From Cellulosilyticum lentocellum DSM 5427 (GTDB lineage: Bacteria > Bacillota > Clostridia > Lachnospirales > Cellulosilyticaceae), in NCBI RefSeq assembly GCF_000178835.2, contig NC_015275.1, positions 2,811,001 through 2,875,000 on the forward strand: DNA of 64,000 bases. Direction: 5' to 3'. Below are positions 1-64,000 of the stretch, one piece after another. The notes beneath the pieces are model-generated. The model made no database searches, had not been told where the DNA came from, and was given only the letters and a program-made list of their open reading frames with translations. The translations under genes and the position numbers were made by a program. Numbering within the stretch: position 1 is the stretch's first letter; each line of letters begins with the position of its first letter.

Positions 1-1192
1 TAATATCCTTACCATCTAATAAAATACTACCCTCTGTAACATCATAAAAACGTGGTACCAAATTAATCAATGTGGACTTACCACTACCTGTTGCACCAAT
101 AAACGCAGTGGTTTCTCCTGGCTTAGCCACAAAGCTCACATCATGTAAAACAGGTTCCTCTGCTCCAGGATAGCTAAAACTTACATTTTTAAATTCTATA
201 ACACCTATTGCTTTTTCTATAGGTAAAGCATTTTTTTGATCTATAATCGTTAACTCAGTTTCTAATACTTCCGATACACGTCTTCCAGATACGGAAGCTC
301 TAGGAATCATGATAAACATCATAGAAATAAACAAGAAACTCATAATAATTTGCATCGTATACTGCATAAAGGCCATCATATCCCCTACTTCAAGCTGACC
401 TGCTCCTACGCGGTGTGACCCTACCCAAATAACTAAGACACTAATGAGATTCATTAAAAGCATCATAGCTGGCATCATAAAAGTCATGACACGATTAACA
501 AATAAATTCACCTTCATTAAATCCTTATTCGCTTCATCAAAGCGCTTTTCTTCAAATTTTTGAGTATTAAATGCACGAATAACCAGCATACCTGATAAAT
601 TTTCTCTTACAATTAAATTCAGCTTATCAATTAAACTTTGTACTTTTTTAAAACGTGGTAATACAATAATAGAAATGACTACAATTAAGCCAATTAAAAT
701 AACCACAGCTAAAATAATAATCCATGACATCGATACATCTTTGGAGAGAGCTAAGATAATTCCTCCCACTCCCATAATCGGTGCATAAAACATCATACGA
801 ATCATCATTGTCACTAAGTTTTGAATCTGCGTGATATCATTGGTTGTACGTGTAATAAGAGAAGCTGTTGAAAACTTATCAAATTCTGCATTTGAAAAAC
901 TACTTACTTTTTCAAATACATGTCTCCTTAAGGTTCTAGCAACACCAGCACCTACCTTAGAAGCAATCAGACCTACCAAAATAGCTGCTATTACTCCACC
1001 TAATGAAATCAGAAGCATAATGCCTCCTGTTTGTAAAATAAAGCCATTGTCTTTCATCAGTATCCCTTGATTAATAATTTTTGACATATAATCAGGTAAC
1101 GATAAATCACACATAGCTTGAGTAAATAATAAACCAACAGCTAACAATATATAACCTATATAAGGCTTTAGATATTTCATAATCTTAAGCAT
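1..1192 (-). CDS. ABC exporter, fused membrane and ATPase half-transporter (partial)
   Basis: The gene starts at the ATG at 1192 behind a GGAGG and runs off the left edge, so its C-terminus is not seen. About 397 codons are visible. The first ~320 residues are a six-helix type 1 exporter membrane domain, beginning MLKIMKYLKPYIGYILLAVG. The nucleotide-binding domain follows, with Walker A GATGSGKST near 60-110; signature and Walker B lie outside the window. Half-transporters of this kind usually work as heterodimers exporting drugs or peptides, so a partner gene may follow to the left. It lies 18 bp downstream of a TetR gene and is probably cotranscribed with it. Substrate unknown. Confidence 0.9.
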   Translation of the reverse strand, partial: MLKIMKYLKPYIGYILLAVGLLFTQAMCDLSLPDYMSKIINQGILMKDNGFILQTGGIMLLISLGGVIAAILVGLIASKVGAGVARTLRRHVFEKVSSFSNAEFDKFSTASLITRTTNDITQIQNLVTMMIRMMFYAPIMGVGGIILALSKDVSMSWIIILAVVILIGLIVVISIIVLPRFKKVQSLIDKLNLIVRENLSGMLVIRAFNTQKFEEKRFDEANKDLMKVNLFVNRVMTFMMPAMMLLMNLISVLVIWVGSHRVGAGQLEVGDMMAFMQYTMQIIMSFLFISMMFIMIPRASVSGRRVSEVLETELTIIDQKNALPIEKAIGVIEFKNVSFSYPGAEEPVLHDVSFVAKPGETTAFIGATGSGKSTLINLVPRFYDVTEGSILLDGKDI

Positions 1193-1210
1193 ACCTCTTT
1201 GTTCCTCCTT

Positions 1211-1834
1211 TTAGTTTGTTTGTTTAGACTTCAAGCCTCTTTTTATAATGTCCATCTCAAATCTAAAAATCTCTAGGCATTCTTCTTTACTGGTTATATC
1301 ATTCAAAAACTGTGTAAGTAACCTAAATAACATACCATTTATCATTTTACCTAAGTATTTAAATTCCTTTTCAGATGCTAGCCCTAGCTTTGCCCTGTCA
1401 ATAGCTTCCATAACCGTTTTAAATCCTTCCATACAAGGATGCTCTTTATGGGTAGGAATCATTTTATTTTTCATTTTTTCATTCATACTCAAAAAGATAT
1501 TTCTTTCTAACTTTTTATTCTCCTCTGCAGTCAGATGTTGAATATAGTCCTCAAAGAATTCCTCAACAGCGCTTAGAAGGTCTCCCTCTTTTTGAATGAC
1601 CTTATTGGTAAAAGAAGCAAACTTCTCTTTTATCTCCTCTGCTGCAATTTGTGTAAATAAATCATCTTTATCCTCAAAGTACTGATAAAAACTACCCCTT
1701 GGTATATCTGCATCTTTAATAATACGTGCAATGGATGCTTCCGCCAAAGGCACTCTAGCAAACTCTTTTCTAGCTGCGGCGCTAATAAGTTCCCTTTTTT
1801 CTGGTGCTAAATTATAAAAAGTTTTCTTTGGCAT
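1211..1834 (-). CDS. TetR/AcrR family repressor of the adjacent ABC exporter
   Basis: This is a 207-residue protein of usual TetR length. The N-terminal ~60 residues form the DNA-binding helix-turn-helix, ending in the family signature GSFYQYFEDKDDL. The remaining helical part is the ligand-binding and dimer domain, with no recognisable ligand specificity. It is the first gene of an operon with the ABC exporter at 1-1192, the common arrangement in which a drug-type ligand relieves repression of its own pump. Two palindromes overlap its promoter (1913-1925 and 1943-1955), which strongly suggests autoregulation. Confidence 0.9.
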   Translation of the reverse strand: MPKKTFYNLAPEKRELISAAARKEFARVPLAEASIARIIKDADIPRGSFYQYFEDKDDLFTQIAAEEIKEKFASFTNKVIQKEGDLLSAVEEFFEDYIQHLTAEENKKLERNIFLSMNEKMKNKMIPTHKEHPCMEGFKTVMEAIDRAKLGLASEKEFKYLGKMINGMLFRLLTQFLNDITSKEECLEIFRFEMDIIKRGLKSKQTN

Positions 1835-1912
1835 TTTCTATCTCCTTTCTCCATGTCACACCGTCTCATTAAGTCAAGGTCTCATTACCTTATTTTCTCT
1901 CCCCAGGTAATG

Positions 1913-1955
1913 TGACAATGTGTCATATCTCATTATTATATATGACACATTGTCA
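1913..1955. promoter_or_regulatory. Twin TetR operator
   Basis: Two 13-bp palindromes, TGACAATGTGTCA at 1913-1925 and TGACACATTGTCA at 1943-1955, share the form TGACA-N3-TGTCA. Together they are arms of a perfect larger inverted repeat (1914-1928 against 1940-1954). Centres are 30 bp apart, about three helical turns. One lies between -35 and -10 and the other over the expected transcription start. The assignment to the neighbouring TetR protein is inference from position. Confidence 0.85.
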
Positions 1956-1963
1956 TATTGCAA
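1935..1963 (-). promoter_or_regulatory. Promoter of the tetR-ABC operon
   Basis: On the minus strand a -35 TTGCAA (1958-1963) and a -10 TATAAT (1935-1940) are separated by exactly 17 bp. The spacer is almost wholly filled by an operator palindrome, so repressor binding should block RNA polymerase. Confidence 0.85.
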
Positions 1964-2050
1964 CTTATTTAAACTTGAAAACCCTTACAAAATAGTGTTT
2001 ACCGTTTTGCTATTTTTATTGCTTTTTACTAACTACTTTTATTTTTCCAC

Positions 2051-2105
2051 AAAAAAATAAGATAACTTACCCAATCTTCTTCTTAAGTAAGCTATCTTAT
2101 TTATT
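2051..2105 (-). terminator. Terminator of the GNAT gene
   Basis: Inverted repeat of about 15 bp with arms AATAAGATAACTTAC and GTAAGCTATCTTATT. On the minus strand it is followed by a run of T, as expected for intrinsic termination of the gene at 2142-2648. Confidence 0.8.
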
Positions 2106-2141
2106 TATAGTCCCTCATTATAGTAGAGCCACACAATGTGA

Positions 2142-2648
2142 CTATATCACTTCATTTATTTTCTTAATCATCATCAATGCTTGGTTATCATCTACTTCTA
2201 ATTCGTCATGAATAAAACCTGGCTCAATGTAAAAAATACCTCTGCCATCTGGTTCATAACCCCTTTTAGCTAGTAAATGTTGGGCTGCTTCATAAGCTTC
2301 AGAAAGGCCCACTCCTATAGCACAATACTGACTTTTAGCTGCTGCTCGTTTTTCTAATTCATCCATGAGTCTAGAAGCAATTCCTTGATTTCTAAAACCC
2401 TCTCTTACATGAAGCTCTTTAATAACCGGAATATGCTCTTCTTCTAATTCTTCATCATTCCAGTCTAGTTTAGCATAGCCAGCCAGTTCCCCATTATATA
2501 ATGCTATAATGAGTTCGCTTTCACCTGAAAGCATTTCTTCGTAATAGGATGTATAAGTAGAATGGTTTGTATGCATAAAGGTCTTCTCTAGTAACTGACT
2601 ATCTGCACTTTCCATATCTCTAAGTATAATATCCCCTTCAATATCCAT
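2142..2648 (-). CDS. GNAT family N-acetyltransferase
   Basis: A 168-residue single-domain acyltransferase. The acetyl-CoA binding motif A is seen at residues ~83-97 as EGFRNQGIASRLMDELE, after a beta strand KELHVR. The C-terminal part, with AQHLLAKRGYEPDGRGIFYI, matches the end of GNAT folds. Substrate cannot be read from sequence. It has its own promoter (TTGCAT and TATAAT) and its own terminator, so it is monocistronic. Confidence 0.85.
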   Translation of the reverse strand: MDIEGDIILRDMESADSQLLEKTFMHTNHSTYTSYYEEMLSGESELIIALYNGELAGYAKLDWNDEELEEEHIPVIKELHVREGFRNQGIASRLMDELEKRAAAKSQYCAIGVGLSEAYEAAQHLLAKRGYEPDGRGIFYIEPGFIHDELEVDDNQALMMIKKINEVI

Positions 2649-2689
2649 TAGCTTCCTCCTATTTTTGTATCATACAACTCACATCTTTT

Positions 2690-2717
2690 ATTATACCGGT
2701 TTTAGGTGATAATGCAA
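2690..2717 (-). promoter_or_regulatory. Promoter of the GNAT gene
   Basis: On the minus strand TTGCAT (2712-2717) and TATAAT (2690-2695) are 16 bp apart, upstream of the start at 2648. Confidence 0.7.
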
Positions 2718-2723
2718 GTTATC

Positions 2724-3530
2724 CTAGCTAATCCCAATAAACTTTTCAATAACGTGTGCAACACCATCTTCATCGTTATTCTTAGTAATATAATCAGCAG
2801 CTTCTTTTACTTCATCAAAGGCATTACCCATAGCAACACCTAATCCTGCAAATTGAATCATATCTAAATCATTACCTGCATCACCTATACAAATCACTTC
2901 TTCTTGTTTAATGTGAAGATATTCTGTCAAGGCTTTTACACCAGTTCCTTTACTTGAAGCTTTATTTAAAAACTCTAAGAAAAATGGTGCACTTCTTACA
3001 ACTGTATACTTTTCAAAGATAGCCTGTGGTATTTTCTTAATAGCTTCTTCTAATACTTCTTCAGGATCAATGAACATAATTTTAATAATGTCTTCTTCCT
3101 CTGAAACCGTGTCAAAGTTAACTTCATGTACCTCAATCCCATTGATGCGCCCTTCTAATTGTGAGTACTCATTCATACGTGGGGTAATGCAACCTTGGTT
3201 TGAAAAAGCATGAATGTTAACCCCGATAGTTTTTGACAAGGCATAAAGTTCTTTTAAGTGGCTGCCTCTTAAAATATTCTTAGAAATAATCTCTTTCGTG
3301 CAAGCATTTTGAATCACACTACCGTTAAAACTCATTACATAATCATCTTTTGAATCTAGTTTAAGTTCTGTTAAATAACGTTCTAGCCCTTCTATGGGTC
3401 TACCAGAAGCTAATACAATTTTAACACCTTTTTGGACTGCTTTAGCAATTACTTTCTTTGTTCTATCTGAAATCGTTTTATCTTCTCTAAGTAAGGTACC
3501 ATCCATATCTATTGCAATTAATTTATACAT
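2724..3530 (-). CDS. Cof-type HAD-superfamily hydrolase
   Basis: 268 residues, the usual length for Cof/YbiV-type (HAD IIB) sugar phosphatases. Motif I is DMDGT at residues 8-12, motif III lysine is in SSKGTGVKALTEYL and motif IV is CIGDAGNDLDM, followed by VAMGNAFDEVKEAADYIT, a family hallmark. The cap domain lies between motifs I and III. Family members dephosphorylate sugar phosphates or flavin/PLP-type compounds; this one's substrate is unknown. AGGAG lies just upstream of the ATG. Confidence 0.9.
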   Translation of the reverse strand: MYKLIAIDMDGTLLREDKTISDRTKKVIAKAVQKGVKIVLASGRPIEGLERYLTELKLDSKDDYVMSFNGSVIQNACTKEIISKNILRGSHLKELYALSKTIGVNIHAFSNQGCITPRMNEYSQLEGRINGIEVHEVNFDTVSEEEDIIKIMFIDPEEVLEEAIKKIPQAIFEKYTVVRSAPFFLEFLNKASSKGTGVKALTEYLHIKQEEVICIGDAGNDLDMIQFAGLGVAMGNAFDEVKEAADYITKNNDEDGVAHVIEKFIGIS

Positions 3531-3633
3531 ATTTTCAACTCCTATAATTTTCTATCTCCATTATAACAGTTTTTTCTTTGATTTTTAGTGGTAATTCTAA
3601 CAAACTTTTCTCTTAGCTATCATTTTCTTACAG

Positions 3634-4173
3634 CTAATTCTCCAAAGGCACCTCAAAATAAGGCAGCTTTACTTTCAGCTGTTCCTCTAAAAAGGCTTTC
3701 ATCTCTTGAGGTACGATTAGCTCACATTTTCTTGTAACAATACCTTTTCCTTTATAATCTACTTTTAAAATAAGCTTTTCTCCTCTTGTTACCCATCTAT
3801 AAGCTACAATATTTTCCCAATTCATAGCGATGAACTGACGCTTACTTAGTAATCCTCCTTGAAGTAAACACCACATCGTATGAGGCGTATATTCTAATAC
3901 ATAATAATTAATTAAATACACCACAACTCCACCTAATAAGAGGTACCCATTTAGTTGACCCACAATACACCCAATGACAATATACCCACTTATAGCCACT
4001 AATAAAATCCATGATAAATGATTGCTCATACTATGAAATACACCTAGCTCCTCTTCTACTACCCATTCTGCTACTTTACAAAACTGGTTATAGCGCTTTT
4101 CACCTTGCCTTTTACTACTTGCTATGGCTGCTAAAAATAAAATGACAATAAAACCCAAAAGCATTTGATTCAT
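3634..4173 (-). CDS. Small membrane protein of unknown function
   Basis: 179 residues that I do not recognise by family. A hydrophobic N-terminal segment (residues ~4-18), then two closely spaced membrane segments (about 54-72 and 75-92), are followed by a soluble C-terminal part rich in Lys and Glu. The layout resembles small bacterial PH-like or DUF5673-like membrane proteins, but I cannot confirm this. A GGGG ribosome site precedes the ATG. Neighbours give no functional hint. Confidence 0.6.
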   Translation of the reverse strand: MNQMLLGFIVILFLAAIASSKRQGEKRYNQFCKVAEWVVEEELGVFHSMSNHLSWILLVAISGYIVIGCIVGQLNGYLLLGGVVVYLINYYVLEYTPHTMWCLLQGGLLSKRQFIAMNWENIVAYRWVTRGEKLILKVDYKGKGIVTRKCELIVPQEMKAFLEEQLKVKLPYFEVPLEN

Positions 4174-4263
4174 GTTTTTTCCCCTTTACTTTGCTTAAAG
4201 TATGTAAATTATTCTTTTATTGTAATCTAACTTTCATACTTTGACAAATAAACAGGTTATACA

Positions 4264-4779
4264 TTAGTCTGTTGCCATAATTTCTAATCCTTCATAAATA
4301 GTATCTATAATACTCTCAAAGGAACTTCTTACCCCTTTGACATCCCCAGGTAAATTAATAATTAGCGTATTTCTTCTAATCCCTGAAACACCTCTAGAAA
4401 GCATGGTTCTAGAATTATATTGTAAATGATAACTTCTTAAAGCTTCACTAATACCTGGCACTTCTTTATCTAGTACACCTTGAGTAGCTTCTGGCGTAAT
4501 ATCTCTTTTTCTAAAACCAACACCACCTGTTGTTAAAACAAGATCAACTTTTAAATCATCACAAAGCATAACTAAAGCTTCTTGAATACGATCAATTTCA
4601 TCTGGTATAACAATATAGTATTTGATTTCAAAACCTCTATCCTTTAACATAAAATCTAGTAAATGGCCACTTTCGTCCTCCTCTTTACCGCTTGCTAAAC
4701 CATCACTCGTTGTAATAATCCCTGCTGTAAATACTTTTCTTTCTTCTTTTTCTTTTTTCTTTGCTTTATTTTTTCCCAT
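4264..4779 (-). CDS. MogA/MoaB-like molybdopterin-binding protein
   Basis: 171 residues from the ATG at 4779, chosen because AAGGGGG lies 8 bp upstream; an in-frame start 66 bp earlier has no ribosome site and would lie inside a hairpin. The MoaB/MogA fold is shown by the motif TTGGVGFRKRDITPEA and by NTLIINLPGD near the C-terminus. Family members adenylylate molybdopterin during cofactor synthesis. The N-terminus carries an unusual Lys/Glu-rich stretch (residues 3-15). No other cofactor gene is nearby, so the role rests on the family. Confidence 0.85.
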   Translation of the reverse strand: MGKNKAKKKEKEERKVFTAGIITTSDGLASGKEEDESGHLLDFMLKDRGFEIKYYIVIPDEIDRIQEALVMLCDDLKVDLVLTTGGVGFRKRDITPEATQGVLDKEVPGISEALRSYHLQYNSRTMLSRGVSGIRRNTLIINLPGDVKGVRSSFESIIDTIYEGLEIMATD

Positions 4780-4816
4780 TTCCTTTTCCCCCTTGTTATA
4801 ATCTGAAAAACAACAA

Positions 4817-4859
4817 AGGCGAGAAAGAGACGCTACGTATAGCATTCTTTCTCGCCTTT
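4817..4859 (-). repeat. Hairpin upstream of the MoaB-like gene
   Basis: Perfect 13-bp arms AAAGGCGAGAAAG and CTTTCTCGCCTTT around a 17-base loop. On the minus strand it is followed by GTTGTTTTTC, a weak T tract. It may be a second terminator behind cellobiose phosphorylase or a leader structure of the MoaB-like gene. Confidence 0.6.
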
Positions 4860-4926
4860 GAGATATTCATATATATTTTAGTATTGTATGCTTATTATTC
4901 CAAATTGTCAATACCATTTTACAACA

Positions 4927-4959
4927 ATAAATGACCTTACACTAGGTAAGGCCATTTAT
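4927..4959 (-). terminator. Terminator of cellobiose phosphorylase
   Basis: Inverted repeat with arms ATAAATGACCTTAC and GTAAGGCCATTTAT, loop of a few bases, located 31 bp after the stop of the GH94 gene. It has few Ts behind it, so strength is uncertain. Confidence 0.65.
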
Positions 4960-4989
4960 GCCGCCAATATCGTTGCTTTATTTTACTCT

Positions 4990-7425
4990 TTATCCAAGCA
5001 CAACTTCTACTTGGTGAGTCTTACCATCTTTAAAGTCAGGGATGATATTACCATTAATAACCTCACCATCTACTACTAAGCTCTTTACGCCTTTTGATAC
5101 ATGGTTTGGATTTTGGATACTAATTTCATAGTTAGCACCTTTAAATTCTCTCATAATCTTATAACCATCCCATGCTTTTGGAATACATGGATCCACTTTT
5201 AAGCCTTTATAATCTGGTTTAATACCAAGAATCCATTGTGAGATAGTGATAAAATTCCATGCTGCTGTTCCTGTAAGCCAAGAGTTCTTAGCTTCACCAT
5301 GACGAACAGCATCTTTACCTGCTACCATTTGAGAGTATACATATGGTTCTGTTTTATGAATATCGCTCTTTTCTTCAAGGTAAGCTGGTGCAATTTTCTT
5401 ATAAACTTCAAAGGCGCGATCTCCACGACCAATAACTGTTTCAGCACAAGCAATCCATGGGTTATTATGGCAGAAAATACCTGCATTTTCTTTATAACCA
5501 GCTGGATAAGTAGAGATTTCTCCCATTTCAATGTGATAAGTTGTAAATGCTGGATTATTAAGAACTATACCATATTCTGTATCTAATCTTTCTTTAACAG
5601 AATTAAGTGCTTTTTCAGCTTCGCCTGTTTCTGCTCCTACACCTGCCATGACACAGAAACCTTGAGATTCAATGAAAATCTTACCTTCTTCATTTTCATT
5701 ACTTCCGATTTTATTACCATAGAAATCATATGCACGAAGGAACCATTCTCCATCATACCCATGTGCTAGGATATTCTTCTCCATCTTTTCAACTTCAGCA
5801 GTTGCACGAGCAGCTTCTGCTTCATTGCCAATTTCCTTGCAAAGTGCTACATACTCTTTACCGATCATCACATACATACCAGCGATGAAAACGGATTCTG
5901 CAACACCACCTTCTTGATTTTCTGTTGTTTGGAAAGACTCTCCTGGTGTGTTAGAGAAACAGTTAAGATTCAAACAGTCATTCCAGTCAGCACGACCAAT
6001 TAGTGGAAGACCATGAGGTCCAAGGTTATTGGTAACATGATCAAGAGATACTCTTAAGTGATCAAATAAAGTAGCTTTGTTATTTTCATCATTATCAAAT
6101 GGTACCATTTCTTTAAGAATATCTAAATCACCAGATTCTTTGATATAAGCAGTTGTTCCTAAGATTAACCATAATGGGTCATCGTTAAAACCACTTCCGA
6201 TGTCATTGTTACCTTTTTTAGTAAGTGGTTGATATTGATGATAGCAACCACCATCTTCAAATTGAGTAGACGCAATATCAATGATTCTTTCTCTCGCTCT
6301 TTCTGGAATTTGATGAACAAATCCAAGGAGGTCTTGGTTAGAATCTCTAAATCCCATACCACGGCCAATACCTGATTCAAAGTAAGAAGCACTTCTTGAC
6401 ATATTGAAAGTAACCATACATTGATATGGGTTCCAGATATTAACCATACGATTTAATTTTTCATCATCACTTTGCAGCGTATAATGAGAAAGAAGTTTAT
6501 CCCATGAACCTTTAAGTGCTGCAAAAGCTGCTTCTACAGCTTCATCAGTTGCAAAACGAGACATTAATGCTTCTGCTGGTTTTTTATTAATGATTCCTTT
6601 AGACTCCCATTTTTCATCTTGTGGATTTTCAATATAACCTAAAGTGAATACAAATACTTTTTCTTCTCCTGGTGCAAGCTCTACATTGATTTGATGTGCA
6701 GCTACTGGTGACCAACCACTTGCTACAGAATTTTTACATTCACCATTCATGACGCTGTCTGGTGCTTCAAAACCATTATAAAGACCAACAAAGCTGTCAC
6801 GGTCTGTATCATAACCATCTACAGGTACGTTAACAGAATAGAAAGCATAATGATTTCTTCTTTCTTTGTACTCTGTCTTATGATAAATGGTACTACCTAC
6901 AATTTCAACTTCACCTGTACTAAAGTTTCTTTGGAAGTTAGTTGTATCGTCTTGTGCATCCCATAAACACCACTCAATGAATGAAAACAACTTAAAGTCC
7001 TTTTTAGCATCAGAAGTATTTTTTATTTTAAGTCTATGTATTTCAGCATTTTCACCATTTGGCACAAAAGCAAGCTGCTCTACGCGAATGCCATTTCTTT
7101 CTCCTGTGAAAATAGAATAACCTAAACCATGACGGCACTCATAAAAATCTAATTCTTTCTTTACAGGCTTCCAAGTATGTGACCATACATCACCATTATC
7201 GTTAATGTAGAAATAACGACCACCATTATCAATAGGCACACTATTATATCTGAATCTTGTTATTCTTCTAAGCTTTGCATCTTTATAAAAAGAATAGCCA
7301 CCACTAGTGTTAGAAATGAGTCCAAAAAAGGCTTCGTTTCCTAAATAATTAATCCATGGATAAGGTGTTTGTGGGGTAGTAATAACATATTCTCTTCTCG
7401 CATCATCAAAATGACCATATTTCAT
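4990..7425 (-). CDS. cbp: Cellobiose phosphorylase (GH94)
   Basis: Phosphorolyses cellobiose to glucose 1-phosphate and glucose in the cytoplasm, saving one ATP over hydrolysis. The start at 7425 has GAGGAG upstream and gives 811 residues, the typical length of clostridial cellobiose phosphorylases; the longer frame upstream lacks a ribosome site. The N-terminal beta-sandwich begins [20 protein letters not shown]. The catalytic barrel carries the motif [11 protein letters not shown] with the expected acid Asp at residue 483, and the C-terminal part has [19 protein letters not shown]. No signal peptide is present. It fits with the cellulase genes at 39-42 kb. Confidence 0.95.
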
Positions 7426-7566
7426 AGACGACTCTCCTCGCTTCTTCAGTTTATTATTTCCTAAGCATAATTTTATTTCAAATACGCTGAAAGTAAATGG
7501 AGAAAATTGCTTGTCTTTTTCATAAAAATTTACACATTTTTTCAAACAATTTTTAAGGTAGTTATT

Positions 7567-8433
7567 TTACTTTTTAAATAAATAATAACCCTGTTCTTTA
7601 TTCTCCCAAGTTACAAGTTGTTTATAGAGCTGTGTTTGTTTAAAATCTTCCTTGGTATAAGCTAATCTAAAATTACCTTCTAATTGCCCTGGAAATAAAT
7701 TCTTAGCATTATAGTTACCAAAAACGTGCATTAATCCTAGATTAATCACTACCATCAAATCATGTCCACAACATACTTGCCATTCATCATGATGTCTTGC
7801 TTTTAATTTTTTTACCTCTTTACTTATTACACTACTCTCCGTTTCTTTTGCTTTTTTACTTTCAAAAAGAACATAATCTATAAGTCTTGATAAATCCACT
7901 TGCAAGGTTTTCGTATCTATAAACTTTTCAAATTCCAGATTAGAAAAACGAAGGCCTAGTTGTTCCTTTAACGAATACCATCTTAAATAACCAATAAGTG
8001 CTACCTGTTTTATTAGGTAATCCCTAATAGGCATTTTAATGTGGGATTCGAATTTCATATATTTTTCTTTATCTCCATATTCGATACATATATTTTCAAA
8101 AGCATTAGACTTAATAAGCATACATTCTAAATCATGTCCATCTGTAACAAATACATTAGGTATCACTTCTAACTCTGGCTCTAAACCATCGAAATCTCTA
8201 TCTGTAATTCCTAAAATACCCAAAGCCTTTTCCTCATTAAATACTTTAATACATGCCTCTACATTTTGTTTACTATCTGCTATAATCACTTCACAACAGC
8301 TAGGATCAATAAACTTACTATATAGTCTAAAGTCTGTAATTCCTTCCACTACCAAAAAGCTTTTATCTTTTTTCCCACTTCGTAGCATCTTAAGCTTAGT
8401 CACTAATCTGGTTGCACTCATATACTGCTTCAT
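7567..8433 (-). CDS. DUF4435 Toprim-like protein, AriB-like partner of a PARIS-type pair
   Basis: 288 residues from the ATG at 8433. This start shares a base with the TGA stop of the upstream ATPase and has GGAGG 7 bp before it, which predicts translational coupling. Toprim-type acidic residues are visible: VVEGITD (Glu30, Asp34) and GITDRDFD (Asp78, Asp80, Asp82). DUF4435 is the family of AriB, the effector nuclease of PARIS anti-phage systems, and gene order and overlap with an AAA ATPase match PARIS. Other OLD-like or DUF4435 functions are possible, so the assignment is by family and context. Confidence 0.75.
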   Translation of the reverse strand: MKQYMSATRLVTKLKMLRSGKKDKSFLVVEGITDFRLYSKFIDPSCCEVIIADSKQNVEACIKVFNEEKALGILGITDRDFDGLEPELEVIPNVFVTDGHDLECMLIKSNAFENICIEYGDKEKYMKFESHIKMPIRDYLIKQVALIGYLRWYSLKEQLGLRFSNLEFEKFIDTKTLQVDLSRLIDYVLFESKKAKETESSVISKEVKKLKARHHDEWQVCCGHDLMVVINLGLMHVFGNYNAKNLFPGQLEGNFRLAYTKEDFKQTQLYKQLVTWENKEQGYYLFKK

Positions 8434-9575
8434 CAGCATTCCTCCAAACCAGTTGTTAAGTCCCATCTTCCATTAATGATATCTGGTGAATGTGTAGCAA
8501 TAATTAATTTCACCTTCGTTAAAGTTGCAATAGCTTCCATATCTTCAAGGAAGCTCTGTTGCCATGCAATATGCAAAGAAATCTCTGGTTCATCTATTAA
8601 GATAATTGCATTAGCAGGTGATTTAAATAAGAGTTTAAAAAGCAAAATCAGTTCATTTTGCTCTCCTGAAGAAAGTTTATCTGCTCGTAATTTTTCCTTT
8701 GTAGGTACTTTAAATACAAAACCATCCTTCATATTGACTTCCATGACTTTATAAGAAAATCGCTTATTAATTAAAGTAGCTAATAAATTAATTTTAGTTG
8801 CCAAACTTTCAAAAGCTCTTAACTTTTCATGACTATCTTCAATATATAAAGTTAGCACTTTAAGAATTTTTTCATCTACTTGTGAAAGTTCTTCTGGTAA
8901 AGCTACTGGAACATTGGAAAAAAGCCCTGCACTTTCTAAAATGGTTCGTTTTTTCTCTAATTCTTGTAACTGCTCCCTTATCTCTTCTATACTTAGGTAA
9001 GATGCTTCTGTATCATTAAGGCGCTTAATCAGACGATTAGGAAAACTTCTATCTAACTCCTGTCCACAATAATTGGACTGTGCTAAAGCTTCTCTCATTA
9101 ATTCACTTAATTCTTTAGCATACTCTAATACAGTGGGTAAAAACATGTGGGCAGCATCTGTATATTCCTTTTTCTCTAGCCATAGACGATCTGCATTAAT
9201 TAAATAAATGGGCATTTCTTTAGTAATGCTTTTTAAACGATTTAAAATAGAAGCACTTAATTCAGCATTTTTGTCTAGACCTACTTGATAGGTCTCTTCA
9301 AATTGACCACTAATAAAATGATAGTACATTTCATTATTTTCCTTATAGACTTCCACTGTAATAGCTGGATCACAAACAATGATAAAACGTTTAAAGGGAA
9401 TCTGCTGCAGTTCATCAATATAACCTTCTAAAATAGCTCTAATTAACTTCAAAATCGTTGTCTTACCATATCCATTAGGTGCATGAATAATTTTAAGACA
9501 TTCCTCCTTATCAAAAGCAATGTCATAGTTATGAAGCCCATACAAATCTGTTACTTTAATATTTGTAATCAACAT
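8433..9575 (-). CDS. AAA ATPase (SMC/ABC-like), AriA-like partner of DUF4435
   Basis: 380 residues with an SMC/RecF-type ATPase split by a helical middle part. Walker A is APNGYGKTT (residues 32-40), the signature LSSGE is at 301-305, Walker B ILIDE is at 325-329 and the H-loop ATHS is at 360-363. The middle is predicted helical. In PARIS, AriA scaffolds and holds AriB until a viral trigger releases it. AriA is somewhat longer in the described systems, so this may be a compact variant or a related pair. It lies between metabolic genes rather than in an obvious island. It has a clear extended -10 promoter. Confidence 0.8.
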   Translation of the reverse strand: MLITNIKVTDLYGLHNYDIAFDKEECLKIIHAPNGYGKTTILKLIRAILEGYIDELQQIPFKRFIIVCDPAITVEVYKENNEMYYHFISGQFEETYQVGLDKNAELSASILNRLKSITKEMPIYLINADRLWLEKKEYTDAAHMFLPTVLEYAKELSELMREALAQSNYCGQELDRSFPNRLIKRLNDTEASYLSIEEIREQLQELEKKRTILESAGLFSNVPVALPEELSQVDEKILKVLTLYIEDSHEKLRAFESLATKINLLATLINKRFSYKVMEVNMKDGFVFKVPTKEKLRADKLSSGEQNELILLFKLLFKSPANAIILIDEPEISLHIAWQQSFLEDMEAIATLTKVKLIIATHSPDIINGRWDLTTGLEEC

Positions 9576-9605
9576 GCTACTCCCTCCCTATTATATGATA
9601 AGTCT

Positions 9606-9614
9606 ATTATACCA
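9606..9614 (-). promoter_or_regulatory. Extended -10 promoter of the ATPase-DUF4435 pair
   Basis: On the minus strand TTGGTATAAT (extended -10, with TATAAT at 9606-9611) lies about 30 bp before the start codon. No good -35 is seen, as is common for extended -10 promoters. Confidence 0.6.
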
Positions 9615-9667
9615 ATAAATGCTAAAAAAATCCTACTTTATCAAAATATTTAACCAACACTTGAACA

Positions 9668-9716
9668 ATAAAAAAGCTCGTAAGTCAACAAATTTACTGT
9701 TGCTTACAAGCTCTTT
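9668..9716 (-). terminator. Terminator downstream of asnS
   Basis: Arms AAAGAGCTTGTAAG and CTTACGAGCTTTTTT on the minus strand, with a T run at the end. It closes the asnS transcript and insulates the ATPase-DUF4435 pair. Confidence 0.85.
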
Positions 9717-9723
9717 ATCTTAA

Positions 9724-9804
9724 CTATTTCTTTTCAAAAATCAAAGTGCTACCATCCATATCCAATTGATTCTCTACAATTGAACATTCTATTACAACCC
9801 TCAT
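9724..9804 (-). other. Possible 26-codon small gene or gene remnant after asnS
   Basis: Between the asnS stop and its terminator there is an open frame MRVVIECSIVENQLDMDGST followed by LIFEKK. The same frame stays open upstream into the end of asnS without another start. It has balanced codons, but no ribosome site precedes this ATG (an AAGGAG further upstream serves only a two-codon frame). It may be the tail of a lost gene. Not assigned. Confidence 0.25.
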
Positions 9805-9845
9805 GTAAAAAGGAATTAAGCCATCGCTTAACTCCTTAATAACAA

Positions 9846-11237
9846 TTAAAATTCTGCTTGACCAGTCGTTCTTGGGAATGGGATAACGTCTCTAATATTA
9901 GTCATTCCTGTTAAATACATAATTAAACGTTCAAACCCTAAACCAAATCCTGCATGACGTGTACCACCAAATCTTCTTAAATCTAAGTACCACCAGTAAT
10001 CTTCTTCTTTAAGACCAAGCTCTGCCATACGCTCTAAAAGAACCTCTAATCTTTCTTCCCTTTGGCTACCACCAATAAGTTCCCCAATACCTGGTACTAA
10101 AAGATCCATAGCCGCTACAGTTTTACCATCTTCATTCATTCTCATATAGAATGCTTTAATTTCTTTTGGATAATTAGTAACAAATACTGGCTTTTTAAAG
10201 TGTTCTTCTGTTAAATAACGTTCATGTTCTGTTTGAAGATCACATCCCCAATAAACTGGATATTCGAACTTTTTACCACATTTTTCTAAAATTTGAACAG
10301 CTTCTGTATAAGTTACACGTCCAAAGTCAGCTGATGCTACACCTTGAAGTCTTTCTAAAATACCTTTGTCAACAAATTGATTAAAGAACGCCATTTCCTC
10401 TTTTGCATTTTCAAGTACATAATTAATAACAAATTTCACCATATCTTCTGCTAAACGCATATCGTCTTCAAGATCTGCAAAAGCAATTTCTGGTTCAATC
10501 ATCCAAAACTCTGCAGCATGTCTTGGTGTATTAGATTTTTCTGCTCTAAAAGTTGGCCCAAAAGTATAAACATCTCTAAACGCCATAGCAAATGTCTCTG
10601 CGGAAAGCTGACCTGATACTGTAAGACTAGCCATTTTACCAAAGAAATCTTCTTTAAAATCTACTTCACCATTTTCTGTTTTAGGAGGATGCACTGGATC
10701 TAAAGTTGTTACTCTAAACATTTCTCCAGCACCTTCACAGTCACTTGCTGTAATCAGTGGTGTATGTGCATATACAAAGCTTCTTTCTTGGAAAAACTTA
10801 TGAATAGCATAAGCTGCTAAAGAACGTACTCTAAAAACAGCACCAAAGGTATTTGTACGTGGTCTAAGATAAGCAATTTGTCTCAGGTACTCAAAAGAAT
10901 GTCTTTTCTTTTGAAGTGGATATTCAGGTGGGCATTCACCTTCTATTACTATCTGTGTTGCTTTTAGCTCAAAGGGTTGCTTTTGGTTAGGTGTCATCAC
11001 AAGATCACCTGTAACGATAATGGCTGCTCCTACTCCTAGTTTAGCCACTTCTTTAAAGTTTTCCAGTGTGTCCTCGAATACAATTTGAAGTGATTTAAAG
11101 AAAGTTCCGTCATTCACCTCGATAAACCCAAAAGTTTTTGAGTCTCTTACAGTTCTTACCCAGCCTGCCACTGTTAAGTTGGTTGGTTGTACCTCACTAG
11201 TACGCTGATACAGTGTTCTGATAGATGTTGTTTGCAT
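9846..11237 (-). CDS. asnS: Asparaginyl-tRNA synthetase
   Basis: Charges tRNA-Asn with asparagine. The start at 11237 has GGAGG 9 bp upstream and gives 463 residues, the normal length. An N-terminal OB-fold anticodon-binding domain ([20 protein letters not shown]) is followed by the class II catalytic core with motif 2 region [21 protein letters not shown] and motif 3 [16 protein letters not shown]. The end [10 protein letters not shown] is the family C-terminus. Expression is under a T-box with an AAC specifier (11325-11575), which independently supports asparagine as substrate. Confidence 0.97.
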
Positions 11238-11324
11238 GATGCTATGCCTCCTTATTTTAAACTCTTCTACTCTAATCACATAGTAAGCCTATGGCTTTAC
11301 TCCAAAACTATGTGTATGGATATA

Positions 11325-11575
11325 ACAAAAAAGCTTCGTCCCTCTTCAAAGGGACGAAGCTTGTACTCCGCGTTACCACCCTAGTTAATTACCAAAAGGT
11401 AATTCACCTCAAAAAGATATATCGGTCTTTACCCGGCTAAGCCTACTCATTGCCCGTAGCATTTTCGATTAGCAACTCCAAGAGGTTCTTCACGCATTAG
11501 ATTCTACTAGCTTCCACCTACCGCTAGCTCTCTGAAAGTCATCTTAATGGCTACTCTTCTTTTCATCGTTATAAC
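11325..11575 (-). promoter_or_regulatory. T-box riboswitch controlling asnS
   Basis: On the minus strand a Stem I region starts near 11575 (GATGAAAAGAAGAGTAGCC). The specifier AAC (Asn) lies at 11485-11487, at the same distance from the conserved TTGGAG as the UUC specifier of the pheS T-box. The T-box sequence AGGGTGGTAACGCGG is at 11367-11382, and the terminator stem GCTTCGTCCC/GGGACGAAGC with its T run is at 11325-11363. Uncharged tRNA-Asn should stabilise the antiterminator and raise asnS expression. Confidence 0.95.
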
Positions 11576-11691
11576 TATTTAACTGCTTAACATTATATGA
11601 AGTTTCTAGTTGTTTGTCAAGTTCTAGCTTTTATAAAAAACATGTTTAAAATTTTCCCATATCAGAGATATAATAATGACCGATGATCTAT

Positions 11692-12483
11692 TCAATCGCC
11701 CTTTTGACATTGTCTTGTTATTTCATACATACAAATGCTTGTTGCTATCGCTGCGTTTAAAGATTCAGCTGCTCCTGGCATAGGAATAATCACTGTATGA
11801 TCACTTGCTTCTTTTACACGTTCAGAAACGCCATTACCTTCATTGCCAATAATGATTGCTACCTTTTCCTCAAAAGTAACATCATAAATAGGTTTTGCAC
11901 CAGGTATGAGCGCTGTTGTATATAAAGTAACACCTTTTTGTTTTAAGAAATCCATATAAGTATCTATCTCTTCTTCTATTACAATAGGTACATGAAATAA
12001 CGAACTCATTGTAGATCGTACTACTTTGGGACTATAAAGGTCTACAGAACCTTTGGTAATGAATACCCCTTTAAAATCAAAGGCATGTGCTGTTCTAATA
12101 ATGGTTCCTAAATTTCCTGGATCTTGTAAATTTTCTAGTACTAAATAATGGCCTGCTTCAATATTGAAGTGTACTAAATCATAGGTTGGCATATAAGCAA
12201 CTGCCATAGCACCTTGAGGAGATTGGGTATCACTTATACTATTATAAATCTCTTTAGACACCTCTAGCCTTTCCTCTGCCTTTACTGCTCCTAATTCTTT
12301 TTCATCTACTTCAGACGTTGTAATAAGATATTTGATTTTAACATGACTAGGAATTTCTTTTACCCCACGTATACCTTCAATAACAAATAAACCTTCTGAC
12401 TTACGTGCGCTTTTCTTTTTTTGTAATTCCTTTATGTTTTTAATCACATTATTTTGAGGACTTGTTATTTGCTTTTTATTCAT
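11692..12483 (-). CDS. SpoU-family 2'-O-ribose RNA methyltransferase (TrmH/RlmB-like)
   Basis: 263 residues. The N-terminal substrate-binding part (KNIKELQKKKSARKSEGLFV) is followed by the SPOUT catalytic domain with its three motifs: LENLQDPGNLGTIIRTAHAF, VAIIIGNEGNGVSE and IPMPGAAESLNAAIATSICM. These form the trefoil knot that binds S-adenosylmethionine. The likely target is 23S rRNA or tRNA ribose, but the site cannot be told. Its start overlaps the ktrA stop by 8 bp, so it is translated from the potassium operon, an odd but not rare pairing. Confidence 0.9.
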   Translation of the reverse strand: MNKKQITSPQNNVIKNIKELQKKKSARKSEGLFVIEGIRGVKEIPSHVKIKYLITTSEVDEKELGAVKAEERLEVSKEIYNSISDTQSPQGAMAVAYMPTYDLVHFNIEAGHYLVLENLQDPGNLGTIIRTAHAFDFKGVFITKGSVDLYSPKVVRSTMSSLFHVPIVIEEEIDTYMDFLKQKGVTLYTTALIPGAKPIYDVTFEEKVAIIIGNEGNGVSERVKEASDHTVIIPMPGAAESLNAAIATSICMYEITRQCQKGD

Positions 12484-13138
12484 GCCTTTTAGCTTCCAAT
12501 TCTTGAATAGATTTATTATTACCCACTACTACCAATAAATCATTTTCTTCTAAAATGTAATCTGGTCCAGGGGTTACATTAATATCCCCGCCTCTTTCAA
12601 CTGCAATAATATTAATACCATATTTAGCACGGATATTAACTTCTTTAATACTGTGACCTCTCCATTGTGGTAAAATAGAGATTTCCATAATACTATAATC
12701 ACGTGAAAGCTGAATATAATCAATAATATTACCAGCTATAAGATTGGTAGCAATACGTTTACCCATATCTCTCTCAGGCAAAATAATACGATCTGCTCCT
12801 ATTTTCTCTAGTACTCTTTGATGAATTTCCGTACTTGCTTTAGCCACAACATAAGGAATACCCATTTCTTTTAAAAGCAAAGTAGTCATTATACTAGATT
12901 GCATATCTTTACCAATTGCTACAATAGCCACATCGAAATTACGAATGCCTAATGAACGTAGGGTATCAATGTCTGTCACCTCTGCTTGTACTGCCTGCGT
13001 GACTACAGGTGAAATATCTTGCACCTTTTCTTCACATCTGTCTACACCCATTACTTCGTAGCCCGCATCTGCTAGTGTAGTCGCTAGACTACTCCCAAAT
13101 CTCCCTAGTCCAAACACCACAAATTGTTTTGCTTTCAC
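12476..13138 (-). CDS. ktrA: Potassium uptake regulatory subunit KtrA/TrkA
   Basis: 220 residues, starting at a GTG with GGAGG upstream. The RCK/TrkA-N Rossmann fold opens with VFGLGRFGSSLA (residues 8-19), and the acidic end of strand 2 (VMGVDRCEEKV) is the nucleotide-binding site. TrkA-C occupies roughly residues 135-218. It gates the KtrB channel in response to bound nucleotide (ATP/ADP or c-di-AMP in relatives). It lies 15 bp after ktrB on the same strand. Confidence 0.93.
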   Translation of the reverse strand: MKAKQFVVFGLGRFGSSLATTLADAGYEVMGVDRCEEKVQDISPVVTQAVQAEVTDIDTLRSLGIRNFDVAIVAIGKDMQSSIMTTLLLKEMGIPYVVAKASTEIHQRVLEKIGADRIILPERDMGKRIATNLIAGNIIDYIQLSRDYSIMEISILPQWRGHSIKEVNIRAKYGINIIAVERGGDINVTPGPDYILEENDLLVVVGNNKSIQELEAKRHE

Positions 13139-13153
13139 AATAATCCTCCTCTA

Positions 13154-14575
13154 TTATCCAACCATAACCTTTTCTTCTGGATATTGAATGTTTCCTTTAT
13201 TTTTACTTTGTCTTACCATAAGGGCCATAGCCATTGTAATTGGTCCTAATCTTCCAATAAACATAACGATAATAATCGTAATCTTTCCTGTTATACTTAA
13301 TAATGGTGTAATGCCTAAGGTCGTACCAACAGTGGCAAACGCCGATATGGTTTCAAAAAGAATTTCCATAAAAGTAAAGTTTTCAGATAAACTTAATATG
13401 CCTACAACAGTAAATACAACCATAATAGAAATCATAATAATTGTTAATGCACGTGTAATAATTTGAAGAGGTATTCTTCTTTTAAAAACAGTTGTTTGTT
13501 CATTACCTCTAATGGTTGAAATGGCACATAACATCAGTACCCCTACAGTAACTGTTTTGATCCCTCCTGCTGTACCAGCAGGTGAACCACCAATAAACAT
13601 GAGCAATATTGTCACTAGTTTTGAAGTGTCTGTTAAACTAGCCAAATCCACCGTATTAAAACCAGCTGTACGGGGTGAAACAGATTGGAACATAGCCGCA
13701 TATATCTTTTCTTTAAAAGTTAAAGGCCCTAAGGTTCCTGGATTTTTATATTCTAAAACAAATATCACAATAAATCCAATCAAAAGTAAGCTTATCGTTA
13801 AAATCCATACTAATCTAGTATGCACAGACATTTTGTTAAACGCTTGTTTCCACTTAAAATGCTTAGGCGCTTTTAATTTTCCTCGAATCATTTTATACGT
13901 ATCAATCCATACACTAAATCCAAGTCCACCTACTACAATCAGTGACATAATAACTAAATTAACTATACTATTTCCCACATAAGGCGTTAAACTCCTGGTT
14001 CCTATTAAGTCAAAGCCCGCATTACAAAAAGCGGAAATTGAATGGAAAATAGAATAAATAATACCTTTTATAAAACCATAGTCAGGAATAAATGCAAAGC
14101 ATAATAAAAATGCACCTATTCCTTCTACCAGCAATGTTCCTTTTACAATATGCGTAGTAAAGCGAACAATCCCTGCAGTTGTATTGAAATTAAGCGCTTC
14201 TTGCATAATAAGCCTATTTTTAAGGGTAATCCTTTTTCCTAAAACAATAAATAACATACTTACTAAGGTCATAAACCCTAGTCCACCAATCTGAATACAA
14301 AATAAAATAACCGTTTTCCCAAAGCTACTCCAATGCATAGACGTATTCACTACTGTTAAACCCGTTACACACACCGCTGAGGTAGTGGTAAACAAAGCAT
14401 CAATCAAAGACGTTGCTTCACCATTTGCCGCACTAATAGGTAATGACAATAGCAAAGTACCTAAAAGAATAACTATCAAAAAGCCACCTACCAAAATCTG
14501 AGCTGGATGAAGATTCTGTCTTTGTATAAAGCCTCGCTTTACCTTAATAAACCCTGGTGCCTCACTCTGTTTCAT
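13154..14575 (-). CDS. ktrB: Potassium uptake transporter KtrB/TrkH
   Basis: 473 residues, a polytopic membrane protein with the four repeated pore modules of the Trk/Ktr/HKT family. Filter segments with the conserved glycine are TSAVCVTGLT, SAFCNAGFD, SPRTAGFNT and AFATVGTTLG, and the C-terminal FIGRLGPITMAMAL is typical. It imports K+ with Na+ or H+. It forms an operon with ktrA and the RNA methyltransferase. Start ATG at 14575 has AAGGAG upstream. Confidence 0.95.
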   Translation of the reverse strand: MKQSEAPGFIKVKRGFIQRQNLHPAQILVGGFLIVILLGTLLLSLPISAANGEATSLIDALFTTTSAVCVTGLTVVNTSMHWSSFGKTVILFCIQIGGLGFMTLVSMLFIVLGKRITLKNRLIMQEALNFNTTAGIVRFTTHIVKGTLLVEGIGAFLLCFAFIPDYGFIKGIIYSIFHSISAFCNAGFDLIGTRSLTPYVGNSIVNLVIMSLIVVGGLGFSVWIDTYKMIRGKLKAPKHFKWKQAFNKMSVHTRLVWILTISLLLIGFIVIFVLEYKNPGTLGPLTFKEKIYAAMFQSVSPRTAGFNTVDLASLTDTSKLVTILLMFIGGSPAGTAGGIKTVTVGVLMLCAISTIRGNEQTTVFKRRIPLQIITRALTIIMISIMVVFTVVGILSLSENFTFMEILFETISAFATVGTTLGITPLLSITGKITIIIVMFIGRLGPITMAMALMVRQSKNKGNIQYPEEKVMVG

Positions 14576-14695
14576 GTCTTTCTCTCCTTAAACTAGCAAC
14601 TGAACTTTTTACTTATTTTATACTATATTTCTAAAAATATCTACCTTGACTTCATTTTAATTACATCTATGCCTAAGACCCACTAAAAGCAGCAA

Positions 14696-14719
14696 GGGAC
14701 TATCTTATAGATAGCCCCC
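14696..14719 (-). terminator. Terminator-like hairpin after pyruvate kinase
   Basis: GGGGCTATC and GATAGTCCC arms on the minus strand with a 5-base loop just after the pyk stop. The following T tract is weak. Confidence 0.6.
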
Positions 14720-14726
14720 TGATTTA

Positions 14727-16496
14727 TTATGCTTTATGTACTACGCCATTATAGATATAGCCATTTCTACCATCTACAGTAATAACAGTAGCATTTTTAA
14801 GTCCTTCTATAATCCCATTAGCCCCAATAATAACGGGAATATCTAAAGTTCTCCCAACAATTACGGCATGATTATTTTCTTCAAGTGCACTTTCTTCTAC
14901 AACAATAGCACTTGCTTTTTTCATATAAGGTAAATATTCGTTGCTCGTTTTATGAGCTACTAAAATATCTCCTTGTTTAAAATATTGATCCGCTTCGTCT
15001 AATACTTTAATCACACTGGCGCGTGCTGTGATAGACTTATTGCCGAAACCCACACCTTTAGTAAGTACGTTTCCCACGTATTGAACCTTCATAATATTAC
15101 TTGTACCTTCTGCCCCTAATGGTACCCCTGTTGATAAAACCACTACATCACCTTGCTCAGCAAGTTTAAGCTCTTCAACTTTTTGAACCGCTAATGCAAA
15201 AGTTTCATCTGTAGAAGCCCCTTCTTTAGGTGTAATCAGTACAGGCGTACAACCCCAAACTAAGTTAAGCTGTCTAAGTACTCTTTGATTATTGGTACAA
15301 CCTACAATACGACAGTTAGGTTTAAATTTAGAAATAGAACGTGCTGTATAGCCGGATTTCGTAATACTAATAATACATGCAGCATCTAATTCTCTAGCAG
15401 TATTACAGGTTGCATGACTTACTGCATTAGTCATACTAATACCATAGTTTTTACTCACTAAAGCTTCCTGTTCTTGTTTCGCTACAACAGCTTCTGCTGT
15501 CATAGCAATCTTAGCCATCGTTTGAATAGCTTCTAAAGGATAATCCCCTTTAGCTGTTTCTCCTGAAAGCATGATAGCACTCGTACCATCAAAAATAGCA
15601 TTAGCTACGTCGGTTGTTTCTGCTCTTGTAGGTCTAGGATTACGAATCATAGAATCTAGCATTTGTGTTGCTGTAATAACAGGTTTACCTGCTTTATTTG
15701 CTTTTTTAATAAGTTCTTTTTGCACGATAGGTACTTCTTCTGTAGGAATTTCTACACCTAAGTCACCTCTAGCAACCATGATTGCATCTGCTACTTCGAT
15801 GATTTCATCGATGTTATTGACACCATCTCGATTTTCGATTTTAGCAATAATTTGAATATCACTTCCGCCTGCTTCTTCTAGCACTTGACGAATTTTAATA
15901 ATATCAGCAGCACAACGGATAAAAGAGGCAGCAATATAGTCAAAGCCTGCTTTTGGTGCAAACTCTACGTCTGCAATATCTTTTTCTGTAAGTGCAGGTA
16001 AATTAACAAATACATCAGGAATATTAACCCCTTTTCTTGAACCTAATACACCACCATTAACGACACTACATTCAATGTCAGTATCCGTCAAATTTTTGAC
16101 ACGGAGTTCAATGAGACCATCGTCAATTAAAATACGACTACCTCTTTTTAAATCAAAAGGCAAATTTTTATAAGTCACACTTACACGCTTGCCGTCACCT
16201 TCAATTTCCTCTGTTGTTAAAGTAAAACTATCTCCAATGTTTAACTTATGGTCTAAGTCATCTTTCATGACACCAGTTCTAATTTCTGGACCTTTAGTAT
16301 CTAGAATAAGAGGAATAGGTTTTCCAAGCTCTTCTCTTACTTTAATAACACGTTTAACGGTTTCTCCATGAATTTTATGATCATCATGTGAAAAATTGAT
16401 ACGAATCGCATCAGCACCTGTTTCGATGATTTTTCTTATATTGTCTACGTCTCTGGTCTTAGGTCCTAATGTACAAATAATTTTAGTTTTGCGCAT
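14727..16496 (-). CDS. pyk: Pyruvate kinase with C-terminal PEP-utiliser-type domain
   Basis: Last step of glycolysis, PEP plus ADP to pyruvate plus ATP. The start at 16496 has GGGAGG 5 bp upstream and gives 589 residues. The TIM barrel begins MRKTKIICTLGPKTRDVDNI; K+/substrate elements include RINFSH and MVARGDLGVEIPTEEVP, and the C domain includes GVPLGAEGTSN. Residues ~480-589 are the extra domain resembling the swivelling PEP-utilising domain (NNHAVIVGRTLDIPVIIGAN), common in Bacillus and clostridial enzymes; its phosphohistidine is not evident. It lies 58 bp after pfkA in the same operon. Confidence 0.96.
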   Translation of the reverse strand: MRKTKIICTLGPKTRDVDNIRKIIETGADAIRINFSHDDHKIHGETVKRVIKVREELGKPIPLILDTKGPEIRTGVMKDDLDHKLNIGDSFTLTTEEIEGDGKRVSVTYKNLPFDLKRGSRILIDDGLIELRVKNLTDTDIECSVVNGGVLGSRKGVNIPDVFVNLPALTEKDIADVEFAPKAGFDYIAASFIRCAADIIKIRQVLEEAGGSDIQIIAKIENRDGVNNIDEIIEVADAIMVARGDLGVEIPTEEVPIVQKELIKKANKAGKPVITATQMLDSMIRNPRPTRAETTDVANAIFDGTSAIMLSGETAKGDYPLEAIQTMAKIAMTAEAVVAKQEQEALVSKNYGISMTNAVSHATCNTARELDAACIISITKSGYTARSISKFKPNCRIVGCTNNQRVLRQLNLVWGCTPVLITPKEGASTDETFALAVQKVEELKLAEQGDVVVLSTGVPLGAEGTSNIMKVQYVGNVLTKGVGFGNKSITARASVIKVLDEADQYFKQGDILVAHKTSNEYLPYMKKASAIVVEESALEENNHAVIVGRTLDIPVIIGANGIIEGLKNATVITVDGRNGYIYNGVVHKA

Positions 16497-16554
16497 TGCT
16501 GCCTCCCCTGGTTTATCCATCATTAATGTAGTTAAAAACTATCCTTTTTTACAA

Positions 16555-17525
16555 CTATACAAGTAATTCGCTTACTTTATACATATATTCGTCAATATTT
16601 TTCTTCATTGCAAGCGCTTCATTAATGTCATAATCCACATATTCACCTTTTACATAAGCAACTACTCGTTTTGCTTTACCTTCGCAAAGTAAATCTACTG
16701 CTTTTGCACCCATCATAGAAGCATGTACACGGTCCACTGCTGTTGGTGAACCACCTCTTTGAAGATGCCCTAAAATGGTTGCACGTGTTTCGATACCTGT
16801 TACCTGCTCTACTTTCTTAGCAAGTGCTTCAGAGCCGCCTACACCTTCAGCTACAATAATTAAGCAGTTCTTTTTGCCATGGTGTTTATTTTCAAGAATT
16901 TGTTTGATAATTTGTTCATCTGTTAAACGTTCTTTTTCTGGAAGAAGTACCATTTCAGCACCAGAACTAATACCACACCATAAAGCAATATAACCTGCAT
17001 TTCTTCCCATTACTTCTACAATAGAACATCTTTGATGTGAAGTTGAAGTATCACGAATTTTATTAATAGCATCCATTGCTGTATTAACAGCTGTATCAAA
17101 TCCAATAGTATATTCTGTACAAGCAATATCAAGGTCAATTGTTCCTGGAATACCGATTGTGTTGATTCCTAAATTAGCAAGCTTTTCTGCCCCTTGGAAA
17201 GAACCATCTCCACCAATAACAACAAGACCGTCAATACCAAATACTTTACACATTTCAGCACCACGTGCTTGACCTTCAGGTTTGACAAATTCTAGACAAC
17301 GTGCTGTTTGTAGAATTGTACCACCACGTTGTACAATATCAGATACACTTCTTGGTGTTAATTCTACTACATCTCCTGCTAGTAACCCATTATAGCCTTT
17401 ATTAATACCCATCACCTTAATACCACGTGCACATGCTACGCGTACTACTGAACGAATGGCAGCATTCATTCCTGGTGCATCACCGCCGCTTGTTAACACG
17501 CCGATTGTGTTAATTTTTTACTCAT
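16555..17525 (-). CDS. pfkA: ATP-dependent 6-phosphofructokinase, apparent frameshift at the start
   Basis: Phosphorylates fructose 6-phosphate. The body (from 17499) has VLTSGGDAPGMNAAIRSVVR, the ATP-type motif GGDGS, catalytic PGTIDLD and VMGRNAGYIALW. The natural start seems to be the ATG at 17525 with AAGGGGG 7 bp upstream, but that frame meets a stop after ten codons. One extra A in the A6 run (T at 17514-17519) would give the family N-terminus MSKKINTIGVLTSGG. As read, only a GTG at 17499 starts the open frame, without the first ten residues. The site also has Leu where PGTIDND is usual. Confidence 0.9.
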
Positions 17526-17670
17526 AAAATAACCCCCTTATGGTTGTTTTAATTTTCACTTTTTCCTTGTATATAACCGGTTGATTATTACAAAGAAATA
17601 AGACTTGTTTTCAAAGCTACTAACCTTTTTTATTTTACTTAAAACATGTTTAAATAGCAATACCTTATCC

Positions 17671-20600
17671 TTAATTCTTAATAGTCACACGCTCTTTTCC
17701 TAATAAATTTGTTATTTTTTTTACAAACTCGTCACAAATTTGTACATTATATTTAGATGGAAAAGCTTTTTGTGCACCATCCTCGCTATTTTGAACGATA
17801 ATTTTAGTTTTTCCCTTATAATTTTGGAATATGTGCAGTAATTCCTCTCTCACTTCTTTTGTTCTTTGGTCTGCATCAAGTTCTAAAAGGATGTAAGACT
17901 CCTCTTCCTTAGGCTTAGTGAGTATTTCTAAAGTAGTCATCTCTTCTGCTAATATAACCGCACTCGTTTCTTCCTTTATAGAAATACGTCCTTTTATGAC
18001 AAATACACTGTCCTCTGGAAAAGTAGTAAACTGTTCGAAGGAATTAGGGAAGACTACTATTTCCATAACTCCTCTAGTATCCTCTAAAGTTAAAAAAGCC
18101 ATTTTTTTATTTTGTTTTGTAAAGATTACTTTTTTCTCTATAAGAATACCACCTACTACTACACGTTTACCATCATAAATTTGTTCTTCTTCTGTTTCTT
18201 CTTCCTCACTTGGGGGTGCTAACTGATCACTGGTTAAAGTAATATAACGTTCTAAGCTGCCTCTTACCTTATCTAAAGGATGCCCACTGAGATAGATTCC
18301 CATGACTTCCTTTTCATAATTTAATAGCTCTTTACTATCAAACTCAGGAATGTCCGGTAAATGATCCTTATCTTCTACAACTTCCTCGCTGCCCAAACCA
18401 AATAAGTCTATTTGCCCCTGAATATTGTTTTTACGATTCAAGTTAATACCATTGGCAATTTGTTTGTAAACAGCCATATATTGACTACGTCTACCGCCTA
18501 AATGATCAAAGGCACCCGCTAAGATAAGACTTTCAATACTTCGTTTATTAGTATCCTTACTTTCCATACGATTATAAAAATCTGTCAAGCTTTTGAATCG
18601 GCCGTTTCGCTGCCTCTCTTCTACAATGCGATCAATCACATTTTTGCCTACATTTTTAATAGCAGCTAGTCCATAAATAATCTTGTCACCATTGGCATCA
18701 AAATAAGCATGTCCCTCATTAATATCTGGTGATAGTACCTCAATACCCATTCGCTTACAAGTCTCCATGTAACCAGTAATCTTGGTGGTTACATCCATAA
18801 CCGATGTCATAAGCGCTGCCATAAATTCAACTTTATAATAAGTTTTCAAATACGCTGTTTGATAAGCAACTACAGCATACGCCGCTGCATGTGATTTATT
18901 AAAAGCATACTTTGCAAAGTCTACCATTTCGTCAAAAATCTTATTACCAATCTCTGCTGGAATATTATTTTTGACACAACCTGGTACACTATCGCCATCA
19001 CCATATAAGAAAATTTCACGTTCTTTATTCATCACATCAATTTTCTTTTTACCCATAGCACGTCTTAAAAGGTCACTTCGTCCTAGGCTATACCCCGCCA
19101 AATCACGCACGATTTGCATAACCTGTTCTTGGTACACAATACAACCATAAGTGTTTTCTAGAATAGGCTCTAAAGCGGGGTGGGTATAGGTAATACTATT
19201 AGCATCTCTCTTACCTTGTACATATTTAGGAATAAAATCCATAGGTCCTGGACGATACAGAGAAACTCCAGCAATAATATCTTCTAAACAAGTAGGTGCC
19301 AGTTCCTTCATGAAGTTCTTCATACCAGCGCTTTCTAACTGGAAAATACCTTCTGTATTTCCCGAAGCAATCAGTTCATAAACCTTTGGATCATGATCAT
19401 CTATTTTTTCAATATCAATATCTATGTCGTGATTCTTTTTCACTAACTTAACAGCATTATCAATAACTGTTAAAGTACGAAGACCTAAAAAGTCCATTTT
19501 TAAAAGTCCTAATTCTTCTAGTGTCGTCATAGGATACTGAGTTGTTACAACACCTTCGCTGGCATTAAGTGGTACATACTCTACAACAGGTTTATTGGAG
19601 ATAACCACTCCTGCTGCATGCATAGAAGAATGGCGCGGAAGCCCTTCTAACTTCATAGACGTATCTAATAAATACTTAATTTGCTCATTGGTATTATATA
19701 GCTCTCTTAGCTCATCATTCATATTCAAAGCTTTTTTAATGGTAATCTTAAGCTCATTAGGAATCATCTTAGCTACTTTATCCACATCTGCATAAGGCAT
19801 ATTAATGGCACGACCTACATCTCTAATAACAGCTCTTGCTGCCAAAGTTCCGAAGGTGACAATTTGTGCTACTCTGTCTGCTCCATACTTACGAATAACA
19901 TACTCTATGACCTCTTGTCTTCTTTCATAACAGAAGTCAATATCAATATCGGGCATGCTGACACGTTCTGGATTAAGAAAACGTTCAAAAAGCAATTGAT
20001 ATTTAATAGGATCGATATTGGTAATCTCTAAGGTATAAGCTACAATACTACCAGCTGCTGACCCTCTTCCTGGTCCTACTGGAATATCATGATCTTTTGC
20101 GTATTTAATAAAATCTCCAACAATAAGGAAATAATCGACAAAGCCCATTTGAATAATAATGCCCAACTCATATTCTAAGCGTTCCTCAAGTTCTGGGGTA
20201 ATGGTTTCATAACGTTTTTTAAGACCCTCATAACAACGTTCTCTTAAAAATGTTTCTGCCGTCTTTCCCTCTGGTACATCAAACTTTGGTAATTTCAGTT
20301 CATGGAAGGTAAAGTCCACATGACAACGCTGTGCTATCTTATTGGTATTCTCTAAAGCTTCCTCTGCATAAGGAAAAAGCATAGCCATTTCACTAGGACT
20401 TTTCAGGTAAAACTGTCCACCTTCGTAAACCATACGATCTTCATCTTCCATGGTCTTCCCTGTTTGGATACAAAGAAGCACTTCATGTGGATTAGCATCT
20501 TCATCCTTAATATAATGCACATCATTAGTAGCTACAATAGGTATTCCTGTTTCTTCAGCCAAACGAAGTGTAAGCTGATTAACTTTTTGTTGATCTTTAA

Positions 20601-21141
20601 TCCCATGGTCTTGTATTTCTAAAAAGAAGTTACCTTTTCCCATAATCTCTTCTAAGGTAAGAGCTGCTGCTTTAGCTTCTTCATAGTTATCATTTAATAA
20701 TCTTCTACTCACTGGTCCTGCAAGACAGGCCCCCAAAGCAATAAGCCCTTCATGATGCTCACGAAGAAGCTCTATATCTATACGAGGTCTTCTGTAAAAA
20801 CCTTCTATAAAACCACTAGAAACCATTTTGATGAGGTTTTGATAGCCTTTATTATTCTCGGCTAGTAAAACCAAATGATAAGATCTAGCATCTACTGGCT
20901 CTTTATCAAAACGAGTACGTGCAGCTAAGTAGACTTCACATCCAATAATAGGGTTAATGTCTCTTTGTTTCGCTGCTTTGTAAAAATCTATTGCACCAAA
21001 CATCACACCATGATCTGTAATAGCAACACTGTCCATTCCCAATTCTTTTACACGATCCAGTAAATCATTAATTTTAGCTGAACCATCTAATAAACTATAT
21101 TCAGTATGCACATGGAGATGGGTAAAATTAGTTATCATCAC
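17671..21141 (-). CDS. dnaE: DNA polymerase III alpha subunit
   Basis: 1156 residues, full length for DnaE. An N-terminal PHP domain (FTHLHVHTEYSLLDG) is followed by the C-family polymerase core with the catalytic PDIDIDF and GPGRGSAAGS, a helix-hairpin-helix region, and an OB-fold near residues 985-1065 (VVVGGILIEKKVIFTKQN). The start may be the GTG at 21141 (8 bp from GGAG) or the next ATG. In firmicutes DnaE works beside PolC. It heads a run dnaE-pfkA-pyk on the minus strand. Confidence 0.97.
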   Translation of the reverse strand: MMITNFTHLHVHTEYSLLDGSAKINDLLDRVKELGMDSVAITDHGVMFGAIDFYKAAKQRDINPIIGCEVYLAARTRFDKEPVDARSYHLVLLAENNKGYQNLIKMVSSGFIEGFYRRPRIDIELLREHHEGLIALGACLAGPVSRRLLNDNYEEAKAAALTLEEIMGKGNFFLEIQDHGIKDQQKVNQLTLRLAEETGIPIVATNDVHYIKDEDANPHEVLLCIQTGKTMEDEDRMVYEGGQFYLKSPSEMAMLFPYAEEALENTNKIAQRCHVDFTFHELKLPKFDVPEGKTAETFLRERCYEGLKKRYETITPELEERLEYELGIIIQMGFVDYFLIVGDFIKYAKDHDIPVGPGRGSAAGSIVAYTLEITNIDPIKYQLLFERFLNPERVSMPDIDIDFCYERRQEVIEYVIRKYGADRVAQIVTFGTLAARAVIRDVGRAINMPYADVDKVAKMIPNELKITIKKALNMNDELRELYNTNEQIKYLLDTSMKLEGLPRHSSMHAAGVVISNKPVVEYVPLNASEGVVTTQYPMTTLEELGLLKMDFLGLRTLTVIDNAVKLVKKNHDIDIDIEKIDDHDPKVYELIASGNTEGIFQLESAGMKNFMKELAPTCLEDIIAGVSLYRPGPMDFIPKYVQGKRDANSITYTHPALEPILENTYGCIVYQEQVMQIVRDLAGYSLGRSDLLRRAMGKKKIDVMNKEREIFLYGDGDSVPGCVKNNIPAEIGNKIFDEMVDFAKYAFNKSHAAAYAVVAYQTAYLKTYYKVEFMAALMTSVMDVTTKITGYMETCKRMGIEVLSPDINEGHAYFDANGDKIIYGLAAIKNVGKNVIDRIVEERQRNGRFKSLTDFYNRMESKDTNKRSIESLILAGAFDHLGGRRSQYMAVYKQIANGINLNRKNNIQGQIDLFGLGSEEVVEDKDHLPDIPEFDSKELLNYEKEVMGIYLSGHPLDKVRGSLERYITLTSDQLAPPSEEEETEEEQIYDGKRVVVGGILIEKKVIFTKQNKKMAFLTLEDTRGVMEIVVFPNSFEQFTTFPEDSVFVIKGRISIKEETSAVILAEEMTTLEILTKPKEEESYILLELDADQRTKEVREELLHIFQNYKGKTKIIVQNSEDGAQKAFPSKYNVQICDEFVKKITNLLGKERVTIKN

Positions 21142-21210
21142 CTACTTAACTCCTTTCTCTTTTCTGTCCTCATTATAACATAGATGTAAATGGCAATATA
21201 GCTCTAAAAA

Positions 21211-21257
21211 GCAAGAAAGAGGTAGGTTATAAAACCTACTCCGTTTTATAACCTACC
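21211..21257 (-). terminator. Hairpin between the aminotransferase and dnaE
   Basis: Near-perfect arms GTAGGTTATAAAAC and GTTTTATAACCTAC with a short loop. On the minus strand it is followed by CTCTTTCTTGCTTTTT. It likely terminates the aminotransferase transcript. Confidence 0.65.
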
Positions 21258-21295
21258 CCGCTATTATATCGCTATTTAGTTTTATAAACCTAAAG

Positions 21296-21416
21296 ATAAT
21301 GAAGAATGAAAAATCAATAATGAATAATGGTTAATTAAAACATTTCCCTATTCTTGTTCTTTATTATTTAGTGCTCTTTTAGCTATAAATTCTTCACTCT
21401 TCATTATTAATTCTTC
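21296..21416. repeat. Imperfect inverted pair of AATGAAGAAT-rich repeats
   Basis: A stretch near 21297-21335 (AATGAAGAATGAAAAATC and AATAATGAATAATGG) is matched on the other strand by 21385-21416 (CAATGAAGAATTAATAATG and AAGAGTGAAGAATT). The right arm reaches the stop codon of the aminotransferase. It resembles small intergenic repeats but has no gene. Confidence 0.45.
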
Positions 21417-22689
21417 ATTGGTTTTCTATAAGTAATCGATTAACACCTGCTAATTTCACACATACACAGAAGAGCTCCATAGCTTTTTGCAATTCTTCTA
21501 CAGTAGGATAAGTTGGTGCAATACGAATATTTCTATCTTGTGGATCATTTTGATAAGGGAAAGTTGCACCTGCACCTGTTAATACAACACCTGCTTCTTT
21601 TGCAAGTCTAACGGTTTCTTTTGCACAGCCTGGTAAAGTATCTACTGCCACAAAATACCCCCCTTGTGGTTTAGTCCAACTTAAAAGTCCTGTACCTGCT
21701 AATTCTTTTTCTAATGTATTTAAAACAATCTCAAATTTTGGTCTTAACTCATTGCCTAACTTCTTCATATGGGTACGAATACCTTCTGCATTTTTAAAAT
21801 AATTAACCGTACGAAGTTGATTAAGTTTATCATGACCAATCGTTTGAATACTCATATGTTTTTTAATTTCTGCAATATTACTTAAGCTAGATGCTATTAA
21901 AGCTACGCCTGCACCTGGAAAAGTAATTTTAGAAGTAGAGAAGAAATAATAAACGCGATTTTCATTACCTGCTGCACGAGCGGCTTCAAAAATATCTTTT
22001 AGTTTCACTTCATCATAAATATGATGAACACCGTAAGCATTATCCCAGAAGATTCTAAAATCTTTTGCAGCTGTCTTCATACTTGCTAGACGTTCTACCA
22101 CTTCATCACTGTAGCAAATACCTTGTGGATTAGAGTAAAGAGGCACACACCAAATCCCTTTAATACTTGCATCTTCTTTTACAAGTGATTCTATATAATC
22201 CATATCTGGACCATCTTCATGCATAGGTACAGTGATCATTTCTATACCTAAATCTTCACAAATAGCAAAATGTCTATCATAACCTGGACTTGGGCAAAGG
22301 AATTTAACCTGATCTAGTTGACACCATGGTCGTTCTCCTTCTGTACCAAATAAAAAGAGACGTGTCATTGCATCATACATTAAGTTAAGACTTGAATTGC
22401 CCCCAATAATCATATTGGCTGGTGCAATATTAAGGAGCTCGGAAAATAATTTTTTAGCTTCACTCAAACCGTCTAATACGCCGTAGTTACGTGCATCAGT
22501 GCCATCTTCTGTTATATAAGTTTCTAATGTAGACAAAATATCATTATTAAGGTCTAATTGTGTACTAGCTGGTTTCCCTCTAGACATATCTAACTTTAAT
22601 TTTTGTCCCACATAATCTGCATATTTTTTCTCAAGTAATTGCTTTTCTTCCATTAATTGTTCTACTGAACACTTTGTAAAATCTAACAA
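21415..22689 (-). CDS. Aspartate aminotransferase, MocR-like class I subgroup
   Basis: 424 residues, starting at TTG with GGGGG 8 bp upstream. PLP-dependent fold type I enzyme: the Schiff-base lysine is in FSTSKITFPGAG and the PLP ring contact is in FWDNAYGVHH. The N-terminal LKLDMSRGKPASTQLDLN is characteristic of the atypical aspartate aminotransferases (PF12897 type) found in actinobacteria and clostridia. It converts aspartate and 2-oxoglutarate to oxaloacetate and glutamate. It stands alone between dnaE and the sugar transporter operon. Confidence 0.9.
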   Translation of the reverse strand: MLDFTKCSVEQLMEEKQLLEKKYADYVGQKLKLDMSRGKPASTQLDLNNDILSTLETYITEDGTDARNYGVLDGLSEAKKLFSELLNIAPANMIIGGNSSLNLMYDAMTRLFLFGTEGERPWCQLDQVKFLCPSPGYDRHFAICEDLGIEMITVPMHEDGPDMDYIESLVKEDASIKGIWCVPLYSNPQGICYSDEVVERLASMKTAAKDFRIFWDNAYGVHHIYDEVKLKDIFEAARAAGNENRVYYFFSTSKITFPGAGVALIASSLSNIAEIKKHMSIQTIGHDKLNQLRTVNYFKNAEGIRTHMKKLGNELRPKFEIVLNTLEKELAGTGLLSWTKPQGGYFVAVDTLPGCAKETVRLAKEAGVVLTGAGATFPYQNDPQDRNIRIAPTYPTVEELQKAMELFCVCVKLAGVNRLLIENQ

Positions 22690-22910
22690 CTTAATATCCC
22701 CCTTATCTCAGGCTATTGATGATGATTTATTTCTACTAATATAATACACTGTTTTGAGTTTTTTGCAAGTCAATACTTAAAATCTTGCAAACTTTTTTCT
22801 AAACTTTGTTTGTTTTATATAAATTTTCATCATCTATACAGCTTTAAGTAGACATTATCCCATTTTTCAGTTCTTATAATTCACTTACTCAATTTTCAAA
22901 TGAAGGAGGT

Positions 22911-22928
22911 TTTGAATTTCAATTCAAA
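22911..22928. repeat. 18-bp palindrome downstream of the sugar permease operon
   Basis: TTTGAATT and AATTCAAA separated by two bases, followed by further A/T on both sides. It may act as a weak terminator for the ABC transporter operon. The rest of 22690-22970 shows no gene. Confidence 0.45.
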
Positions 22929-22970
22929 AAAATGGTATTCCTCATCTATTTATTTTTGTATTTCATTTCT

Positions 22971-23798
22971 TTATCCTTTTACTGCTCCTGCTACTAAGCT
23001 CTTTTGAACTTGTTCACTGAGCAACATATAAATCAAAACCGTAGGAATAGTGGCAATCACTAAGCCCGCTCCTATCTCTCCCCATTTAGTTGTATAGGTG
23101 CCTATCATAGACATAATCCCAACAGTAATTGTTTTGAATTCTCTTTTACTTACAAACGTTACTGCAAACATCAGCTCATTCCATGCTGACAGATAAGTAA
23201 AAATAGATACTGTGGCTAAGGCTGGCTTAATGAGTGGTAACATGATGTTTATAAAAATACGATAAATACCACATCCATCAATAGCTGCTGCTTCTTCTAA
23301 CTCCCTGGGAATAGAGTCTAAAAAACTACTAATAATATAAATTCCCATAGGCAGGCCAAAGGCCACGTAAGGAATAATGAGTGCCCAGTAAGTATTTAAA
23401 AGGTGTGCCTTTTTTAATACCATAAATAATGGCAAAAGTGCTGCATGTATAGGAACCATCATACCCAGTAAAATAACCTTCATAGCCACCTGGCTTCCTC
23501 TCCATTCCATGCGTACAATAGCATAAGCAGACATGGCAGATAGGACAATTACTAGTAAGATAGTAATAAATGTCACCCATACACTATTACCAAAGTAGTC
23601 TAAAACCTTGGCTTGTTTAAATGCATTGATATAATTTCCAAACTTCCAATGCTCTGGCAAACCTGCTATGTTTCCTCCAAATATTTCACCATTGCCTTTT
23701 AGAGAGAAAAAAACTAACCAGACTAAAGGATAGAGTTGTATCACCGCAAATAGAATTAGGCCCATTTGCACGACAAATTTCCCAGCTTTTTCTTTCAT
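22971..23798 (-). CDS. Sugar ABC transporter permease (MalG-like)
   Basis: 275 residues with six membrane segments. The cytoplasmic EAA loop ELEEAAAIDGCGIYRIFINIMLPL marks contact with the ATPase and identifies a CUT1-type permease; the C-terminus ends KSLVAGAVKG, typical of MalG-like subunits. It forms a pair with the permease 3 bp upstream. No ATPase gene is present in the operon, so a shared MsmK-type ATPase elsewhere likely serves it. Confidence 0.93.
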   Translation of the reverse strand: MKEKAGKFVVQMGLILFAVIQLYPLVWLVFFSLKGNGEIFGGNIAGLPEHWKFGNYINAFKQAKVLDYFGNSVWVTFITILLVIVLSAMSAYAIVRMEWRGSQVAMKVILLGMMVPIHAALLPLFMVLKKAHLLNTYWALIIPYVAFGLPMGIYIISSFLDSIPRELEEAAAIDGCGIYRIFINIMLPLIKPALATVSIFTYLSAWNELMFAVTFVSKREFKTITVGIMSMIGTYTTKWGEIGAGLVIATIPTVLIYMLLSEQVQKSLVAGAVKG

Positions 23799-23801
23799 CT
23801 T

Positions 23802-24680
23802 CTATGCCTCCTTTTTTCTGTAAAAAGCTAAATTAAGCAACATAGTAAAGAATAAACACTCTACAATAATAAATATAGAAATAGCACTACCATAACCATA
23901 CTTGAAAGAATCAAAAATCGTGGTGTACATATAAATACTTGGCACTTCTGTTGAGAAAAAAGGTCCTCCATTAGTTAAAACGTAGATCAAATCAAATACT
24001 TTTAATGCACCAATTAAGGAGAAAGTCATACATACTTTTAAAATAGGCTTTAATAATGGAATAGTAATATACCATGCTGTTTGAACTTTATTAGCACCAT
24101 CAATAACAGCCGCTTCATTTACTTCGGTAGAGATGCCTTTAATCCCTGCATACATAATGAGCATATGATAACCCACATATTGCCAAAGAATAGGTATAAA
24201 ACTACATATTAATGCTGTTTTTTCTTGTCCTAACCAATCTTGTGCCACACTGCCTAGCCCAATAGATTTAAGCAGTGCATTTAATAAGCCATAGTCTGCA
24301 TTATATATCTTCTGCCAAAGCTGCCCGATAACTACCGTTGATATAATAACTGGGATAAAGTATACTGTTCGATAAAACTTCTCTCCTTTTACACCTTGAG
24401 CAATGACAATAGCAATAAGTAGAGAAAATGGCAACTGAATCACTAATGATAATCCTGCAAAAAGCAAGGAATTGATAATTGAATTTATAAAACGTCCATC
24501 ACATAATAGTTCCTTGTAATTTTTCAATCCAATGAAAGTTCCTTGCCCTATGCCATCCCAACTTAGAAGACTATAATAGCCAGATATAAATATAGGTACT
24601 ACAACTATCATTCCCATAATGAAAAGGGTAGGAAACATAAATATAAAAATGGCCTTTTTGTCAGATAAAATGCTTTTCAT
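23802..24680 (-). CDS. Sugar ABC transporter permease (MalF-like)
   Basis: 292 residues, six membrane segments beginning KKAIFIFMFPTLFIMGMIVV. The EAA loop is EVNEAAVIDGANKVQTAWYITIPLLKP, and the C-terminal part LTNGGPFFSTEVPSIYMYT is the CUT1 UgpA/MalF hallmark. It works with the MalG-like subunit to import an oligosaccharide delivered by the lipoprotein at 24746-26098. Confidence 0.93.
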   Translation of the reverse strand: MKSILSDKKAIFIFMFPTLFIMGMIVVVPIFISGYYSLLSWDGIGQGTFIGLKNYKELLCDGRFINSIINSLLFAGLSLVIQLPFSLLIAIVIAQGVKGEKFYRTVYFIPVIISTVVIGQLWQKIYNADYGLLNALLKSIGLGSVAQDWLGQEKTALICSFIPILWQYVGYHMLIMYAGIKGISTEVNEAAVIDGANKVQTAWYITIPLLKPILKVCMTFSLIGALKVFDLIYVLTNGGPFFSTEVPSIYMYTTIFDSFKYGYGSAISIFIIVECLFFTMLLNLAFYRKKEA

Positions 24681-24704
24681 AAGAACCTCCTTATTTACAA
24701 TTTT

Positions 24705-24730
24705 AGGGTTGTCTCATGAAAGACAACCCT
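24705..24730 (-). repeat. Hairpin between the binding protein and permease genes
   Basis: Perfect 10-bp arms AGGGTTGTCT and AGACAACCCT with a 6-base loop in the 65-bp gap after the binding protein gene. Not followed by a T tract. Such hairpins often stabilise the upstream mRNA segment, so that binding protein exceeds permease. Confidence 0.7.
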
Positions 24731-24745
24731 ATTTAGTCACTTCAA

Positions 24746-26098
24746 TTACTGAAGTTCTGTTGGATTTAATTTTGACATTCTCTCAGCAAACTGTTCAGGT
24801 GTAATCTTAAGTGCGAGTAATTCTGCTACTAGATTCTTGTAGTCTTCTGAACTATCTGCTGGTAAAATATTATCCCACCATGTAATATATGAGGTTCCTG
24901 TCTCCATAAGAGCTGCTGATTCTTTAGCTAAAGTAGACACACTGCTTGTATCTAAGTCTGATACATCCCAGCAAGCAAGTCCTGCATTATCTAAATAGCC
25001 TTCGCGTCCTATTTTTTCACTCAAATAAGCTAAATATTCTGCCACTTCTTTAGGATGTTTAGTCTTAGCATTAATATAGTATCCATCTGTTCCACCACCA
25101 GAAAACTCTGTTGCTGTACCTTTTCCATCTTCAAATATAGGGAAAGCAATGGCTTTTACTTTGCCATTAGTTACAGCTTCTTCATCTTCGAATGTTGGAT
25201 GTACCCAGTTTGCTTGAAAAATCATAGCACCTTGACCTGCTGCAAAACCATCTACCATTTCACTATAGCTCATACTTAACATGCTCTCATTAAAGGCATT
25301 AGCCTTTACTAATTGTTGCATTTTATCTGCAGCTTTAATAAATGGTTCACTATTAAATTTAGAAGGATCTTTAAATGCTTCTAATAAAGCTGGATTTCCT
25401 GCTTGTCTTGCAGAAATAATGTCATACCAGTACATACCTGGCCATGTATCCTTTTCACCTAAAAGAATAGGTGTATAACCTGCAGCACGAAGCTTTTCAC
25501 AAGCCTCAAGTAATTCTGTCCAGTTTGTTGGATAATCTGCTCCTGCTTTTTCAAACATTTCGGTATTGCAGTATAAGTTTGCTAAGAAAGTAATCGTAGG
25601 TAATGTATAAGTTTTGCCATTGTACACACAGTTTTCCAACATACCATCTAATACCTTAGATTTTGTTTCTTCGGTTAGATATTCGTCAATAGGTAATAAA
25701 TAATCTGCATCGATATAAGGTTTTACAAAGCTTCCACCACCAAACATATAAGCAATATCTGGAGCCTCTCCTGCTGCAAAAGCTGTTTTAATTTTAGTCT
25801 TATATTGTTCACCTGTTACGCCATCTTGAACAATAGTAATATGAGGATGAAGTTCATGATATTCTTCTACAGATTCCTCAATAATACGTTTTACTGGGTC
25901 TGTATCTGATACAGATTGGTGCCATAAAGTAATTGTAATTGGTTCATCTTGTGTTTGACTACTTGTATCTTTGTTTTCGGTACTTGTACTTTGATCTGCT
26001 TCTTCCTTGGGCACTTGTGTCTTACTACATGCCGTTAAACCCATTACCATACTTCCCATTAAAAGGAGTGCGGATAGCTTTTTTAAATGCTTTTTCAT
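24746..26098 (-). CDS. Sugar-binding lipoprotein of ABC transporter
   Basis: 450 residues from the ATG at 26098, which has GGGGG 6 bp upstream; the longer frame lacks one. A lipoprotein signal ends LTAC with the modified Cys at residue 24, followed by a Ser/Thr/Gln-rich linker. The rest is an extracellular solute-binding protein family 1 fold (ITITLWHQSVSDTDPVKRII and FSGGGTDGYYINAKTKHPKE). It captures an oligosaccharide outside the cell for the two permeases downstream. Ligand is inferred to be a plant-polymer sugar from the neighbouring GH3 operon. Confidence 0.93.
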   Translation of the reverse strand: MKKHLKKLSALLLMGSMVMGLTACSKTQVPKEEADQSTSTENKDTSSQTQDEPITITLWHQSVSDTDPVKRIIEESVEEYHELHPHITIVQDGVTGEQYKTKIKTAFAAGEAPDIAYMFGGGSFVKPYIDADYLLPIDEYLTEETKSKVLDGMLENCVYNGKTYTLPTITFLANLYCNTEMFEKAGADYPTNWTELLEACEKLRAAGYTPILLGEKDTWPGMYWYDIISARQAGNPALLEAFKDPSKFNSEPFIKAADKMQQLVKANAFNESMLSMSYSEMVDGFAAGQGAMIFQANWVHPTFEDEEAVTNGKVKAIAFPIFEDGKGTATEFSGGGTDGYYINAKTKHPKEVAEYLAYLSEKIGREGYLDNAGLACWDVSDLDTSSVSTLAKESAALMETGTSYITWWDNILPADSSEDYKNLVAELLALKITPEQFAERMSKLNPTELQ

Positions 26099-26136
26099 AT
26101 ATATCCCCCATTCTCTCATATCACTTTTTTGTATCG

Positions 26137-26148
26137 TTTTGTACAAAA
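26137..26148. promoter_or_regulatory. Palindrome upstream of the sugar-binding protein gene
   Basis: TTTTGTACAAAA, a perfect 12-bp palindrome about 40 bp before the start of the binding-protein gene. It may be an operator or part of the response-regulator site. Not proven. Confidence 0.4.
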
Positions 26149-26240
26149 CAATTGTTACTACTTGATTTAATTATATAGAAGATTTATATAAAAATTAATT
26201 CACTATCACTACTGCATCATTCACTATTCCAACACGTTTA

Positions 26241-27869
26241 TTAATAAACTTTCATTTTTTGAACCTTACCCTTACGTCTAAATTCACTCAGCGAATCTCC
26301 ACTCATTTTTTTAAACCATATGCTCAAATAATGTGGATCACATATTCCTATTGCTTCACCTATTTCATACGCCTTTAACTCTGTTGTTATTAATAGATCC
26401 TTGGCTTTTTGAAAGCGTATTTCTGACAAATATTCTCCATAGGTCTTGCCTGTATTCTTCTTTAGTAGTCTTCCTAAATAGCCTGCGCTAATGTAAAATT
26501 GATCTGCCACTTGATTCATACTGAGTTCTGGGCTACTTAAATTTTGTAACATATAATTTAAGATACCTTGTACTAGACTACTATTTTTCTTTTCATCCTT
26601 AGCAGCTATCTCTGTTGTAAGCATGCCTATGTATTTTAGAATTTCATCCCTAAAGGCTACCATTTCAATAGGGTCTTCATAAACCTGGCACAATTTTTTC
26701 GAAAATTGCTTTTGAATTGGTAAATCATTTTTTATAGCTTCATTAAAACACCAAGAAATTATCTCTATTAATAAATGAGGTGTTTGCTGAGTGCTTTTAT
26801 ACTTGTCTCTTATAAAATGCTCCCACAATCTCTGCACACTTTTTTCGGCCTCTTCCTTTCTACCCGCACTTACATAAATTTTTATTTCTTTCCATATCTT
26901 TTCTTGTTCTACAGATAAGTAACTTGTGCTAGTCGCTAAATCCCCATAGTAAATAATACAGTTTTCTCCTTCTACCATCTTATAATTAAGTGCTTCTACT
27001 GCCTCTTTATAGGCCGTAGAAATTTGACTATAATCTTCTTTCTTGCAACTTACCCCAATACTTATGTAACACTTTAATCGTGTAATTAACATTTTTCTAA
27101 GAAGTTCTAGACATTCATTTAAGGGCAAATCAGGATTATTAGACATAATAACAATTCTTCCAAATCCATCTCGACAAAATAAAATATAGGCATCCCCAGA
27201 AAAGAATTCTTCTATTAACTTTCTTGCTTTCATATGTAAAATCATTTCATTTTGATCTTCTTCATTTCCTATATTCTCCTTATTTACCTGATTCATTTCA
27301 ACTAATGCAACCTGTATCTCTTGTGCATTAGGATGTATGTCAACTTGATAAAATTTCATCTTCCTACTAAATACTTCGGAGGTTACAGGTTCTAGTAATA
27401 CTTGATTTAAATAGCCTTCTTGAAAAAGAGGTAAATTCTCTTCAATTTGAGCCGCTAATTTCTCATATTCTACTTGATAGTTCTTTTCCTTCTCTATCTT
27501 CTCTCTTGTTTTCCATAAAGTCTGTGTAATAACTTCTGCTTTAATGGGCTTTAAAATATAATCTGACACCCCAATTTTGATACTTCTCATAGCATAATTA
27601 AATTCATCATGACCAGTTAATATAATAATTTTTACTTTAGGCATTAGATTAATACATGTTTCACTAAACTCAATACCATCTATTCCCGGCATGCAAATAT
27701 CTGTAATAATAATATCTGGGTTCCATTCCTGTACTTCCTCTAAGGCCTTCTTCGAACTTGAGAATTCAGTTACTACCTCCATCCCCAATGCTTCCCAATC
27801 AATCTTCATACGAAGTAATTTTCGAATCAAGGTCTCATCATCTATTAAAATTACCTTTAACCTTTCCAC
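26241..27869 (-). CDS. Response regulator with AraC output domain (YesN-like)
   Basis: 542 residues, starting at GTG with GGAGGG upstream, 2 bp after the kinase stop. The N-terminal receiver domain has the phosphoacceptor Asp in IIITDICMPG and acidic pair IDDE. A middle region of ~300 residues is followed by the AraC double helix-turn-helix (SMNQVADQFYISAGYLGRLL and AYEIGEAIGICDPHYLSIWF). It should activate the sugar ABC operon immediately downstream when phosphorylated by the kinase at 27872-29629. Confidence 0.93.
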   Translation of the reverse strand: MERLKVILIDDETLIRKLLRMKIDWEALGMEVVTEFSSSKKALEEVQEWNPDIIITDICMPGIDGIEFSETCINLMPKVKIIILTGHDEFNYAMRSIKIGVSDYILKPIKAEVITQTLWKTREKIEKEKNYQVEYEKLAAQIEENLPLFQEGYLNQVLLEPVTSEVFSRKMKFYQVDIHPNAQEIQVALVEMNQVNKENIGNEEDQNEMILHMKARKLIEEFFSGDAYILFCRDGFGRIVIMSNNPDLPLNECLELLRKMLITRLKCYISIGVSCKKEDYSQISTAYKEAVEALNYKMVEGENCIIYYGDLATSTSYLSVEQEKIWKEIKIYVSAGRKEEAEKSVQRLWEHFIRDKYKSTQQTPHLLIEIISWCFNEAIKNDLPIQKQFSKKLCQVYEDPIEMVAFRDEILKYIGMLTTEIAAKDEKKNSSLVQGILNYMLQNLSSPELSMNQVADQFYISAGYLGRLLKKNTGKTYGEYLSEIRFQKAKDLLITTELKAYEIGEAIGICDPHYLSIWFKKMSGDSLSEFRRKGKVQKMKVY

Positions 27870-27871
27870 AC

Positions 27872-29629
27872 CTATCCCTCCAATGCCTCAATATGCACAT
27901 AAAAACTAATATCTGTTAATTCATTTGCTTTACTAGTTATTTCGTATTTAAACTTGTCACCATAAATAATTTTCATTCTTTCTATGGTTCCTCTTAGTCC
28001 AAAGCTCTTACCTTTATAGCATCCTGGATCTGATTTAAGTTCACTCAGTAAGTCTACAGGTATTCCAAAACCATTATCTGCAATACATAGATGAATCCAT
28101 TCTTTCTCTCGTCTTATCCCAATATATAATTCTCCTTTTTCTGTTCCTTCTCTTAATCCATGATGAATGGCATTTTCCATTAAAGGTTGTAAAGTAAGTT
28201 TAGGAATTAAATAGTTCTTGCAACAAGGCTCCACTTCAATTGTTTCTTCAAATAAGTTCTCAAAACGCACTTTCATAATCTTGATATAATCTACTACAAT
28301 AGCCACTTCTTCCTCTATACTTAACAATTCTCTTCCCTTACTAACACTTCTTCTATAAAAATCACCTAAAGCTTCTACTGTCTCACACACCTTGCCTAGT
28401 TCACCTAACATGGCCAGTGCTTGAATAGAATCTAAGGTATTGTATAAAAAGTGAGGTTTCATTAGTCCTTGCATTTCATTAAGTTCTACTTTTCGTATCT
28501 TCTTTTGCTTCTCAATAGTCTGTTCTAATAGCAAGCTGATCTTATCAAGCAGTTGATTATAGCCTTCAAAAAGATAACGAAACTCATCAAAAAAAGGCTT
28601 ATACTTTACTTTAGTAAATTCTCCTCGTTCTGCACTCTTCATAGAAATAAGTAAGTGAGAAATAGGTACAGTAATTAAATTAGCTACCAGTATAGTTCCC
28701 ATTAAAATAAAAAACGCACTTAGAAGCATTAATAATATATTCGCTGATAATACCTCAAAGCTTTCTTGTCTCATATCTGTGGGCTGCAGGCGAATAATCT
28801 TCCATCCTTCTGTGGGAATTACTACTCCTGTCACTAAGTATTTCTTATCCCCATCTTTAAACACCTCTTTTAATGTACCTTCTTTGGCACTGCCTAACTT
28901 ATTTAAAAACATCTCCCTTTCTTCAGCTTGTAATATCGTTAATCCATCTTGGCATATAATTCTATTTTGCTCATCTAAAAAGATAATCTGTTCTCTATCT
29001 TCTTTTAATATTTCCTTATATGTATTTCGAAAGGCTGTTCTATTAATATTTACAAATAAGACGCCTCTATTTCGAAAGTTTTTTAAGTCTTTATAAACTC
29101 TAATAAGTGAAACTTGATTACTTAAGGGTTTTCGCACAATATCTGGGCTATCTAACGATAAAATATAATTTCCATTCTTCTCAATAACGGATTGATACCA
29201 TCCCATTTGCTCTTTGTTCGTTAATTTTCCAACCAAGTCTTCTCTTGCACCTACGGAATAAATTTGGTCTTTTTGATCAATTAAGTATACCCCATTTATT
29301 TCATTCGCAAATTGTAAAATGCCATAGATTTTTTTAGCCACCTTAAATTGGCCTGGTACATTGCTATAGATATCACCTGACTTAAGAACTTCCTGAATAT
29401 CCTCATCTGCTAATAATATCTTTGAATAATTATTAGCTGTTTCAATAATAGCCAGTGTAACTGTCTTCATAGTTTGTAGTGTATTAACACTTTCTTCTCC
29501 CATTACCTTTAGTTCATGGCTCATATAAATTGCCTTAAATGCAATAAAGTAACTTCCTATAATGACACCTACAATGACAAAGTAAATGATGGCAATTTTA
29601 ATTCTGAACTTTTGCTTCATGTGCGTCAT
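27872..29629 (-). CDS. Membrane sensor histidine kinase (YesM-like)
   Basis: 585 residues. Membrane segments near residues 11-30 and ~290-315 enclose a ~260-residue extracellular sensor (dCache-like), then a HAMP linker. The His_kinase domain has the phosphoacceptor in LMKPHFLYNTLDSIQAL, and the HATPase_c domain follows with PLMENAIHHGLREG and IADNGFGI. YesM kinases sense extracellular oligosaccharides, often with the cognate binding lipoprotein. Together with the response regulator and ABC genes it is a complete sensing and uptake unit. Confidence 0.93.
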   Translation of the reverse strand: MTHMKQKFRIKIAIIYFVIVGVIIGSYFIAFKAIYMSHELKVMGEESVNTLQTMKTVTLAIIETANNYSKILLADEDIQEVLKSGDIYSNVPGQFKVAKKIYGILQFANEINGVYLIDQKDQIYSVGAREDLVGKLTNKEQMGWYQSVIEKNGNYILSLDSPDIVRKPLSNQVSLIRVYKDLKNFRNRGVLFVNINRTAFRNTYKEILKEDREQIIFLDEQNRIICQDGLTILQAEEREMFLNKLGSAKEGTLKEVFKDGDKKYLVTGVVIPTEGWKIIRLQPTDMRQESFEVLSANILLMLLSAFFILMGTILVANLITVPISHLLISMKSAERGEFTKVKYKPFFDEFRYLFEGYNQLLDKISLLLEQTIEKQKKIRKVELNEMQGLMKPHFLYNTLDSIQALAMLGELGKVCETVEALGDFYRRSVSKGRELLSIEEEVAIVVDYIKIMKVRFENLFEETIEVEPCCKNYLIPKLTLQPLMENAIHHGLREGTEKGELYIGIRREKEWIHLCIADNGFGIPVDLLSELKSDPGCYKGKSFGLRGTIERMKIIYGDKFKYEITSKANELTDISFYVHIEALEG

Positions 29630-29678
29630 CCTCCCTGCCTTTTCTCCTTGTCTTCTCTTTTGATAGTCTTAATCTAAT

Positions 29679-29743
29679 AAAAAAGCACCTTATGCAGATT
29701 CAATGTTATTTCTTAAAAACATTCTCACTTGCACAAAGTGCTT
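29679..29743 (-). terminator. Terminator between the GH3 operon and the kinase operon
   Basis: On the minus strand AAGCACTTTGTGCA pairs imperfectly with TGCATAAGGTGCTT, with a nested AATGTT/AACATT stem and a T6 tail. It separates DUF3237 (upstream) from the kinase gene. The remaining part of 29744-29970 shows no gene; it should hold the end of the GH3 transcript. Confidence 0.75.
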
Positions 29744-29970
29744 CCTATTAATACTATCTCTAAAATAGCATTTTGAATAGCAACATGGTATATTTCTTTG
29801 TTTTTTTGTGTATTTTGTGTATATTCTTATAATAAAATTTCCAATAATTTTATTATTATGTATTTAATCTCCCATCAATTTCAACCAAAGAAGTGCATAA
29901 ACCATTCTTACTTTTTATTTTCTTGTCACTATGCTTTAATCTGATGATCTGCTTTTCTTTTTCCACACAA

Positions 29971-30381
29971 CTACCTCATTTTATAAATACGAATCATCAC
30001 GTTATATCCTTCTACCTCAGTTTCTAAGCTTGCCACATAAACACCTTTATTTAACTCGCTATAGCTTCCTTCTTCATCCGCATAAAACTTTGGAGTTGTA
30101 CGTATAAGCGCTGTATCTCTATTTAAAACCCCTGCATTTTCAATGGCTATATACTCTCCATTTTCCATCTGAAGTAAGTACTTAGCAAAAGCATGTGCCC
30201 CATTACTTTTTATCATACTCCAATCTGCACCACCAGGAATAACTATCCCCTGATACTTTCCCGTTACAACACCACCTATAATAGGAATTACATTTAAATG
30301 CCCAGAGCCTCCATCTCCTACGGCTAAGGTCTCACTACACTTCACCTTAATCTGCATTATTTCTTCTGCTTCTAACCACAT
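29971..30381 (-). CDS. DUF3237 family protein
   Basis: 136 residues, a single DUF3237 beta-barrel-like domain. Recognisable elements are GGVVTGKYQGIVIPGGADWS, the following HAFAKYLLQMENGEYIAIEN and LIRTTPKFYADEE. The function of the family is not established. It is the last gene of the GH3-esterase operon, 24 bp after the esterase, which suggests a role linked to plant-polymer use. Confidence 0.85.
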   Translation of the reverse strand: MWLEAEEIMQIKVKCSETLAVGDGGSGHLNVIPIIGGVVTGKYQGIVIPGGADWSMIKSNGAHAFAKYLLQMENGEYIAIENAGVLNRDTALIRTTPKFYADEEGSYSELNKGVYVASLETEVEGYNVMIRIYKMR

Positions 30382-30404
30382 ATTACACCTCTTTTAGTTC
30401 TTAT

Positions 30405-31913
30405 TTATTCAGTTAATACTCCACGGAAAGGACATAAAGGGAGTTGGGCACTATTATAAATATCTGCTTCTACAAAGTCACCAAAAGCATATCTTACTTC
30501 TATGGGGGTTTCTACATCCTCCGGCAACTGAATGTTAATCCACTCCTTTTGGATGTCTATATTTATTAAGTGAACGACCTTTCCTTTTGCATATACTTGT
30601 AAAGCTGAAAAATCTTCACTTTCCTTTTTTAATCCCTCGCCACAGTTTAAGCATTCTAAAACAAGTTTATTTTTCTCTCTTTTAATCTTGCTAATCCTTG
30701 GTGATTCACAAAGTATTTCCTGCCCATATACTTTTCCTCTAGCAAGTAAGGCTAATCTTTCCCCTACTTCTTTTTTCTTTTTCGGATGTATATCATCTGC
30801 CATTCCTAAATCCATAATAGAACTCATATATACCTGTGGTACTGTATCTGCTACGCGTTGCTGACTCTCCCTTAGTTCTGCATACCCCTCACCCGTACAC
30901 TGTAACCATCTTTTAAATGGTGCAAGTTGTACAAATAAGAATGGTAATTCCTCCTGCCAATCTCTTCGCCAGCATGTTATCATGCTACTAAATAATTTAT
31001 CATATACCAGTGGATGTCCTGTGTCTGTTTCACCTTGATACCAAATAACCCCCTTAATGCCATAAGGTATTATTTTTTGTAGCATCATTTCATAAAGTCC
31101 ACCAGGTCGATTAAAGTATAAAGGTCCTATAGGTTCAACTGGTTCATCTTTGTGTTCTTCCATCCAAACTTGTTGTTGTTGCCAAGTAAGTCCATACATC
31201 ATTTGACGCCATTCTATTTCTCTTTCTGGTGAAAGATGTACCGCCTCTGCTCTTTTTACTGCTTCTTGATATTCTTCTTTACTATAAAGCCCATAAGCCT
31301 CTTGGTACTCTTCTAAATACACCTTTAACTCAGGTACTTTTAAATAGTCCGTATCTAACCATGTGGCTGCTGTCGAGCCACCCCAGTTGCATCCAATAAT
31401 CCCAATAGGTACTTGTAAGTTTTCTTGTAATACACTAGCAAAATGATATCCTGGAGCAGAAAAGGTTTCCCACGCTGTGCTTCTTTCATCAAACCAATAC
31501 CCACTGTCTAAGACATCTTTTTCTTGCTTCTCATACGCTAGACGTTTGCAATTGTACATACGAATAGTTGGATTAAAGGACCTTTTCTTTGTATTTTCCC
31601 ACTCATGATCATAGCGTAAAAAATACTCCATATTAGACTGTCCTCCTGCAAGCCAAACTTCTCCTATGGCCACATGTTTAATCTTATAAACTTCTTCTTG
31701 ACTTCCCGCAGAAGTAATCTCTATCTCAGTTTCAAAGGTAGCTTGCATAGGGGGTATGGTTACTTGCCATTTTCCCTCTTTAACACTACCTACACCTCTA
31801 TATTCTCCAATTACAGCAGTAATAGTGGCTCCTTCTTCTCCTTTCCCCCAAATCACAAAGGGTTTTTCTCTTTGAATCACCATGTAATCTCCAAAAATCT
31901 CTGCTATCTTCAT
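30405..31913 (-). CDS. SGNH carbohydrate esterase (sialate O-acetylesterase-like)
   Basis: 502 residues without a signal peptide, so probably cytoplasmic. The nucleophile motif is LAGGQSNMEYFL, the catalytic DxxH is MADDIHPKKKKEVGERLA, and GVIWYQGETDTGHP carries the block III residue. Members of this family include sialate O-acetylesterases and deacetylases of plant oligosaccharides. With the GH3 enzyme upstream, removal of acetyl groups from imported xylo-oligosaccharides is the likely job. Confidence 0.88.
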   Translation of the reverse strand: MKIAEIFGDYMVIQREKPFVIWGKGEEGATITAVIGEYRGVGSVKEGKWQVTIPPMQATFETEIEITSAGSQEEVYKIKHVAIGEVWLAGGQSNMEYFLRYDHEWENTKKRSFNPTIRMYNCKRLAYEKQEKDVLDSGYWFDERSTAWETFSAPGYHFASVLQENLQVPIGIIGCNWGGSTAATWLDTDYLKVPELKVYLEEYQEAYGLYSKEEYQEAVKRAEAVHLSPEREIEWRQMMYGLTWQQQQVWMEEHKDEPVEPIGPLYFNRPGGLYEMMLQKIIPYGIKGVIWYQGETDTGHPLVYDKLFSSMITCWRRDWQEELPFLFVQLAPFKRWLQCTGEGYAELRESQQRVADTVPQVYMSSIMDLGMADDIHPKKKKEVGERLALLARGKVYGQEILCESPRISKIKREKNKLVLECLNCGEGLKKESEDFSALQVYAKGKVVHLINIDIQKEWINIQLPEDVETPIEVRYAFGDFVEADIYNSAQLPLCPFRGVLTE

Positions 31914-31962
31914 GAACTTTCTCCTTTGATTTGCAACTTATTAATAAACGTTAAAACCTTTC

Positions 31963-34053
31963 TTACTCACCTAAAAATTCAACCATTATTTTAGTTGGCC
32001 TCATTCCTGTAAGTGCATAAGTACGTTCATCAGGTTGACCAAAACCTACATAAAGCTCAAAGACTTTACCACCTTGTATCCATTCACCTTGTTCATTCAC
32101 CACTTTAAAAGCATTAGGGGAAACATTAATCTGTATTTCTTTGGTTTCTCCGGCTTCTAGTGAAACCCGTTTGAAGCCGCATAAACTATGATTAGGTACC
32201 GCAAACTCAGAGTCTAAATTCTTGATATAGAGTTGTACAACCTCCTCTAGCTTAAAGTCTACTTCATTATGAACAAGCACCCTTAAGCTTCCTTGATCAT
32301 AGCTTGCTTCTTCTATCCTACATTTACCATAAGTTAATCCATATCCAAATGGGTAAAGTGCTTCTTCTTGCATATAACGATAGGTTCTTCCTTGCATACT
32401 ATAGTCTTCAAAAGCAGGCAGCCCAGATAAATCTCTATAAAATGTAACAGGTAGTTTACCAGAAGGTACGATTTCTCCTAGAAGTGCCTTTGCAATCACC
32501 TGTCCACCTCTTGCCCCTGGATACCATGCTTGAAGTACTGCATCATAATGTGCGTCTGCATATTGAAGGTCAATAGCACTTCCTGCACTTAAGCATAAAA
32601 TGACCGGTTTCCCCATCTTTGCCATAGCTTCTACTAGCTCTTGTTGTGGTTCTGGAAGTGCTAAGTCTCTCTTATCTCCAGAGGCATAAGCATTTCCTGT
32701 ATCGCCCTCTTCTCCTTCTAACGTTTCATCTAGACCTACACACACAATAACCACATCACTATGCTTAGCAACAATCTTTGCTTCTGATAAGCGATCTCTT
32801 TGATAAGCCAAAGGTTCTACACGATCTGCATAAAGATGACTACCCTCTGAATAAAGAATACGCACTTCATCTCCCACTTCTTTTTGTAAACCTTCTAAAA
32901 TTGTAATGTACTGGGATGAGGTGCCATGATAGTTACCAATTAATGCTTTTCTACTATTTGCATTAGGTCCTATAACCCCTATTGTTTTAATACTTTCTTT
33001 ATTAAGTGGCAATAGCCCATTATTTTTAAGTAATACGATACTTTTAGCTGTTGCTTCATCTGCCACACTAAGATGTGGTTTAGATTCTACCACTTCATAA
33101 GGAATAGCATCATATGTTGAGCCATCAAATAACCCAAGCAAATAGCGAGTTGTAAATAACCTTTCAGCTGCTGTTGTAATCTCTTCTTCTGTCACCAGCC
33201 CATTTTGATAAGCCATTAAAATATGTAAATAGGTATTACCACAATTCAAATCACAACCTGATTTTAAAGCAAGAGCTGCAGACTCTTGGGCTGTACTCGT
33301 CACCATATGATGTTCATGAAAATCCTTAATGGCCCAACAATCTGAAACATAGTGCCCTTGAAAGCCCCATTTCTCTCTTAAAATATCTTTCATTAGAGTT
33401 GGGCTACCACAACAAGGCTCTCCATTTGTACGATTATATGCCCCCATTACAGATTCAACTTCAGCTTCTTTTACTAAAGCTTCAAAAGCAGGCAAATAGG
33501 TTTCCCATAAATCCTTTTGACTTACTCTTGCATCAAAATGATGTCTATCGGCTTCTGGTCCTGAATGCACTGCAAAATGTTTGGCACATGCAGCCGTCTT
33601 AAGTCCTTCTTCTCCTTGCAATCCTTTTACAAAAGCAACACCTAGTCGGCTCGTTAAATAAGGATCTTCTCCGTAAGTTTCATGACCTCTTCCCCACCTT
33701 GGATCTCTAAAAATATTTACATTAGGTGACCAAAATGTAAGTCCTTTATAAATATCGCGATCTCCCTCTTGACTATAAGCATTATATTTAGCTCTTCCTT
33801 CTTCAGCAATCACTTCTGCTACTCTCTTAAGCAACTCATCATCAAAGGTAGCCGCCATACCTATGGCTTGTGGAAAACTAGTAGCAACTCCTGCTCTTGC
33901 TACACCATGTAAAGCTTCATTCCACCAATTGTAAGCAGGTACACCTAGTCTCTTGATAGCTGGTGAATCATACTTTAGCTGACTTGCTCTTTCCTCTAAT
34001 GTCATTTCGGCAACTAATGCTTTTGCTTTCTTTATTGCATCTTCTCTATTCAT
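31963..34053 (-). CDS. GH3 beta-glycosidase, probable beta-xylosidase type
   Basis: 696 residues from the ATG at 34053 (GGAG 8 bp upstream; a TTG codon just before is less likely). No signal peptide. The GH3 N domain has YNWWNEALHGVARAG, FSPN-like FWSPNVNIFRDPRWGRG and the nucleophile Asp in GHYVSDCWAIKD. The C domain has IGVIGPNANS and CLSAGSAIDLQYADAH, ending in a fibronectin III-like domain (VRVLVHNEVDFKLEEVVQL region). The NWWNEALHG signature is common among GH3 xylosidases and arabinofuranosidases. It heads the operon with the esterase and DUF3237. Confidence 0.92.
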   Translation of the reverse strand: MNREDAIKKAKALVAEMTLEERASQLKYDSPAIKRLGVPAYNWWNEALHGVARAGVATSFPQAIGMAATFDDELLKRVAEVIAEEGRAKYNAYSQEGDRDIYKGLTFWSPNVNIFRDPRWGRGHETYGEDPYLTSRLGVAFVKGLQGEEGLKTAACAKHFAVHSGPEADRHHFDARVSQKDLWETYLPAFEALVKEAEVESVMGAYNRTNGEPCCGSPTLMKDILREKWGFQGHYVSDCWAIKDFHEHHMVTSTAQESAALALKSGCDLNCGNTYLHILMAYQNGLVTEEEITTAAERLFTTRYLLGLFDGSTYDAIPYEVVESKPHLSVADEATAKSIVLLKNNGLLPLNKESIKTIGVIGPNANSRKALIGNYHGTSSQYITILEGLQKEVGDEVRILYSEGSHLYADRVEPLAYQRDRLSEAKIVAKHSDVVIVCVGLDETLEGEEGDTGNAYASGDKRDLALPEPQQELVEAMAKMGKPVILCLSAGSAIDLQYADAHYDAVLQAWYPGARGGQVIAKALLGEIVPSGKLPVTFYRDLSGLPAFEDYSMQGRTYRYMQEEALYPFGYGLTYGKCRIEEASYDQGSLRVLVHNEVDFKLEEVVQLYIKNLDSEFAVPNHSLCGFKRVSLEAGETKEIQINVSPNAFKVVNEQGEWIQGGKVFELYVGFGQPDERTYALTGMRPTKIMVEFLGE

Positions 34054-34088
34054 CAATTATTCTCCTTTTGCACTCTTGAATTTTTATG

Positions 34089-34125
34089 TTAAACTATAAT
34101 TAAACTATAACAAATGAGTCATTTG
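34089..34125. promoter_or_regulatory. Divergent regulatory region: tandem 11-bp repeat and palindrome
   Basis: TTAAACTATAA occurs twice in tandem (34089-34099 and 34100-34110), followed at once by the perfect palindrome CAAATGA-G-TCATTTG (34111-34125). This lies between the GH3 operon and the divergent AraC gene. Tandem direct repeats are typical AraC-family half-sites. Binding is inferred. Confidence 0.6.
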
Positions 34126-34182
34126 TTTTCTTATCAGTAATTGCTTCTTAACACAAAAAAATTGCTATTTTAGGAGTGAAAA

Positions 34183-35037
34183 ATGTTACCAGAACTACAT
34201 GGTTTTCAAGAAAAAATAACTTTTGATTCTTCCACTGGTATTTTACTTTATGATAATCGCGTGAATGAAGACTATCCTAAGCATTGGCATTCTGCCTTTG
34301 AAGTCATTATGCCGATTGAGAATACTTACGAAGTTACTTGCCATAATTGCGTCTATACCTTAAATGAAACGGATATTCTTTTTGTATTTCCTGGTTGTCT
34401 ACATAGTATGAAAGCTCCCAATAGGGGAGAACGGCTTATTTTACAAGCCAATTATAATCAAATCTATAATAATCAAGAATTAGAAGCTGCTCTAGCACCT
34501 CTTGCCCCTGTTTTACTTATTACAGAGGCGACCCATCCACAAGTACATCCAGGCATTTATCAATTATTGCTTTTGATTAAACAAGAATCACTTACTAATG
34601 CATCACTTTGTTCCTCTATCATGCTAGCTTATTTTATAGAAATTCTCGTTCTTCTAGGACGCAATTGCAATCGTTCCACCACAACTAAGCAGCTATCAAA
34701 CTCCAAAGAGAAAGAATATGCAGAGAAATTCATTGCTATTTGCACCTATATTAATGAACACTGCACAGAAGCTTTAACCTTAGATGCTGTAGCTTCTTTA
34801 TCCGGCTTTAGCAAATACCACTTTTCAAGGCTCTTTAAACTATTTGCCAATATCTCTTTTTATAAATACCTTAATCAGCAACGTATTTACCATGCTGAAA
34901 AGCTACTATTAGCCAACGAATTAACAGTAACTGAAATTGCTCTTCAGTCAGGTTTTGGAAGTCTTTCAGCTTTTATTCGGATGTTTAATATTGTGAAAGG
35001 TTGTACCCCTACTGATTTTAAAAAGCTTTATAAATAG
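34183..35037 (+). CDS. AraC family transcriptional regulator
   Basis: 284 residues. An N-terminal cupin-like sugar-sensing domain (HWHSAFEVIMPIENTYEVTC) is followed from residue ~185 by the AraC DNA-binding domain with two helix-turn-helix units (TLDAVASLSGFSKYHFSRLF and VTEIALQSGFGSLSAFIRMF). Divergent from GH3, so it most likely controls the GH3-esterase-DUF3237 operon. Confidence 0.92.
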   Translation: MLPELHGFQEKITFDSSTGILLYDNRVNEDYPKHWHSAFEVIMPIENTYEVTCHNCVYTLNETDILFVFPGCLHSMKAPNRGERLILQANYNQIYNNQELEAALAPLAPVLLITEATHPQVHPGIYQLLLLIKQESLTNASLCSSIMLAYFIEILVLLGRNCNRSTTTKQLSNSKEKEYAEKFIAICTYINEHCTEALTLDAVASLSGFSKYHFSRLFKLFANISFYKYLNQQRIYHAEKLLLANELTVTEIALQSGFGSLSAFIRMFNIVKGCTPTDFKKLYK

Positions 35038-35056
35038 AGCTTTTACTTTTCAAAAC

Positions 35057-35100
35057 AAAAAGCGTTATAACACTCAGCTTACTTGTGTTATAACGCTTTT
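35057..35100. terminator. Bidirectional terminator between araC and pheT
   Basis: Perfect 16-bp arms AAAAGCGTTATAACAC and GTGTTATAACGCTTTT with a 12-base loop between converging genes. The A and T ends serve both strands. Confidence 0.9.
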
Positions 35101-35108
35101 GTATTCTA

Positions 35109-37535
35109 TTAATCTCTTAACTTAGCTCCGCAGTTCATTTCTAAACCGTTAAGCACCTTTTTCATTACTTTTTGAATATCTTCATCTGTTAAAGTACGAT
35201 CTTCTGCTCTAAAAGTCAGTTTAAATGCTACTGATTTATATCCTACTTCAATTTGAGCACCTTCATAAACATCGAAAAGTTCAACTGTTTCAAGTAACTT
35301 ACCGCTACGTTGGGTTATCACTTTTTCAAGTTCACCTACTAGAGTTTCCTTACTTACAAGCATTGCAATATCTCTTGTAGTAGCTGGATACTTAGGAAGG
35401 GCTTTGAAAGTAACATCATGATTAATCGCTTCTAACATGGTTTCAAGGTCTAATTCTACCATATATACTCTTGTATCTAAATTATAGTTTTTAGCTACCT
35501 GTGGATGTACTTCTCCAAAGAAACCAGCATTTTTACCATTAATTAAAAGAGTCGCTGTACGACCTGGATGCATGTAATCTAATTCGCTATTTCTAATCAC
35601 TTCGATATTCTCAATATGAAGCTGTCCCATTAAGGTTTCAATCATACCTTTGATAGAGAAGAAATCTGTATTTTTACCATAAGCTCCCACTGTTAGTTTC
35701 TTAATTTCTGCTGGTAATAAGTTCTCACCTTGACGTTTAACATCTGTAATAACTTCTTCTGTAACAGGTTGTTTCACATAGATTTTACCAATCTCGTAAA
35801 GAGCAGCTTCTTCTACTCTTCTATTAAAGTTAGTAGAAAGAGAAGTTAAAATACCATTTAAGCTGGTTGTTCTCATAATGCTGAAGTCTTCTCCAAGTGG
35901 ATTAGTGATCTTCATAGCATCTCTTAATGGACTATTTGCTTTAATACAAAGTTTATCAAATACTTTTGGACTTTCAAAAGAATAAGTTAAAGCACCATAA
36001 ATGCCATAACTACTCATGACGCTTCTAATTTGATCATATGTGATTTGTTCAAAAGTTTTTGCCCCTCTTGTAGGTTCTGCTTTTTCAAGTGTTGGTTTAA
36101 TTTTGTCATAACCATATAATCTTGCTACTTCTTCTGCTAAGTCTGCCATCATAGTTATATCACTTCTAAAAGTAGGAATAGTGACTGTCTTAGCATCTTT
36201 ATCTACAGCAAACTCAACTGACTCAAAATAAGCTACCATTTCATCTTCTGGGATTTCAGTACCTAAGAAATTATTGATCCATTCTACATCGTAAGGAATG
36301 GTTAGGACTTCTCTTTTTCTTGGATAAATATCAATTTTGCCACTTACCACTTCACCTGCACCAGTCATATTAATAAGCTGCGCCGCACGTTCAAGTGCAA
36401 GTGTAATATTATTTGGATCAAGTCCTTTTGTATATTTTACTGAAGAATCACTTCTTAAATTTAACTTCTTCGAAGTTTGACGTACGCTATAACCATTAAA
36501 GTTAGCACATTCAAAAAGAATGGTTGTTGTTTCTTCAGTTACTTTTGAGTTTTCTCCGCCCATAACACCAGCAATAGCTACTGCTTTTTCAGCATCTGCA
36601 ATCACAAGCATACTTTCATCTAATGTTTTTTCTTCTTCAAATAAGGTAACGAATTTTTCGCCTGCTTTTGCATTACGAACATGAATTTCATGTCCTGCTA
36701 ATTTATCATAGTCAAATGCATGCATTGGTTGACCAAATTCAAGAAGCATATAATTGGTAATATCAACAATATTATTAATTGGACGAAGACCTGCTGAAAG
36801 CAAACGGTCTTTTAACCATTTTGGTGATGGACCAACTTTTACATTTTTAATAATTCTCGCTGCATAACGAGGACATAAGTCTTCATTTTCAATAGCAATA
36901 GAAGCCATCTCAGCTGCATTACCACCTACTTCTTCCACTGTAATGCTTGGGAATTTAAAAGGTTTCTTAAAGGTAGCTGCTGCTTCTCTTGCAATCCCTA
37001 GAATACTAAAGCAATCTGCACGGTTTGATGTGATTTCATATTCTACGACTTGTTCACCAAGACCAAAGTGAGGTTTTACATCTGAACCTAGTTTAATATC
37101 ATTATGGAAGATATATACTCCATTATGTGGTGCATCTTCAATATCTTCTTCACTAAAGCCAAGTTCCTCTACTGAACAAAACATTCCTTCTGAAAGTTCG
37201 CCTCTAAGCTTACCTGCTTTGATTTTAAGACCTCCTGCTAAAGTGGCTCCATCAAGAGAAACAGGTACTACATCACCTAAATTCACATTTGTTGCTGCAG
37301 TTACAATTTGAAGTGGCCTTTCACCTGCTACATCTACTTGCATAATACGGAGTTTATCTGCATTAGGATGAGGCTGAACATCAATAATTTTACCTGCCAC
37401 TACCTTGGTAATTTCTTTACCGCTTTCTTCTACTGCTTCTACTTTTGAGCCTGACATTGTCATTGCGTCTTCAAAAGTTTTTATATCTACATCTATATCT
37501 ACATATTGTTTAAGCCAGGACATAGGTACGTTCAT
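35109..37535 (-). CDS. pheT: Phenylalanyl-tRNA synthetase beta subunit
   Basis: 808 residues, the usual length. In order: B1 and tRNA-binding OB domain (VVAGKIIDVQPHPNADKLRI), B3/B4 editing domain with SNRADCFSILGIAREAAATF, B5 (two copies of winged-helix type), and the C-terminal ferredoxin-fold anticodon-binding domain (ALPKYPATTRDIAMLV). It forms the alpha2-beta2 enzyme with PheS, 24 bp upstream. Confidence 0.97.
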   Translation of the reverse strand: MNVPMSWLKQYVDIDVDIKTFEDAMTMSGSKVEAVEESGKEITKVVAGKIIDVQPHPNADKLRIMQVDVAGERPLQIVTAATNVNLGDVVPVSLDGATLAGGLKIKAGKLRGELSEGMFCSVEELGFSEEDIEDAPHNGVYIFHNDIKLGSDVKPHFGLGEQVVEYEITSNRADCFSILGIAREAAATFKKPFKFPSITVEEVGGNAAEMASIAIENEDLCPRYAARIIKNVKVGPSPKWLKDRLLSAGLRPINNIVDITNYMLLEFGQPMHAFDYDKLAGHEIHVRNAKAGEKFVTLFEEEKTLDESMLVIADAEKAVAIAGVMGGENSKVTEETTTILFECANFNGYSVRQTSKKLNLRSDSSVKYTKGLDPNNITLALERAAQLINMTGAGEVVSGKIDIYPRKREVLTIPYDVEWINNFLGTEIPEDEMVAYFESVEFAVDKDAKTVTIPTFRSDITMMADLAEEVARLYGYDKIKPTLEKAEPTRGAKTFEQITYDQIRSVMSSYGIYGALTYSFESPKVFDKLCIKANSPLRDAMKITNPLGEDFSIMRTTSLNGILTSLSTNFNRRVEEAALYEIGKIYVKQPVTEEVITDVKRQGENLLPAEIKKLTVGAYGKNTDFFSIKGMIETLMGQLHIENIEVIRNSELDYMHPGRTATLLINGKNAGFFGEVHPQVAKNYNLDTRVYMVELDLETMLEAINHDVTFKALPKYPATTRDIAMLVSKETLVGELEKVITQRSGKLLETVELFDVYEGAQIEVGYKSVAFKLTFRAEDRTLTDEDIQKVMKKVLNGLEMNCGAKLRD

Positions 37536-37559
37536 TTGATTTTCTCCTTTCTACTTCCC

Positions 37560-38579
37560 TTAGAATTGTGATAAGAAACGAATATCGTTTTCGTAGAATA
37601 ATCTTAAGTCATTAATATCGTATTTAAGCATAGTAATACGCTCAAGTCCTACACCAAAAGCAAAACCTTGGTATACAGTAGGGTCAATACCAGCCATCTC
37701 AAGCACCTTTGGATGTACCATACCACAGCCCAGAATTTCAATCCAACCTGAACCTTTGCATACATTACAACCTTTACCACCACACATAACGCAAGAAACG
37801 TCTACTTCTGCACTTGGTTCTGTAAATGGGAAATAGTGAGGTCTAAATTTAACTTCTACTTTGTCCCCAAATAGTGCTTTTGCAAACTCTGCAAGCACAC
37901 CTTTAAGGTCACCAAAGGTAATATCTTTATCAATCACAAGACCTTCGATTTGATTAAACACAGGAGAGTGAGTAGCATCTACTTCATCTGAACGATAAAC
38001 ACGACCTGGTGCAATCATACGAATAGGTAAACTTTCACTTTCCATAGTGTGTACTTGAACAGGAGAAGTTGCTGTTCTAAGAACAAGTTGACTATTAAAA
38101 TAGAAGGTATCTTGCTCATCACGTGCTGGATGTTCTTCTCCTAAGTTAAGGGCATCAAAGTTATAGTAAGCTGTTTCTACTTCACGGCCTTCTACAATCT
38201 CATAACCCATTCCAAGGAAAATATTTTGTACTTCTTCTAATGTTTTTTGAAGTGGATGCATATGACCAAGGTTTAACTTTTTACCTGGCATAGTGATATC
38301 TAATACTTCTTCTTGAAGTTTCTTATTTTGCTCAGCTGATTCTAAGGCTACTTTTTTATTAGCAAGACTTGCTTCAATGTCTGCTCTTACCTCATTGGCA
38401 ATTTGACCAACAACTGGTCTTTCTTCATTACTTAAATCTTTCATATTACGAAGAACCGCTGTTAATTCACCTTTTTTACCAAGGTATTGTACACGAAGTT
38501 CTTCAAGAACTGCTAGGCTATTAGCTGTTTCAATACTAGTAATGGCACTATGTTTGATCATCTCTAATTTATCTTTCAT
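37560..38579 (-). CDS. pheS: Phenylalanyl-tRNA synthetase alpha subunit
   Basis: 339 residues. N-terminal coiled-coil ([20 protein letters not shown]) followed by the class II core: motif 1 region [19 protein letters not shown], motif 2 [20 protein letters not shown] and motif 3 [15 protein letters not shown]. Cys residues in [17 protein letters not shown] suggest a zinc-like knuckle. Controlled by the Phe T-box at 38643-38900. Confidence 0.97.
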
Positions 38580-38642
38580 TGTAAAACTCCTTTCTTATTT
38601 TCACTTAATGAATCAGTAATGGCTCGTCATGAGAAAACAAAA

Positions 38643-38900
38643 TAAAAAAGCTCCGCCCCCAAAAAGGGACGAAGCTTATAGTCTCCGCGATACCACCCAA
38701 ATTTTTATACCAAAGGTATAAACACTCAATTAGCTCTAACGTTGCCACCGTTATCTTCTACTTTTAATCATTTCAAAGATAAAGCTCCAATGTGAAATTC
38801 AAAAAATAAGATTGCCAAAAGGTACTTGCAGCCGGTGATACCTTCTCTCTATTGGGTCTTACTTTTCTACTATGCATCTTCTTCGCTTTTCATGTATAAA
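38643..38900 (-). promoter_or_regulatory. T-box riboswitch controlling pheST
   Basis: On the minus strand Stem I begins near 38900 (ATGAAAAGCGAAGAAGATGC). The specifier UUC (Phe) is at 38794-38796 and is followed by the conserved A. The T-box sequence GGGTGGTATCGCGGAG is at 38683-38698, and the terminator with a T6 tail is at 38643-38677. Its terminator stem shares AAGCTTCGTCCC with the asnS T-box. The remaining part of 38901-38997 shows no gene. Confidence 0.95.
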
Positions 38901-38997
38901 CATATTAGTTATTATTGTACTCACTATCCGTTTTTTGTCAAGTAGTACTATTGCAACTTCTATGTCCTTAACGATTCATTAGATGCCATCTGTATAT

Positions 38998-40539
38998 TTA
39001 TTGCAGGCTATCACTATTTCCAAGTAGATAGCTTTCTAGTTTTAATAAGTCTCCCTCATTAACTGCCCCATCCTCATCAACATCTGCACTCTTTAATGCT
39101 ATATCTGTTAATAGGCTTACTCCTAATAAGTGTCTTTTTAGTAGTACATAATCGGTAGAATTGATACTTTGATCACCGTTTAAATCCCCTTTTATACCGG
39201 TTTCACCTGGATTTTCAGGTTGTGTACCATTATAATAAGCTGCTACTGTAATACCCTTATTTCCTAATGCTACTTCATGATCTAAGCCAATAAATTTTCC
39301 CTCTGCATTTTGCCATAAAGCTGATTTTAAGAAAGCATATTTGGCTTCATCCCAGGTTGCAAAATCATAGCCTACTAATCCTCCTGTATCTCCTGAATTA
39401 GCGTTATAGCACCAAAATGTGTGGTGAATTTTATTTTTAATCATATAATCTCTTAATAAAGTCATCCATTTTTCATTTTTGCCGCCATCCATAAAGCCAC
39501 CCCATTCACCCATTAGTAAAGGAGCAATGCCTTCTTCATTAATATAAGCCCAGTTATCTCCCCAACAATCTTCATAAAGTGTTTCTGTTGTGAAATCTTT
39601 TTCAAACCATGGTTGTGCATAAACAAGTGGACCATAATCATGAGGTGAATACACCACTTGTGATTGATAGACACCTAGATCAATAGGATAGTCTTTAACA
39701 CCTCTTAAATTCCCCCCCCACCAATTGTAATAGTAATGAGGTTTCATATATTCATCACGCGTAGTATAGTCATATCCTTCCATTGGATAAGCTTCTACAC
39801 CTTCAATGACTATAAGTAAATTTGGATTAATAGCTAATACTTTAGCAGCAGCTGTTTCAGCTGCATACTTCCAGTTGTTTTCATCTGTTGAATTATCCCA
39901 TTTAGCCCATACTTTATCTTGTCCTGGTTTTCCATGAGGTTCATTTTTAAGGTCAATAGCTAAAATCGTATCATCATTTTTATAACGCTCTGTAAACCAC
40001 TCTAGTGTTTCATGGTACATTTCAATAGGATGAGCCTCGTCATACCAAACCGGATAAATATGCCCCATAGCATTAGTCTCTGCACTATGAATATCTAACA
40101 TGATTTTCATACCATTTGCCTTGCACATCTTAACCGCTTCATCAAATAGCTGCAAACTACTCATACCAGCCAGTTCTGGATTAACATATTCATTGACATT
40201 CGCTTTTTTTGCCGTACCATTTTTCCATTCATAAATCAGCTGAGTAGAGATAGGAATACGTAAGAGATTAATCCCCCTGTTAGCCATTTCATCTAAAGCC
40301 TTTTTCATATTCACGCTCCATACACCATCGAATACATTGGTTCCTGTATTAAATCCAAACCAATTAGTACCCGTTAACCATACTTCATTTCCATCTTGAT
40401 CAACTATCTTATTCCCTTTAGTTGTTAACCAATCATCATCTGATTTTGCTGTAGCAGCCATTAATGTGCTAGGCATTCCTATCATTACAGCCATTAAAGC
40501 ACTTAATGCTAAACTTGTTACTTTCTTCCCTATTTTCAT
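38998..40539 (-). CDS. Secreted GH5 endoglucanase with type I dockerin
   Basis: 513 residues. Signal peptide ~1-29 ([20 protein letters not shown]). The GH5 domain spans ~33-425 with the acid/base Glu200 in LKNEPHG and the nucleophile Glu345 in LMGEWGG. A short Pro/Gly linker leads to a dockerin (450-507) with two calcium-binding repeats, [20 protein letters not shown] and the second [20 protein letters not shown]. It cuts cellulose or related beta-glucan outside the cell and should dock onto the cohesin encoded 37 bp upstream in the same operon. Confidence 0.95.
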
Positions 40540-40576
40540 AAGACGCCTCCTTACTTCCTATATACTTTTTGAAATG

Positions 40577-41836
40577 TTACTTCACTTTAAATAGAACCGT
40601 TATCTTCTTCAATTGTGCATCTGCAATATCTTTCATACTTAATACTTTAAAAGGTGCACTTGTAAAATCCTTTTTAGCTTTAATTTTCACTTGTACCATA
40701 TCGCCTGATTGCGTAATCAAATCACTTCCATCTTGCTTAGCAGAAGCAAAGAGTAAGTTAAAGGTTCCTTTCGTTTGATGAATAGCTGATTTAAAGCTGA
40801 GCTCTGAATTAGGAACAATCTCACCAGCTAGTATTTCCTGTACTTCTATCAGTTCTTTATCATAAGTAAAAACAAGATTAGCATTGTTAATACCCGTAGA
40901 AACATTATTAAGTTTTATAGGAATAATGGCTTCTTCTCCTGCTTTTAATTGAAGAGTTTCTAGTGTCATAGCAAAATCGTAATCTGTTGTATCCATAATC
41001 TGTAAATGAATCACAGAACTTTTGCCTGCATTAAAGCTAACAACTAATTGATAATCTCCCTCTGCTAGACTCTCTAGATAAGAGGCATTGAAGGTTAAGA
41101 TTCCTTTGTCATCTATACTATAGTCACTAGTCCCAAGACTTCCCCCATTATTCTTAATACTTGCCAAGGTATTGCCATTAAAAGTGATTTGTGTTTCACA
41201 AGCGCCAATAACCGCTTTATTTTTATCATAGCTCAGTTCCAAAGGCGTCACGATTGCATCCACAACACCTTCATTTCTTGGTTCACTTCCACTAATAAGC
41301 ACGCCTTTATAATAAAGTGTAACATGCTCACTAATGATATATGTATTAGGTGTGGCTTCGTAAGAATAGTCATTTGCTTGATTATAGTTTTTCCAACTGC
41401 TATTGGTAATTCTCATTTGTAATTCAATAGTTCCATTGGGCGTTAATTGGCTTAACCCTGATTTGAAACCAATCTCAACATAAGTATCTGCATTCTCAGT
41501 AGGACTAGATAAAGCTTCAAATTTGCTTGTTACAGAACTTGTTATGGTTTCATACCCTTTGCTCCCCATTAATCCTGCATGGTCACACCAAAGTGTCTGA
41601 GTTAAAGGTTCATCTACCGTATAGTAATACCTGACCTTTAAATCTTCCAGATTAATTGTTTCATTACTTGTATTCGTGAGCTTGATTTTTCCACCCATAG
41701 TATTGGTACTTATACTTGCCATCGTATTACAATATTCCAGTTTTACTTGTGTTGTAGCCGCTACTAGCTGACTTGTCAGTAATGAAGTCGTAGCCACAGC
41801 CAAACCAATTGCCCATAAACTATTTCTTCTTTTCAT
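40577..41836 (-). CDS. Mini-scaffoldin: CBM3, X2 module and one cohesin
   Basis: 419 residues from the ATG at 41836 (GGAGG 7 bp upstream). Signal peptide ~1-27; CBM3 at ~30-182 (VRYYYTVDEPLTQTLWCDHA and WKNYNQANDYSY); X2 module at ~193-281 (VTPLELSYDKNKAVIGACET, DYSIDDKGILTFNASYLESL); cohesin at ~287-419 (LKAGEEAIIPIKLNNVSTGI, FNLLFASAKQDGSDLITQSG). It binds crystalline cellulose and holds one dockerin enzyme. No dockerin or cell-wall anchor is visible. Normal scaffoldins have several cohesins, so this is a minimal form. Confidence 0.9.
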   Translation of the reverse strand: MKRRNSLWAIGLAVATTSLLTSQLVAATTQVKLEYCNTMASISTNTMGGKIKLTNTSNETINLEDLKVRYYYTVDEPLTQTLWCDHAGLMGSKGYETITSSVTSKFEALSSPTENADTYVEIGFKSGLSQLTPNGTIELQMRITNSSWKNYNQANDYSYEATPNTYIISEHVTLYYKGVLISGSEPRNEGVVDAIVTPLELSYDKNKAVIGACETQITFNGNTLASIKNNGGSLGTSDYSIDDKGILTFNASYLESLAEGDYQLVVSFNAGKSSVIHLQIMDTTDYDFAMTLETLQLKAGEEAIIPIKLNNVSTGINNANLVFTYDKELIEVQEILAGEIVPNSELSFKSAIHQTKGTFNLLFASAKQDGSDLITQSGDMVQVKIKAKKDFTSAPFKVLSMKDIADAQLKKITVLFKVK

Positions 41837-41959
41837 CAAAATTCCTCCTTTTTTAAGTGTGTTCGTCACTTATTTATTTATAAGTATAAATAATGATTCT
41901 TTTTTAACTATGTTTTTAGTTCATCATGTTCAATTTATAGGTGCAAAATGCTTTATTAT

Positions 41960-41988
41960 TTGACCTTTTCTTTTGATTCTGCTATCAT
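41960..41988 (+). promoter_or_regulatory. Promoter of the PPi-type phosphofructokinase
   Basis: TTGACC (41960-41965) and TATCAT (41983-41988) with a 17-bp spacer, about 40 bp before the start codon. Confidence 0.7.
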
Positions 41989-42030
41989 TAAATTGACGAA
42001 TTATGGTCTCTTGAAAGGAGTTATCTTATA

Positions 42031-43290
42031 ATGAACAGAAGAGGGAATTGTATTATTGGACAATCTGGTGGCCCTACAGCTGCCATTAACGCCTCGCTCA
42101 GTGGTGTATTACAAGGTATTTTAGAAAATGATCTTTATTCTAATGTATACGGTATGGTCAACGGTATTGAAGGTCTATTACAAGGCAAATACTTAGACTT
42201 ATCAGCCAAATTTCAAACCAAGGAAGAACTTGACAGGCTAACACATACGCCATCTATGTATCTTGGTTCTTGCCGTTTTAAATTACCGACTTGTGAACAT
42301 TCAGAAGTCGTTTATCGTGATTTATTCCGCTTCTTTGAAGCCCACAATATTAAAACTGTTTTTTATATCGGTGGTAACGATTCAATGGATACGGTTTTAA
42401 AACTGTCGGACTATGCTAAAGCACATCACTATGATGTCAATGTTATTGGTATTCCAAAAACAATTGATAATGATTTACCGATTACAGATCACACACCAGG
42501 TTTCGGAAGTGCTGCTAAGTTTGTAGCGACTTCACTTTTAGAAATTGCGCATGATACCTATATTTATAACATTCCTTCTGTAACCATTGTTGAAATTATG
42601 GGAAGAAATGCAGGTTGGCTTACTGCAGCTGCTGCCCTTGCACGTAATAGTTATTCGATGGCTCCTGATTTAATTTATTTACCAGAAGCTGTTTTTGATA
42701 AAGAACGTTTTATTGAAGATGTTAAGGCTATTAAAGAAAAAAGAAAAAATGTCATTATAGCTGTTTCAGAAGGGATTAAAGATAGCGAAGGCCAATACAT
42801 TTCTGCTTCTACTAGCGCGGTAGACTCTTTTGGTCACAAACAATTATGCGGTGTAGGTAAGACCCTAGAAAATCTCCTTAAAGCAGAACTGGGCTGTAAA
42901 GTACGTTCTATTGAACTGAATGTTCTTCAACGTGCCGGTGGACATATTGCTTCTCTTACTGATCTCGAAGAAGCTGTTATGATTGGTAAAACAGCTGCTA
43001 CTTTAGGTGCTCAAGGTGAAACAGCTAAAATGATTTGCTACAAACGTCTTCAAAATAGTCCTTATCAAGTAGAAACCTTTGCTTATGATATTCATTCTAT
43101 TGCTAATGGGGAGAAAACAGTTCCTTTAGAATGGATTAATGAGACTCAAAACGATGTGACATCTGACCTTATAGACTACTTAATGCCCCTTATCCAAGGC
43201 GAAGTCTCATTAAGCTTTACTTCAGGCATTCCTAACTACTGCAACATTGACCACTTATTTACACCTGGCTATTTTAAAGAACACAAATAA
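42031..43290 (+). CDS. 6-phosphofructokinase, probable pyrophosphate-dependent type
   Basis: 419 residues, PFK family. The P-loop-like start IIGQSGGPTAAINASLSGVL is followed by IGGNDSMDT, where Asn-Asp replace the GGDGS of ATP enzymes, and by IPKTIDNDLP, whose Lys marks PPi use. MGRNAGWLTAA and the C-terminal substrate residues are kept. It uses pyrophosphate to make fructose 1,6-bisphosphate and can run backwards. It is single, with its own promoter and terminator, and complements the ATP-type pfkA at 16.5-17.5 kb. Confidence 0.92.
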   Translation: MNRRGNCIIGQSGGPTAAINASLSGVLQGILENDLYSNVYGMVNGIEGLLQGKYLDLSAKFQTKEELDRLTHTPSMYLGSCRFKLPTCEHSEVVYRDLFRFFEAHNIKTVFYIGGNDSMDTVLKLSDYAKAHHYDVNVIGIPKTIDNDLPITDHTPGFGSAAKFVATSLLEIAHDTYIYNIPSVTIVEIMGRNAGWLTAAAALARNSYSMAPDLIYLPEAVFDKERFIEDVKAIKEKRKNVIIAVSEGIKDSEGQYISASTSAVDSFGHKQLCGVGKTLENLLKAELGCKVRSIELNVLQRAGGHIASLTDLEEAVMIGKTAATLGAQGETAKMICYKRLQNSPYQVETFAYDIHSIANGEKTVPLEWINETQNDVTSDLIDYLMPLIQGEVSLSFTSGIPNYCNIDHLFTPGYFKEHK

Positions 43291-43304
43291 ACTTGTATCA
43301 TTTT

Positions 43305-43336
43305 AAGGGATTGCCTCATTCATATGGCAATCCTTT
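43305..43336 (+). terminator. Terminator after the PPi-PFK gene
   Basis: Arms AAGGGATTGCC and GGCAATCCTTT with a 10-base loop, 14 bp after the stop. The T tract is short. Confidence 0.75.
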
Positions 43337-43400
43337 ATTCTCTGCTTTTTATATCCTTCTTCTTTAACACTCTGCTTCTTGCCCTTCTTCCAACTTAAAC

Positions 43401-43429
43401 TATACAATTTTTAGAAAAGACTATATAAT
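43401..43429 (+). promoter_or_regulatory. Promoter of the decayed aro operon
   Basis: TATACA (43401-43406) and TATAAT (43424-43429) with a 17-bp spacer, about 75 bp before the aroF remnant. It probably still drives tyrA. Confidence 0.5.
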
Positions 43430-43503
43430 ATTTGAGATAAATGAATTATTATTTCATTGTTACATCGCTTATAAATTTCTAATAAAGTTTAGGAGGCTTT
43501 GTT

Positions 43504-43767
43504 ATGATTATTGTAATGAAACAAGGGACTACCCCTAACGATATTCAACCTATTAAAAACCACTTTGAACAAGCTGACCTTTATGAACGTGGTATTCGTA
43601 CATATGAAAGCGCAACTCGTAATACTCTAAATATGAGTGCTATTCCTGTTATCAAATCTAAGAATCACCTGCCTATTATTGTGGACCCTAGTCATGCGGC
43701 AAGTAAACTTATGAAAAAACTAAGCTCTATTATTGCAGCTTCTATGAGGGCATTATCATGCATATAG
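43504..43767 (+). pseudogene. aroF: DAHP synthase (aroF type) with internal deletion
   Basis: An 87-codon frame that starts like a full DAHP synthase ([14 protein letters not shown]) and then jumps at residue ~25 to the C-terminal third: [20 protein letters not shown] and [12 protein letters not shown] whole enzyme of this type has about 335-340 residues, so roughly 200 are missing from the middle, including metal ligands, and the end is also cut short. The frame is intact and has an AGGAGG ribosome site, so a small peptide may be made, but it cannot be an active enzyme. It overlaps tyrA by 10 bp. Confidence 0.85.
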
Positions 43768-44858
43768 GCATCATCGGCCTTGGCCTTATTGGAGGGTCCA
43801 TTGCTAAGGCTATTAAAAGAGTCCATGTTCAAAATAGTTATATTATTGGTTATGATACTAATGCTGCTGACTTACATAGTGCATACGATGAAGGTATGAT
43901 TGATTTTATGGCCACTGACCTAAAGTCTGGCTTCTCTAATTGCTCTGTTGTATTTATTTGTACACCTGTCACTACTATTAAAAGCGTTGTAACTGAGCTG
44001 CTACCTTATCTACCTAATGATTGTATCTTAACTGACGTGGGCAGTACAAAATATCATATCATGCAAGAATTAGAGCCAATGATAAGTACAGATAGTAAAC
44101 GCATTTATTATGTAGGTGGTCATCCTATGACAGGATCAGAAAAATTTGGTTACAGTGCTTCTAGTGCTCATCTTTTTGAAAATGCTTATTATATGCTTAC
44201 CCCATTAGGAGATACACCTGATTTTATCTTATTTATTTTACAAAAGCTCATTGAGCGTATGGGCGGCATTCCTTTAATTCTCTCTGCTACTTATCATGAC
44301 TATGTGACCGCAAACATCAGTCACTTGCCTCACATTATCGCAAGTAGCCTAGTCCATCTGGTAAAGGAAAATGATGGAGATGCTTCTTATCTTCATACAC
44401 TAGCTGCTGGCGGTTTTAAAGATTTAACACGTATTGCCTCTTCTAATCCTGATATTTGGACAAGTATTTGTTTAACTAACAAAGCACAAATTCAAAGAGT
44501 TTTTAGTGGCTATCTCGTTATTTTGCAAAACTTCTTGAACTGCCTTGAAAAGGATTCAGAAAAAGAGCTTTACAGCTTTTTTAATACTGCTAGGCTTTAT
44601 CGTAATACCTTTAGTGAAGGTGCTTCTACCGATTTGTCTAAACATTATGCGCTTCATATTGATGCTAAAGATGAACCTGGTATTATCGCAAAAATCGCCA
44701 CCTCGCTTAGTGACCATCATATTAACATTAAAAACCTTAGTGTCATGAGTGATCGTGAATTCGATGTAGGTGTTATCAAGATTTTATTTGGAACTAAAAC
44801 CGATTTATTATTGGCTACAGAAATTCTATCTCAGCATCATTACACACTTTATTATTAA
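43758..44858 (+). CDS. tyrA: Prephenate dehydrogenase with ACT domain
   Basis: 366 residues. A Rossmann domain with [13 protein letters not shown] (residues 7-19) is followed by the catalytic part with [13 protein letters not shown] and [21 protein letters not shown] [18 protein letters not shown]. An ACT regulatory domain fills ~292-366 ([20 protein letters not shown]). It makes 4-hydroxyphenylpyruvate for tyrosine, with NAD. It is intact, although both flanking aro genes are remnants. GAGGG upstream lies inside the aroF remnant. Confidence 0.93.
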
Positions 44859-44950
44859 ACAGCTTAGGCGTGCCTATTGAGGCAGAAGATACTACAGTCG
44901 CTGTTCATGTCAAAGGCCTACATGGACCTACTGCTAAAATAGACTTTCAT
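44852..44950 (+). pseudogene. aroA: EPSP synthase (aroA) remnant
   Basis: Directly overlapping the tyrA stop, in another frame, about 30 codons read [20 protein letters not shown] followed by KGLHGPTA. This matches the early part of EPSP synthase, just before its GNSGTTMRL active-site motif. The match stops there and nothing of the remaining ~350 residues is seen. The start is also missing, so at least two deletions are needed. Recognition is by eye, but the motif fit and the operon context are good. Confidence 0.7.
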
Positions 44951-44953
44951 ATA

Positions 44954-45000
44954 AAGAGCATGGTATTGTCCTCCTTTAGGACTAATACCATGCTCTTTGT
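44954..45000 (+). terminator. Hairpin closing the aro scar
   Basis: Long arms AAAGAGCATGGTATT and AATACCATGCTCTTT extended by GTCCT/AGGAC, loop of a few bases. The T tract is poor, so it may be a terminator of the former operon with altered tail. Confidence 0.7.
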
Positions 45001-45115
45001 CATATACTAAGCAAAATTCACCTTTATAATTATTACTTTTATATTACGTATTATTTCTATTTATTTACCCTTTGTAACATTTATGATATAGTAGACCATG
45101 GAAAGGTGGTATGTT

Positions 45116-46186
45116 ATGAAAAACAAACTCATTAGTTTTCTATTACTTCTTATGATGCTTGTTATACCTCTTCAAGCGAATACCTCTTGTAAGCTTATAC
45201 TTAATGGTATCACTTATAAACCTACTTATACACCGATCATCTCTCAAAAAAATCTTTTTTTATCGCTAGATGATTTAGTTAATATGACCTATTCTACATA
45301 CAGCAAAAGTAGCAATAATACTTACCTTTGGTCACTCCCAAAAACAACTTTAGAACTTACGACCAAAAGTAAAATTGTAAAGGTTAATCAAAAACAACAA
45401 ACTCTTAATACTGCACCTTTTACAGTTAATGATGTACTTTATGTTCCCATTAGCTTTTTAAAATTAGCCGATTATCCTTACACTTTGTCTTCTGATTTAA
45501 CCCAATTTGAATTAACTTCACTCTTACCTTATTCAACATCAACAGATACCTATACCTCTCATACAACTTTATCTACCGACTATACAAAATTAGAGGATAT
45601 TTTTACACCACTTCTAAAGGAGGATAGCCAGCCACTTATTAAAACAGCCATTAAATATAATCAATATTTAAGTTTCGCAAGCAGTTCCTATAAAAAGGAT
45701 ATCCTTGCAGGATTAAATAAGGTGATTGGTTCTTTACCTGAATTAGAGGTAACTTTTAGAAATCTCGACCTGCTAAATGACACACCAACTTGCAATAATT
45801 TAACAACCTATCCTCTAAAAGTAATATCAGATAATAATGGTATTAGAGTAAAATTTAATCATACAGATATGGTATATGAATGTTTATGGCCTACCTATAA
45901 TCCAAATAGCCATACTACCGCTATTGATATTAACAAATCCTTGGATGTCATGATTATGAGGGCACTTTATGAAAATTACAGAGATACCTATGATTTAAAA
46001 GATGATATTCACTTTTCTCCCATTACAACAGTTCAAATGGGACGTTCAGATTCTATTACTTATACAGTGTACTCAGATCACCTTTTAGATCAAACACATA
46101 CTTATACGGTCACTATCTATAAACATATTACTCCAGGAAAAATTAATTATATTGTAGATTTAGGTGCACATACTATCACTTCTTAA
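45116..46186 (+). CDS. Secreted protein with copper amine oxidase N-domain-like fold
   Basis: 356 residues from the ATG at 45116 (AAAGGTGG upstream; an earlier in-frame ATG lacks one). Signal peptide ~1-22 (LISFLLLLMMLVIPLQANTS). Residues ~25-140 resemble the N-terminal stalk domain of copper amine oxidases widely found in clostridial secreted proteins (NGITYKPTYTPIISQKNLFL, NDVLYVPISFLKLAD). The rest, very rich in Thr, Ser and Tyr, is not recognised. No wall anchor is seen. Function unknown. Confidence 0.65.
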   Translation: MKNKLISFLLLLMMLVIPLQANTSCKLILNGITYKPTYTPIISQKNLFLSLDDLVNMTYSTYSKSSNNTYLWSLPKTTLELTTKSKIVKVNQKQQTLNTAPFTVNDVLYVPISFLKLADYPYTLSSDLTQFELTSLLPYSTSTDTYTSHTTLSTDYTKLEDIFTPLLKEDSQPLIKTAIKYNQYLSFASSSYKKDILAGLNKVIGSLPELEVTFRNLDLLNDTPTCNNLTTYPLKVISDNNGIRVKFNHTDMVYECLWPTYNPNSHTTAIDINKSLDVMIMRALYENYRDTYDLKDDIHFSPITTVQMGRSDSITYTVYSDHLLDQTHTYTVTIYKHITPGKINYIVDLGAHTITS

Positions 46187-46199
46187 AAATTTAGCTTTT

Positions 46200-46254
46200 A
46201 AAACCGAGTAAAAACTAAAACAATATTTTTCGTTTTAAGTTTACTCGGTTTTTT
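46200..46254 (+). terminator. Terminator of the secreted protein gene
   Basis: Arms AAAACCGAGTAAA and TTTACTCGGTTTT with a T6 tail, 13 bp after the stop. Confidence 0.85.
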
Positions 46255-46287
46255 AGTGCCCAAAACATTTCCACCATAATATTATAG

Positions 46288-46307
46288 TAATGTAAAATAT
46301 TACATTA
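46288..46307. promoter_or_regulatory. 20-bp palindrome upstream of the superoxide dismutase gene
   Basis: TAATGTAA-AATA-TTACATTA is a perfect inverted repeat ending 15 bp before the start codon and overlapping the ribosome site region. Its AT-rich form recalls Fur/PerR-type operators, and repression in response to metal or peroxide would suit this gene. The regulator is not in the window. Confidence 0.5.
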
Positions 46308-46322
46308 AAAGGATGTCTTATT

Positions 46323-47228
46323 ATGAATAATCTTATGAGTTTATTTTTACTTTCTACAGCAACCACTGCTCATCAGAAAAAAGTAGCCGCTTCGTATAAA
46401 TATGCTTGCCAGCAAAAGCAGTTGCTTCGTACACCTACATGTGCACAGCCTAATCGTGAAACAGCAACAACTCCACCTCAGGCTCCTATAACCAAAGTAC
46501 CTATGGTTAGCTCAAGTGAATTAGCTATGCTTAATACGCTTTATCAAGCAGATGAAGCTACTGATATACCTGCTTCCACTGGTCCTTTTGAACTACCTCC
46601 CTTGGAATATAACTATAATGCTTTAGAACCATATATTGACGAAGCAACCATGCGTGTCCATCATGACGGACATCATCGTACCTATGTTAATAACTTAAAT
46701 GCGGCTTTGTCACGTTACCCGGAGTTTTATGCTTATACCCTAGAAGAGCTTTTACTTTTTTCTGACCGCTTACCTAGTGATATTCAAACACAAGTTATTA
46801 ATAACGCTGGTGGCCATTATAATCACTCTCTTACTTGGAAGCTCATAGGTCCACCTACAAATTCCGAACCAACAGGACAACTAAAAACAGCTATTGAAAC
46901 CCAATTTGGTACTTTTGATAACTTTAAAGCAGCGCTTACTTTAGCTGCCTTAAGTGTATTTGGTTCTGGTTATGCATGGCTTATATTAAATCCTTACGGT
47001 AGATTACAAATTGTAACCACCGGCAATCAAACGACCCCTATTCCGCTTCGTGGTATTCCTCTATTACCTATTGACGTTTGGGAACATGCTTATTATCTCA
47101 AACATCAAAACAAACGTGGCAATTATATTAGTGACTTCTTTAATGTTATTAATTGGGATCGTCTAGGTGAACGTTATGATGCTGCTCTAGCTAGCTTAAA
47201 TCTCCCCACTAGTACCACCTCACAATAA
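46323..47228 (+). CDS. sod: Iron/manganese superoxide dismutase with long N-terminal extension
   Basis: 301 residues, about 90 longer than usual. Residues ~88-297 are a complete Fe/Mn SOD: FELPPLEYNYNALEPYID, ligand His113 in MRVHHDGHHRTYVNN, ligand His in NAGGHYNHSLTW, and Asp and His in DVWEHAYYLKHQNKRGNYI. The first ~85 residues are low in order and rich in Thr, Pro, Gln and Ala with two Cys and no clear signal peptide. Dismutates superoxide. The extension may target it to the spore or cell surface; that is speculation. Confidence 0.92.
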   Translation: MNNLMSLFLLSTATTAHQKKVAASYKYACQQKQLLRTPTCAQPNRETATTPPQAPITKVPMVSSSELAMLNTLYQADEATDIPASTGPFELPPLEYNYNALEPYIDEATMRVHHDGHHRTYVNNLNAALSRYPEFYAYTLEELLLFSDRLPSDIQTQVINNAGGHYNHSLTWKLIGPPTNSEPTGQLKTAIETQFGTFDNFKAALTLAALSVFGSGYAWLILNPYGRLQIVTTGNQTTPIPLRGIPLLPIDVWEHAYYLKHQNKRGNYISDFFNVINWDRLGERYDAALASLNLPTSTTSQ

Positions 47229-47243
47229 TCTGATACTTTATTT

Positions 47244-47286
47244 CTGCTAGAAATAAGAGGGTAATCATCCTTCTTATATCTAGCAG
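47244..47286 (+). terminator. Terminator of the superoxide dismutase gene
   Basis: Arms CTGCTAGAAATAAGAGGG and CCTTCTTATATCTAGCAG pair over about 17 bp, 15 bp after the stop. Confidence 0.75.
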
Positions 47287-47398
47287 TCTCTCTCATATCA
47301 TTCTTTTTTCAACACAATTTTCTTTAGCGCCTTGTCCCTATCTATCAAAACATGATATGATGTTACATAGTATAAAGATGAGATGAAAGGTCATAACT

Positions 47399-48514
47399 AT
47401 GAATTTTAAAACACTAGGGATTTCCCCTGAAATGATAAATCACTTAAAAAAATCAGGTATCACAATACCAACACCCATTCAAGATCAAACAATCCCCCTT
47501 ATATTATCAGGAAAGGATGTCATTGGTGAGGCACAAACAGGTACAGGTAAAACATTAGCTTTTTTACTTCCTCTTTTTGAAAAGCTTTCTTCTAAAAGCC
47601 CTAACATCCAAGCCCTTGTTTTATCTCCTACAAGAGAGCTTGCTATTCAGATCACCCAAGAAGCAAAAAAGTTAGCTGAAGCTAAGGCTATCGGCATTCT
47701 ACCTATTTATGGTGGACAAGATACAGCCATGCAGCTAAAGAAATTAGGAAAACCTGTTCATTTAGTTATTGCTACGCCAGGACGTTTACTAGACCACATT
47801 GGCAGAAAAAGTATTGATTTAAGCAAAACCACTACCTTCGTTTTAGATGAAGCCGACCAGATGCTTTTAATGGGCTTTAAAAATGACGTAGAAAGTATCA
47901 CTAAGCAGCTTCCTAAAAAGCGTCAAACCTTATGTTTTTCAGCTACCATGGATGCACCAGTTAAAAAACTTGCTTACCGCTATACTTCTTCTCCTACAAC
48001 TGTAACGATTGCTAAAAAGAAAATAACTATTGAAGCCATCCATCAAGAAATTGTAGAGACCACTGATCGTCATAAACAAGCTGCTCTTCTTCAGGTATTA
48101 AGCGAAGATAATCCTTATATGGCTATTATCTTCTGCCGCACCAAACGCCGTGTTGAAGTGCTTTATGAAGCTATGAAAGATAAAGACTATAACTGCGTAA
48201 GGCTTCATAGCGATATTTTACAATCCAAAAGAGAGCGCATCATGAAAAGCTTTAAAAAAGGTGATATTCAATACCTTATAGCTACGGATGTTGCTGCTCG
48301 TGGTCTTGACATCTCGGGTGTCACCCATATTTATAACTATGATGTACCTGAAACACCCGAAGCCTATATTCATCGTATTGGACGTACAGGACGTGCCGGA
48401 AATGATGGCTACACTTGCATGTTTATGTCTCCAAAAAACGAAAAAGAAGTATCTGAAATCGAAGCACATATCCGCTTTAAAATCCCACGTCGTATACTTC
48501 AAGATATACTTTAA
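47399..48514 (+). CDS. DEAD-box RNA helicase, core only
   Basis: 371 residues with all helicase motifs: Q motif GITIPTPIQDQTIPLI, motif I AQTGTGKT, Ia PTRELAIQ, II LDEAD, III SAT, V ATDVAARGLDIS and VI HRIGRTGRAG. It ends about 20 residues after motif VI, so it lacks the basic or RRM C-terminal tail of CshA or DbpA. It unwinds RNA duplexes, probably in cold adaptation or ribosome assembly. Alone between two terminators. Confidence 0.94.
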   Translation: MNFKTLGISPEMINHLKKSGITIPTPIQDQTIPLILSGKDVIGEAQTGTGKTLAFLLPLFEKLSSKSPNIQALVLSPTRELAIQITQEAKKLAEAKAIGILPIYGGQDTAMQLKKLGKPVHLVIATPGRLLDHIGRKSIDLSKTTTFVLDEADQMLLMGFKNDVESITKQLPKKRQTLCFSATMDAPVKKLAYRYTSSPTTVTIAKKKITIEAIHQEIVETTDRHKQAALLQVLSEDNPYMAIIFCRTKRRVEVLYEAMKDKDYNCVRLHSDILQSKRERIMKSFKKGDIQYLIATDVAARGLDISGVTHIYNYDVPETPEAYIHRIGRTGRAGNDGYTCMFMSPKNEKEVSEIEAHIRFKIPRRILQDIL

Positions 48515-48585
48515 TTACCTAACGAAGAAGTGCCATAAAATCAATTGATCTAGCAAATAGTCACATTAGCTTTTTATAAAAGCAT

Positions 48586-48635
48586 AAAAAAACGACATGA
48601 GTTAACTTGCTAAAGCCAACTCATGTCGTTTTTTT
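48586..48635. terminator. Bidirectional terminator between helicase and HAD genes
   Basis: Perfect arms AAAAAAACGACATGAGTT and AACTCATGTCGTTTTTTT with a 14-base loop between converging genes. Confidence 0.92.
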
Positions 48636-48704
48636 GTTATATCCTATTCAATCATAATAGACCTAGCTATATCAATACTATCACATCATAGTTTTCTATA
48701 TGAG

Positions 48705-49361
48705 TTAATGATGTAACAGAAATTCTTGTAGATTCATTACATTATTAACTATGTAATCTGCTCCAGCTAATTCTAATTCACCCTCTTCTGCATATCCAAA
48801 TTTAACACCAATAGAATGAATATGACATGCCTTTGCACCTAGTATATCCTGTTTTCTGTCTCCCACCATAATGGTCTCATGCTTATCTTCCTCATTCAAC
48901 TTTAGTTGCTTAAATACTTCTTGTATAACCTCAGCCTTATTACTTCGTGTACCATCCAATTCGCTTCCGACTATCACCTCAAAATATTGTTTAAGGTGAT
49001 AATTTTCTAGTATTTTTTCAGCATAGATATAGGGTTTAGAAGTTGCCACAGCAAGTTTCTTTTCCTGTTTCCTTAGGGCTTCTAACATTTCTTTAATACC
49101 TTTATAAACACCATTTTCAAATAAACCAATAGTGCTAAATCTTTCCCTATATTTTTCAACAGCCACTTTAGCTTGCGTCTCATCTAAGCCATAGAATGTC
49201 ATAAAAGAGTGCTGTAATGGTGGCCCAATAAAACAAGTCAAGTGATTTAAATCATTTTCTTCTATATTGAAATGTTTTAAAGCATATTGAACGCATTTAG
49301 TAATCCCTTCCTTAGGGTCAGTAAGTGTTCCATCTAAATCAAATAATATACTCTGATACAT
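48705..49361 (-). CDS. HAD hydrolase, phosphoglycolate phosphatase-like
   Basis: 218 residues. Motif I FDLDGTLTDP at residues 7-16, motif II VATSKP, motif III lysine region RSNKAEVI and motif IV MVGDRKQDILGAKACH. The helical C1 cap carries GLFENGVYKGIKEMLEALRK. Members act on phosphoglycolate, pyrophosphate or sugar phosphates; substrate is open. First of three small minus-strand genes, each with its own GGAG site. Confidence 0.9.
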   Translation of the reverse strand: MYQSILFDLDGTLTDPKEGITKCVQYALKHFNIEENDLNHLTCFIGPPLQHSFMTFYGLDETQAKVAVEKYRERFSTIGLFENGVYKGIKEMLEALRKQEKKLAVATSKPYIYAEKILENYHLKQYFEVIVGSELDGTRSNKAEVIQEVFKQLKLNEEDKHETIMVGDRKQDILGAKACHIHSIGVKFGYAEEGELELAGADYIVNNVMNLQEFLLHH

Positions 49362-49431
49362 TCATCTTCCTCCTCAATACTTTTATCTAGGCCTTTGTAA
49401 GCTCTTCCTTTCTTTACTTATCACTTTGATT

Positions 49432-49878
49432 TTATTTTACAAGAATAATCAGATCTTCTATTACACTGAAACCATTTTTTTCATAAAATGTCCTTGAAGG
49501 ATAGTTTTTTTCTGTATTTAACATCATGCCATTCATTCCCTGGGCTTTTATATCGGCTTCGATTAAACTGATAAATACACTTCCAATACCCTGTCCTTGC
49601 CACTTTGTACTGACACAAAACTCGTCAATGTAATACTCCATCCCGTTAATCCAAGGCTTCTTCATACCAACACTTAATGCAACCACCTCATCATCTATTA
49701 TTCCAACATAACCTACAAAATAATTATTATCCATATGATTTTCAAAGAATGTAACCACTTGATTTCTAGATTCATACACATCATTCCATGGTGCTTTTGA
49801 AAAGGTCTCTATAAATAGATCTACGCAAGCATCCAGCTTATCTTTCTCAAGTTTAACAATATTTAATTTTTTAGCCAT
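49432..49878 (-). CDS. GNAT family N-acetyltransferase
   Basis: 148 residues. Motif A is EFCVSTKWQGQGIGSVFISL, followed by the strand MNGMMLNTEKNYPSRTFYEK and NGFSVIEDL, a standard GNAT end. The N-terminus (LFIETFSKAPWNDVYESRNQ) resembles aminoglycoside 6'-N-acetyltransferase-like proteins, but substrate is not known. It lies 13 bp after the HD gene, so the two are likely cotranscribed. Confidence 0.87.
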   Translation of the reverse strand: MAKKLNIVKLEKDKLDACVDLFIETFSKAPWNDVYESRNQVVTFFENHMDNNYFVGYVGIIDDEVVALSVGMKKPWINGMEYYIDEFCVSTKWQGQGIGSVFISLIEADIKAQGMNGMMLNTEKNYPSRTFYEKNGFSVIEDLIILVK

Positions 49879-49891
49879 CTTAATTCTCCTC

Positions 49892-50440
49892 TTAATCTTG
49901 AAAAGTCTTTAAAGCCTTTATCGTCTGTTCAATCAGCTCATCTAATGTCCAACCCAGCATCTCTGCCCCTCTTTCAATGACCTCTCTTGAACATCCCGCT
50001 GCAAAACCCTTACTTTTAAATTTTTTCTTTACAGACTTGAGTTCTAAGTCTTGAATGCTTTTTGAAGGTCTCATCAAAACCACAGCCCCAATCAGTCCTG
50101 TTAACTCATCTACTGCATAAAGTACTTTTTCCATTTCATGTTCTGGCTTTATATCAACCGTTATCCCGTAGCCATGGCTTGCTGTAGCATGAATAATTCT
50201 TTCATCAATTCCATGTGCTCTCATGATTTCTTGTTCTTTGATACAATGTTCTTCTGGGTATTGTTCAAAATCGAGATCATGTAAAAGCCCTACAATTCCC
50301 CAAAATGTCTCTTCTTCACCATAACCTAATTTTCGTGCAAAATATTTCATTGTTAGTTCCACAATCTCCGCATGCTCTAGATGAAATGCCTCCTTATTGT
50401 ACTCAGTTAAAAGATTCCATGCCTCTTCTCTTGTTATCAT
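49892..50440 (-). CDS. HD-domain hydrolase
   Basis: 182 residues from the ATG at 50440 (GGAG 9 bp upstream; an ATG 9 bp earlier abuts the ribosome site). HD metal ligands are visible as HLEHAEIVE, GLLHDLDFEQYP and later HGYG and AVDELTGLIGA. The family (often annotated as HDIG hydrolases) acts on nucleotides or phosphates. Operon with the GNAT gene. Substrate unknown. Confidence 0.87.
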   Translation of the reverse strand: MITREEAWNLLTEYNKEAFHLEHAEIVELTMKYFARKLGYGEEETFWGIVGLLHDLDFEQYPEEHCIKEQEIMRAHGIDERIIHATASHGYGITVDIKPEHEMEKVLYAVDELTGLIGAVVLMRPSKSIQDLELKSVKKKFKSKGFAAGCSREVIERGAEMLGWTLDELIEQTIKALKTFQD

Positions 50441-50579
50441 CTTTACCATCTCCTGTTTCTATTTCATTAAATTCATTAAGTCTACTTTATATATTAAGTA
50501 TTAAGCACACTTTATGCCACTAAAAGTTAAAGATAAGTTTTAACTCATTTTATATTATTTCATGTAAGGATTCAATTTT

Positions 50580-50769
50580 TTATTCTATATAGACTTTGAT
50601 AATCAAATAAAAAAGCACTCCTCCAAGTAACGTGTATACATTACTGGATAAGTGCTTTTTTGCTCCAGACTCTTGAAAGATATCAAAAATGTTAATAAGA
50701 GATACATAAACAAGTTGCTGTCCCTCTTTATTGATATGTAATATAATAGCATTTGCTAAAAAATCTCAT
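50580..50769 (-). pseudogene. Possible 62-codon membrane peptide gene broken by a T-run shift
   Basis: If the T6 run (A at 50758-50763) had five Ts, an ATG at 50769 would open a frame MRFLANAIILHINKEGQQLV, then IFDIFQESGAKKHLSSNVYT and a hydrophobic end LLGGVLFYLIIKVYIE. As written, only the part after the run is open and has no start. The hairpin at 50609-50661 lies within it, which argues against real coding. A gene remnant is possible. Confidence 0.3.
50609..50661. terminator. Stand-alone hairpin in the divergent region
   Basis: Arms AAAAAAGCACT and AGTGCTTTTTT with an inner CCAAGTAA/TTACTGG stem. It looks like a bidirectional terminator, yet lies between divergent genes, so it may close a short unannotated transcript on either strand. 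Confidence 0.7.
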
Positions 50770-50829
50770 GAATATTTTTTTTAGTTCTTTCACATATTAA
50801 AATTATTAATAATATAAAGGAGGTTCATT

Positions 50830-51015
50830 ATGGCACAATTAACTGCAAAAGAACTATCTGCAATTAACGAGTTACTAGCAGGAGAGTCACATTTAGTAAA
50901 AAAATTTCAACTGTTAGCAGATTCTACAACTAATGCTGAACTCAAAACACAATTTACTGATATTTCTAATAAGCATCAACAACATTTTAATTCTATATAT
51001 GAATATCTACAATAA
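50830..51015 (+). CDS. CotF-like spore coat protein, small
   Basis: 61 residues (MAQLTAKELSAINELLAGES), helical, with the four-helix ferritin-like start seen in CotF/YraF-type coat proteins but only half a domain. An AAGGAGG site lies 6 bp upstream. The next gene, 11 bp downstream, is of the same type, so the two probably make one coat component. Confidence 0.7.
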   Translation: MAQLTAKELSAINELLAGESHLVKKFQLLADSTTNAELKTQFTDISNKHQQHFNSIYEYLQ

Positions 51016-51026
51016 AGGAGACACTT

Positions 51027-51296
51027 ATGACTAATTACGGAGATAAAGAGCTTCTAACAGATGCACTAGATGCGCAGAAAACAGAAACAAATAATTATAA
51101 TACTTTCGCTAATGAATGTGCACATCCAAATCTTAGAAATACCTTTTTAAGTATTCTTAGTGAAGAACATGATATCCAATTCCAGGTATTTAATACAATG
51201 CATGCAGCTGGTTTTTACCCAACACCTCCAGCTGAACAAGCAAAAATTGATGAAGCAAAACAAACACATGCTTGCTGCTATAAAGCATCAAAATAA
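51027..51296 (+). CDS. CotF family spore coat protein
   Basis: 89 residues. The central LLTDALDAQKTETNNYNTFA and HDIQFQVFNTMHAAGFYPTP are typical of the CotF (coat F) domain. A Cys-rich end (HACCYKASK) could crosslink in the coat. It is probably expressed in the mother cell late in sporulation; a possible sigma-K-like -10 CATATTAAA is at 50793, not certain. Confidence 0.8.
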   Translation: MTNYGDKELLTDALDAQKTETNNYNTFANECAHPNLRNTFLSILSEEHDIQFQVFNTMHAAGFYPTPPAEQAKIDEAKQTHACCYKASK

Positions 51297-51318
51297 CAAA
51301 CTCTCATAAACCTTTATA

Positions 51319-51369
51319 AATAACCAGTAATCTATGTTTTGAGTTATTCCACATAAATTACTGGTTATT
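51319..51369 (+). terminator. Terminator of the coat protein genes
   Basis: Arms AATAACCAGTAAT and ATTACTGGTTATT, 22 bp after the stop, with a weak T tract. Confidence 0.7.
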
Positions 51370-51395
51370 ATGCTCCTTAGACTATTAAAAAAAAT

Positions 51396-51447
51396 AAGCG
51401 TTCATCTGTATATCTTCTAAAACCTTATGATATACAAATGAATGCTT
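51396..51447 (-). terminator. Terminator of the DAK-like gene
   Basis: On the minus strand AAGCATTCATTTGTATATC pairs with GATATACAGATGAACGCTT and is followed by a run of eight Ts (51387-51394). The 165 bp from here to 51612 show no gene. Confidence 0.8.
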
Positions 51448-51611
51448 GACCATTCCTACCCTGTGCAGTATTTTTATTTTTTATGTTATTATAGCTGATA
51501 TATATAATCAATTATCTAGTTTTTACTCATTAAGCTAGGGCAAACACTTGTCTTACAACTAGCATTGATCTATCCTTTTATGCTTTAGGTATTTATAATC
51601 ATTCAAAAGGG

Positions 51612-51863
51612 TTAACCCTGTAGACCTTTTGACTGTCTTTCCATATCTTCAATGACAATATCATAAATTTCACCAAGTGAAGCACAGTATTCTAACACTT
51701 CCCAAGGTTCATTGGTATGGTAATGTATTTTAATGAGTTCTTCATCTCCTACTGCTAGTAGGCAGTCTCCCTTTAAATGATGATTAAAATAATCATTGAT
51801 CTTATCTTCATCAAGATTTTTTCCTTCAATCAATAGCTGTGTATCATATCTGAATTCTAGCAT
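51612..51863 (-). CDS. Stand-alone FakA/DAK C-terminal-type domain protein
   Basis: 83 residues. The sequence FRYDTQLLIEGKNLDEDKIN, DCLLAVGDEELIKIHYHTNE and WEVLEYCASLGEIYDIVIED matches the C-terminal domain of fatty acid kinase / dihydroxyacetone kinase-like proteins (FakA), where the HYHTN segment is conserved. It is complete with its own AAGGAG site, so it is a natural short form, not a fragment. Function unknown; may bind a FakB/DegV-like partner. Confidence 0.75.
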   Translation of the reverse strand: MLEFRYDTQLLIEGKNLDEDKINDYFNHHLKGDCLLAVGDEELIKIHYHTNEPWEVLEYCASLGEIYDIVIEDMERQSKGLQG

Positions 51864-52065
51864 ATCCTTCTCCTTTTCTAATCTCTATTTACTCATTTAA
51901 TTATTTATTTAGCCTTAGTTAAATATTATACCCCTATAAATATATCGTCAAGATACTGGTTTCTTTATAAAATGGACCTATATATAAAACTACAAAAAGT
52001 ATGCATTTAGTGCTTGAATAGAAACAAAGATGTGCGAGAACTTTGACAATGATGTGCCTTTTTAT

Positions 52066-52094
52066 TTGACAGATATATACCGAAATATTAGAAT
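52066..52094 (+). promoter_or_regulatory. Promoter of the PhzF-family gene
   Basis: TTGACA (52066-52071) and TAGAAT (52089-52094) with a 17-bp spacer. Nearly the same sequence precedes the ANT(6)-like gene at 55086-55114. Confidence 0.85.
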
Positions 52095-52168
52095 TAATAA
52101 AATATAGTTAATTTTAAAATTATTAAATAAAATATAAAAATAATTAAAAGTGAGAGGTGAAGAGAATT

Positions 52169-52951
52169 ATGAAGTATTATGTAATTGATGCGTTTGCTAG
52201 CCAACTTTTTAGAGGCAATCCAGCTGGGGTTTGTCTGCTTGATAGCGAAATCCCAGATGCTTTGATGCAAAAAATAGCTTTTGAAAACAATCTTGCAGAA
52301 ACTGCGTTTTTATTACATACAGAAGGTTCGTACCACTTACGCTGGTTTACACCTGAAGTCGAAATTGATTTATGTGGCCATGCAACACTGGCAACCGCAT
52401 TTGTAGTTATGAATTATGTTGATCCTGCATTAACACATATCAGTTTTGAGACCAAAAGTGGACTCCTATCTGTTACCCGCAATAACGACATGTATACTAT
52501 GAACTTCCCCAGCCGAATGCCTCAGCCAATAGAGATAACCCCTTTTTTAGAAAAGGCACTAAACTGTCATGTACTGGAGACTCATTTATCAAGAGACTTA
52601 CTTGTTTTAGTAGAAAATGAAGCTACAGTTGTAAATCTAGATGTAAATATCAATATGCTGGCTGAAATGAGCAAAGATATTTCCTTTGCTGTGATTGTCA
52701 CCGCGAAGGGAGATAGCTGCGATTTTGTATCAAGGTTTTTTGCACCAAATGCAGGGATTAATGAAGACCCAGTAACAGGCTCTGCACATAGTACACTAAT
52801 ACCATTTTGGAGCAAACGACTCAACAAATCAAAAATGGTAGCAAAACAGTTATCTCAACGAGGTGGGACATTAATTTGCGAGTATTTAGGAGAAAGAGTA
52901 AATATAAGTGGTAAGGCCATTTGCTATCTTGCTGGCGATATAATCCTATAG
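52169..52951 (+). CDS. PhzF family isomerase-like protein
   Basis: 260 residues from the ATG at 52169 (AGAGGTG upstream; a GTG 12 bp earlier is inside that site). DAP-epimerase-like fold in two halves: IDAFASQLFRGNPAGVCLLD with the catalytic Glu in NNLAETAFLL, HLRWFTPEVEIDLCGHATLA, and RFFAPNAGINEDPVTGSAHS. Family members isomerise small metabolites; only PhzF itself makes phenazine, and no phenazine genes are near. Function unknown. Confidence 0.9.
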   Translation: MKYYVIDAFASQLFRGNPAGVCLLDSEIPDALMQKIAFENNLAETAFLLHTEGSYHLRWFTPEVEIDLCGHATLATAFVVMNYVDPALTHISFETKSGLLSVTRNNDMYTMNFPSRMPQPIEITPFLEKALNCHVLETHLSRDLLVLVENEATVVNLDVNINMLAEMSKDISFAVIVTAKGDSCDFVSRFFAPNAGINEDPVTGSAHSTLIPFWSKRLNKSKMVAKQLSQRGGTLICEYLGERVNISGKAICYLAGDIIL

Positions 52952-53139
52952 AGACCTCTTATTTATAAATTCTCACAATACGAACCATGCAATATACTCT
53001 TGCATACAATATACTAGATTTTCTCTTTTTTGCCCCCATAATTAAGAGATTACTGCTTTTAATGACACATTTCATTTACACAATATATAATCACTTCATA
53101 ACATTATAGTAAAATCAAATCCTAAAGGTTCTTATACTC

Positions 53140-53179
53140 TGCTTAGAAAAGCTTACTAGCATTTTTCTAAGCATTTTTT
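53140..53179 (+). terminator. Terminator downstream of the PhzF-family gene
   Basis: Arms TGCTTAGAAAA and TTTTCTAAGCA with an ~12-base loop and a T6 tail, 190 bp past the stop. The stretch 52952-53139 shows no gene. Confidence 0.7.
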
Positions 53180-53230
53180 AATGCATAAATTAAACAAACT
53201 ATCTTTTGTTTTATATGTGAAATGCTTATT

Positions 53231-53390
53231 TTATATCACCATTTTTTCTATATGATTAAAATGCATATCATACTCTTTAATTATTTCAGCTAAGTTAATG
53301 CTCCAATATCTGTTTTCATAAAAGAATTTTATAGCCCTAAATTTTGAATAATAAAGCAGTTTTCCAAGCTTCACCTCCCTTAGAATTCTT
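53231..53390 (-). pseudogene. IS3-family orfB (transposase) remnant
   Basis: About 50 codons read KLGKLLYYSKFRAIKFFYEN, then RYWSINLAEII, resembling the start of an IS3 OrfB, and then EYDMHFNHIEKMVI, which recalls a later OrfB segment before the DDE core. All catalytic residues are gone. It directly follows orfA, so it is what remains of the same element after internal deletion. Confidence 0.6.
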
Positions 53391-54045
53391 TCACTTTTTT
53401 AACAATTCAGCTAACATATCTTTTTCTTTAAGTTGTTGCTTAAGCCTAAGGTTTTCTCGCCTAAGACGTTCTAATTCATCAACTTCATCATCTGTTTTAT
53501 GATGACCTCTTTTATCTACTAATGCCTCTTCGCCATTAGTATCATATTTCTTAATCCATGAATAAATCTGACTATATGAAATACCAAATATAACTGCTGT
53601 CTCTTTGTAATTTCGCTCATGCTTGATACAGTATTCAACGGCCTCCTTACGTTCCTTAATAGTTGTTTTTCTTCTTGCTTGGCCATATAGACCTCCCGTT
53701 TAGGACATAATCACTAAGTTCTCTATTGGCATTATACATCTTAATCCAGTTTGCTAAAACTGCTTCGCAAGAAATGTTATATTTAGCCGTAATTTCATCT
53801 GTTGACATTTCTCCATCTAAATATATTTTGCAGCACATCTTTTTGAAATCAGATGTATATCTAGTGTTCCCAATTCCTCTAGCAAAGGCTAGTATTCCAT
53901 GCTCCATATATCGCTGTGCCCATCGCCGAACTGTTTTAGACGTGATATTGTATTTAGATGCAATATCAATAGAAGATGCCAATCCATCTAAATACTCTTT
54001 AGCAACCATGACTCTCCATTCAGGTGTATGTGGTGATTCGGCCAT
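53391..54045 (-). pseudogene. IS3-family orfA with frameshift
   Basis: From the ATG at 54045 (GGGGG 8 bp upstream) two helix-turn-helix units are read: WRVMVAKEYLDGLASSIDIA and DEITAKYNISCEAVLANWIK, up to a stop at 53656. A second frame, entered near 53690, continues with a third unit (KERKEAVEYCIKHERNYKET, ISYSQIYSWIKKYDTNGEEA) and a leucine-zipper-like end (LRRENLRLKQQLKEKDMLAE) to the stop at 53391. Together these make a normal OrfA with one frameshift. Terminal repeats were not found. Confidence 0.8.
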
Positions 54046-54178
54046 AAAAAAATCCCCCTTAAGTAGACTTTGGTTATTTACCTTGTCTATATTAAGGGGA
54101 ATCATATCATATTCTAGCCCGGTCCTACTTTTTGTTTATTAAGCTAAATAATTATTTATTACGATAAACTGAAATTTA

Positions 54179-54823
54179 TTACTTTGTTATAGTTTCAACC
54201 TCAACTGAAAATTCTTCAAAAAAATCTTTTATATCCTGTTCTGTATCCACATTAAAACCTTCATACAAAATAAAATTACCGGTCGCTGAAACCGCTCCAT
54301 CTTCTCCTACAGCAAACGAAATTGCTACTGGCACAGCACTTTCGTATGTGTAAAGATAAATTACATCCTCGGTTAATTCATCACTTACAAAAGTTTTTCC
54401 ACCCGTACAAATGCTTGCAGCTGCCAGAGTCGCTGCTCCTCCCGTTGCATTGACTTGGTTAATAATTGCGCCATTCATTCTCGATTGCACATAGCCCTTC
54501 AATGTATCAGACAAACCCTCTGTTGCTTCACTACCTGTTATCTCCGCCAATGCTAAAAGAGTTTCTTCTGAAATTGCAACCTTGTAAATAGCTTTTGGCT
54601 CAGAAAAGTCTCCTTCTCCTGCATTTCTCACTATATCCTGTATTTCGCTACTCGCAGAATATATTTTCAAGTATGTATCATTGCTTGCCATTTCCTCCAT
54701 TAAAGAAATTACTTCAAGCCCCTCCTCATACAATGTTTTATTAGAGCTGTTTCCTCCTCCACAACCACACACCCCCAATACCAGTACTACAGATATTCCT
54801 ATCGTAATAATTCTTTTTTTCAT
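54179..54823 (-). CDS. Lipoprotein of unknown function
   Basis: 214 residues with a lipoprotein signal (ISVVLVLGVCGCGGGNSSNK), so it is anchored outside the membrane. The mature part is acidic, with Ala/Gly-rich centre (NATGGAATLAAASICTGGKT) and no motif I recognise. GAGGTGG lies before the ATG. It sits alone between the IS3 remnant and the ANT(6)-like gene. Relatives may exist in gut firmicutes; not assigned. Confidence 0.7.
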   Translation of the reverse strand: MKKRIITIGISVVLVLGVCGCGGGNSSNKTLYEEGLEVISLMEEMASNDTYLKIYSASSEIQDIVRNAGEGDFSEPKAIYKVAISEETLLALAEITGSEATEGLSDTLKGYVQSRMNGAIINQVNATGGAATLAAASICTGGKTFVSDELTEDVIYLYTYESAVPVAISFAVGEDGAVSATGNFILYEGFNVDTEQDIKDFFEEFSVEVETITK

Positions 54824-55007
54824 AAGCCACCTCTAACTTCCAATTTATATTTCTTATATATAAATATAATCCTAAATAAACATTATTCTTTTTTTAATAT
54901 ATAGTCAAATAAACTCTATAACTCTTACTTATATTTTCAAAACAAATTCGCATTTTATCTATTTATTCTTGCTAAAGTTTTATTTATTTTTGAGTTATTT
55001 TTCCAGC

Positions 55008-55068
55008 TGGTTAAGACCATCTTACCAAACTTAAAACTACCGAGTTAATGAGCTTTAGATAAGATGGC
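55008..55068. repeat. Inverted repeat upstream of the ANT(6)-like gene
   Basis: GACCATCTTA (55015-55024) is matched by GATAAGATGGC (55058-55068). The span lies just before the promoter at 55086. It may be a terminator of an older gene. The rest of 54824-55007 shows no gene. Confidence 0.4.
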
Positions 55069-55085
55069 CCTTCATGTGTCCTTAT

Positions 55086-55114
55086 TTGACAAATACACAC
55101 AAAAATATTAGAAT
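55086..55114 (+). promoter_or_regulatory. Promoter of the ANT(6)-like gene
   Basis: TTGACA (55086-55091) and TAGAAT (55109-55114) with a 17-bp spacer. Homologous over ~40 bp to the PhzF promoter at 52066-52094. Confidence 0.85.
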
Positions 55115-55162
55115 TAAAAAAATAATGTGTACAATAACTTATCTTAATAGGAGGTTCTACGC

Positions 55163-56029
55163 ATGGAGCGATCAGATATTGCTTTTTACAAACAAATTGA
55201 ACAAAACTTTATTGAGTTTGCAGAAAGCCGTCATGATATACGAGCTGCTTTTGTTATTGGTTCACGCGCTCGTTCAGATCATCCTGCCGATGAGTGGTCT
55301 GATATGGACATTGTGTTCTATACAACAAACCCAAATTTTTATCTTCAGCAGCAAGATTGGCTGGACAAAATCGGTGATATTCTATGCTCTTTTGTTTTTC
55401 AAACTGCAGGTGGTGATCCAGAGCGGCTTAATTTATTTAAAGATGGTCATCAGGTTGATTTTGTAATTCATTCTGTCGACACCTTGCGTGATATTGTGTC
55501 CGCAAAGGTAGTTCCCAGTAATTTTTATCGAGGAGTCCGCGTCATTGTTGATAAAGATCATCTTAGCAATGCCATTATGCCAGCCCATTTTCAGCCGCCG
55601 GAAGTTTTATCCATCTCAGAGGCAGCCTACTTACAAGTTGTGAATATGTTTTGGTTCATATCACTATATATTGCAAAGCAGTTGCTCCGTGGAGAATTGT
55701 GGGTGGCTAAAATGCGTGACTATGATGCCAAAGGACTTCTTCTACAAATGATAGAGTGGCACGAAAAAGTAGTGTTTGGTAGCGAGTATGACACATGGCA
55801 TGCAGGACGCTTTATGAATGAATGGGTTGATGAAGATACTCAGGCAGCACTTTCTAAATCCTTTGGCAGATTTAATCAGGTTGACAGTTGGAATGCGTTA
55901 CTATCAACCATAAATCTTTTTCAGAAACTGTCAGCAGAAGTTGCCCTAAAAATGCAGTATTCTCGTCCCGAAGCACTTGAAACCTATATATCTGACTGGA
56001 TAAAAGCGAAATCAGAGATAGTCAATTAA
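55163..56029 (+). CDS. Aminoglycoside 6-adenylyltransferase-like protein
   Basis: 288 residues, the usual length of ANT(6)/AadK/AadE proteins. The nucleotidyltransferase motif is FVIGSRARSDHPADEWSDMD, with GS and DMDIVF supplying the metal-binding carboxylates, and VDFVIHSVDTL follows. The C-terminal helical domain (WHAGRFMNEWVDEDTQAALS) matches the family. True enzymes adenylylate streptomycin; activity here is not proven. Codon use appears somewhat richer in GC than the neighbours, which suggests transfer. AGGAGG lies 8 bp upstream. Confidence 0.88.
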   Translation: MERSDIAFYKQIEQNFIEFAESRHDIRAAFVIGSRARSDHPADEWSDMDIVFYTTNPNFYLQQQDWLDKIGDILCSFVFQTAGGDPERLNLFKDGHQVDFVIHSVDTLRDIVSAKVVPSNFYRGVRVIVDKDHLSNAIMPAHFQPPEVLSISEAAYLQVVNMFWFISLYIAKQLLRGELWVAKMRDYDAKGLLLQMIEWHEKVVFGSEYDTWHAGRFMNEWVDEDTQAALSKSFGRFNQVDSWNALLSTINLFQKLSAEVALKMQYSRPEALETYISDWIKAKSEIVN

Positions 56030-56257
56030 ATTATTTATTATTTTTTGTATATATTTCTCTGATTTCATTTTTTATATATTATGCCCTTTTCAAATTCTTT
56101 TTTAATGCATAGATTCTATTTTTAGTATTATATTAGGAGTGTAGTAACGTTGATGTTTTTTCTCCTACTTAGTTATTATCTACTCCGATCCGTCTTTGGG
56201 TCCTTATCGGGGCCATTAATATTTGAGCCTAGTATGTTTTTCCTATTACACCCTTCA

Positions 56258-56468
56258 TCAATCATTGTAATTAGTCTTGTTGTCCTCTTCTTCGGCTTTA
56301 ATATTGGCTTCTACAGTCTTTTTAACAGCTTCTTGCTGTTTTTTTTAATTCTTTTTCCACTCTGTAGATTTCTTTAGCCATTTCTTTCTTATATCCAACA
56401 GATTGCTTAGAATGCTCCGCAATACCTAAGCCTTTAGTAAAGAGGCTTAAAGCATAGTGACTTTTATT
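56258..56468 (-). pseudogene. Unidentified gene fragment with A8-run frameshift
   Basis: On the minus strand a frame reads SHYALSLFTKGLGIAEHSKQ and GYKKEMAKEIYRVEKELKK, then breaks at an A8 run (T at 56339-56346). After a one-base shift it goes on KKQQEAVKKTVEANIKAEEE to DNKTNYND and a stop. The amphipathic Lys/Glu-rich sequence is clearly protein-like, but I do not recognise the family. No start is seen, so the 5' part is also lost. Confidence 0.5.
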
Positions 56469-56528
56469 CTAACTATGGTTTAGTATTCTATACAGAAATA
56501 GACAATTCCTTTGATACTCACAATTTAA

Positions 56529-56720
56529 CCCGATTATCTACAATATAACAAAAAAATAGGTGTACCTTATAGGAATTTTCATTTCCTAATGCACACCTAT
56601 GCAACTAGACTATTTGAAAATAATGTCCCAATTAAAACTGTACAAGCATTGCTAGGACATAAAGATATAGCTACAACTATGAAGATATTCACTTATGTAA
56701 TGCGAAAAACTGACAAATGA
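56529..56720 (+). pseudogene. Tyrosine recombinase C-terminal remnant
   Basis: About 63 codons matching the end of a phage-type integrase: KKIGVPYRNFHFLMHTYATR, LFENNVPIKTVQALLGHKDI and ATTMKIFTYVMRKTDK. The usual HxLRH box reads HFLMH, so the catalytic Arg is lost, while the Tyr in IFTYV remains. Everything upstream is missing. It ends 175 bp from the tRNA-Glu fragment, the normal place for an integrase next to its att site, so it is probably the relic of an older element. Confidence 0.85.
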
Positions 56721-56894
56721 AGTTCAGTGCTAAAATAATACTTGGTTAGGTCCTGCATCTTTTAGGGCCCATTTTTTATATCATTTAAAATAACGTTGCA
56801 AATTATTTACAAGTTTTTGAATTATTGCAACCCAAAAACAAAAATAGCTAAAGCCTGTATCTATTGATATCCTAAGCTTTAGCTATATACTTTA

Positions 56895-56940
56895 TGACCC
56901 ATACGGGAATCGAACCCATGATTTCACCGTGAGAGGGTGA
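56895..56940 (-). other. tRNA-Glu(CTC) 3' half, probable attachment site
   Basis: On the minus strand an anticodon arm TCACC-CTCTCAC-GGTGA (anticodon CTC), a T arm ATGGG-TTCGATT-CCCGT and the 3' acceptor strand ATGGGTCA are present. The acceptor 5' strand and D arm are absent; upstream is plain AT-rich sequence. This is the classic duplicated att left by integration into a tRNA 3' end. By orientation the element should lie to the right and the intact tRNA beyond the window. Not a functional tRNA. Confidence 0.88.
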
Positions 56941-57090
56941 AAAAGGTATTTTTAATGAAATACTTGATACTCAATGCACAGCTAGTATTTTCAAGTATTT
57001 AAGAGCCTTTTATTTATTTTCTTGTTTTTCATTTTTTGCTTTGAATCATAGGTGTTTATTTAAATTTATTTGCAGTAAAATTTGCAGTTA

Positions 57091-58935
57091 TTAATTTTCG
57101 CCCTCGCTTACACTCCATAATGCTTCTAAGTTAATCGTATGACTTTGTGGCTGATATTTTTCCTCCAATTTATCTACCTTTATAAGTACTGGGAAATTGC
57201 ATGCAGTTCCCGTCATAATACACCCACCTTGCGGAAGAATAGGTATCATCTCAAATGATGCTCCATCTAAAAATGAAACGCTCCTTCCAATTGCTTTAAT
57301 GTCTTCATTATTTACTAAACGATGTAAAAAATAATTATGCAATTGTGAAATAATAGTTTCGGAAATATCAGATGGTCTCTGACTTGATATAGTTAAGAAT
57401 ACCCCAAATTTTCTTCCCTCTTTGATTATTTCTTCAAACAATTCAAGCCTATAATCTTTCCACATGCTACTCTCACGATCCGATTGCTTAGATAAAATAT
57501 TATGTGCTTCATCAACTATTATAAATAATGAACTACTCTGATTTTCTTGTAACTTATGAAAATCATATGCCCTCTTACACACTATCATAGGAATAATTTT
57601 TCTCATCTCAATATTAACTTCGACCAATGATATTATCTGTAAATTTTCATCTATAACATCAGCATTATCAAGTTTAAAAATCTTTCTTATCTCTAATAAA
57701 CGATTGTCTAATCGTCTAAGTAATGGGGCAATATGCTCTTCATTTATATACCCCCTTGCTACATCATTTGCATATTGTAATTTTACTATAAACTCAAATC
57801 TATCCCATTCATCTATGTTCTCTTCTTCATCTTTGTATTTTAGATTATCTTGAGTAATAACTTGCAGTAAATTTATCACATACTGATTATGCTTAAAATC
57901 ATCTTCACTATTAAAATAAATATTGGCTTGATCGATTATGTATAACTTTCTACTAGTACTATGATATGCTAGCTTTCCAAATAAATTATCCACTTCCGCA
58001 GAACAATTATCAAATCCCAAACTCAATATTTCTTTATAATACTTTTTTAGCGTACTAAATTTATCAGCATAGTCATAAATACTATTTATCATTTCTCTTA
58101 TTTCATTAAGTATACTATTATTTTGTACTGATGCACTAAATTTTTGAATACACTTCTTTAAGAAAGGCTGTTGTGTTTTTTCAGTTGCTTCTAGAATAAT
58201 TGACCAAAATTCTAAGTCTTCAATGGCTTTTTTATCAATTGGGAATAACTCTTCTCCTCTTCTTGTCGATAGATGATATACTTTTTTATTTACATTTGAT
58301 ATTGTATTTTCATATTCACCGTTAAAGTCAATAATAAGAAACTTACTACTATTTTTAAATACTTCACTTTCTTTATATATATCAAATAGTTCCTTATATA
58401 TCTTTGCCAACGTATTCGATTTACCACTTCCAGTATTTCCAAATATGCCTATATGGCTTGCAAACAAACTCTGAACTCCGATTTTTAATTTATACTTATT
58501 GTACCCTATAATTTCTCCAATAGTTATCGTAGAAGCATTATTAGCTGAAAATGCGAATACACTTTGTATTTCTTCTTCAGAAAGTATATATACGTAATTT
58601 GATATTAATGGTAACTCAGATAGCCCTCTATGAAATCTATCTTGTCTATCCATATATCCTATTAAACTAATTTCAATTACTCTATGAATTTGCTCCTCTT
58701 TATCATAGTAAATAACCTGCTTATTAGGATTTAGTAACGTAAATTCTCCTTCTATTTTTCCAATTATATCTTGAAATCCCTTCCTTATTTTTACAAAGCC
58801 GCCCACTGATACATTCTTAATTACTTCCCCACAATAATTTAAATTTGATTCATTTTTATCTTTATAGACTTTGGCTCTTACCTTTTGCCCTCTAACTTCA
58901 ATAACTTCCCCTATTTTAAGTATTTCGATATCCAT
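57091..58935 (-). CDS. HerA-like ATPase of a SIR2-HerA defence pair
   Basis: 614 residues from the ATG at 58935; a TTG 24 bp earlier is less likely. A HAS-barrel-like N-terminal domain (~1-150) precedes the FtsK/HerA ATPase with Walker A IGIFGNTGSGKSNT (166-173) and Walker B LFIIVDEAHNILS; GRKFGVFLTISSQRPSDI carries the sensor and arginine region. HerA rings assemble with SIR2 into large complexes. The start overlaps the SIR2 stop by 20 bp, showing coupling. It is the first gene inside the island after the tRNA fragment. Confidence 0.92.
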   Translation of the reverse strand: MDIEILKIGEVIEVRGQKVRAKVYKDKNESNLNYCGEVIKNVSVGGFVKIRKGFQDIIGKIEGEFTLLNPNKQVIYYDKEEQIHRVIEISLIGYMDRQDRFHRGLSELPLISNYVYILSEEEIQSVFAFSANNASTITIGEIIGYNKYKLKIGVQSLFASHIGIFGNTGSGKSNTLAKIYKELFDIYKESEVFKNSSKFLIIDFNGEYENTISNVNKKVYHLSTRRGEELFPIDKKAIEDLEFWSIILEATEKTQQPFLKKCIQKFSASVQNNSILNEIREMINSIYDYADKFSTLKKYYKEILSLGFDNCSAEVDNLFGKLAYHSTSRKLYIIDQANIYFNSEDDFKHNQYVINLLQVITQDNLKYKDEEENIDEWDRFEFIVKLQYANDVARGYINEEHIAPLLRRLDNRLLEIRKIFKLDNADVIDENLQIISLVEVNIEMRKIIPMIVCKRAYDFHKLQENQSSSLFIIVDEAHNILSKQSDRESSMWKDYRLELFEEIIKEGRKFGVFLTISSQRPSDISETIISQLHNYFLHRLVNNEDIKAIGRSVSFLDGASFEMIPILPQGGCIMTGTACNFPVLIKVDKLEEKYQPQSHTINLEALWSVSEGEN

Positions 58936-60223
58936 ACCTAGTTTCCCTCTCTTTGCCAAATTTTTTACTTAATATAGAAGAACTTAAGAACTTATTCAAC
59001 TGCATTAAATCTAGCTTTGTCTCTTGTACTGCACACGCAACTTCTTCCTCATTTTTCCCTCCTTCTATTTCTTCTGTTTCTTCTGTTTCTGCCTCTTCAC
59101 ATAAAGTTTCATCTCCTTCAATAACACTTCCATTTTTTTCTTTATCTAAAGTTACAATCCAAACATTATTTAACAACTCAAATTTATCCATAAATGAATT
59201 AATATCTTTTACTTGATATGCAAAAATAATCATGATTAAAGATGGATTATTCAATGCTCTTAATGTAATTTCATGAATATGTTCATCAGCAAATGAAAAA
59301 CCAAATACCATTAAAATAACATTATTCTTTTCTAATTCATTAGAATAAATTCTTAATAACTCATAATAGTTCTTATCCAATAATGTATCACTAAATTTTT
59401 CTTTGGTAGGATTTACTATCTTAAATGATTCCTGATACATTTTAGTTAATGGTTTCCATATATTGTTTAAATCAGCATCTTCAACATTAAAATTTTCAAG
59501 TAACTCATCAATAAACAATTTATTCACTTCATTCCAGTTTGCACCTTTTACCTTCTCCCATATTTCTCTTATTTCATCTTTCTTAGTATCAATTAATTCA
59601 TGTACATGAGTATTAAATTCATTTAAAGATTGTTTATAATCTCCATAACAAAATCTGCTATCACTGTATTTTTTCCATGTAATAGAACCATGTATTTTAA
59701 ACAAATTAACAATTGGTATCTCAGTCACTCTATCAGAAAATAATACTTGCTTCTCAAAAATCATATTGTAATGTGCTGTTGAAAAATATGGTATTATTCG
59801 CCCAACAAATCCATCATTATATACAATATTCGCTTCCTCAAATGATAGTTCTAAAAAAACGTCATAATTAGTTGTAAAAATATTTACTTGCTTATGTAAT
59901 GTTGCACTTTCTCGCTTATTTAAAATATGTTTTATCATACTAATAAACTCTATTTGAGCCTTTAAATCTGTTTTATTGGCATGTTGATCAATAGGGTAAA
60001 TACACTCCTCAAAGAATTTTAAGTATAATATGCTTTCCAATGCCACATATTTATTATTTTTATCCTTCTTGATTATCTCCATAACCTTTTCTATATTTCC
60101 TAGAGTCCCTAGTAATGGTGCAGAGAATCCTGCTCCTAGCAAGAAATTTATACTATTTGACTCTATAAGTTCAACCATATCACTAATAAATTGTTCATCG
60201 TATAAGTATTTTATTTGTGCCAT
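58916..60223 (-). CDS. SIR2-like NAD-consuming effector of a SIR2-HerA pair
   Basis: 435 residues. The SIR2-like fold shows FLLGAGFSAP (NAD loop, 27-36), IFTTNYD with the catalytic Asn (119) and LFKIHGSITW with the catalytic His (178). The C-terminal half ends in an acidic low-complexity stretch (ETEETEEIEGGKNEEEVA). In SIR2-HerA anti-phage systems this protein hydrolyses NAD+ or acts as a nuclease after infection and stops phage growth. Gene order, sizes and overlap fit that system. No DUF4297 is present. Confidence 0.9.
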   Translation of the reverse strand: MAQIKYLYDEQFISDMVELIESNSINFLLGAGFSAPLLGTLGNIEKVMEIIKKDKNNKYVALESILYLKFFEECIYPIDQHANKTDLKAQIEFISMIKHILNKRESATLHKQVNIFTTNYDVFLELSFEEANIVYNDGFVGRIIPYFSTAHYNMIFEKQVLFSDRVTEIPIVNLFKIHGSITWKKYSDSRFCYGDYKQSLNEFNTHVHELIDTKKDEIREIWEKVKGANWNEVNKLFIDELLENFNVEDADLNNIWKPLTKMYQESFKIVNPTKEKFSDTLLDKNYYELLRIYSNELEKNNVILMVFGFSFADEHIHEITLRALNNPSLIMIIFAYQVKDINSFMDKFELLNNVWIVTLDKEKNGSVIEGDETLCEEAETEETEEIEGGKNEEEVACAVQETKLDLMQLNKFLSSSILSKKFGKERETRYGYRNT

Positions 60224-60284
60224 ATTTCATTCACCCCATAACAAATTTTTCACTAGTTGTATAAGACATATTAAAATATGTTAG

Positions 60285-60893
60285 TTACTTTTCCTCTGCA
60301 GATTCATATACTTTTACATATTTATGTACCGTTTGCCTAGATATACTGCATATTCTTGCTAATTCTGATTTATTTATTTCTTTACTTCTATATTTAGGAT
60401 AATGCTTAATAAAACTACTAGGTAAATTCTCAATTGTTGTAATAGGCCTTCCTATAACTTTACCTTTAGCTACTGCATTTGCCATGCCACTCTTTACACG
60501 TTCACTAATCATATTGCGTTCCATCTCAGCGAATACACCCATCATCTTAAGCATTCCATCAGTCATAGCATCAAGTTCACCCTTGCTACAATCTACTACA
60601 AAACCACCAATTACTAACTTGAGTTGCTTTTCTTTTACCTTTTCAATAATCTCACATAACTGCTTAGTACTTCTCGTAATACGTGATACTTCTGTAGTAA
60701 CTATTGTGTCTCCTGCTTTTACCTTATCTAATAACTTATTTAGTTCAACTCGATCTACCTTAGTACCACTTTCATATTCCCAATATATATTTTTCTCATC
60801 CACACAACCTAAAGCTTTAAGTTCTCTCTTCTGTCTATTAATATCCTGCTTATTTTCATTAGTTGAACATCTTGCATATCCATATGTAGTCAT
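60285..60893 (-). CDS. Serine recombinase (resolvase/invertase family)
   Basis: 202 residues from the ATG at 60893 (AAGGTGG upstream; a GTG 12 bp earlier overlaps it). The catalytic domain has the nucleophile Ser10 in YGYARCSTNENKQDINRQ and conserved Arg residues in TEVSRITRSTKQL and FAEMERNMISERVKSGM. A C-terminal helix-turn-helix (KSELARICSISRQTVHKYVK) binds the res site. It may resolve or invert DNA of the element, or help with its upkeep. It lies directly upstream of SIR2-HerA. Confidence 0.93.
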   Translation of the reverse strand: MTTYGYARCSTNENKQDINRQKRELKALGCVDEKNIYWEYESGTKVDRVELNKLLDKVKAGDTIVTTEVSRITRSTKQLCEIIEKVKEKQLKLVIGGFVVDCSKGELDAMTDGMLKMMGVFAEMERNMISERVKSGMANAVAKGKVIGRPITTIENLPSSFIKHYPKYRSKEINKSELARICSISRQTVHKYVKVYESAEEK

Positions 60894-61086
60894 TCTAATT
60901 TCCACCTTTTGTCATTTATTGACTTAATCATAACTTGTCTATCTATATTCGTCAACAAAAAGGTGGTTTAATTTTCTTTTACACTTTTCCACTATTTTTA
61001 TGCGCTTTTATAGGGTTTGATATATACTTAAAATTGTCAATGAAATCATTTGTTTTCTTTTACACATTCCTTCGAATCATTTACTA

Positions 61087-62193
61087 CTATTCTTCATAAT
61101 ACATTATTCTGTTTTCATTAATATACTCAAAACCATTATCTAATTTATCTTGCTTAATATTCTTCTTCACTATTCGCTTAACACTATTCAGCGAACTAAT
61201 TTCTTCTTCTACAAATAACTTTATAAGATTATAAACTAAATGACTTATGAATGATATTGTATGCTCAAAAATAACTCCATATTCAATTCTTAGCTCAACA
61301 TGACTTACTCCATCATGAACTATCTTATTTCTTAATTCATAAAAGTAGTATACCCAATTAGCAATATATCTCTTCTTTTCTATATTAGCTGAATCTGCAA
61401 TTAAACATGCAGATCTAATTGCAACTTTTTTTCTCTGATTACTTTCATTCTTTCCTAATAGTAAGGTTTCTAATATTGTAGCATATGTTGGTATTACCGT
61501 ATCCAGATTAGTATAAGTAAGATTAGAATAAAGTAAATTTAATGCTGACCTAATACTATTAGCTACCTTATCATGTAGTATTATCCTTAAGAATAATTTT
61601 TCTACCGTATCACTAATATTCTCATTAATACTCATATCCTCTAAATAACTAAGGGGTGATACTATGCTATTATAGTTATCTTCTATAGATGTATAATATT
61701 TAGGAATTGTAAGCTCAAAATCATTTTCATCAAAAGCTCTATCCCCTATTTTTATTGCACATTCTGTTCGCCTACACCCACCATTAGTATGATATGCATC
61801 TATAAGCATAACTTGTTTAAAAAATGATTTAGTATTCTCTTCTGTCCATCTATTCGCTATATACAATATACTAATTGCAACCTTTAAATCAAAAATATCC
61901 ACATATCGATTAGTATGAACATCTAATAATGCAAATGTATTACAGTCTCTATACTTTGTGATTACCCTATCCGCTTCCTTATTATCTTCACCTCTTAAAT
62001 CAATAGCTAATTTCAACTTGCTTTTATCTGCAAAGTCTATTTTCTCTAGATACATTTCTTTATCATTACCATTAGTAGTATTTATATCTATTCCAAGTAT
62101 TGTTGCCATTTGTTTAGCTGTGTAGGCTCTAACAATAATTCTAATGATACCTTTATATCTTATTCTTATTCCTTGAATTGGTATTATTAACAT
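61087..62193 (-). CDS. Apea-like HEPN domain protein
   Basis: 368 residues. The C-terminal third carries the HEPN RNase-type motif R288-x4-H293 (YELRNKIVHDG) preceded by ATILETLLLGKNESNQRKKV, which fits Apea-like HEPN domains. The first ~200 residues, with IRIIVRAYTAKQMATILGID and a Cys pair in NGGCRRTECAIK, are not recognised. HEPN proteins in such islands often cut RNA during phage infection. It has its own GAGGTG site and no toxin-antitoxin partner is obvious. Domain call by motif only. Confidence 0.65.
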   Translation of the reverse strand: MLIIPIQGIRIRYKGIIRIIVRAYTAKQMATILGIDINTTNGNDKEMYLEKIDFADKSKLKLAIDLRGEDNKEADRVITKYRDCNTFALLDVHTNRYVDIFDLKVAISILYIANRWTEENTKSFFKQVMLIDAYHTNGGCRRTECAIKIGDRAFDENDFELTIPKYYTSIEDNYNSIVSPLSYLEDMSINENISDTVEKLFLRIILHDKVANSIRSALNLLYSNLTYTNLDTVIPTYATILETLLLGKNESNQRKKVAIRSACLIADSANIEKKRYIANWVYYFYELRNKIVHDGVSHVELRIEYGVIFEHTISFISHLVYNLIKLFVEEEISSLNSVKRIVKKNIKQDKLDNGFEYINENRIMYYEE

Positions 62194-62484
62194 TACTCAC
62201 CTCATGAAATAACCAGAATTTTAGTGTTCCTATACTATTAATTTTCCTAAAATAAAATACTTTCATTTTTCTTCTTGCCTAAATGAATCAATATTCTTTA
62301 TGCCCCAATCTATCGTCTAGTTAGAAGTAATATCTGTTAAAATTATATCTATATTTCTTCTGATAATTTATGTTATTCATCATAAATATAGCATATGTGA
62401 CTTTAATCATCTGTCACATTTTGTCATACAAATAACATATTTTCTTACTGATAAAGCAACCAACGTTCTATTTCCGACACAAAA
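62194..62484. other. Non-coding stretch
   Basis: I see no gene here. AT-rich, with no clear promoter pair; the HEPN gene promoter should lie within 62195-62300. Confidence 0.6.
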
Positions 62485-62504
62485 GGCACCTATTACTAGG
62501 TGCC
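62485..62504 (-). terminator. Terminator of the 163-residue protein gene
   Basis: GGCACCTA and TAGGTGCC arms with a 4-base loop followed on the minus strand by TTTTGTG, 15 bp after the stop. Confidence 0.85.
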
Positions 62505-62518
62505 CTATACTTCATTAC

Positions 62519-63010
62519 TTATGCAATTTCTACATACCTATATACTGACATACACTCTACATCCGTTCGCATTATATATTCATCTTCCCCTATATATTGC
62601 ACCATAAATCCTTTATTAAAGAGTGAGTCTTCTATTTCCAACTCATTTCTCAGCAACTGAGTTAATGGATAAAATCTCACGCCATAATAATTCTCTGTAT
62701 CACAAATAAGAATCTTTCCTTCCTCTCCACAGCTCTTTAAAAATCGCTCTGCTGCATACATTCTGCCTGTATAACTTTCTATTTTTCCATCATTAATATA
62801 ATCGGTTGCTCTAAACAGTATAGGTGTCTCTTCTGGTGTATATCGCTCTAAAACCATTTCCCACACTTCTAGCCATTCTTCTTGCCTTTCATCTTCTCCA
62901 CTATAAATCCAGTTTGCTAAAAAGCTATACGTTTCTTTATTAACTGCTTTTTTCGTTTTAATCGCCCTAACAAGGCAGTTTGCAATCTTTGTTTTCTCTC
63001 TTTTAGTCAT
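62519..63010 (-). CDS. Unknown protein, weakly ADP-ribosyltransferase-like
   Basis: 163 residues. N-terminal helices (KIANCLVRAIKTKKAVNKET) are followed by PILFRATDYINDGKIESYTG and RMYAAERFLKSCGEEGKILI. A LFRA arginine strand, an S/T-containing strand and a helix with AERF recall phage mono-ADP-ribosyltransferases, but the final ExE motif is not clear. Function should be taken as unknown. Its ribosome site is GAGGAC 11 bp upstream. Confidence 0.5.
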   Translation of the reverse strand: MTKREKTKIANCLVRAIKTKKAVNKETYSFLANWIYSGEDERQEEWLEVWEMVLERYTPEETPILFRATDYINDGKIESYTGRMYAAERFLKSCGEEGKILICDTENYYGVRFYPLTQLLRNELEIEDSLFNKGFMVQYIGEDEYIMRTDVECMSVYRYVEIA

Positions 63011-63042
63011 CTTCTTTTATGTCCTCGCTTATGTTTTCATTT

Positions 63043-63157
63043 TTAAAAATTATCCCCCTCAAAAAATTTCATTTCAGGAATTTTGTGTGAGCGTATCGCC
63101 TCTCGTGGTCGACCTCTATATTCACCTTTTTCCCTTGAAACTAGGGGGGATAGGCAT
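63043..63157 (-). pseudogene. Possible small gene broken by a single-base shift
   Basis: A short frame from the ATG at 63157 reads MPIPPSFKGKR and stops; one base later the other frame continues EYRGRPREAIRSHKIPEMKF followed by FEGDNF and a stop. Joined, they make a basic 37-residue protein with AGAGG upstream. Chance is not excluded. Confidence 0.3.
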
Positions 63158-63191
63158 TTTATTATTAACCTCTGTTCCTAATAAAGTCTCT

Positions 63192-63533
63192 TTATGGTGC
63201 TAATACAAAATATAAAACCTCTCTTATTTGCCTTATTTCTTTATATAAATGCTCTGTATTTTCACTCATATGATCAGACATATTTTCAATTTGATATGCT
63301 ATTTCAGCTAAAAGATTTGTCTTTCTGCAAAACTCTTCTTCACAATAGGCTTCTGCCTGCTCTACTGTATTAAATGACTTAATTCCTAATATCTTGTTAT
63401 GTTTATCCCTAAAATAAACATCCGAACCCTCTCTTTCCATTGTTTTTACATAATAGCTATTAATATATTTCTTTTGATTTAAATCGATATACATTTTTGT
63501 TTTCCTTTTCAATTTCTTCTTTTTCGTTATCAT
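63192..63533 (-). CDS. Small unknown protein of the mobile element
   Basis: Up to 113 residues; the ATG at 63494 (AAGG 9 bp upstream) gives 100 residues and may be the true start. The N-terminal half is a basic beta-type domain (YINSYYVKTMEREGSDVYFR, KILGIKSFNTVEQAEAYCEE) and the C-terminal half is a helix likely to coil (EIAYQIENMSDHMSENTEHL). No family recognised. Confidence 0.55.
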   Translation of the reverse strand: MITKKKKLKRKTKMYIDLNQKKYINSYYVKTMEREGSDVYFRDKHNKILGIKSFNTVEQAEAYCEEEFCRKTNLLAEIAYQIENMSDHMSENTEHLYKEIRQIREVLYFVLAP

Positions 63534-63548
63534 TTTCCTGGGTTCTTG

Positions 63549-63791
63549 CGGTAGTCCAATCGGTAGCTGTCACATTCAAATCCTTTGATTATCATACGCT
63601 TCGCTAGTTTCGGTAGTACACACCCAAACCTAGCTTTACTAATAAACTATTTTATCCTTTTAAAGTCTTCTTATTAATTAGATCTATACACAAACTACTT
63701 ATCCTTTTAACTATCTCTACTACCGATAGCCCTTGATATCTCTAACTTCTTCTACCTACTAAACTACCGAAAAACTATCTACAAACTACTG
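63549..63791. repeat. Short-repeat region beside the primase gene, possible replication origin
   Basis: CGGTAG occurs at 63549, 63561 and 63611 and its complement CTACCG at 63720 and 63764. AAACTAC recurs at 63692, 63761 and 63783. The 258 bp between two genes have no open frame. Clustered short repeats next to a P4-type primase are typical of an element's origin. The copy spacing is irregular, so this is a candidate only. Confidence 0.4.
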
Positions 63792-64000
63792 CTAATTTAC
63801 ATTAACAAATTGGCTAACTGTTAATACCAATGCTATGTCTCTATAATAAACATTCCTTCCATCGCTTTCTTTAGGAATGCGCTTCTTCATATCTAAGCCA
63901 AATCTTGTTTTGTTATCTGGTACTTCATTATTAGCTCTACACCATTCTACATATTTGGTATACAAATCCTTTGCTTGTACCTTTGATCCTTCCTTATGAA
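63792..64000 (-). CDS. Phage/plasmid-type primase, C-terminal end (partial)
   Basis: A frame entering from the right edge ends at the TAG at 63792. The 69 residues read KEGSKVQAKDLYTKYVEWCR, ANNEVPDNKTRFGLDMKKRI and DGRNVYYRDIALVL. This pattern, a helical domain with LYxxYxxWC and F-x-L-KKR, is the C-terminal DNA-binding domain of D5/P4-type primase-helicases from phages and integrative elements. Only the end is seen, so the helicase core must lie beyond the window. Confidence 0.75.
   Translation of the reverse strand, partial: HKEGSKVQAKDLYTKYVEWCRANNEVPDNKTRFGLDMKKRIPKESDGRNVYYRDIALVLTVSQFVNVN

Follow-up and report, generated by a model that had tools for sequence, protein, structure and literature searches.

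The closest described systems are the phage-inducible chromosomal islands (PICIs) of Gram-positive bacteria and the StCIs of Streptococcus thermophilus, both of them phage satellites, elements that rely on phages for their spread. In the sections of the PICI description on which we draw (PMC6092414), Gram-positive PICIs are elements of about 15 kb without structural or lytic genes, in which the regulators are divergent, int lies on the side of the repressor and follows its direction, and xis and primase/rep occupy the opposite strand from int. The same sections place the origin 3′ of rep, with two sets of iterons flanking an AT-rich region, state that PICI attachment sites are never used by prophages, and make induction, as well as packaging through terS, pac or cos, dependent on a phage. 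The StCIs, as described in the sections of PMC13376191 used here, measure 7–20 kb, and some of them carry defence genes.

Here we describe E1, an element of Cellulosilyticum lentocellum DSM 5427, whose genome is a single contig. The window, that is, the whole stretch of 64,000 nucleotides analysed, contains the left 52% of E1. We consider it probable (about 0.75), judging from gene content and repeats, that E1 is an intact 13.7-kb PICI-type phage satellite inserted into the 3′ half of tRNA-Glu(CTC), because it combines a perfect 47-bp repeat, an intact tRNA, an integrase (Int) between the repeats, a PICI-like gene order and origin-like iterons, and because of a second element with the same backbone (E2), a relic in another genome of the genus (G002), the lack of any virion or relaxase family by Pfam, and the defence cargo. 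On this reading, E1 would add a well-defined instance to an established kind of element, phage satellites with likely defence genes. The features within the window are as follows.

56448..56893, no strand: older-element remnant just outside E1, with the broken C-terminal end of another integrase and an end region
56894..56940, minus: attL, 47-bp tRNA-Glu(CTC) 3′ half, a perfect direct repeat of the right-hand copy
56941..57090, no strand: E1 left end, with two direct repeats TTTGCAGT at 57069 and 57081
57091..58959, minus: HerA ATPase, 622 aa (Pfam DUF87, E 1.1e-19; PADLOC HerA, E 1e-175)
58916..60223, minus: SIR2-like protein, 435 aa (Pfam SIR2_2, E 6.1e-12; PADLOC SIR2, E 1.2e-61)
60285..60905, minus: small serine recombinase, 206 aa, a backbone gene present in E2 (80% protein identity) and broken in E3
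61087..62193, minus: putative HEPN protein, 368 aa, with an RNKIVH motif, extra relative to E2
62519..63010, minus: 163-aa backbone protein, unknown, 91% identical in E2
63192..63533, minus: 113-aa backbone protein, unknown, inside an 80% DNA match to E2
63534..63791, minus: candidate origin with CGGTAG repeats, directly 3′ of the primase-helicase gene
63792..64000, minus: 3′ end of the primase-helicase gene (762 aa), which as a whole reaches window coordinate 66080

An earlier note on this DNA had reported a truncated tRNA-Glu 3′ half without its 5′ half and had predicted that an intact tRNA-Glu(CTC) sharing this 3′ end would stand on the minus strand to the right of the window, with an integrase nearby. 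The truncated half is present, its length being 47 bp rather than the 46 bp given. ARAGORN found no complete tRNA in the window, and the predicted one lies beyond it, on the minus strand at L009:14571-14642 (L009 coordinates plus 56000 give window coordinates). It contains the right-hand copy of the repeat (C1:2881570-2881616, window coordinate 70570-70616), which is identical to attL at 47/47 positions. The two att copies are spaced 13,676 bp apart, with a tyrosine integrase between them; this integrase lies 2.3 kb from the tRNA, an interval that holds two further cargo genes. The TTTGCAGT pair at the left end is matched by a pair at the right end (L009:14499 and 14510), and E2 has TTTACAGT twice at each of its ends; the TTTGCAGT repeats are likely arm-type sites of the integrase. 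The left-end sequence of E1 is conserved in E2, in E3 (a third element of the same genome) and in the G002 relic.

The gene order and strands between these ends match those of the SaPI-like PICIs, as far as the cited sections describe them. An Xre repressor gene (L009:10556-11086, plus) is followed by Int (L009:11087-12241, plus) and is divergent from a Cro-like gene (L009:10210-10410, minus), with palindromic repeats between the repressor and Cro-like genes; E2 has the same arrangement of regulators and Int. The strand opposite to Int carries a gene for a 58-aa HTH_17 protein with weak AlpA and excisionase matches, which we infer to be Xis-like and to act as Xis, and the D5-type primase-helicase. 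Thus, E1 shares with PICIs its size without structural genes, the divergent regulators with int beside the repressor, xis followed by a fused primase/rep on the opposite strand, iterons 3′ of rep, and accessory genes at the end. By contrast with PICIs as those sections present them, E1 has a backbone serine recombinase and no terS, and its host group is not named in that part of PMC6092414. StCIs, within the sections cited, resemble E1 in integrase, regulation, replication, att repeats and the absence of structural genes, but integrate elsewhere; neither "serine recombinase" nor "resolvase" occurs as a term in the main text of PMC13376191 (0 times).

The stretch directly 3′ of the primase-helicase gene is a candidate iteron-like origin. 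Five CGGTAG repeats flank an AT-rich core there, two of them pointing one way and three the other, and the stretch is the top window of E1 for repeated 6-mers, a score reached by 0 of 1000 dinucleotide shuffles. The AT-richness of the core is modest (74%), since the whole element is already 69% AT. The corresponding region of E2 showed no enriched 6-mer (484 of 500 shuffles attained its score).

The earlier note had left open whether the island was a satellite or ICE-like. Integration at a tRNA and the carriage of cargo are common in IME/ICE-like elements, and E1 might accordingly have been an element mobilised by conjugation through the relaxase of a helper. However, a Pfam scan of 13/13 E1 proteins detected neither a relaxase nor any family of coupling or secretion proteins, and the D5-type primase-helicase and the iteron-like origin fit satellites, making conjugative mobilisation very improbable; it is the satellite half of that alternative that fits. 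The same scan found no virion, structural or lytic family. terS was not found either: PHROGs (10/13 proteins) gave only a 25-residue HTH match, in the serine recombinase, to phrog_57, a terminase small subunit family (E 0.0034).

A sister element in the same genome, E2, is integrated at tRNA-Thr(CGT), where the two copies of a repeat, identical at 54 of 56 bp, lie 14,678 bp apart. It has the same backbone order as E1, different cargo and another integrase, and Pfam detected no virion gene among its proteins scanned. This sister bears on whether E1 could be a prophage that has decayed to its early region but kept its integrase. The primase-helicase is of phage type: Listeria phages, PSA for instance, are among its best phage matches, which share 40–42% identity across the helicase portion, and G006 has a 41% relative on a contig where the neighbouring genes look phage-type by eye. 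Against this origin, E1 has 13/13 ORFs open and neither end damaged, and E2, at another tRNA and with another integrase, shows the same compact order, a result that decay would hardly produce two times; we regard a degraded prophage as improbable. In phage and plasmid records the primase had only partial matches of <60% identity, and a search of viral and genome contigs with it, alone or as a two-row alignment, returned nothing close, the one relative (L126) being 25% identical.

The site and the type have an older history. E3 is a broken relic of the E1/E2 type, and G002, of the same genus, retains at the same tRNA-Glu a relic that has been gutted to 434 bp and whose two ends are of the E1 type. 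Just left of attL, the remnant listed above, whose integrase frames contain stops, aligns with the junction of integrase and tRNA-Glu in G001, also of the genus, at 77.6% identity across 500 bp, counting the att copy; another integrase type thus uses the same tRNA-Glu, in G001, whose contig ends there, and in the remnant, an observation that bears on the rule that prophages never use PICI sites. Such relics, and the accretion of remnants at the site, would suit a stranded, immobile island kept only for its defence genes. We nevertheless hold this to be unlikely, given that the E1 repeats agree at 47/47 positions and that the genes for Int, the Xis-like protein, the regulators and the primase all have open frames. 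E1 is not a fixed part of the core genome of its relatives: the 163-aa gene occurs in 1 of 24 family genomes, its own, with no match in the other 23 searched, and no E1 protein was found left of tRNA-Glu in G002, G005 or G006 of the same genus (at least 2.5 kb there; primase searched separately). Nothing close to the 163-aa protein was found in viral contigs, and its fold from the single sequence was too poor to use (mean pLDDT 42.1). Of the three small unknown genes of the earlier note, two are convincing (163 and 113 aa) and the third is not; its SIR2-HerA, serine recombinase and window-edge-cut D5/P4-type primase are all as it described them.

Cargo lies towards both ends of the elements and differs between the sisters, while the backbone is kept. 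SIR2-HerA systems act through NAD depletion and nuclease activity. In E1 the SIR2 gene overlaps the start of HerA, and the two are adjacent genes of the right families for SIR2-HerA; as in the solved systems (8yhx, 8j4u and 8wof), both partners match proteins solved together, HerA with a best E of 4.9e-33 against solved HerA chains and SIR2 with a best E of 1.9e-15 against solved SIR2 partners (8yhx, 8j4u). The E1 pair differs from these in sitting on a satellite-like element, and its sequence similarity to the solved proteins ranges from remote to moderate. The SIR2 protein contains TTNYD and KIHGS stretches, which we take to have a catalytic role. We infer that this known defence pair protects the host.

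The HEPN gene forms a gap between the blocks that match E2. Its naming as HEPN in the earlier note is now narrowed to an R-N-x-I-V-H motif common with one homologue (RNQIVH in G019, 33% identity), as Pfam gave no match at E 1. That homologue is the one relative, besides its own, among 295 genomes of the order, and plasmids had none; a single-sequence fold was too poor to use (mean pLDDT 31.9). The protein is an RNase candidate that may protect the host. Outside the window, E1 encodes a 497-aa GapS1-like protein, paired with one of 197 aa, for which neither Pfam nor PADLOC gave a match at E 0.01 to the 497-aa sequence. A 277-residue stretch of the latter matches GapS1 (NCBIfam NF047931; E 4.4e-17), a remote likeness that scores 62.1 bits where the curated cut-off is 320, which leaves the protein outside that subfamily. 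Of four aligned relatives, 3/4 match NF047931, PD-(D/E)xK-like residues are conserved among the four, and the 497-aa family had no match to solved structures at E 1. It comprises E1, one related genome (the only other among the 295 of the order) and three plasmid records; the single match among 391 genomes of the class was weak (E 5.8e-4), had five stops and was dropped. The protein is a remote nuclease candidate that could likewise protect the host, and its family offers a testable candidate defence gene.

Under the satellite reading, a helper phage would relieve the repressor, Xis and Int would excise an E1 circle, the primase-helicase would start its replication at the iteron origin, multimers would be resolved by the small serine recombinase, and the helper would package E1, whose SIR2-HerA, HEPN-like and GapS1-like cargo would protect the host. 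We compared E1 and E2 with six 20-kb stretches round two PF03354 terminase matches, which represent two prophages of the same genome. No pac/cos-like stretch was common to them beyond the control level: the best matches had E 0.035 (E2, 24 bp) and 0.11 (E1), compared with 0.053 for E1 against a control, window positions 1–56000, that is less than half as long. No helper for E1 was identified among these two prophages, PF03354 being the one terminase family searched. The missing terS and common packaging site count against the satellite reading, as do the modest AT-richness of the origin core, the lack of enriched 6-mers in E2 and the second integrase type at tRNA-Glu.

E1 is an open, fully bounded satellite-type element with a defence pair of known structure, and the satellite literature that we found for Lachnospirales is only loosely related. 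With two sisters of the same backbone and other cargo in one genome, and relics with defined ends, exchange of cargo and integrase becomes directly comparable. A bolder proposal, to which we give little credence, is that E1, E2 and E3 form a satellite lineage of their own, new to science, whose resident serine recombinase would go beyond resolving multimers and would open a fixed end slot and swap whole defence modules (SIR2-HerA, a DUF4062/P-loop pair, and a UDG/radical-SAM/TMPK/DUF6119 set), the integrase and att ends being swapped separately and changing the tRNA targets.

A role of the serine recombinase as the inverter of a segment was set aside, as the cargo is not bordered by strong inverted repeats and the repeats that do occur look like chance. 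The region upstream of its gene aligns partly among E1, E2, E3 and G005 and would fit a candidate resolution site, in which no sub-site structure was seen. The position of a backbone serine recombinase beside a cargo slot is in itself an odd feature of E1.

We delimited the 13.7-kb element at tRNA-Glu(CTC) (E1), whose left 52% lies in the window (C1:2811001-2875000, where C1 is the single contig of 4,714,237 bases that makes up the genome). A genome search with the truncated tRNA-Glu end (window 56894-56940) found one further perfect copy, at C1:2881570-2881616, 13,676 bp from the first. As the earlier note had predicted, this copy lies to the right of the window, inside an intact minus-strand tRNA-Glu(CTC) (L009:14571-14642; L009 is the extracted locus holding the whole of E1, and adding 56000 to its coordinates gives those of the window). 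The integrase predicted beside that gene is also present, as a tyrosine integrase between the repeats (L009:11087-12241, plus strand). E1 is integrated in the 3′ half of the tRNA gene, with an intact tRNA left. The remaining genome matches of the truncated region were three repeat copies at 82%, which look like other tRNA-Glu genes, two element-end matches, in E2 (a sister element at tRNA-Thr) and E3 (a relic of the same type), and one left-flank match. E1 has a G+C content of 31%, against 34-35% in its flanks, and all 13 of its ORFs are open. Family searches covered its proteins with Pfam (13 of 13), PADLOC (10), PHROGs (10) and NCBIfam (7).

Genes of E1 (L009 coordinates)
1091-2959, minus, HerA (PADLOC E = 1e-175)
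2916-4223, minus, SIR2 (PADLOC E = 1.2e-61)
4285-4905, minus, serine recombinase
5087-6193, minus, HEPN-like protein (putative; one motif, one homologue)
6519-7010, minus, 163-aa protein
7192-7533, minus, 113-aa protein
7792-10080, minus, primase-helicase
10028-10204, minus, Xis-like protein
10210-10410, minus, Cro-like protein
10556-11086, plus, Xre-type regulator
11087-12241, plus, tyrosine integrase
12295-13788, minus, 497-aa protein
13836-14429, minus, 197-aa protein

The call of SIR2-HerA made from the sequence stands, supported by the PADLOC matches (E = 1.2e-61 and 1e-175, respectively) and by the match of each protein to its counterpart in solved complexes; a passage of PMC10952713 lists Sir2-HerA as a defence system. 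The NCBIfam model GapS1 matched the 497-aa protein with an E value of 4.4e-17, yet at 62.1 bits, below the cut-off of 320; three of four aligned relatives match this model as well. D308, V309, S322 and K323 are conserved in the family alignment, with D or E at position 321, and we read these residues as a putative nuclease motif, which we take to be PD-(D/E)xK. Relatives occur on three plasmid records (split into two ORFs in one); in two of these records the neighbours include DUF4062 and AAA ATPase genes. A relative in a further genome (G210) has, by eye, SIR2-like and other defence-type genes nearby.

E2 lies at tRNA-Thr(CGT) (L020, C1:1597001-1616000), spans L020:280-15050 (C1:1597280-1612050) and has 56-bp repeats (54 identical) 14,678 bp apart. 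It has in common with E1 the block of primase, 113-aa and 163-aa genes (80% DNA identity), the serine recombinase (76% DNA, 80% protein identity) and a left-end stretch of about 160 bp (75%); the HEPN gene is absent. The E2 primase ORF is open (729 aa); three stops were counted in the primase match, which starts upstream of this ORF. On the integrase side, the cargo of E2 is a 911-aa protein that matches DUF4062 below threshold; on the other side it consists of a 673-aa protein, in which a P-loop-like stretch was seen by eye, and a 326-aa DUF4062 protein. The cargo slot on that other side also holds an IS3-like insertion with two transposase-like ORFs (by eye). The left end of E3 (L021:2810-8205; C1:3282810-3288205) matches at 87% DNA identity, and its serine recombinase is broken into pieces, treated here as separate fragments. 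Between the two lie genes for a UDG, a B12-type radical SAM protein, a thymidylate kinase and a DUF6119/TIGR04141 protein; together these may form a defence module, as yet uncharacterised, that is related to nucleotides. In all three copies, the stretch from the serine recombinase to the shared element end holds a different cargo block; the backbone is conserved while the cargo changes.

The ends of E1 each carry two copies of TTTGCAGT, found nowhere else inside it, and those of E2 each carry two copies of TTTACAGT, with one reversed copy inside. The integrases are 38% identical, and the end repeats look like putative arm-type sites whose sequence changes along with the integrase. About 145 bp inward of its own repeat, E2 has an E1-like left end (L020:14686-14991) that retains one TTTGCAGT, which suggests that its integrase and att module were swapped. 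Two points are unusual: this sign of exchange in E2 and a backbone serine recombinase adjoining the cargo slot. In E1 the divergent regulators are separated by a region with three (G/T)ATACnTTTTGTATC repeats, and in E2 by one with palindromes unlike these, ACACATTATAGTGT-like; both sets are putative operators that would reflect different repressor specificity.

According to a passage in PMC6092414, origins of phage-inducible chromosomal islands (PICIs) always have, immediately 3′ of the replication initiator, two iteron sets around a stretch rich in AT. E1 has an origin-like counterpart. When the whole of E1 was scanned in 258-bp segments (step 20), the segment adjoining the 3′ end of the primase-helicase gene scored highest, a score reached by none of 1000 dinucleotide shuffles of that segment. 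This stretch holds five CGGTAG repeats, two in one direction and three in the opposite (seven words of this type in the whole of E1), around a core of 74% AT versus 69% for E1. The equivalent region of E2 showed no repeat enrichment (score reached by 484 of 500 shuffles), so only E1 is shown to have it.

E1 resembles a Gram-positive PICI in the features tested, and by its layout, as read from sequence, it is one; we infer its dependence on phage. A phage would induce E1, which would excise, replicate and be packaged; the serine recombinase would carry out resolution, and the cargo may protect. Terminase large-subunit matches mark two places in the genome (C1:929732 and C1:2068266), likely prophages and possible helpers; sequence comparison found no packaging site common to E1 or E2 and these regions. 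In a literature search on satellites in this host group, none of the three papers found was, by title and abstract start, a dedicated report.

Among 24 genomes of the family, the 163-aa protein occurs in this one only, in two copies. Primase matches (E ≤1e-40) occur in 22 of 295 genomes of the order, this one included, elsewhere with at most 42% identity and over parts only; the best is in G006, of the same genus, among phage-type genes (by eye). Serine recombinase matches (E ≤1e-60) occur in 14 of the 295, again including this one. Nine of the other 13 loci were inspected, with genes labelled by eye without family search in three: phage packaging-type genes around one (L104), an AbiH-like gene one ORF away (L105) and methylase-type genes alongside (L108). 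Weak integrase and primase matches precede the recombinase in another (L103), and the remaining five showed no clear pattern by eye.

The tRNA-Glu site was compared in same-genus genomes G001, G002, G003, G005 and G006 (G004 left out). G001, G002, G003 and G006 share both the intact tRNA-Glu(CTC) and the genes on its right, and in G005 the left side is syntenic with window 45098-48514. The earlier note had proposed a check against strains lacking the island, and G005 and G006 (compared over 15.5 and 2.5 kb to the left of the tRNA, respectively) each have a single 47-bp repeat copy and no E1 protein match, the primase being covered separately. The G003 contig ends at the tRNA and is uninformative. 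G002 has a second repeat copy (43 of 47 identical) 434 bp away, and matches to the E1 ends (left, 82% over 197 bp; right, 87% over 136 bp; both att copies included) cover most of this stretch, which is a gutted relic of the E1 type at the same tRNA-Glu (L077:3777-4283, G002:C9). In G001, the end of a different integrase adjoins the tRNA, and a broken counterpart (77.6% over 500 bp) lies directly left of attL, the left 47-bp copy of E1. Most simply, E1 would have inserted at the tRNA and so separated it from what was left of an older element. Left of both, an ORF at window 55163-56029 reads by eye like an aminoglycoside adenylyltransferase-type nucleotidyltransferase.
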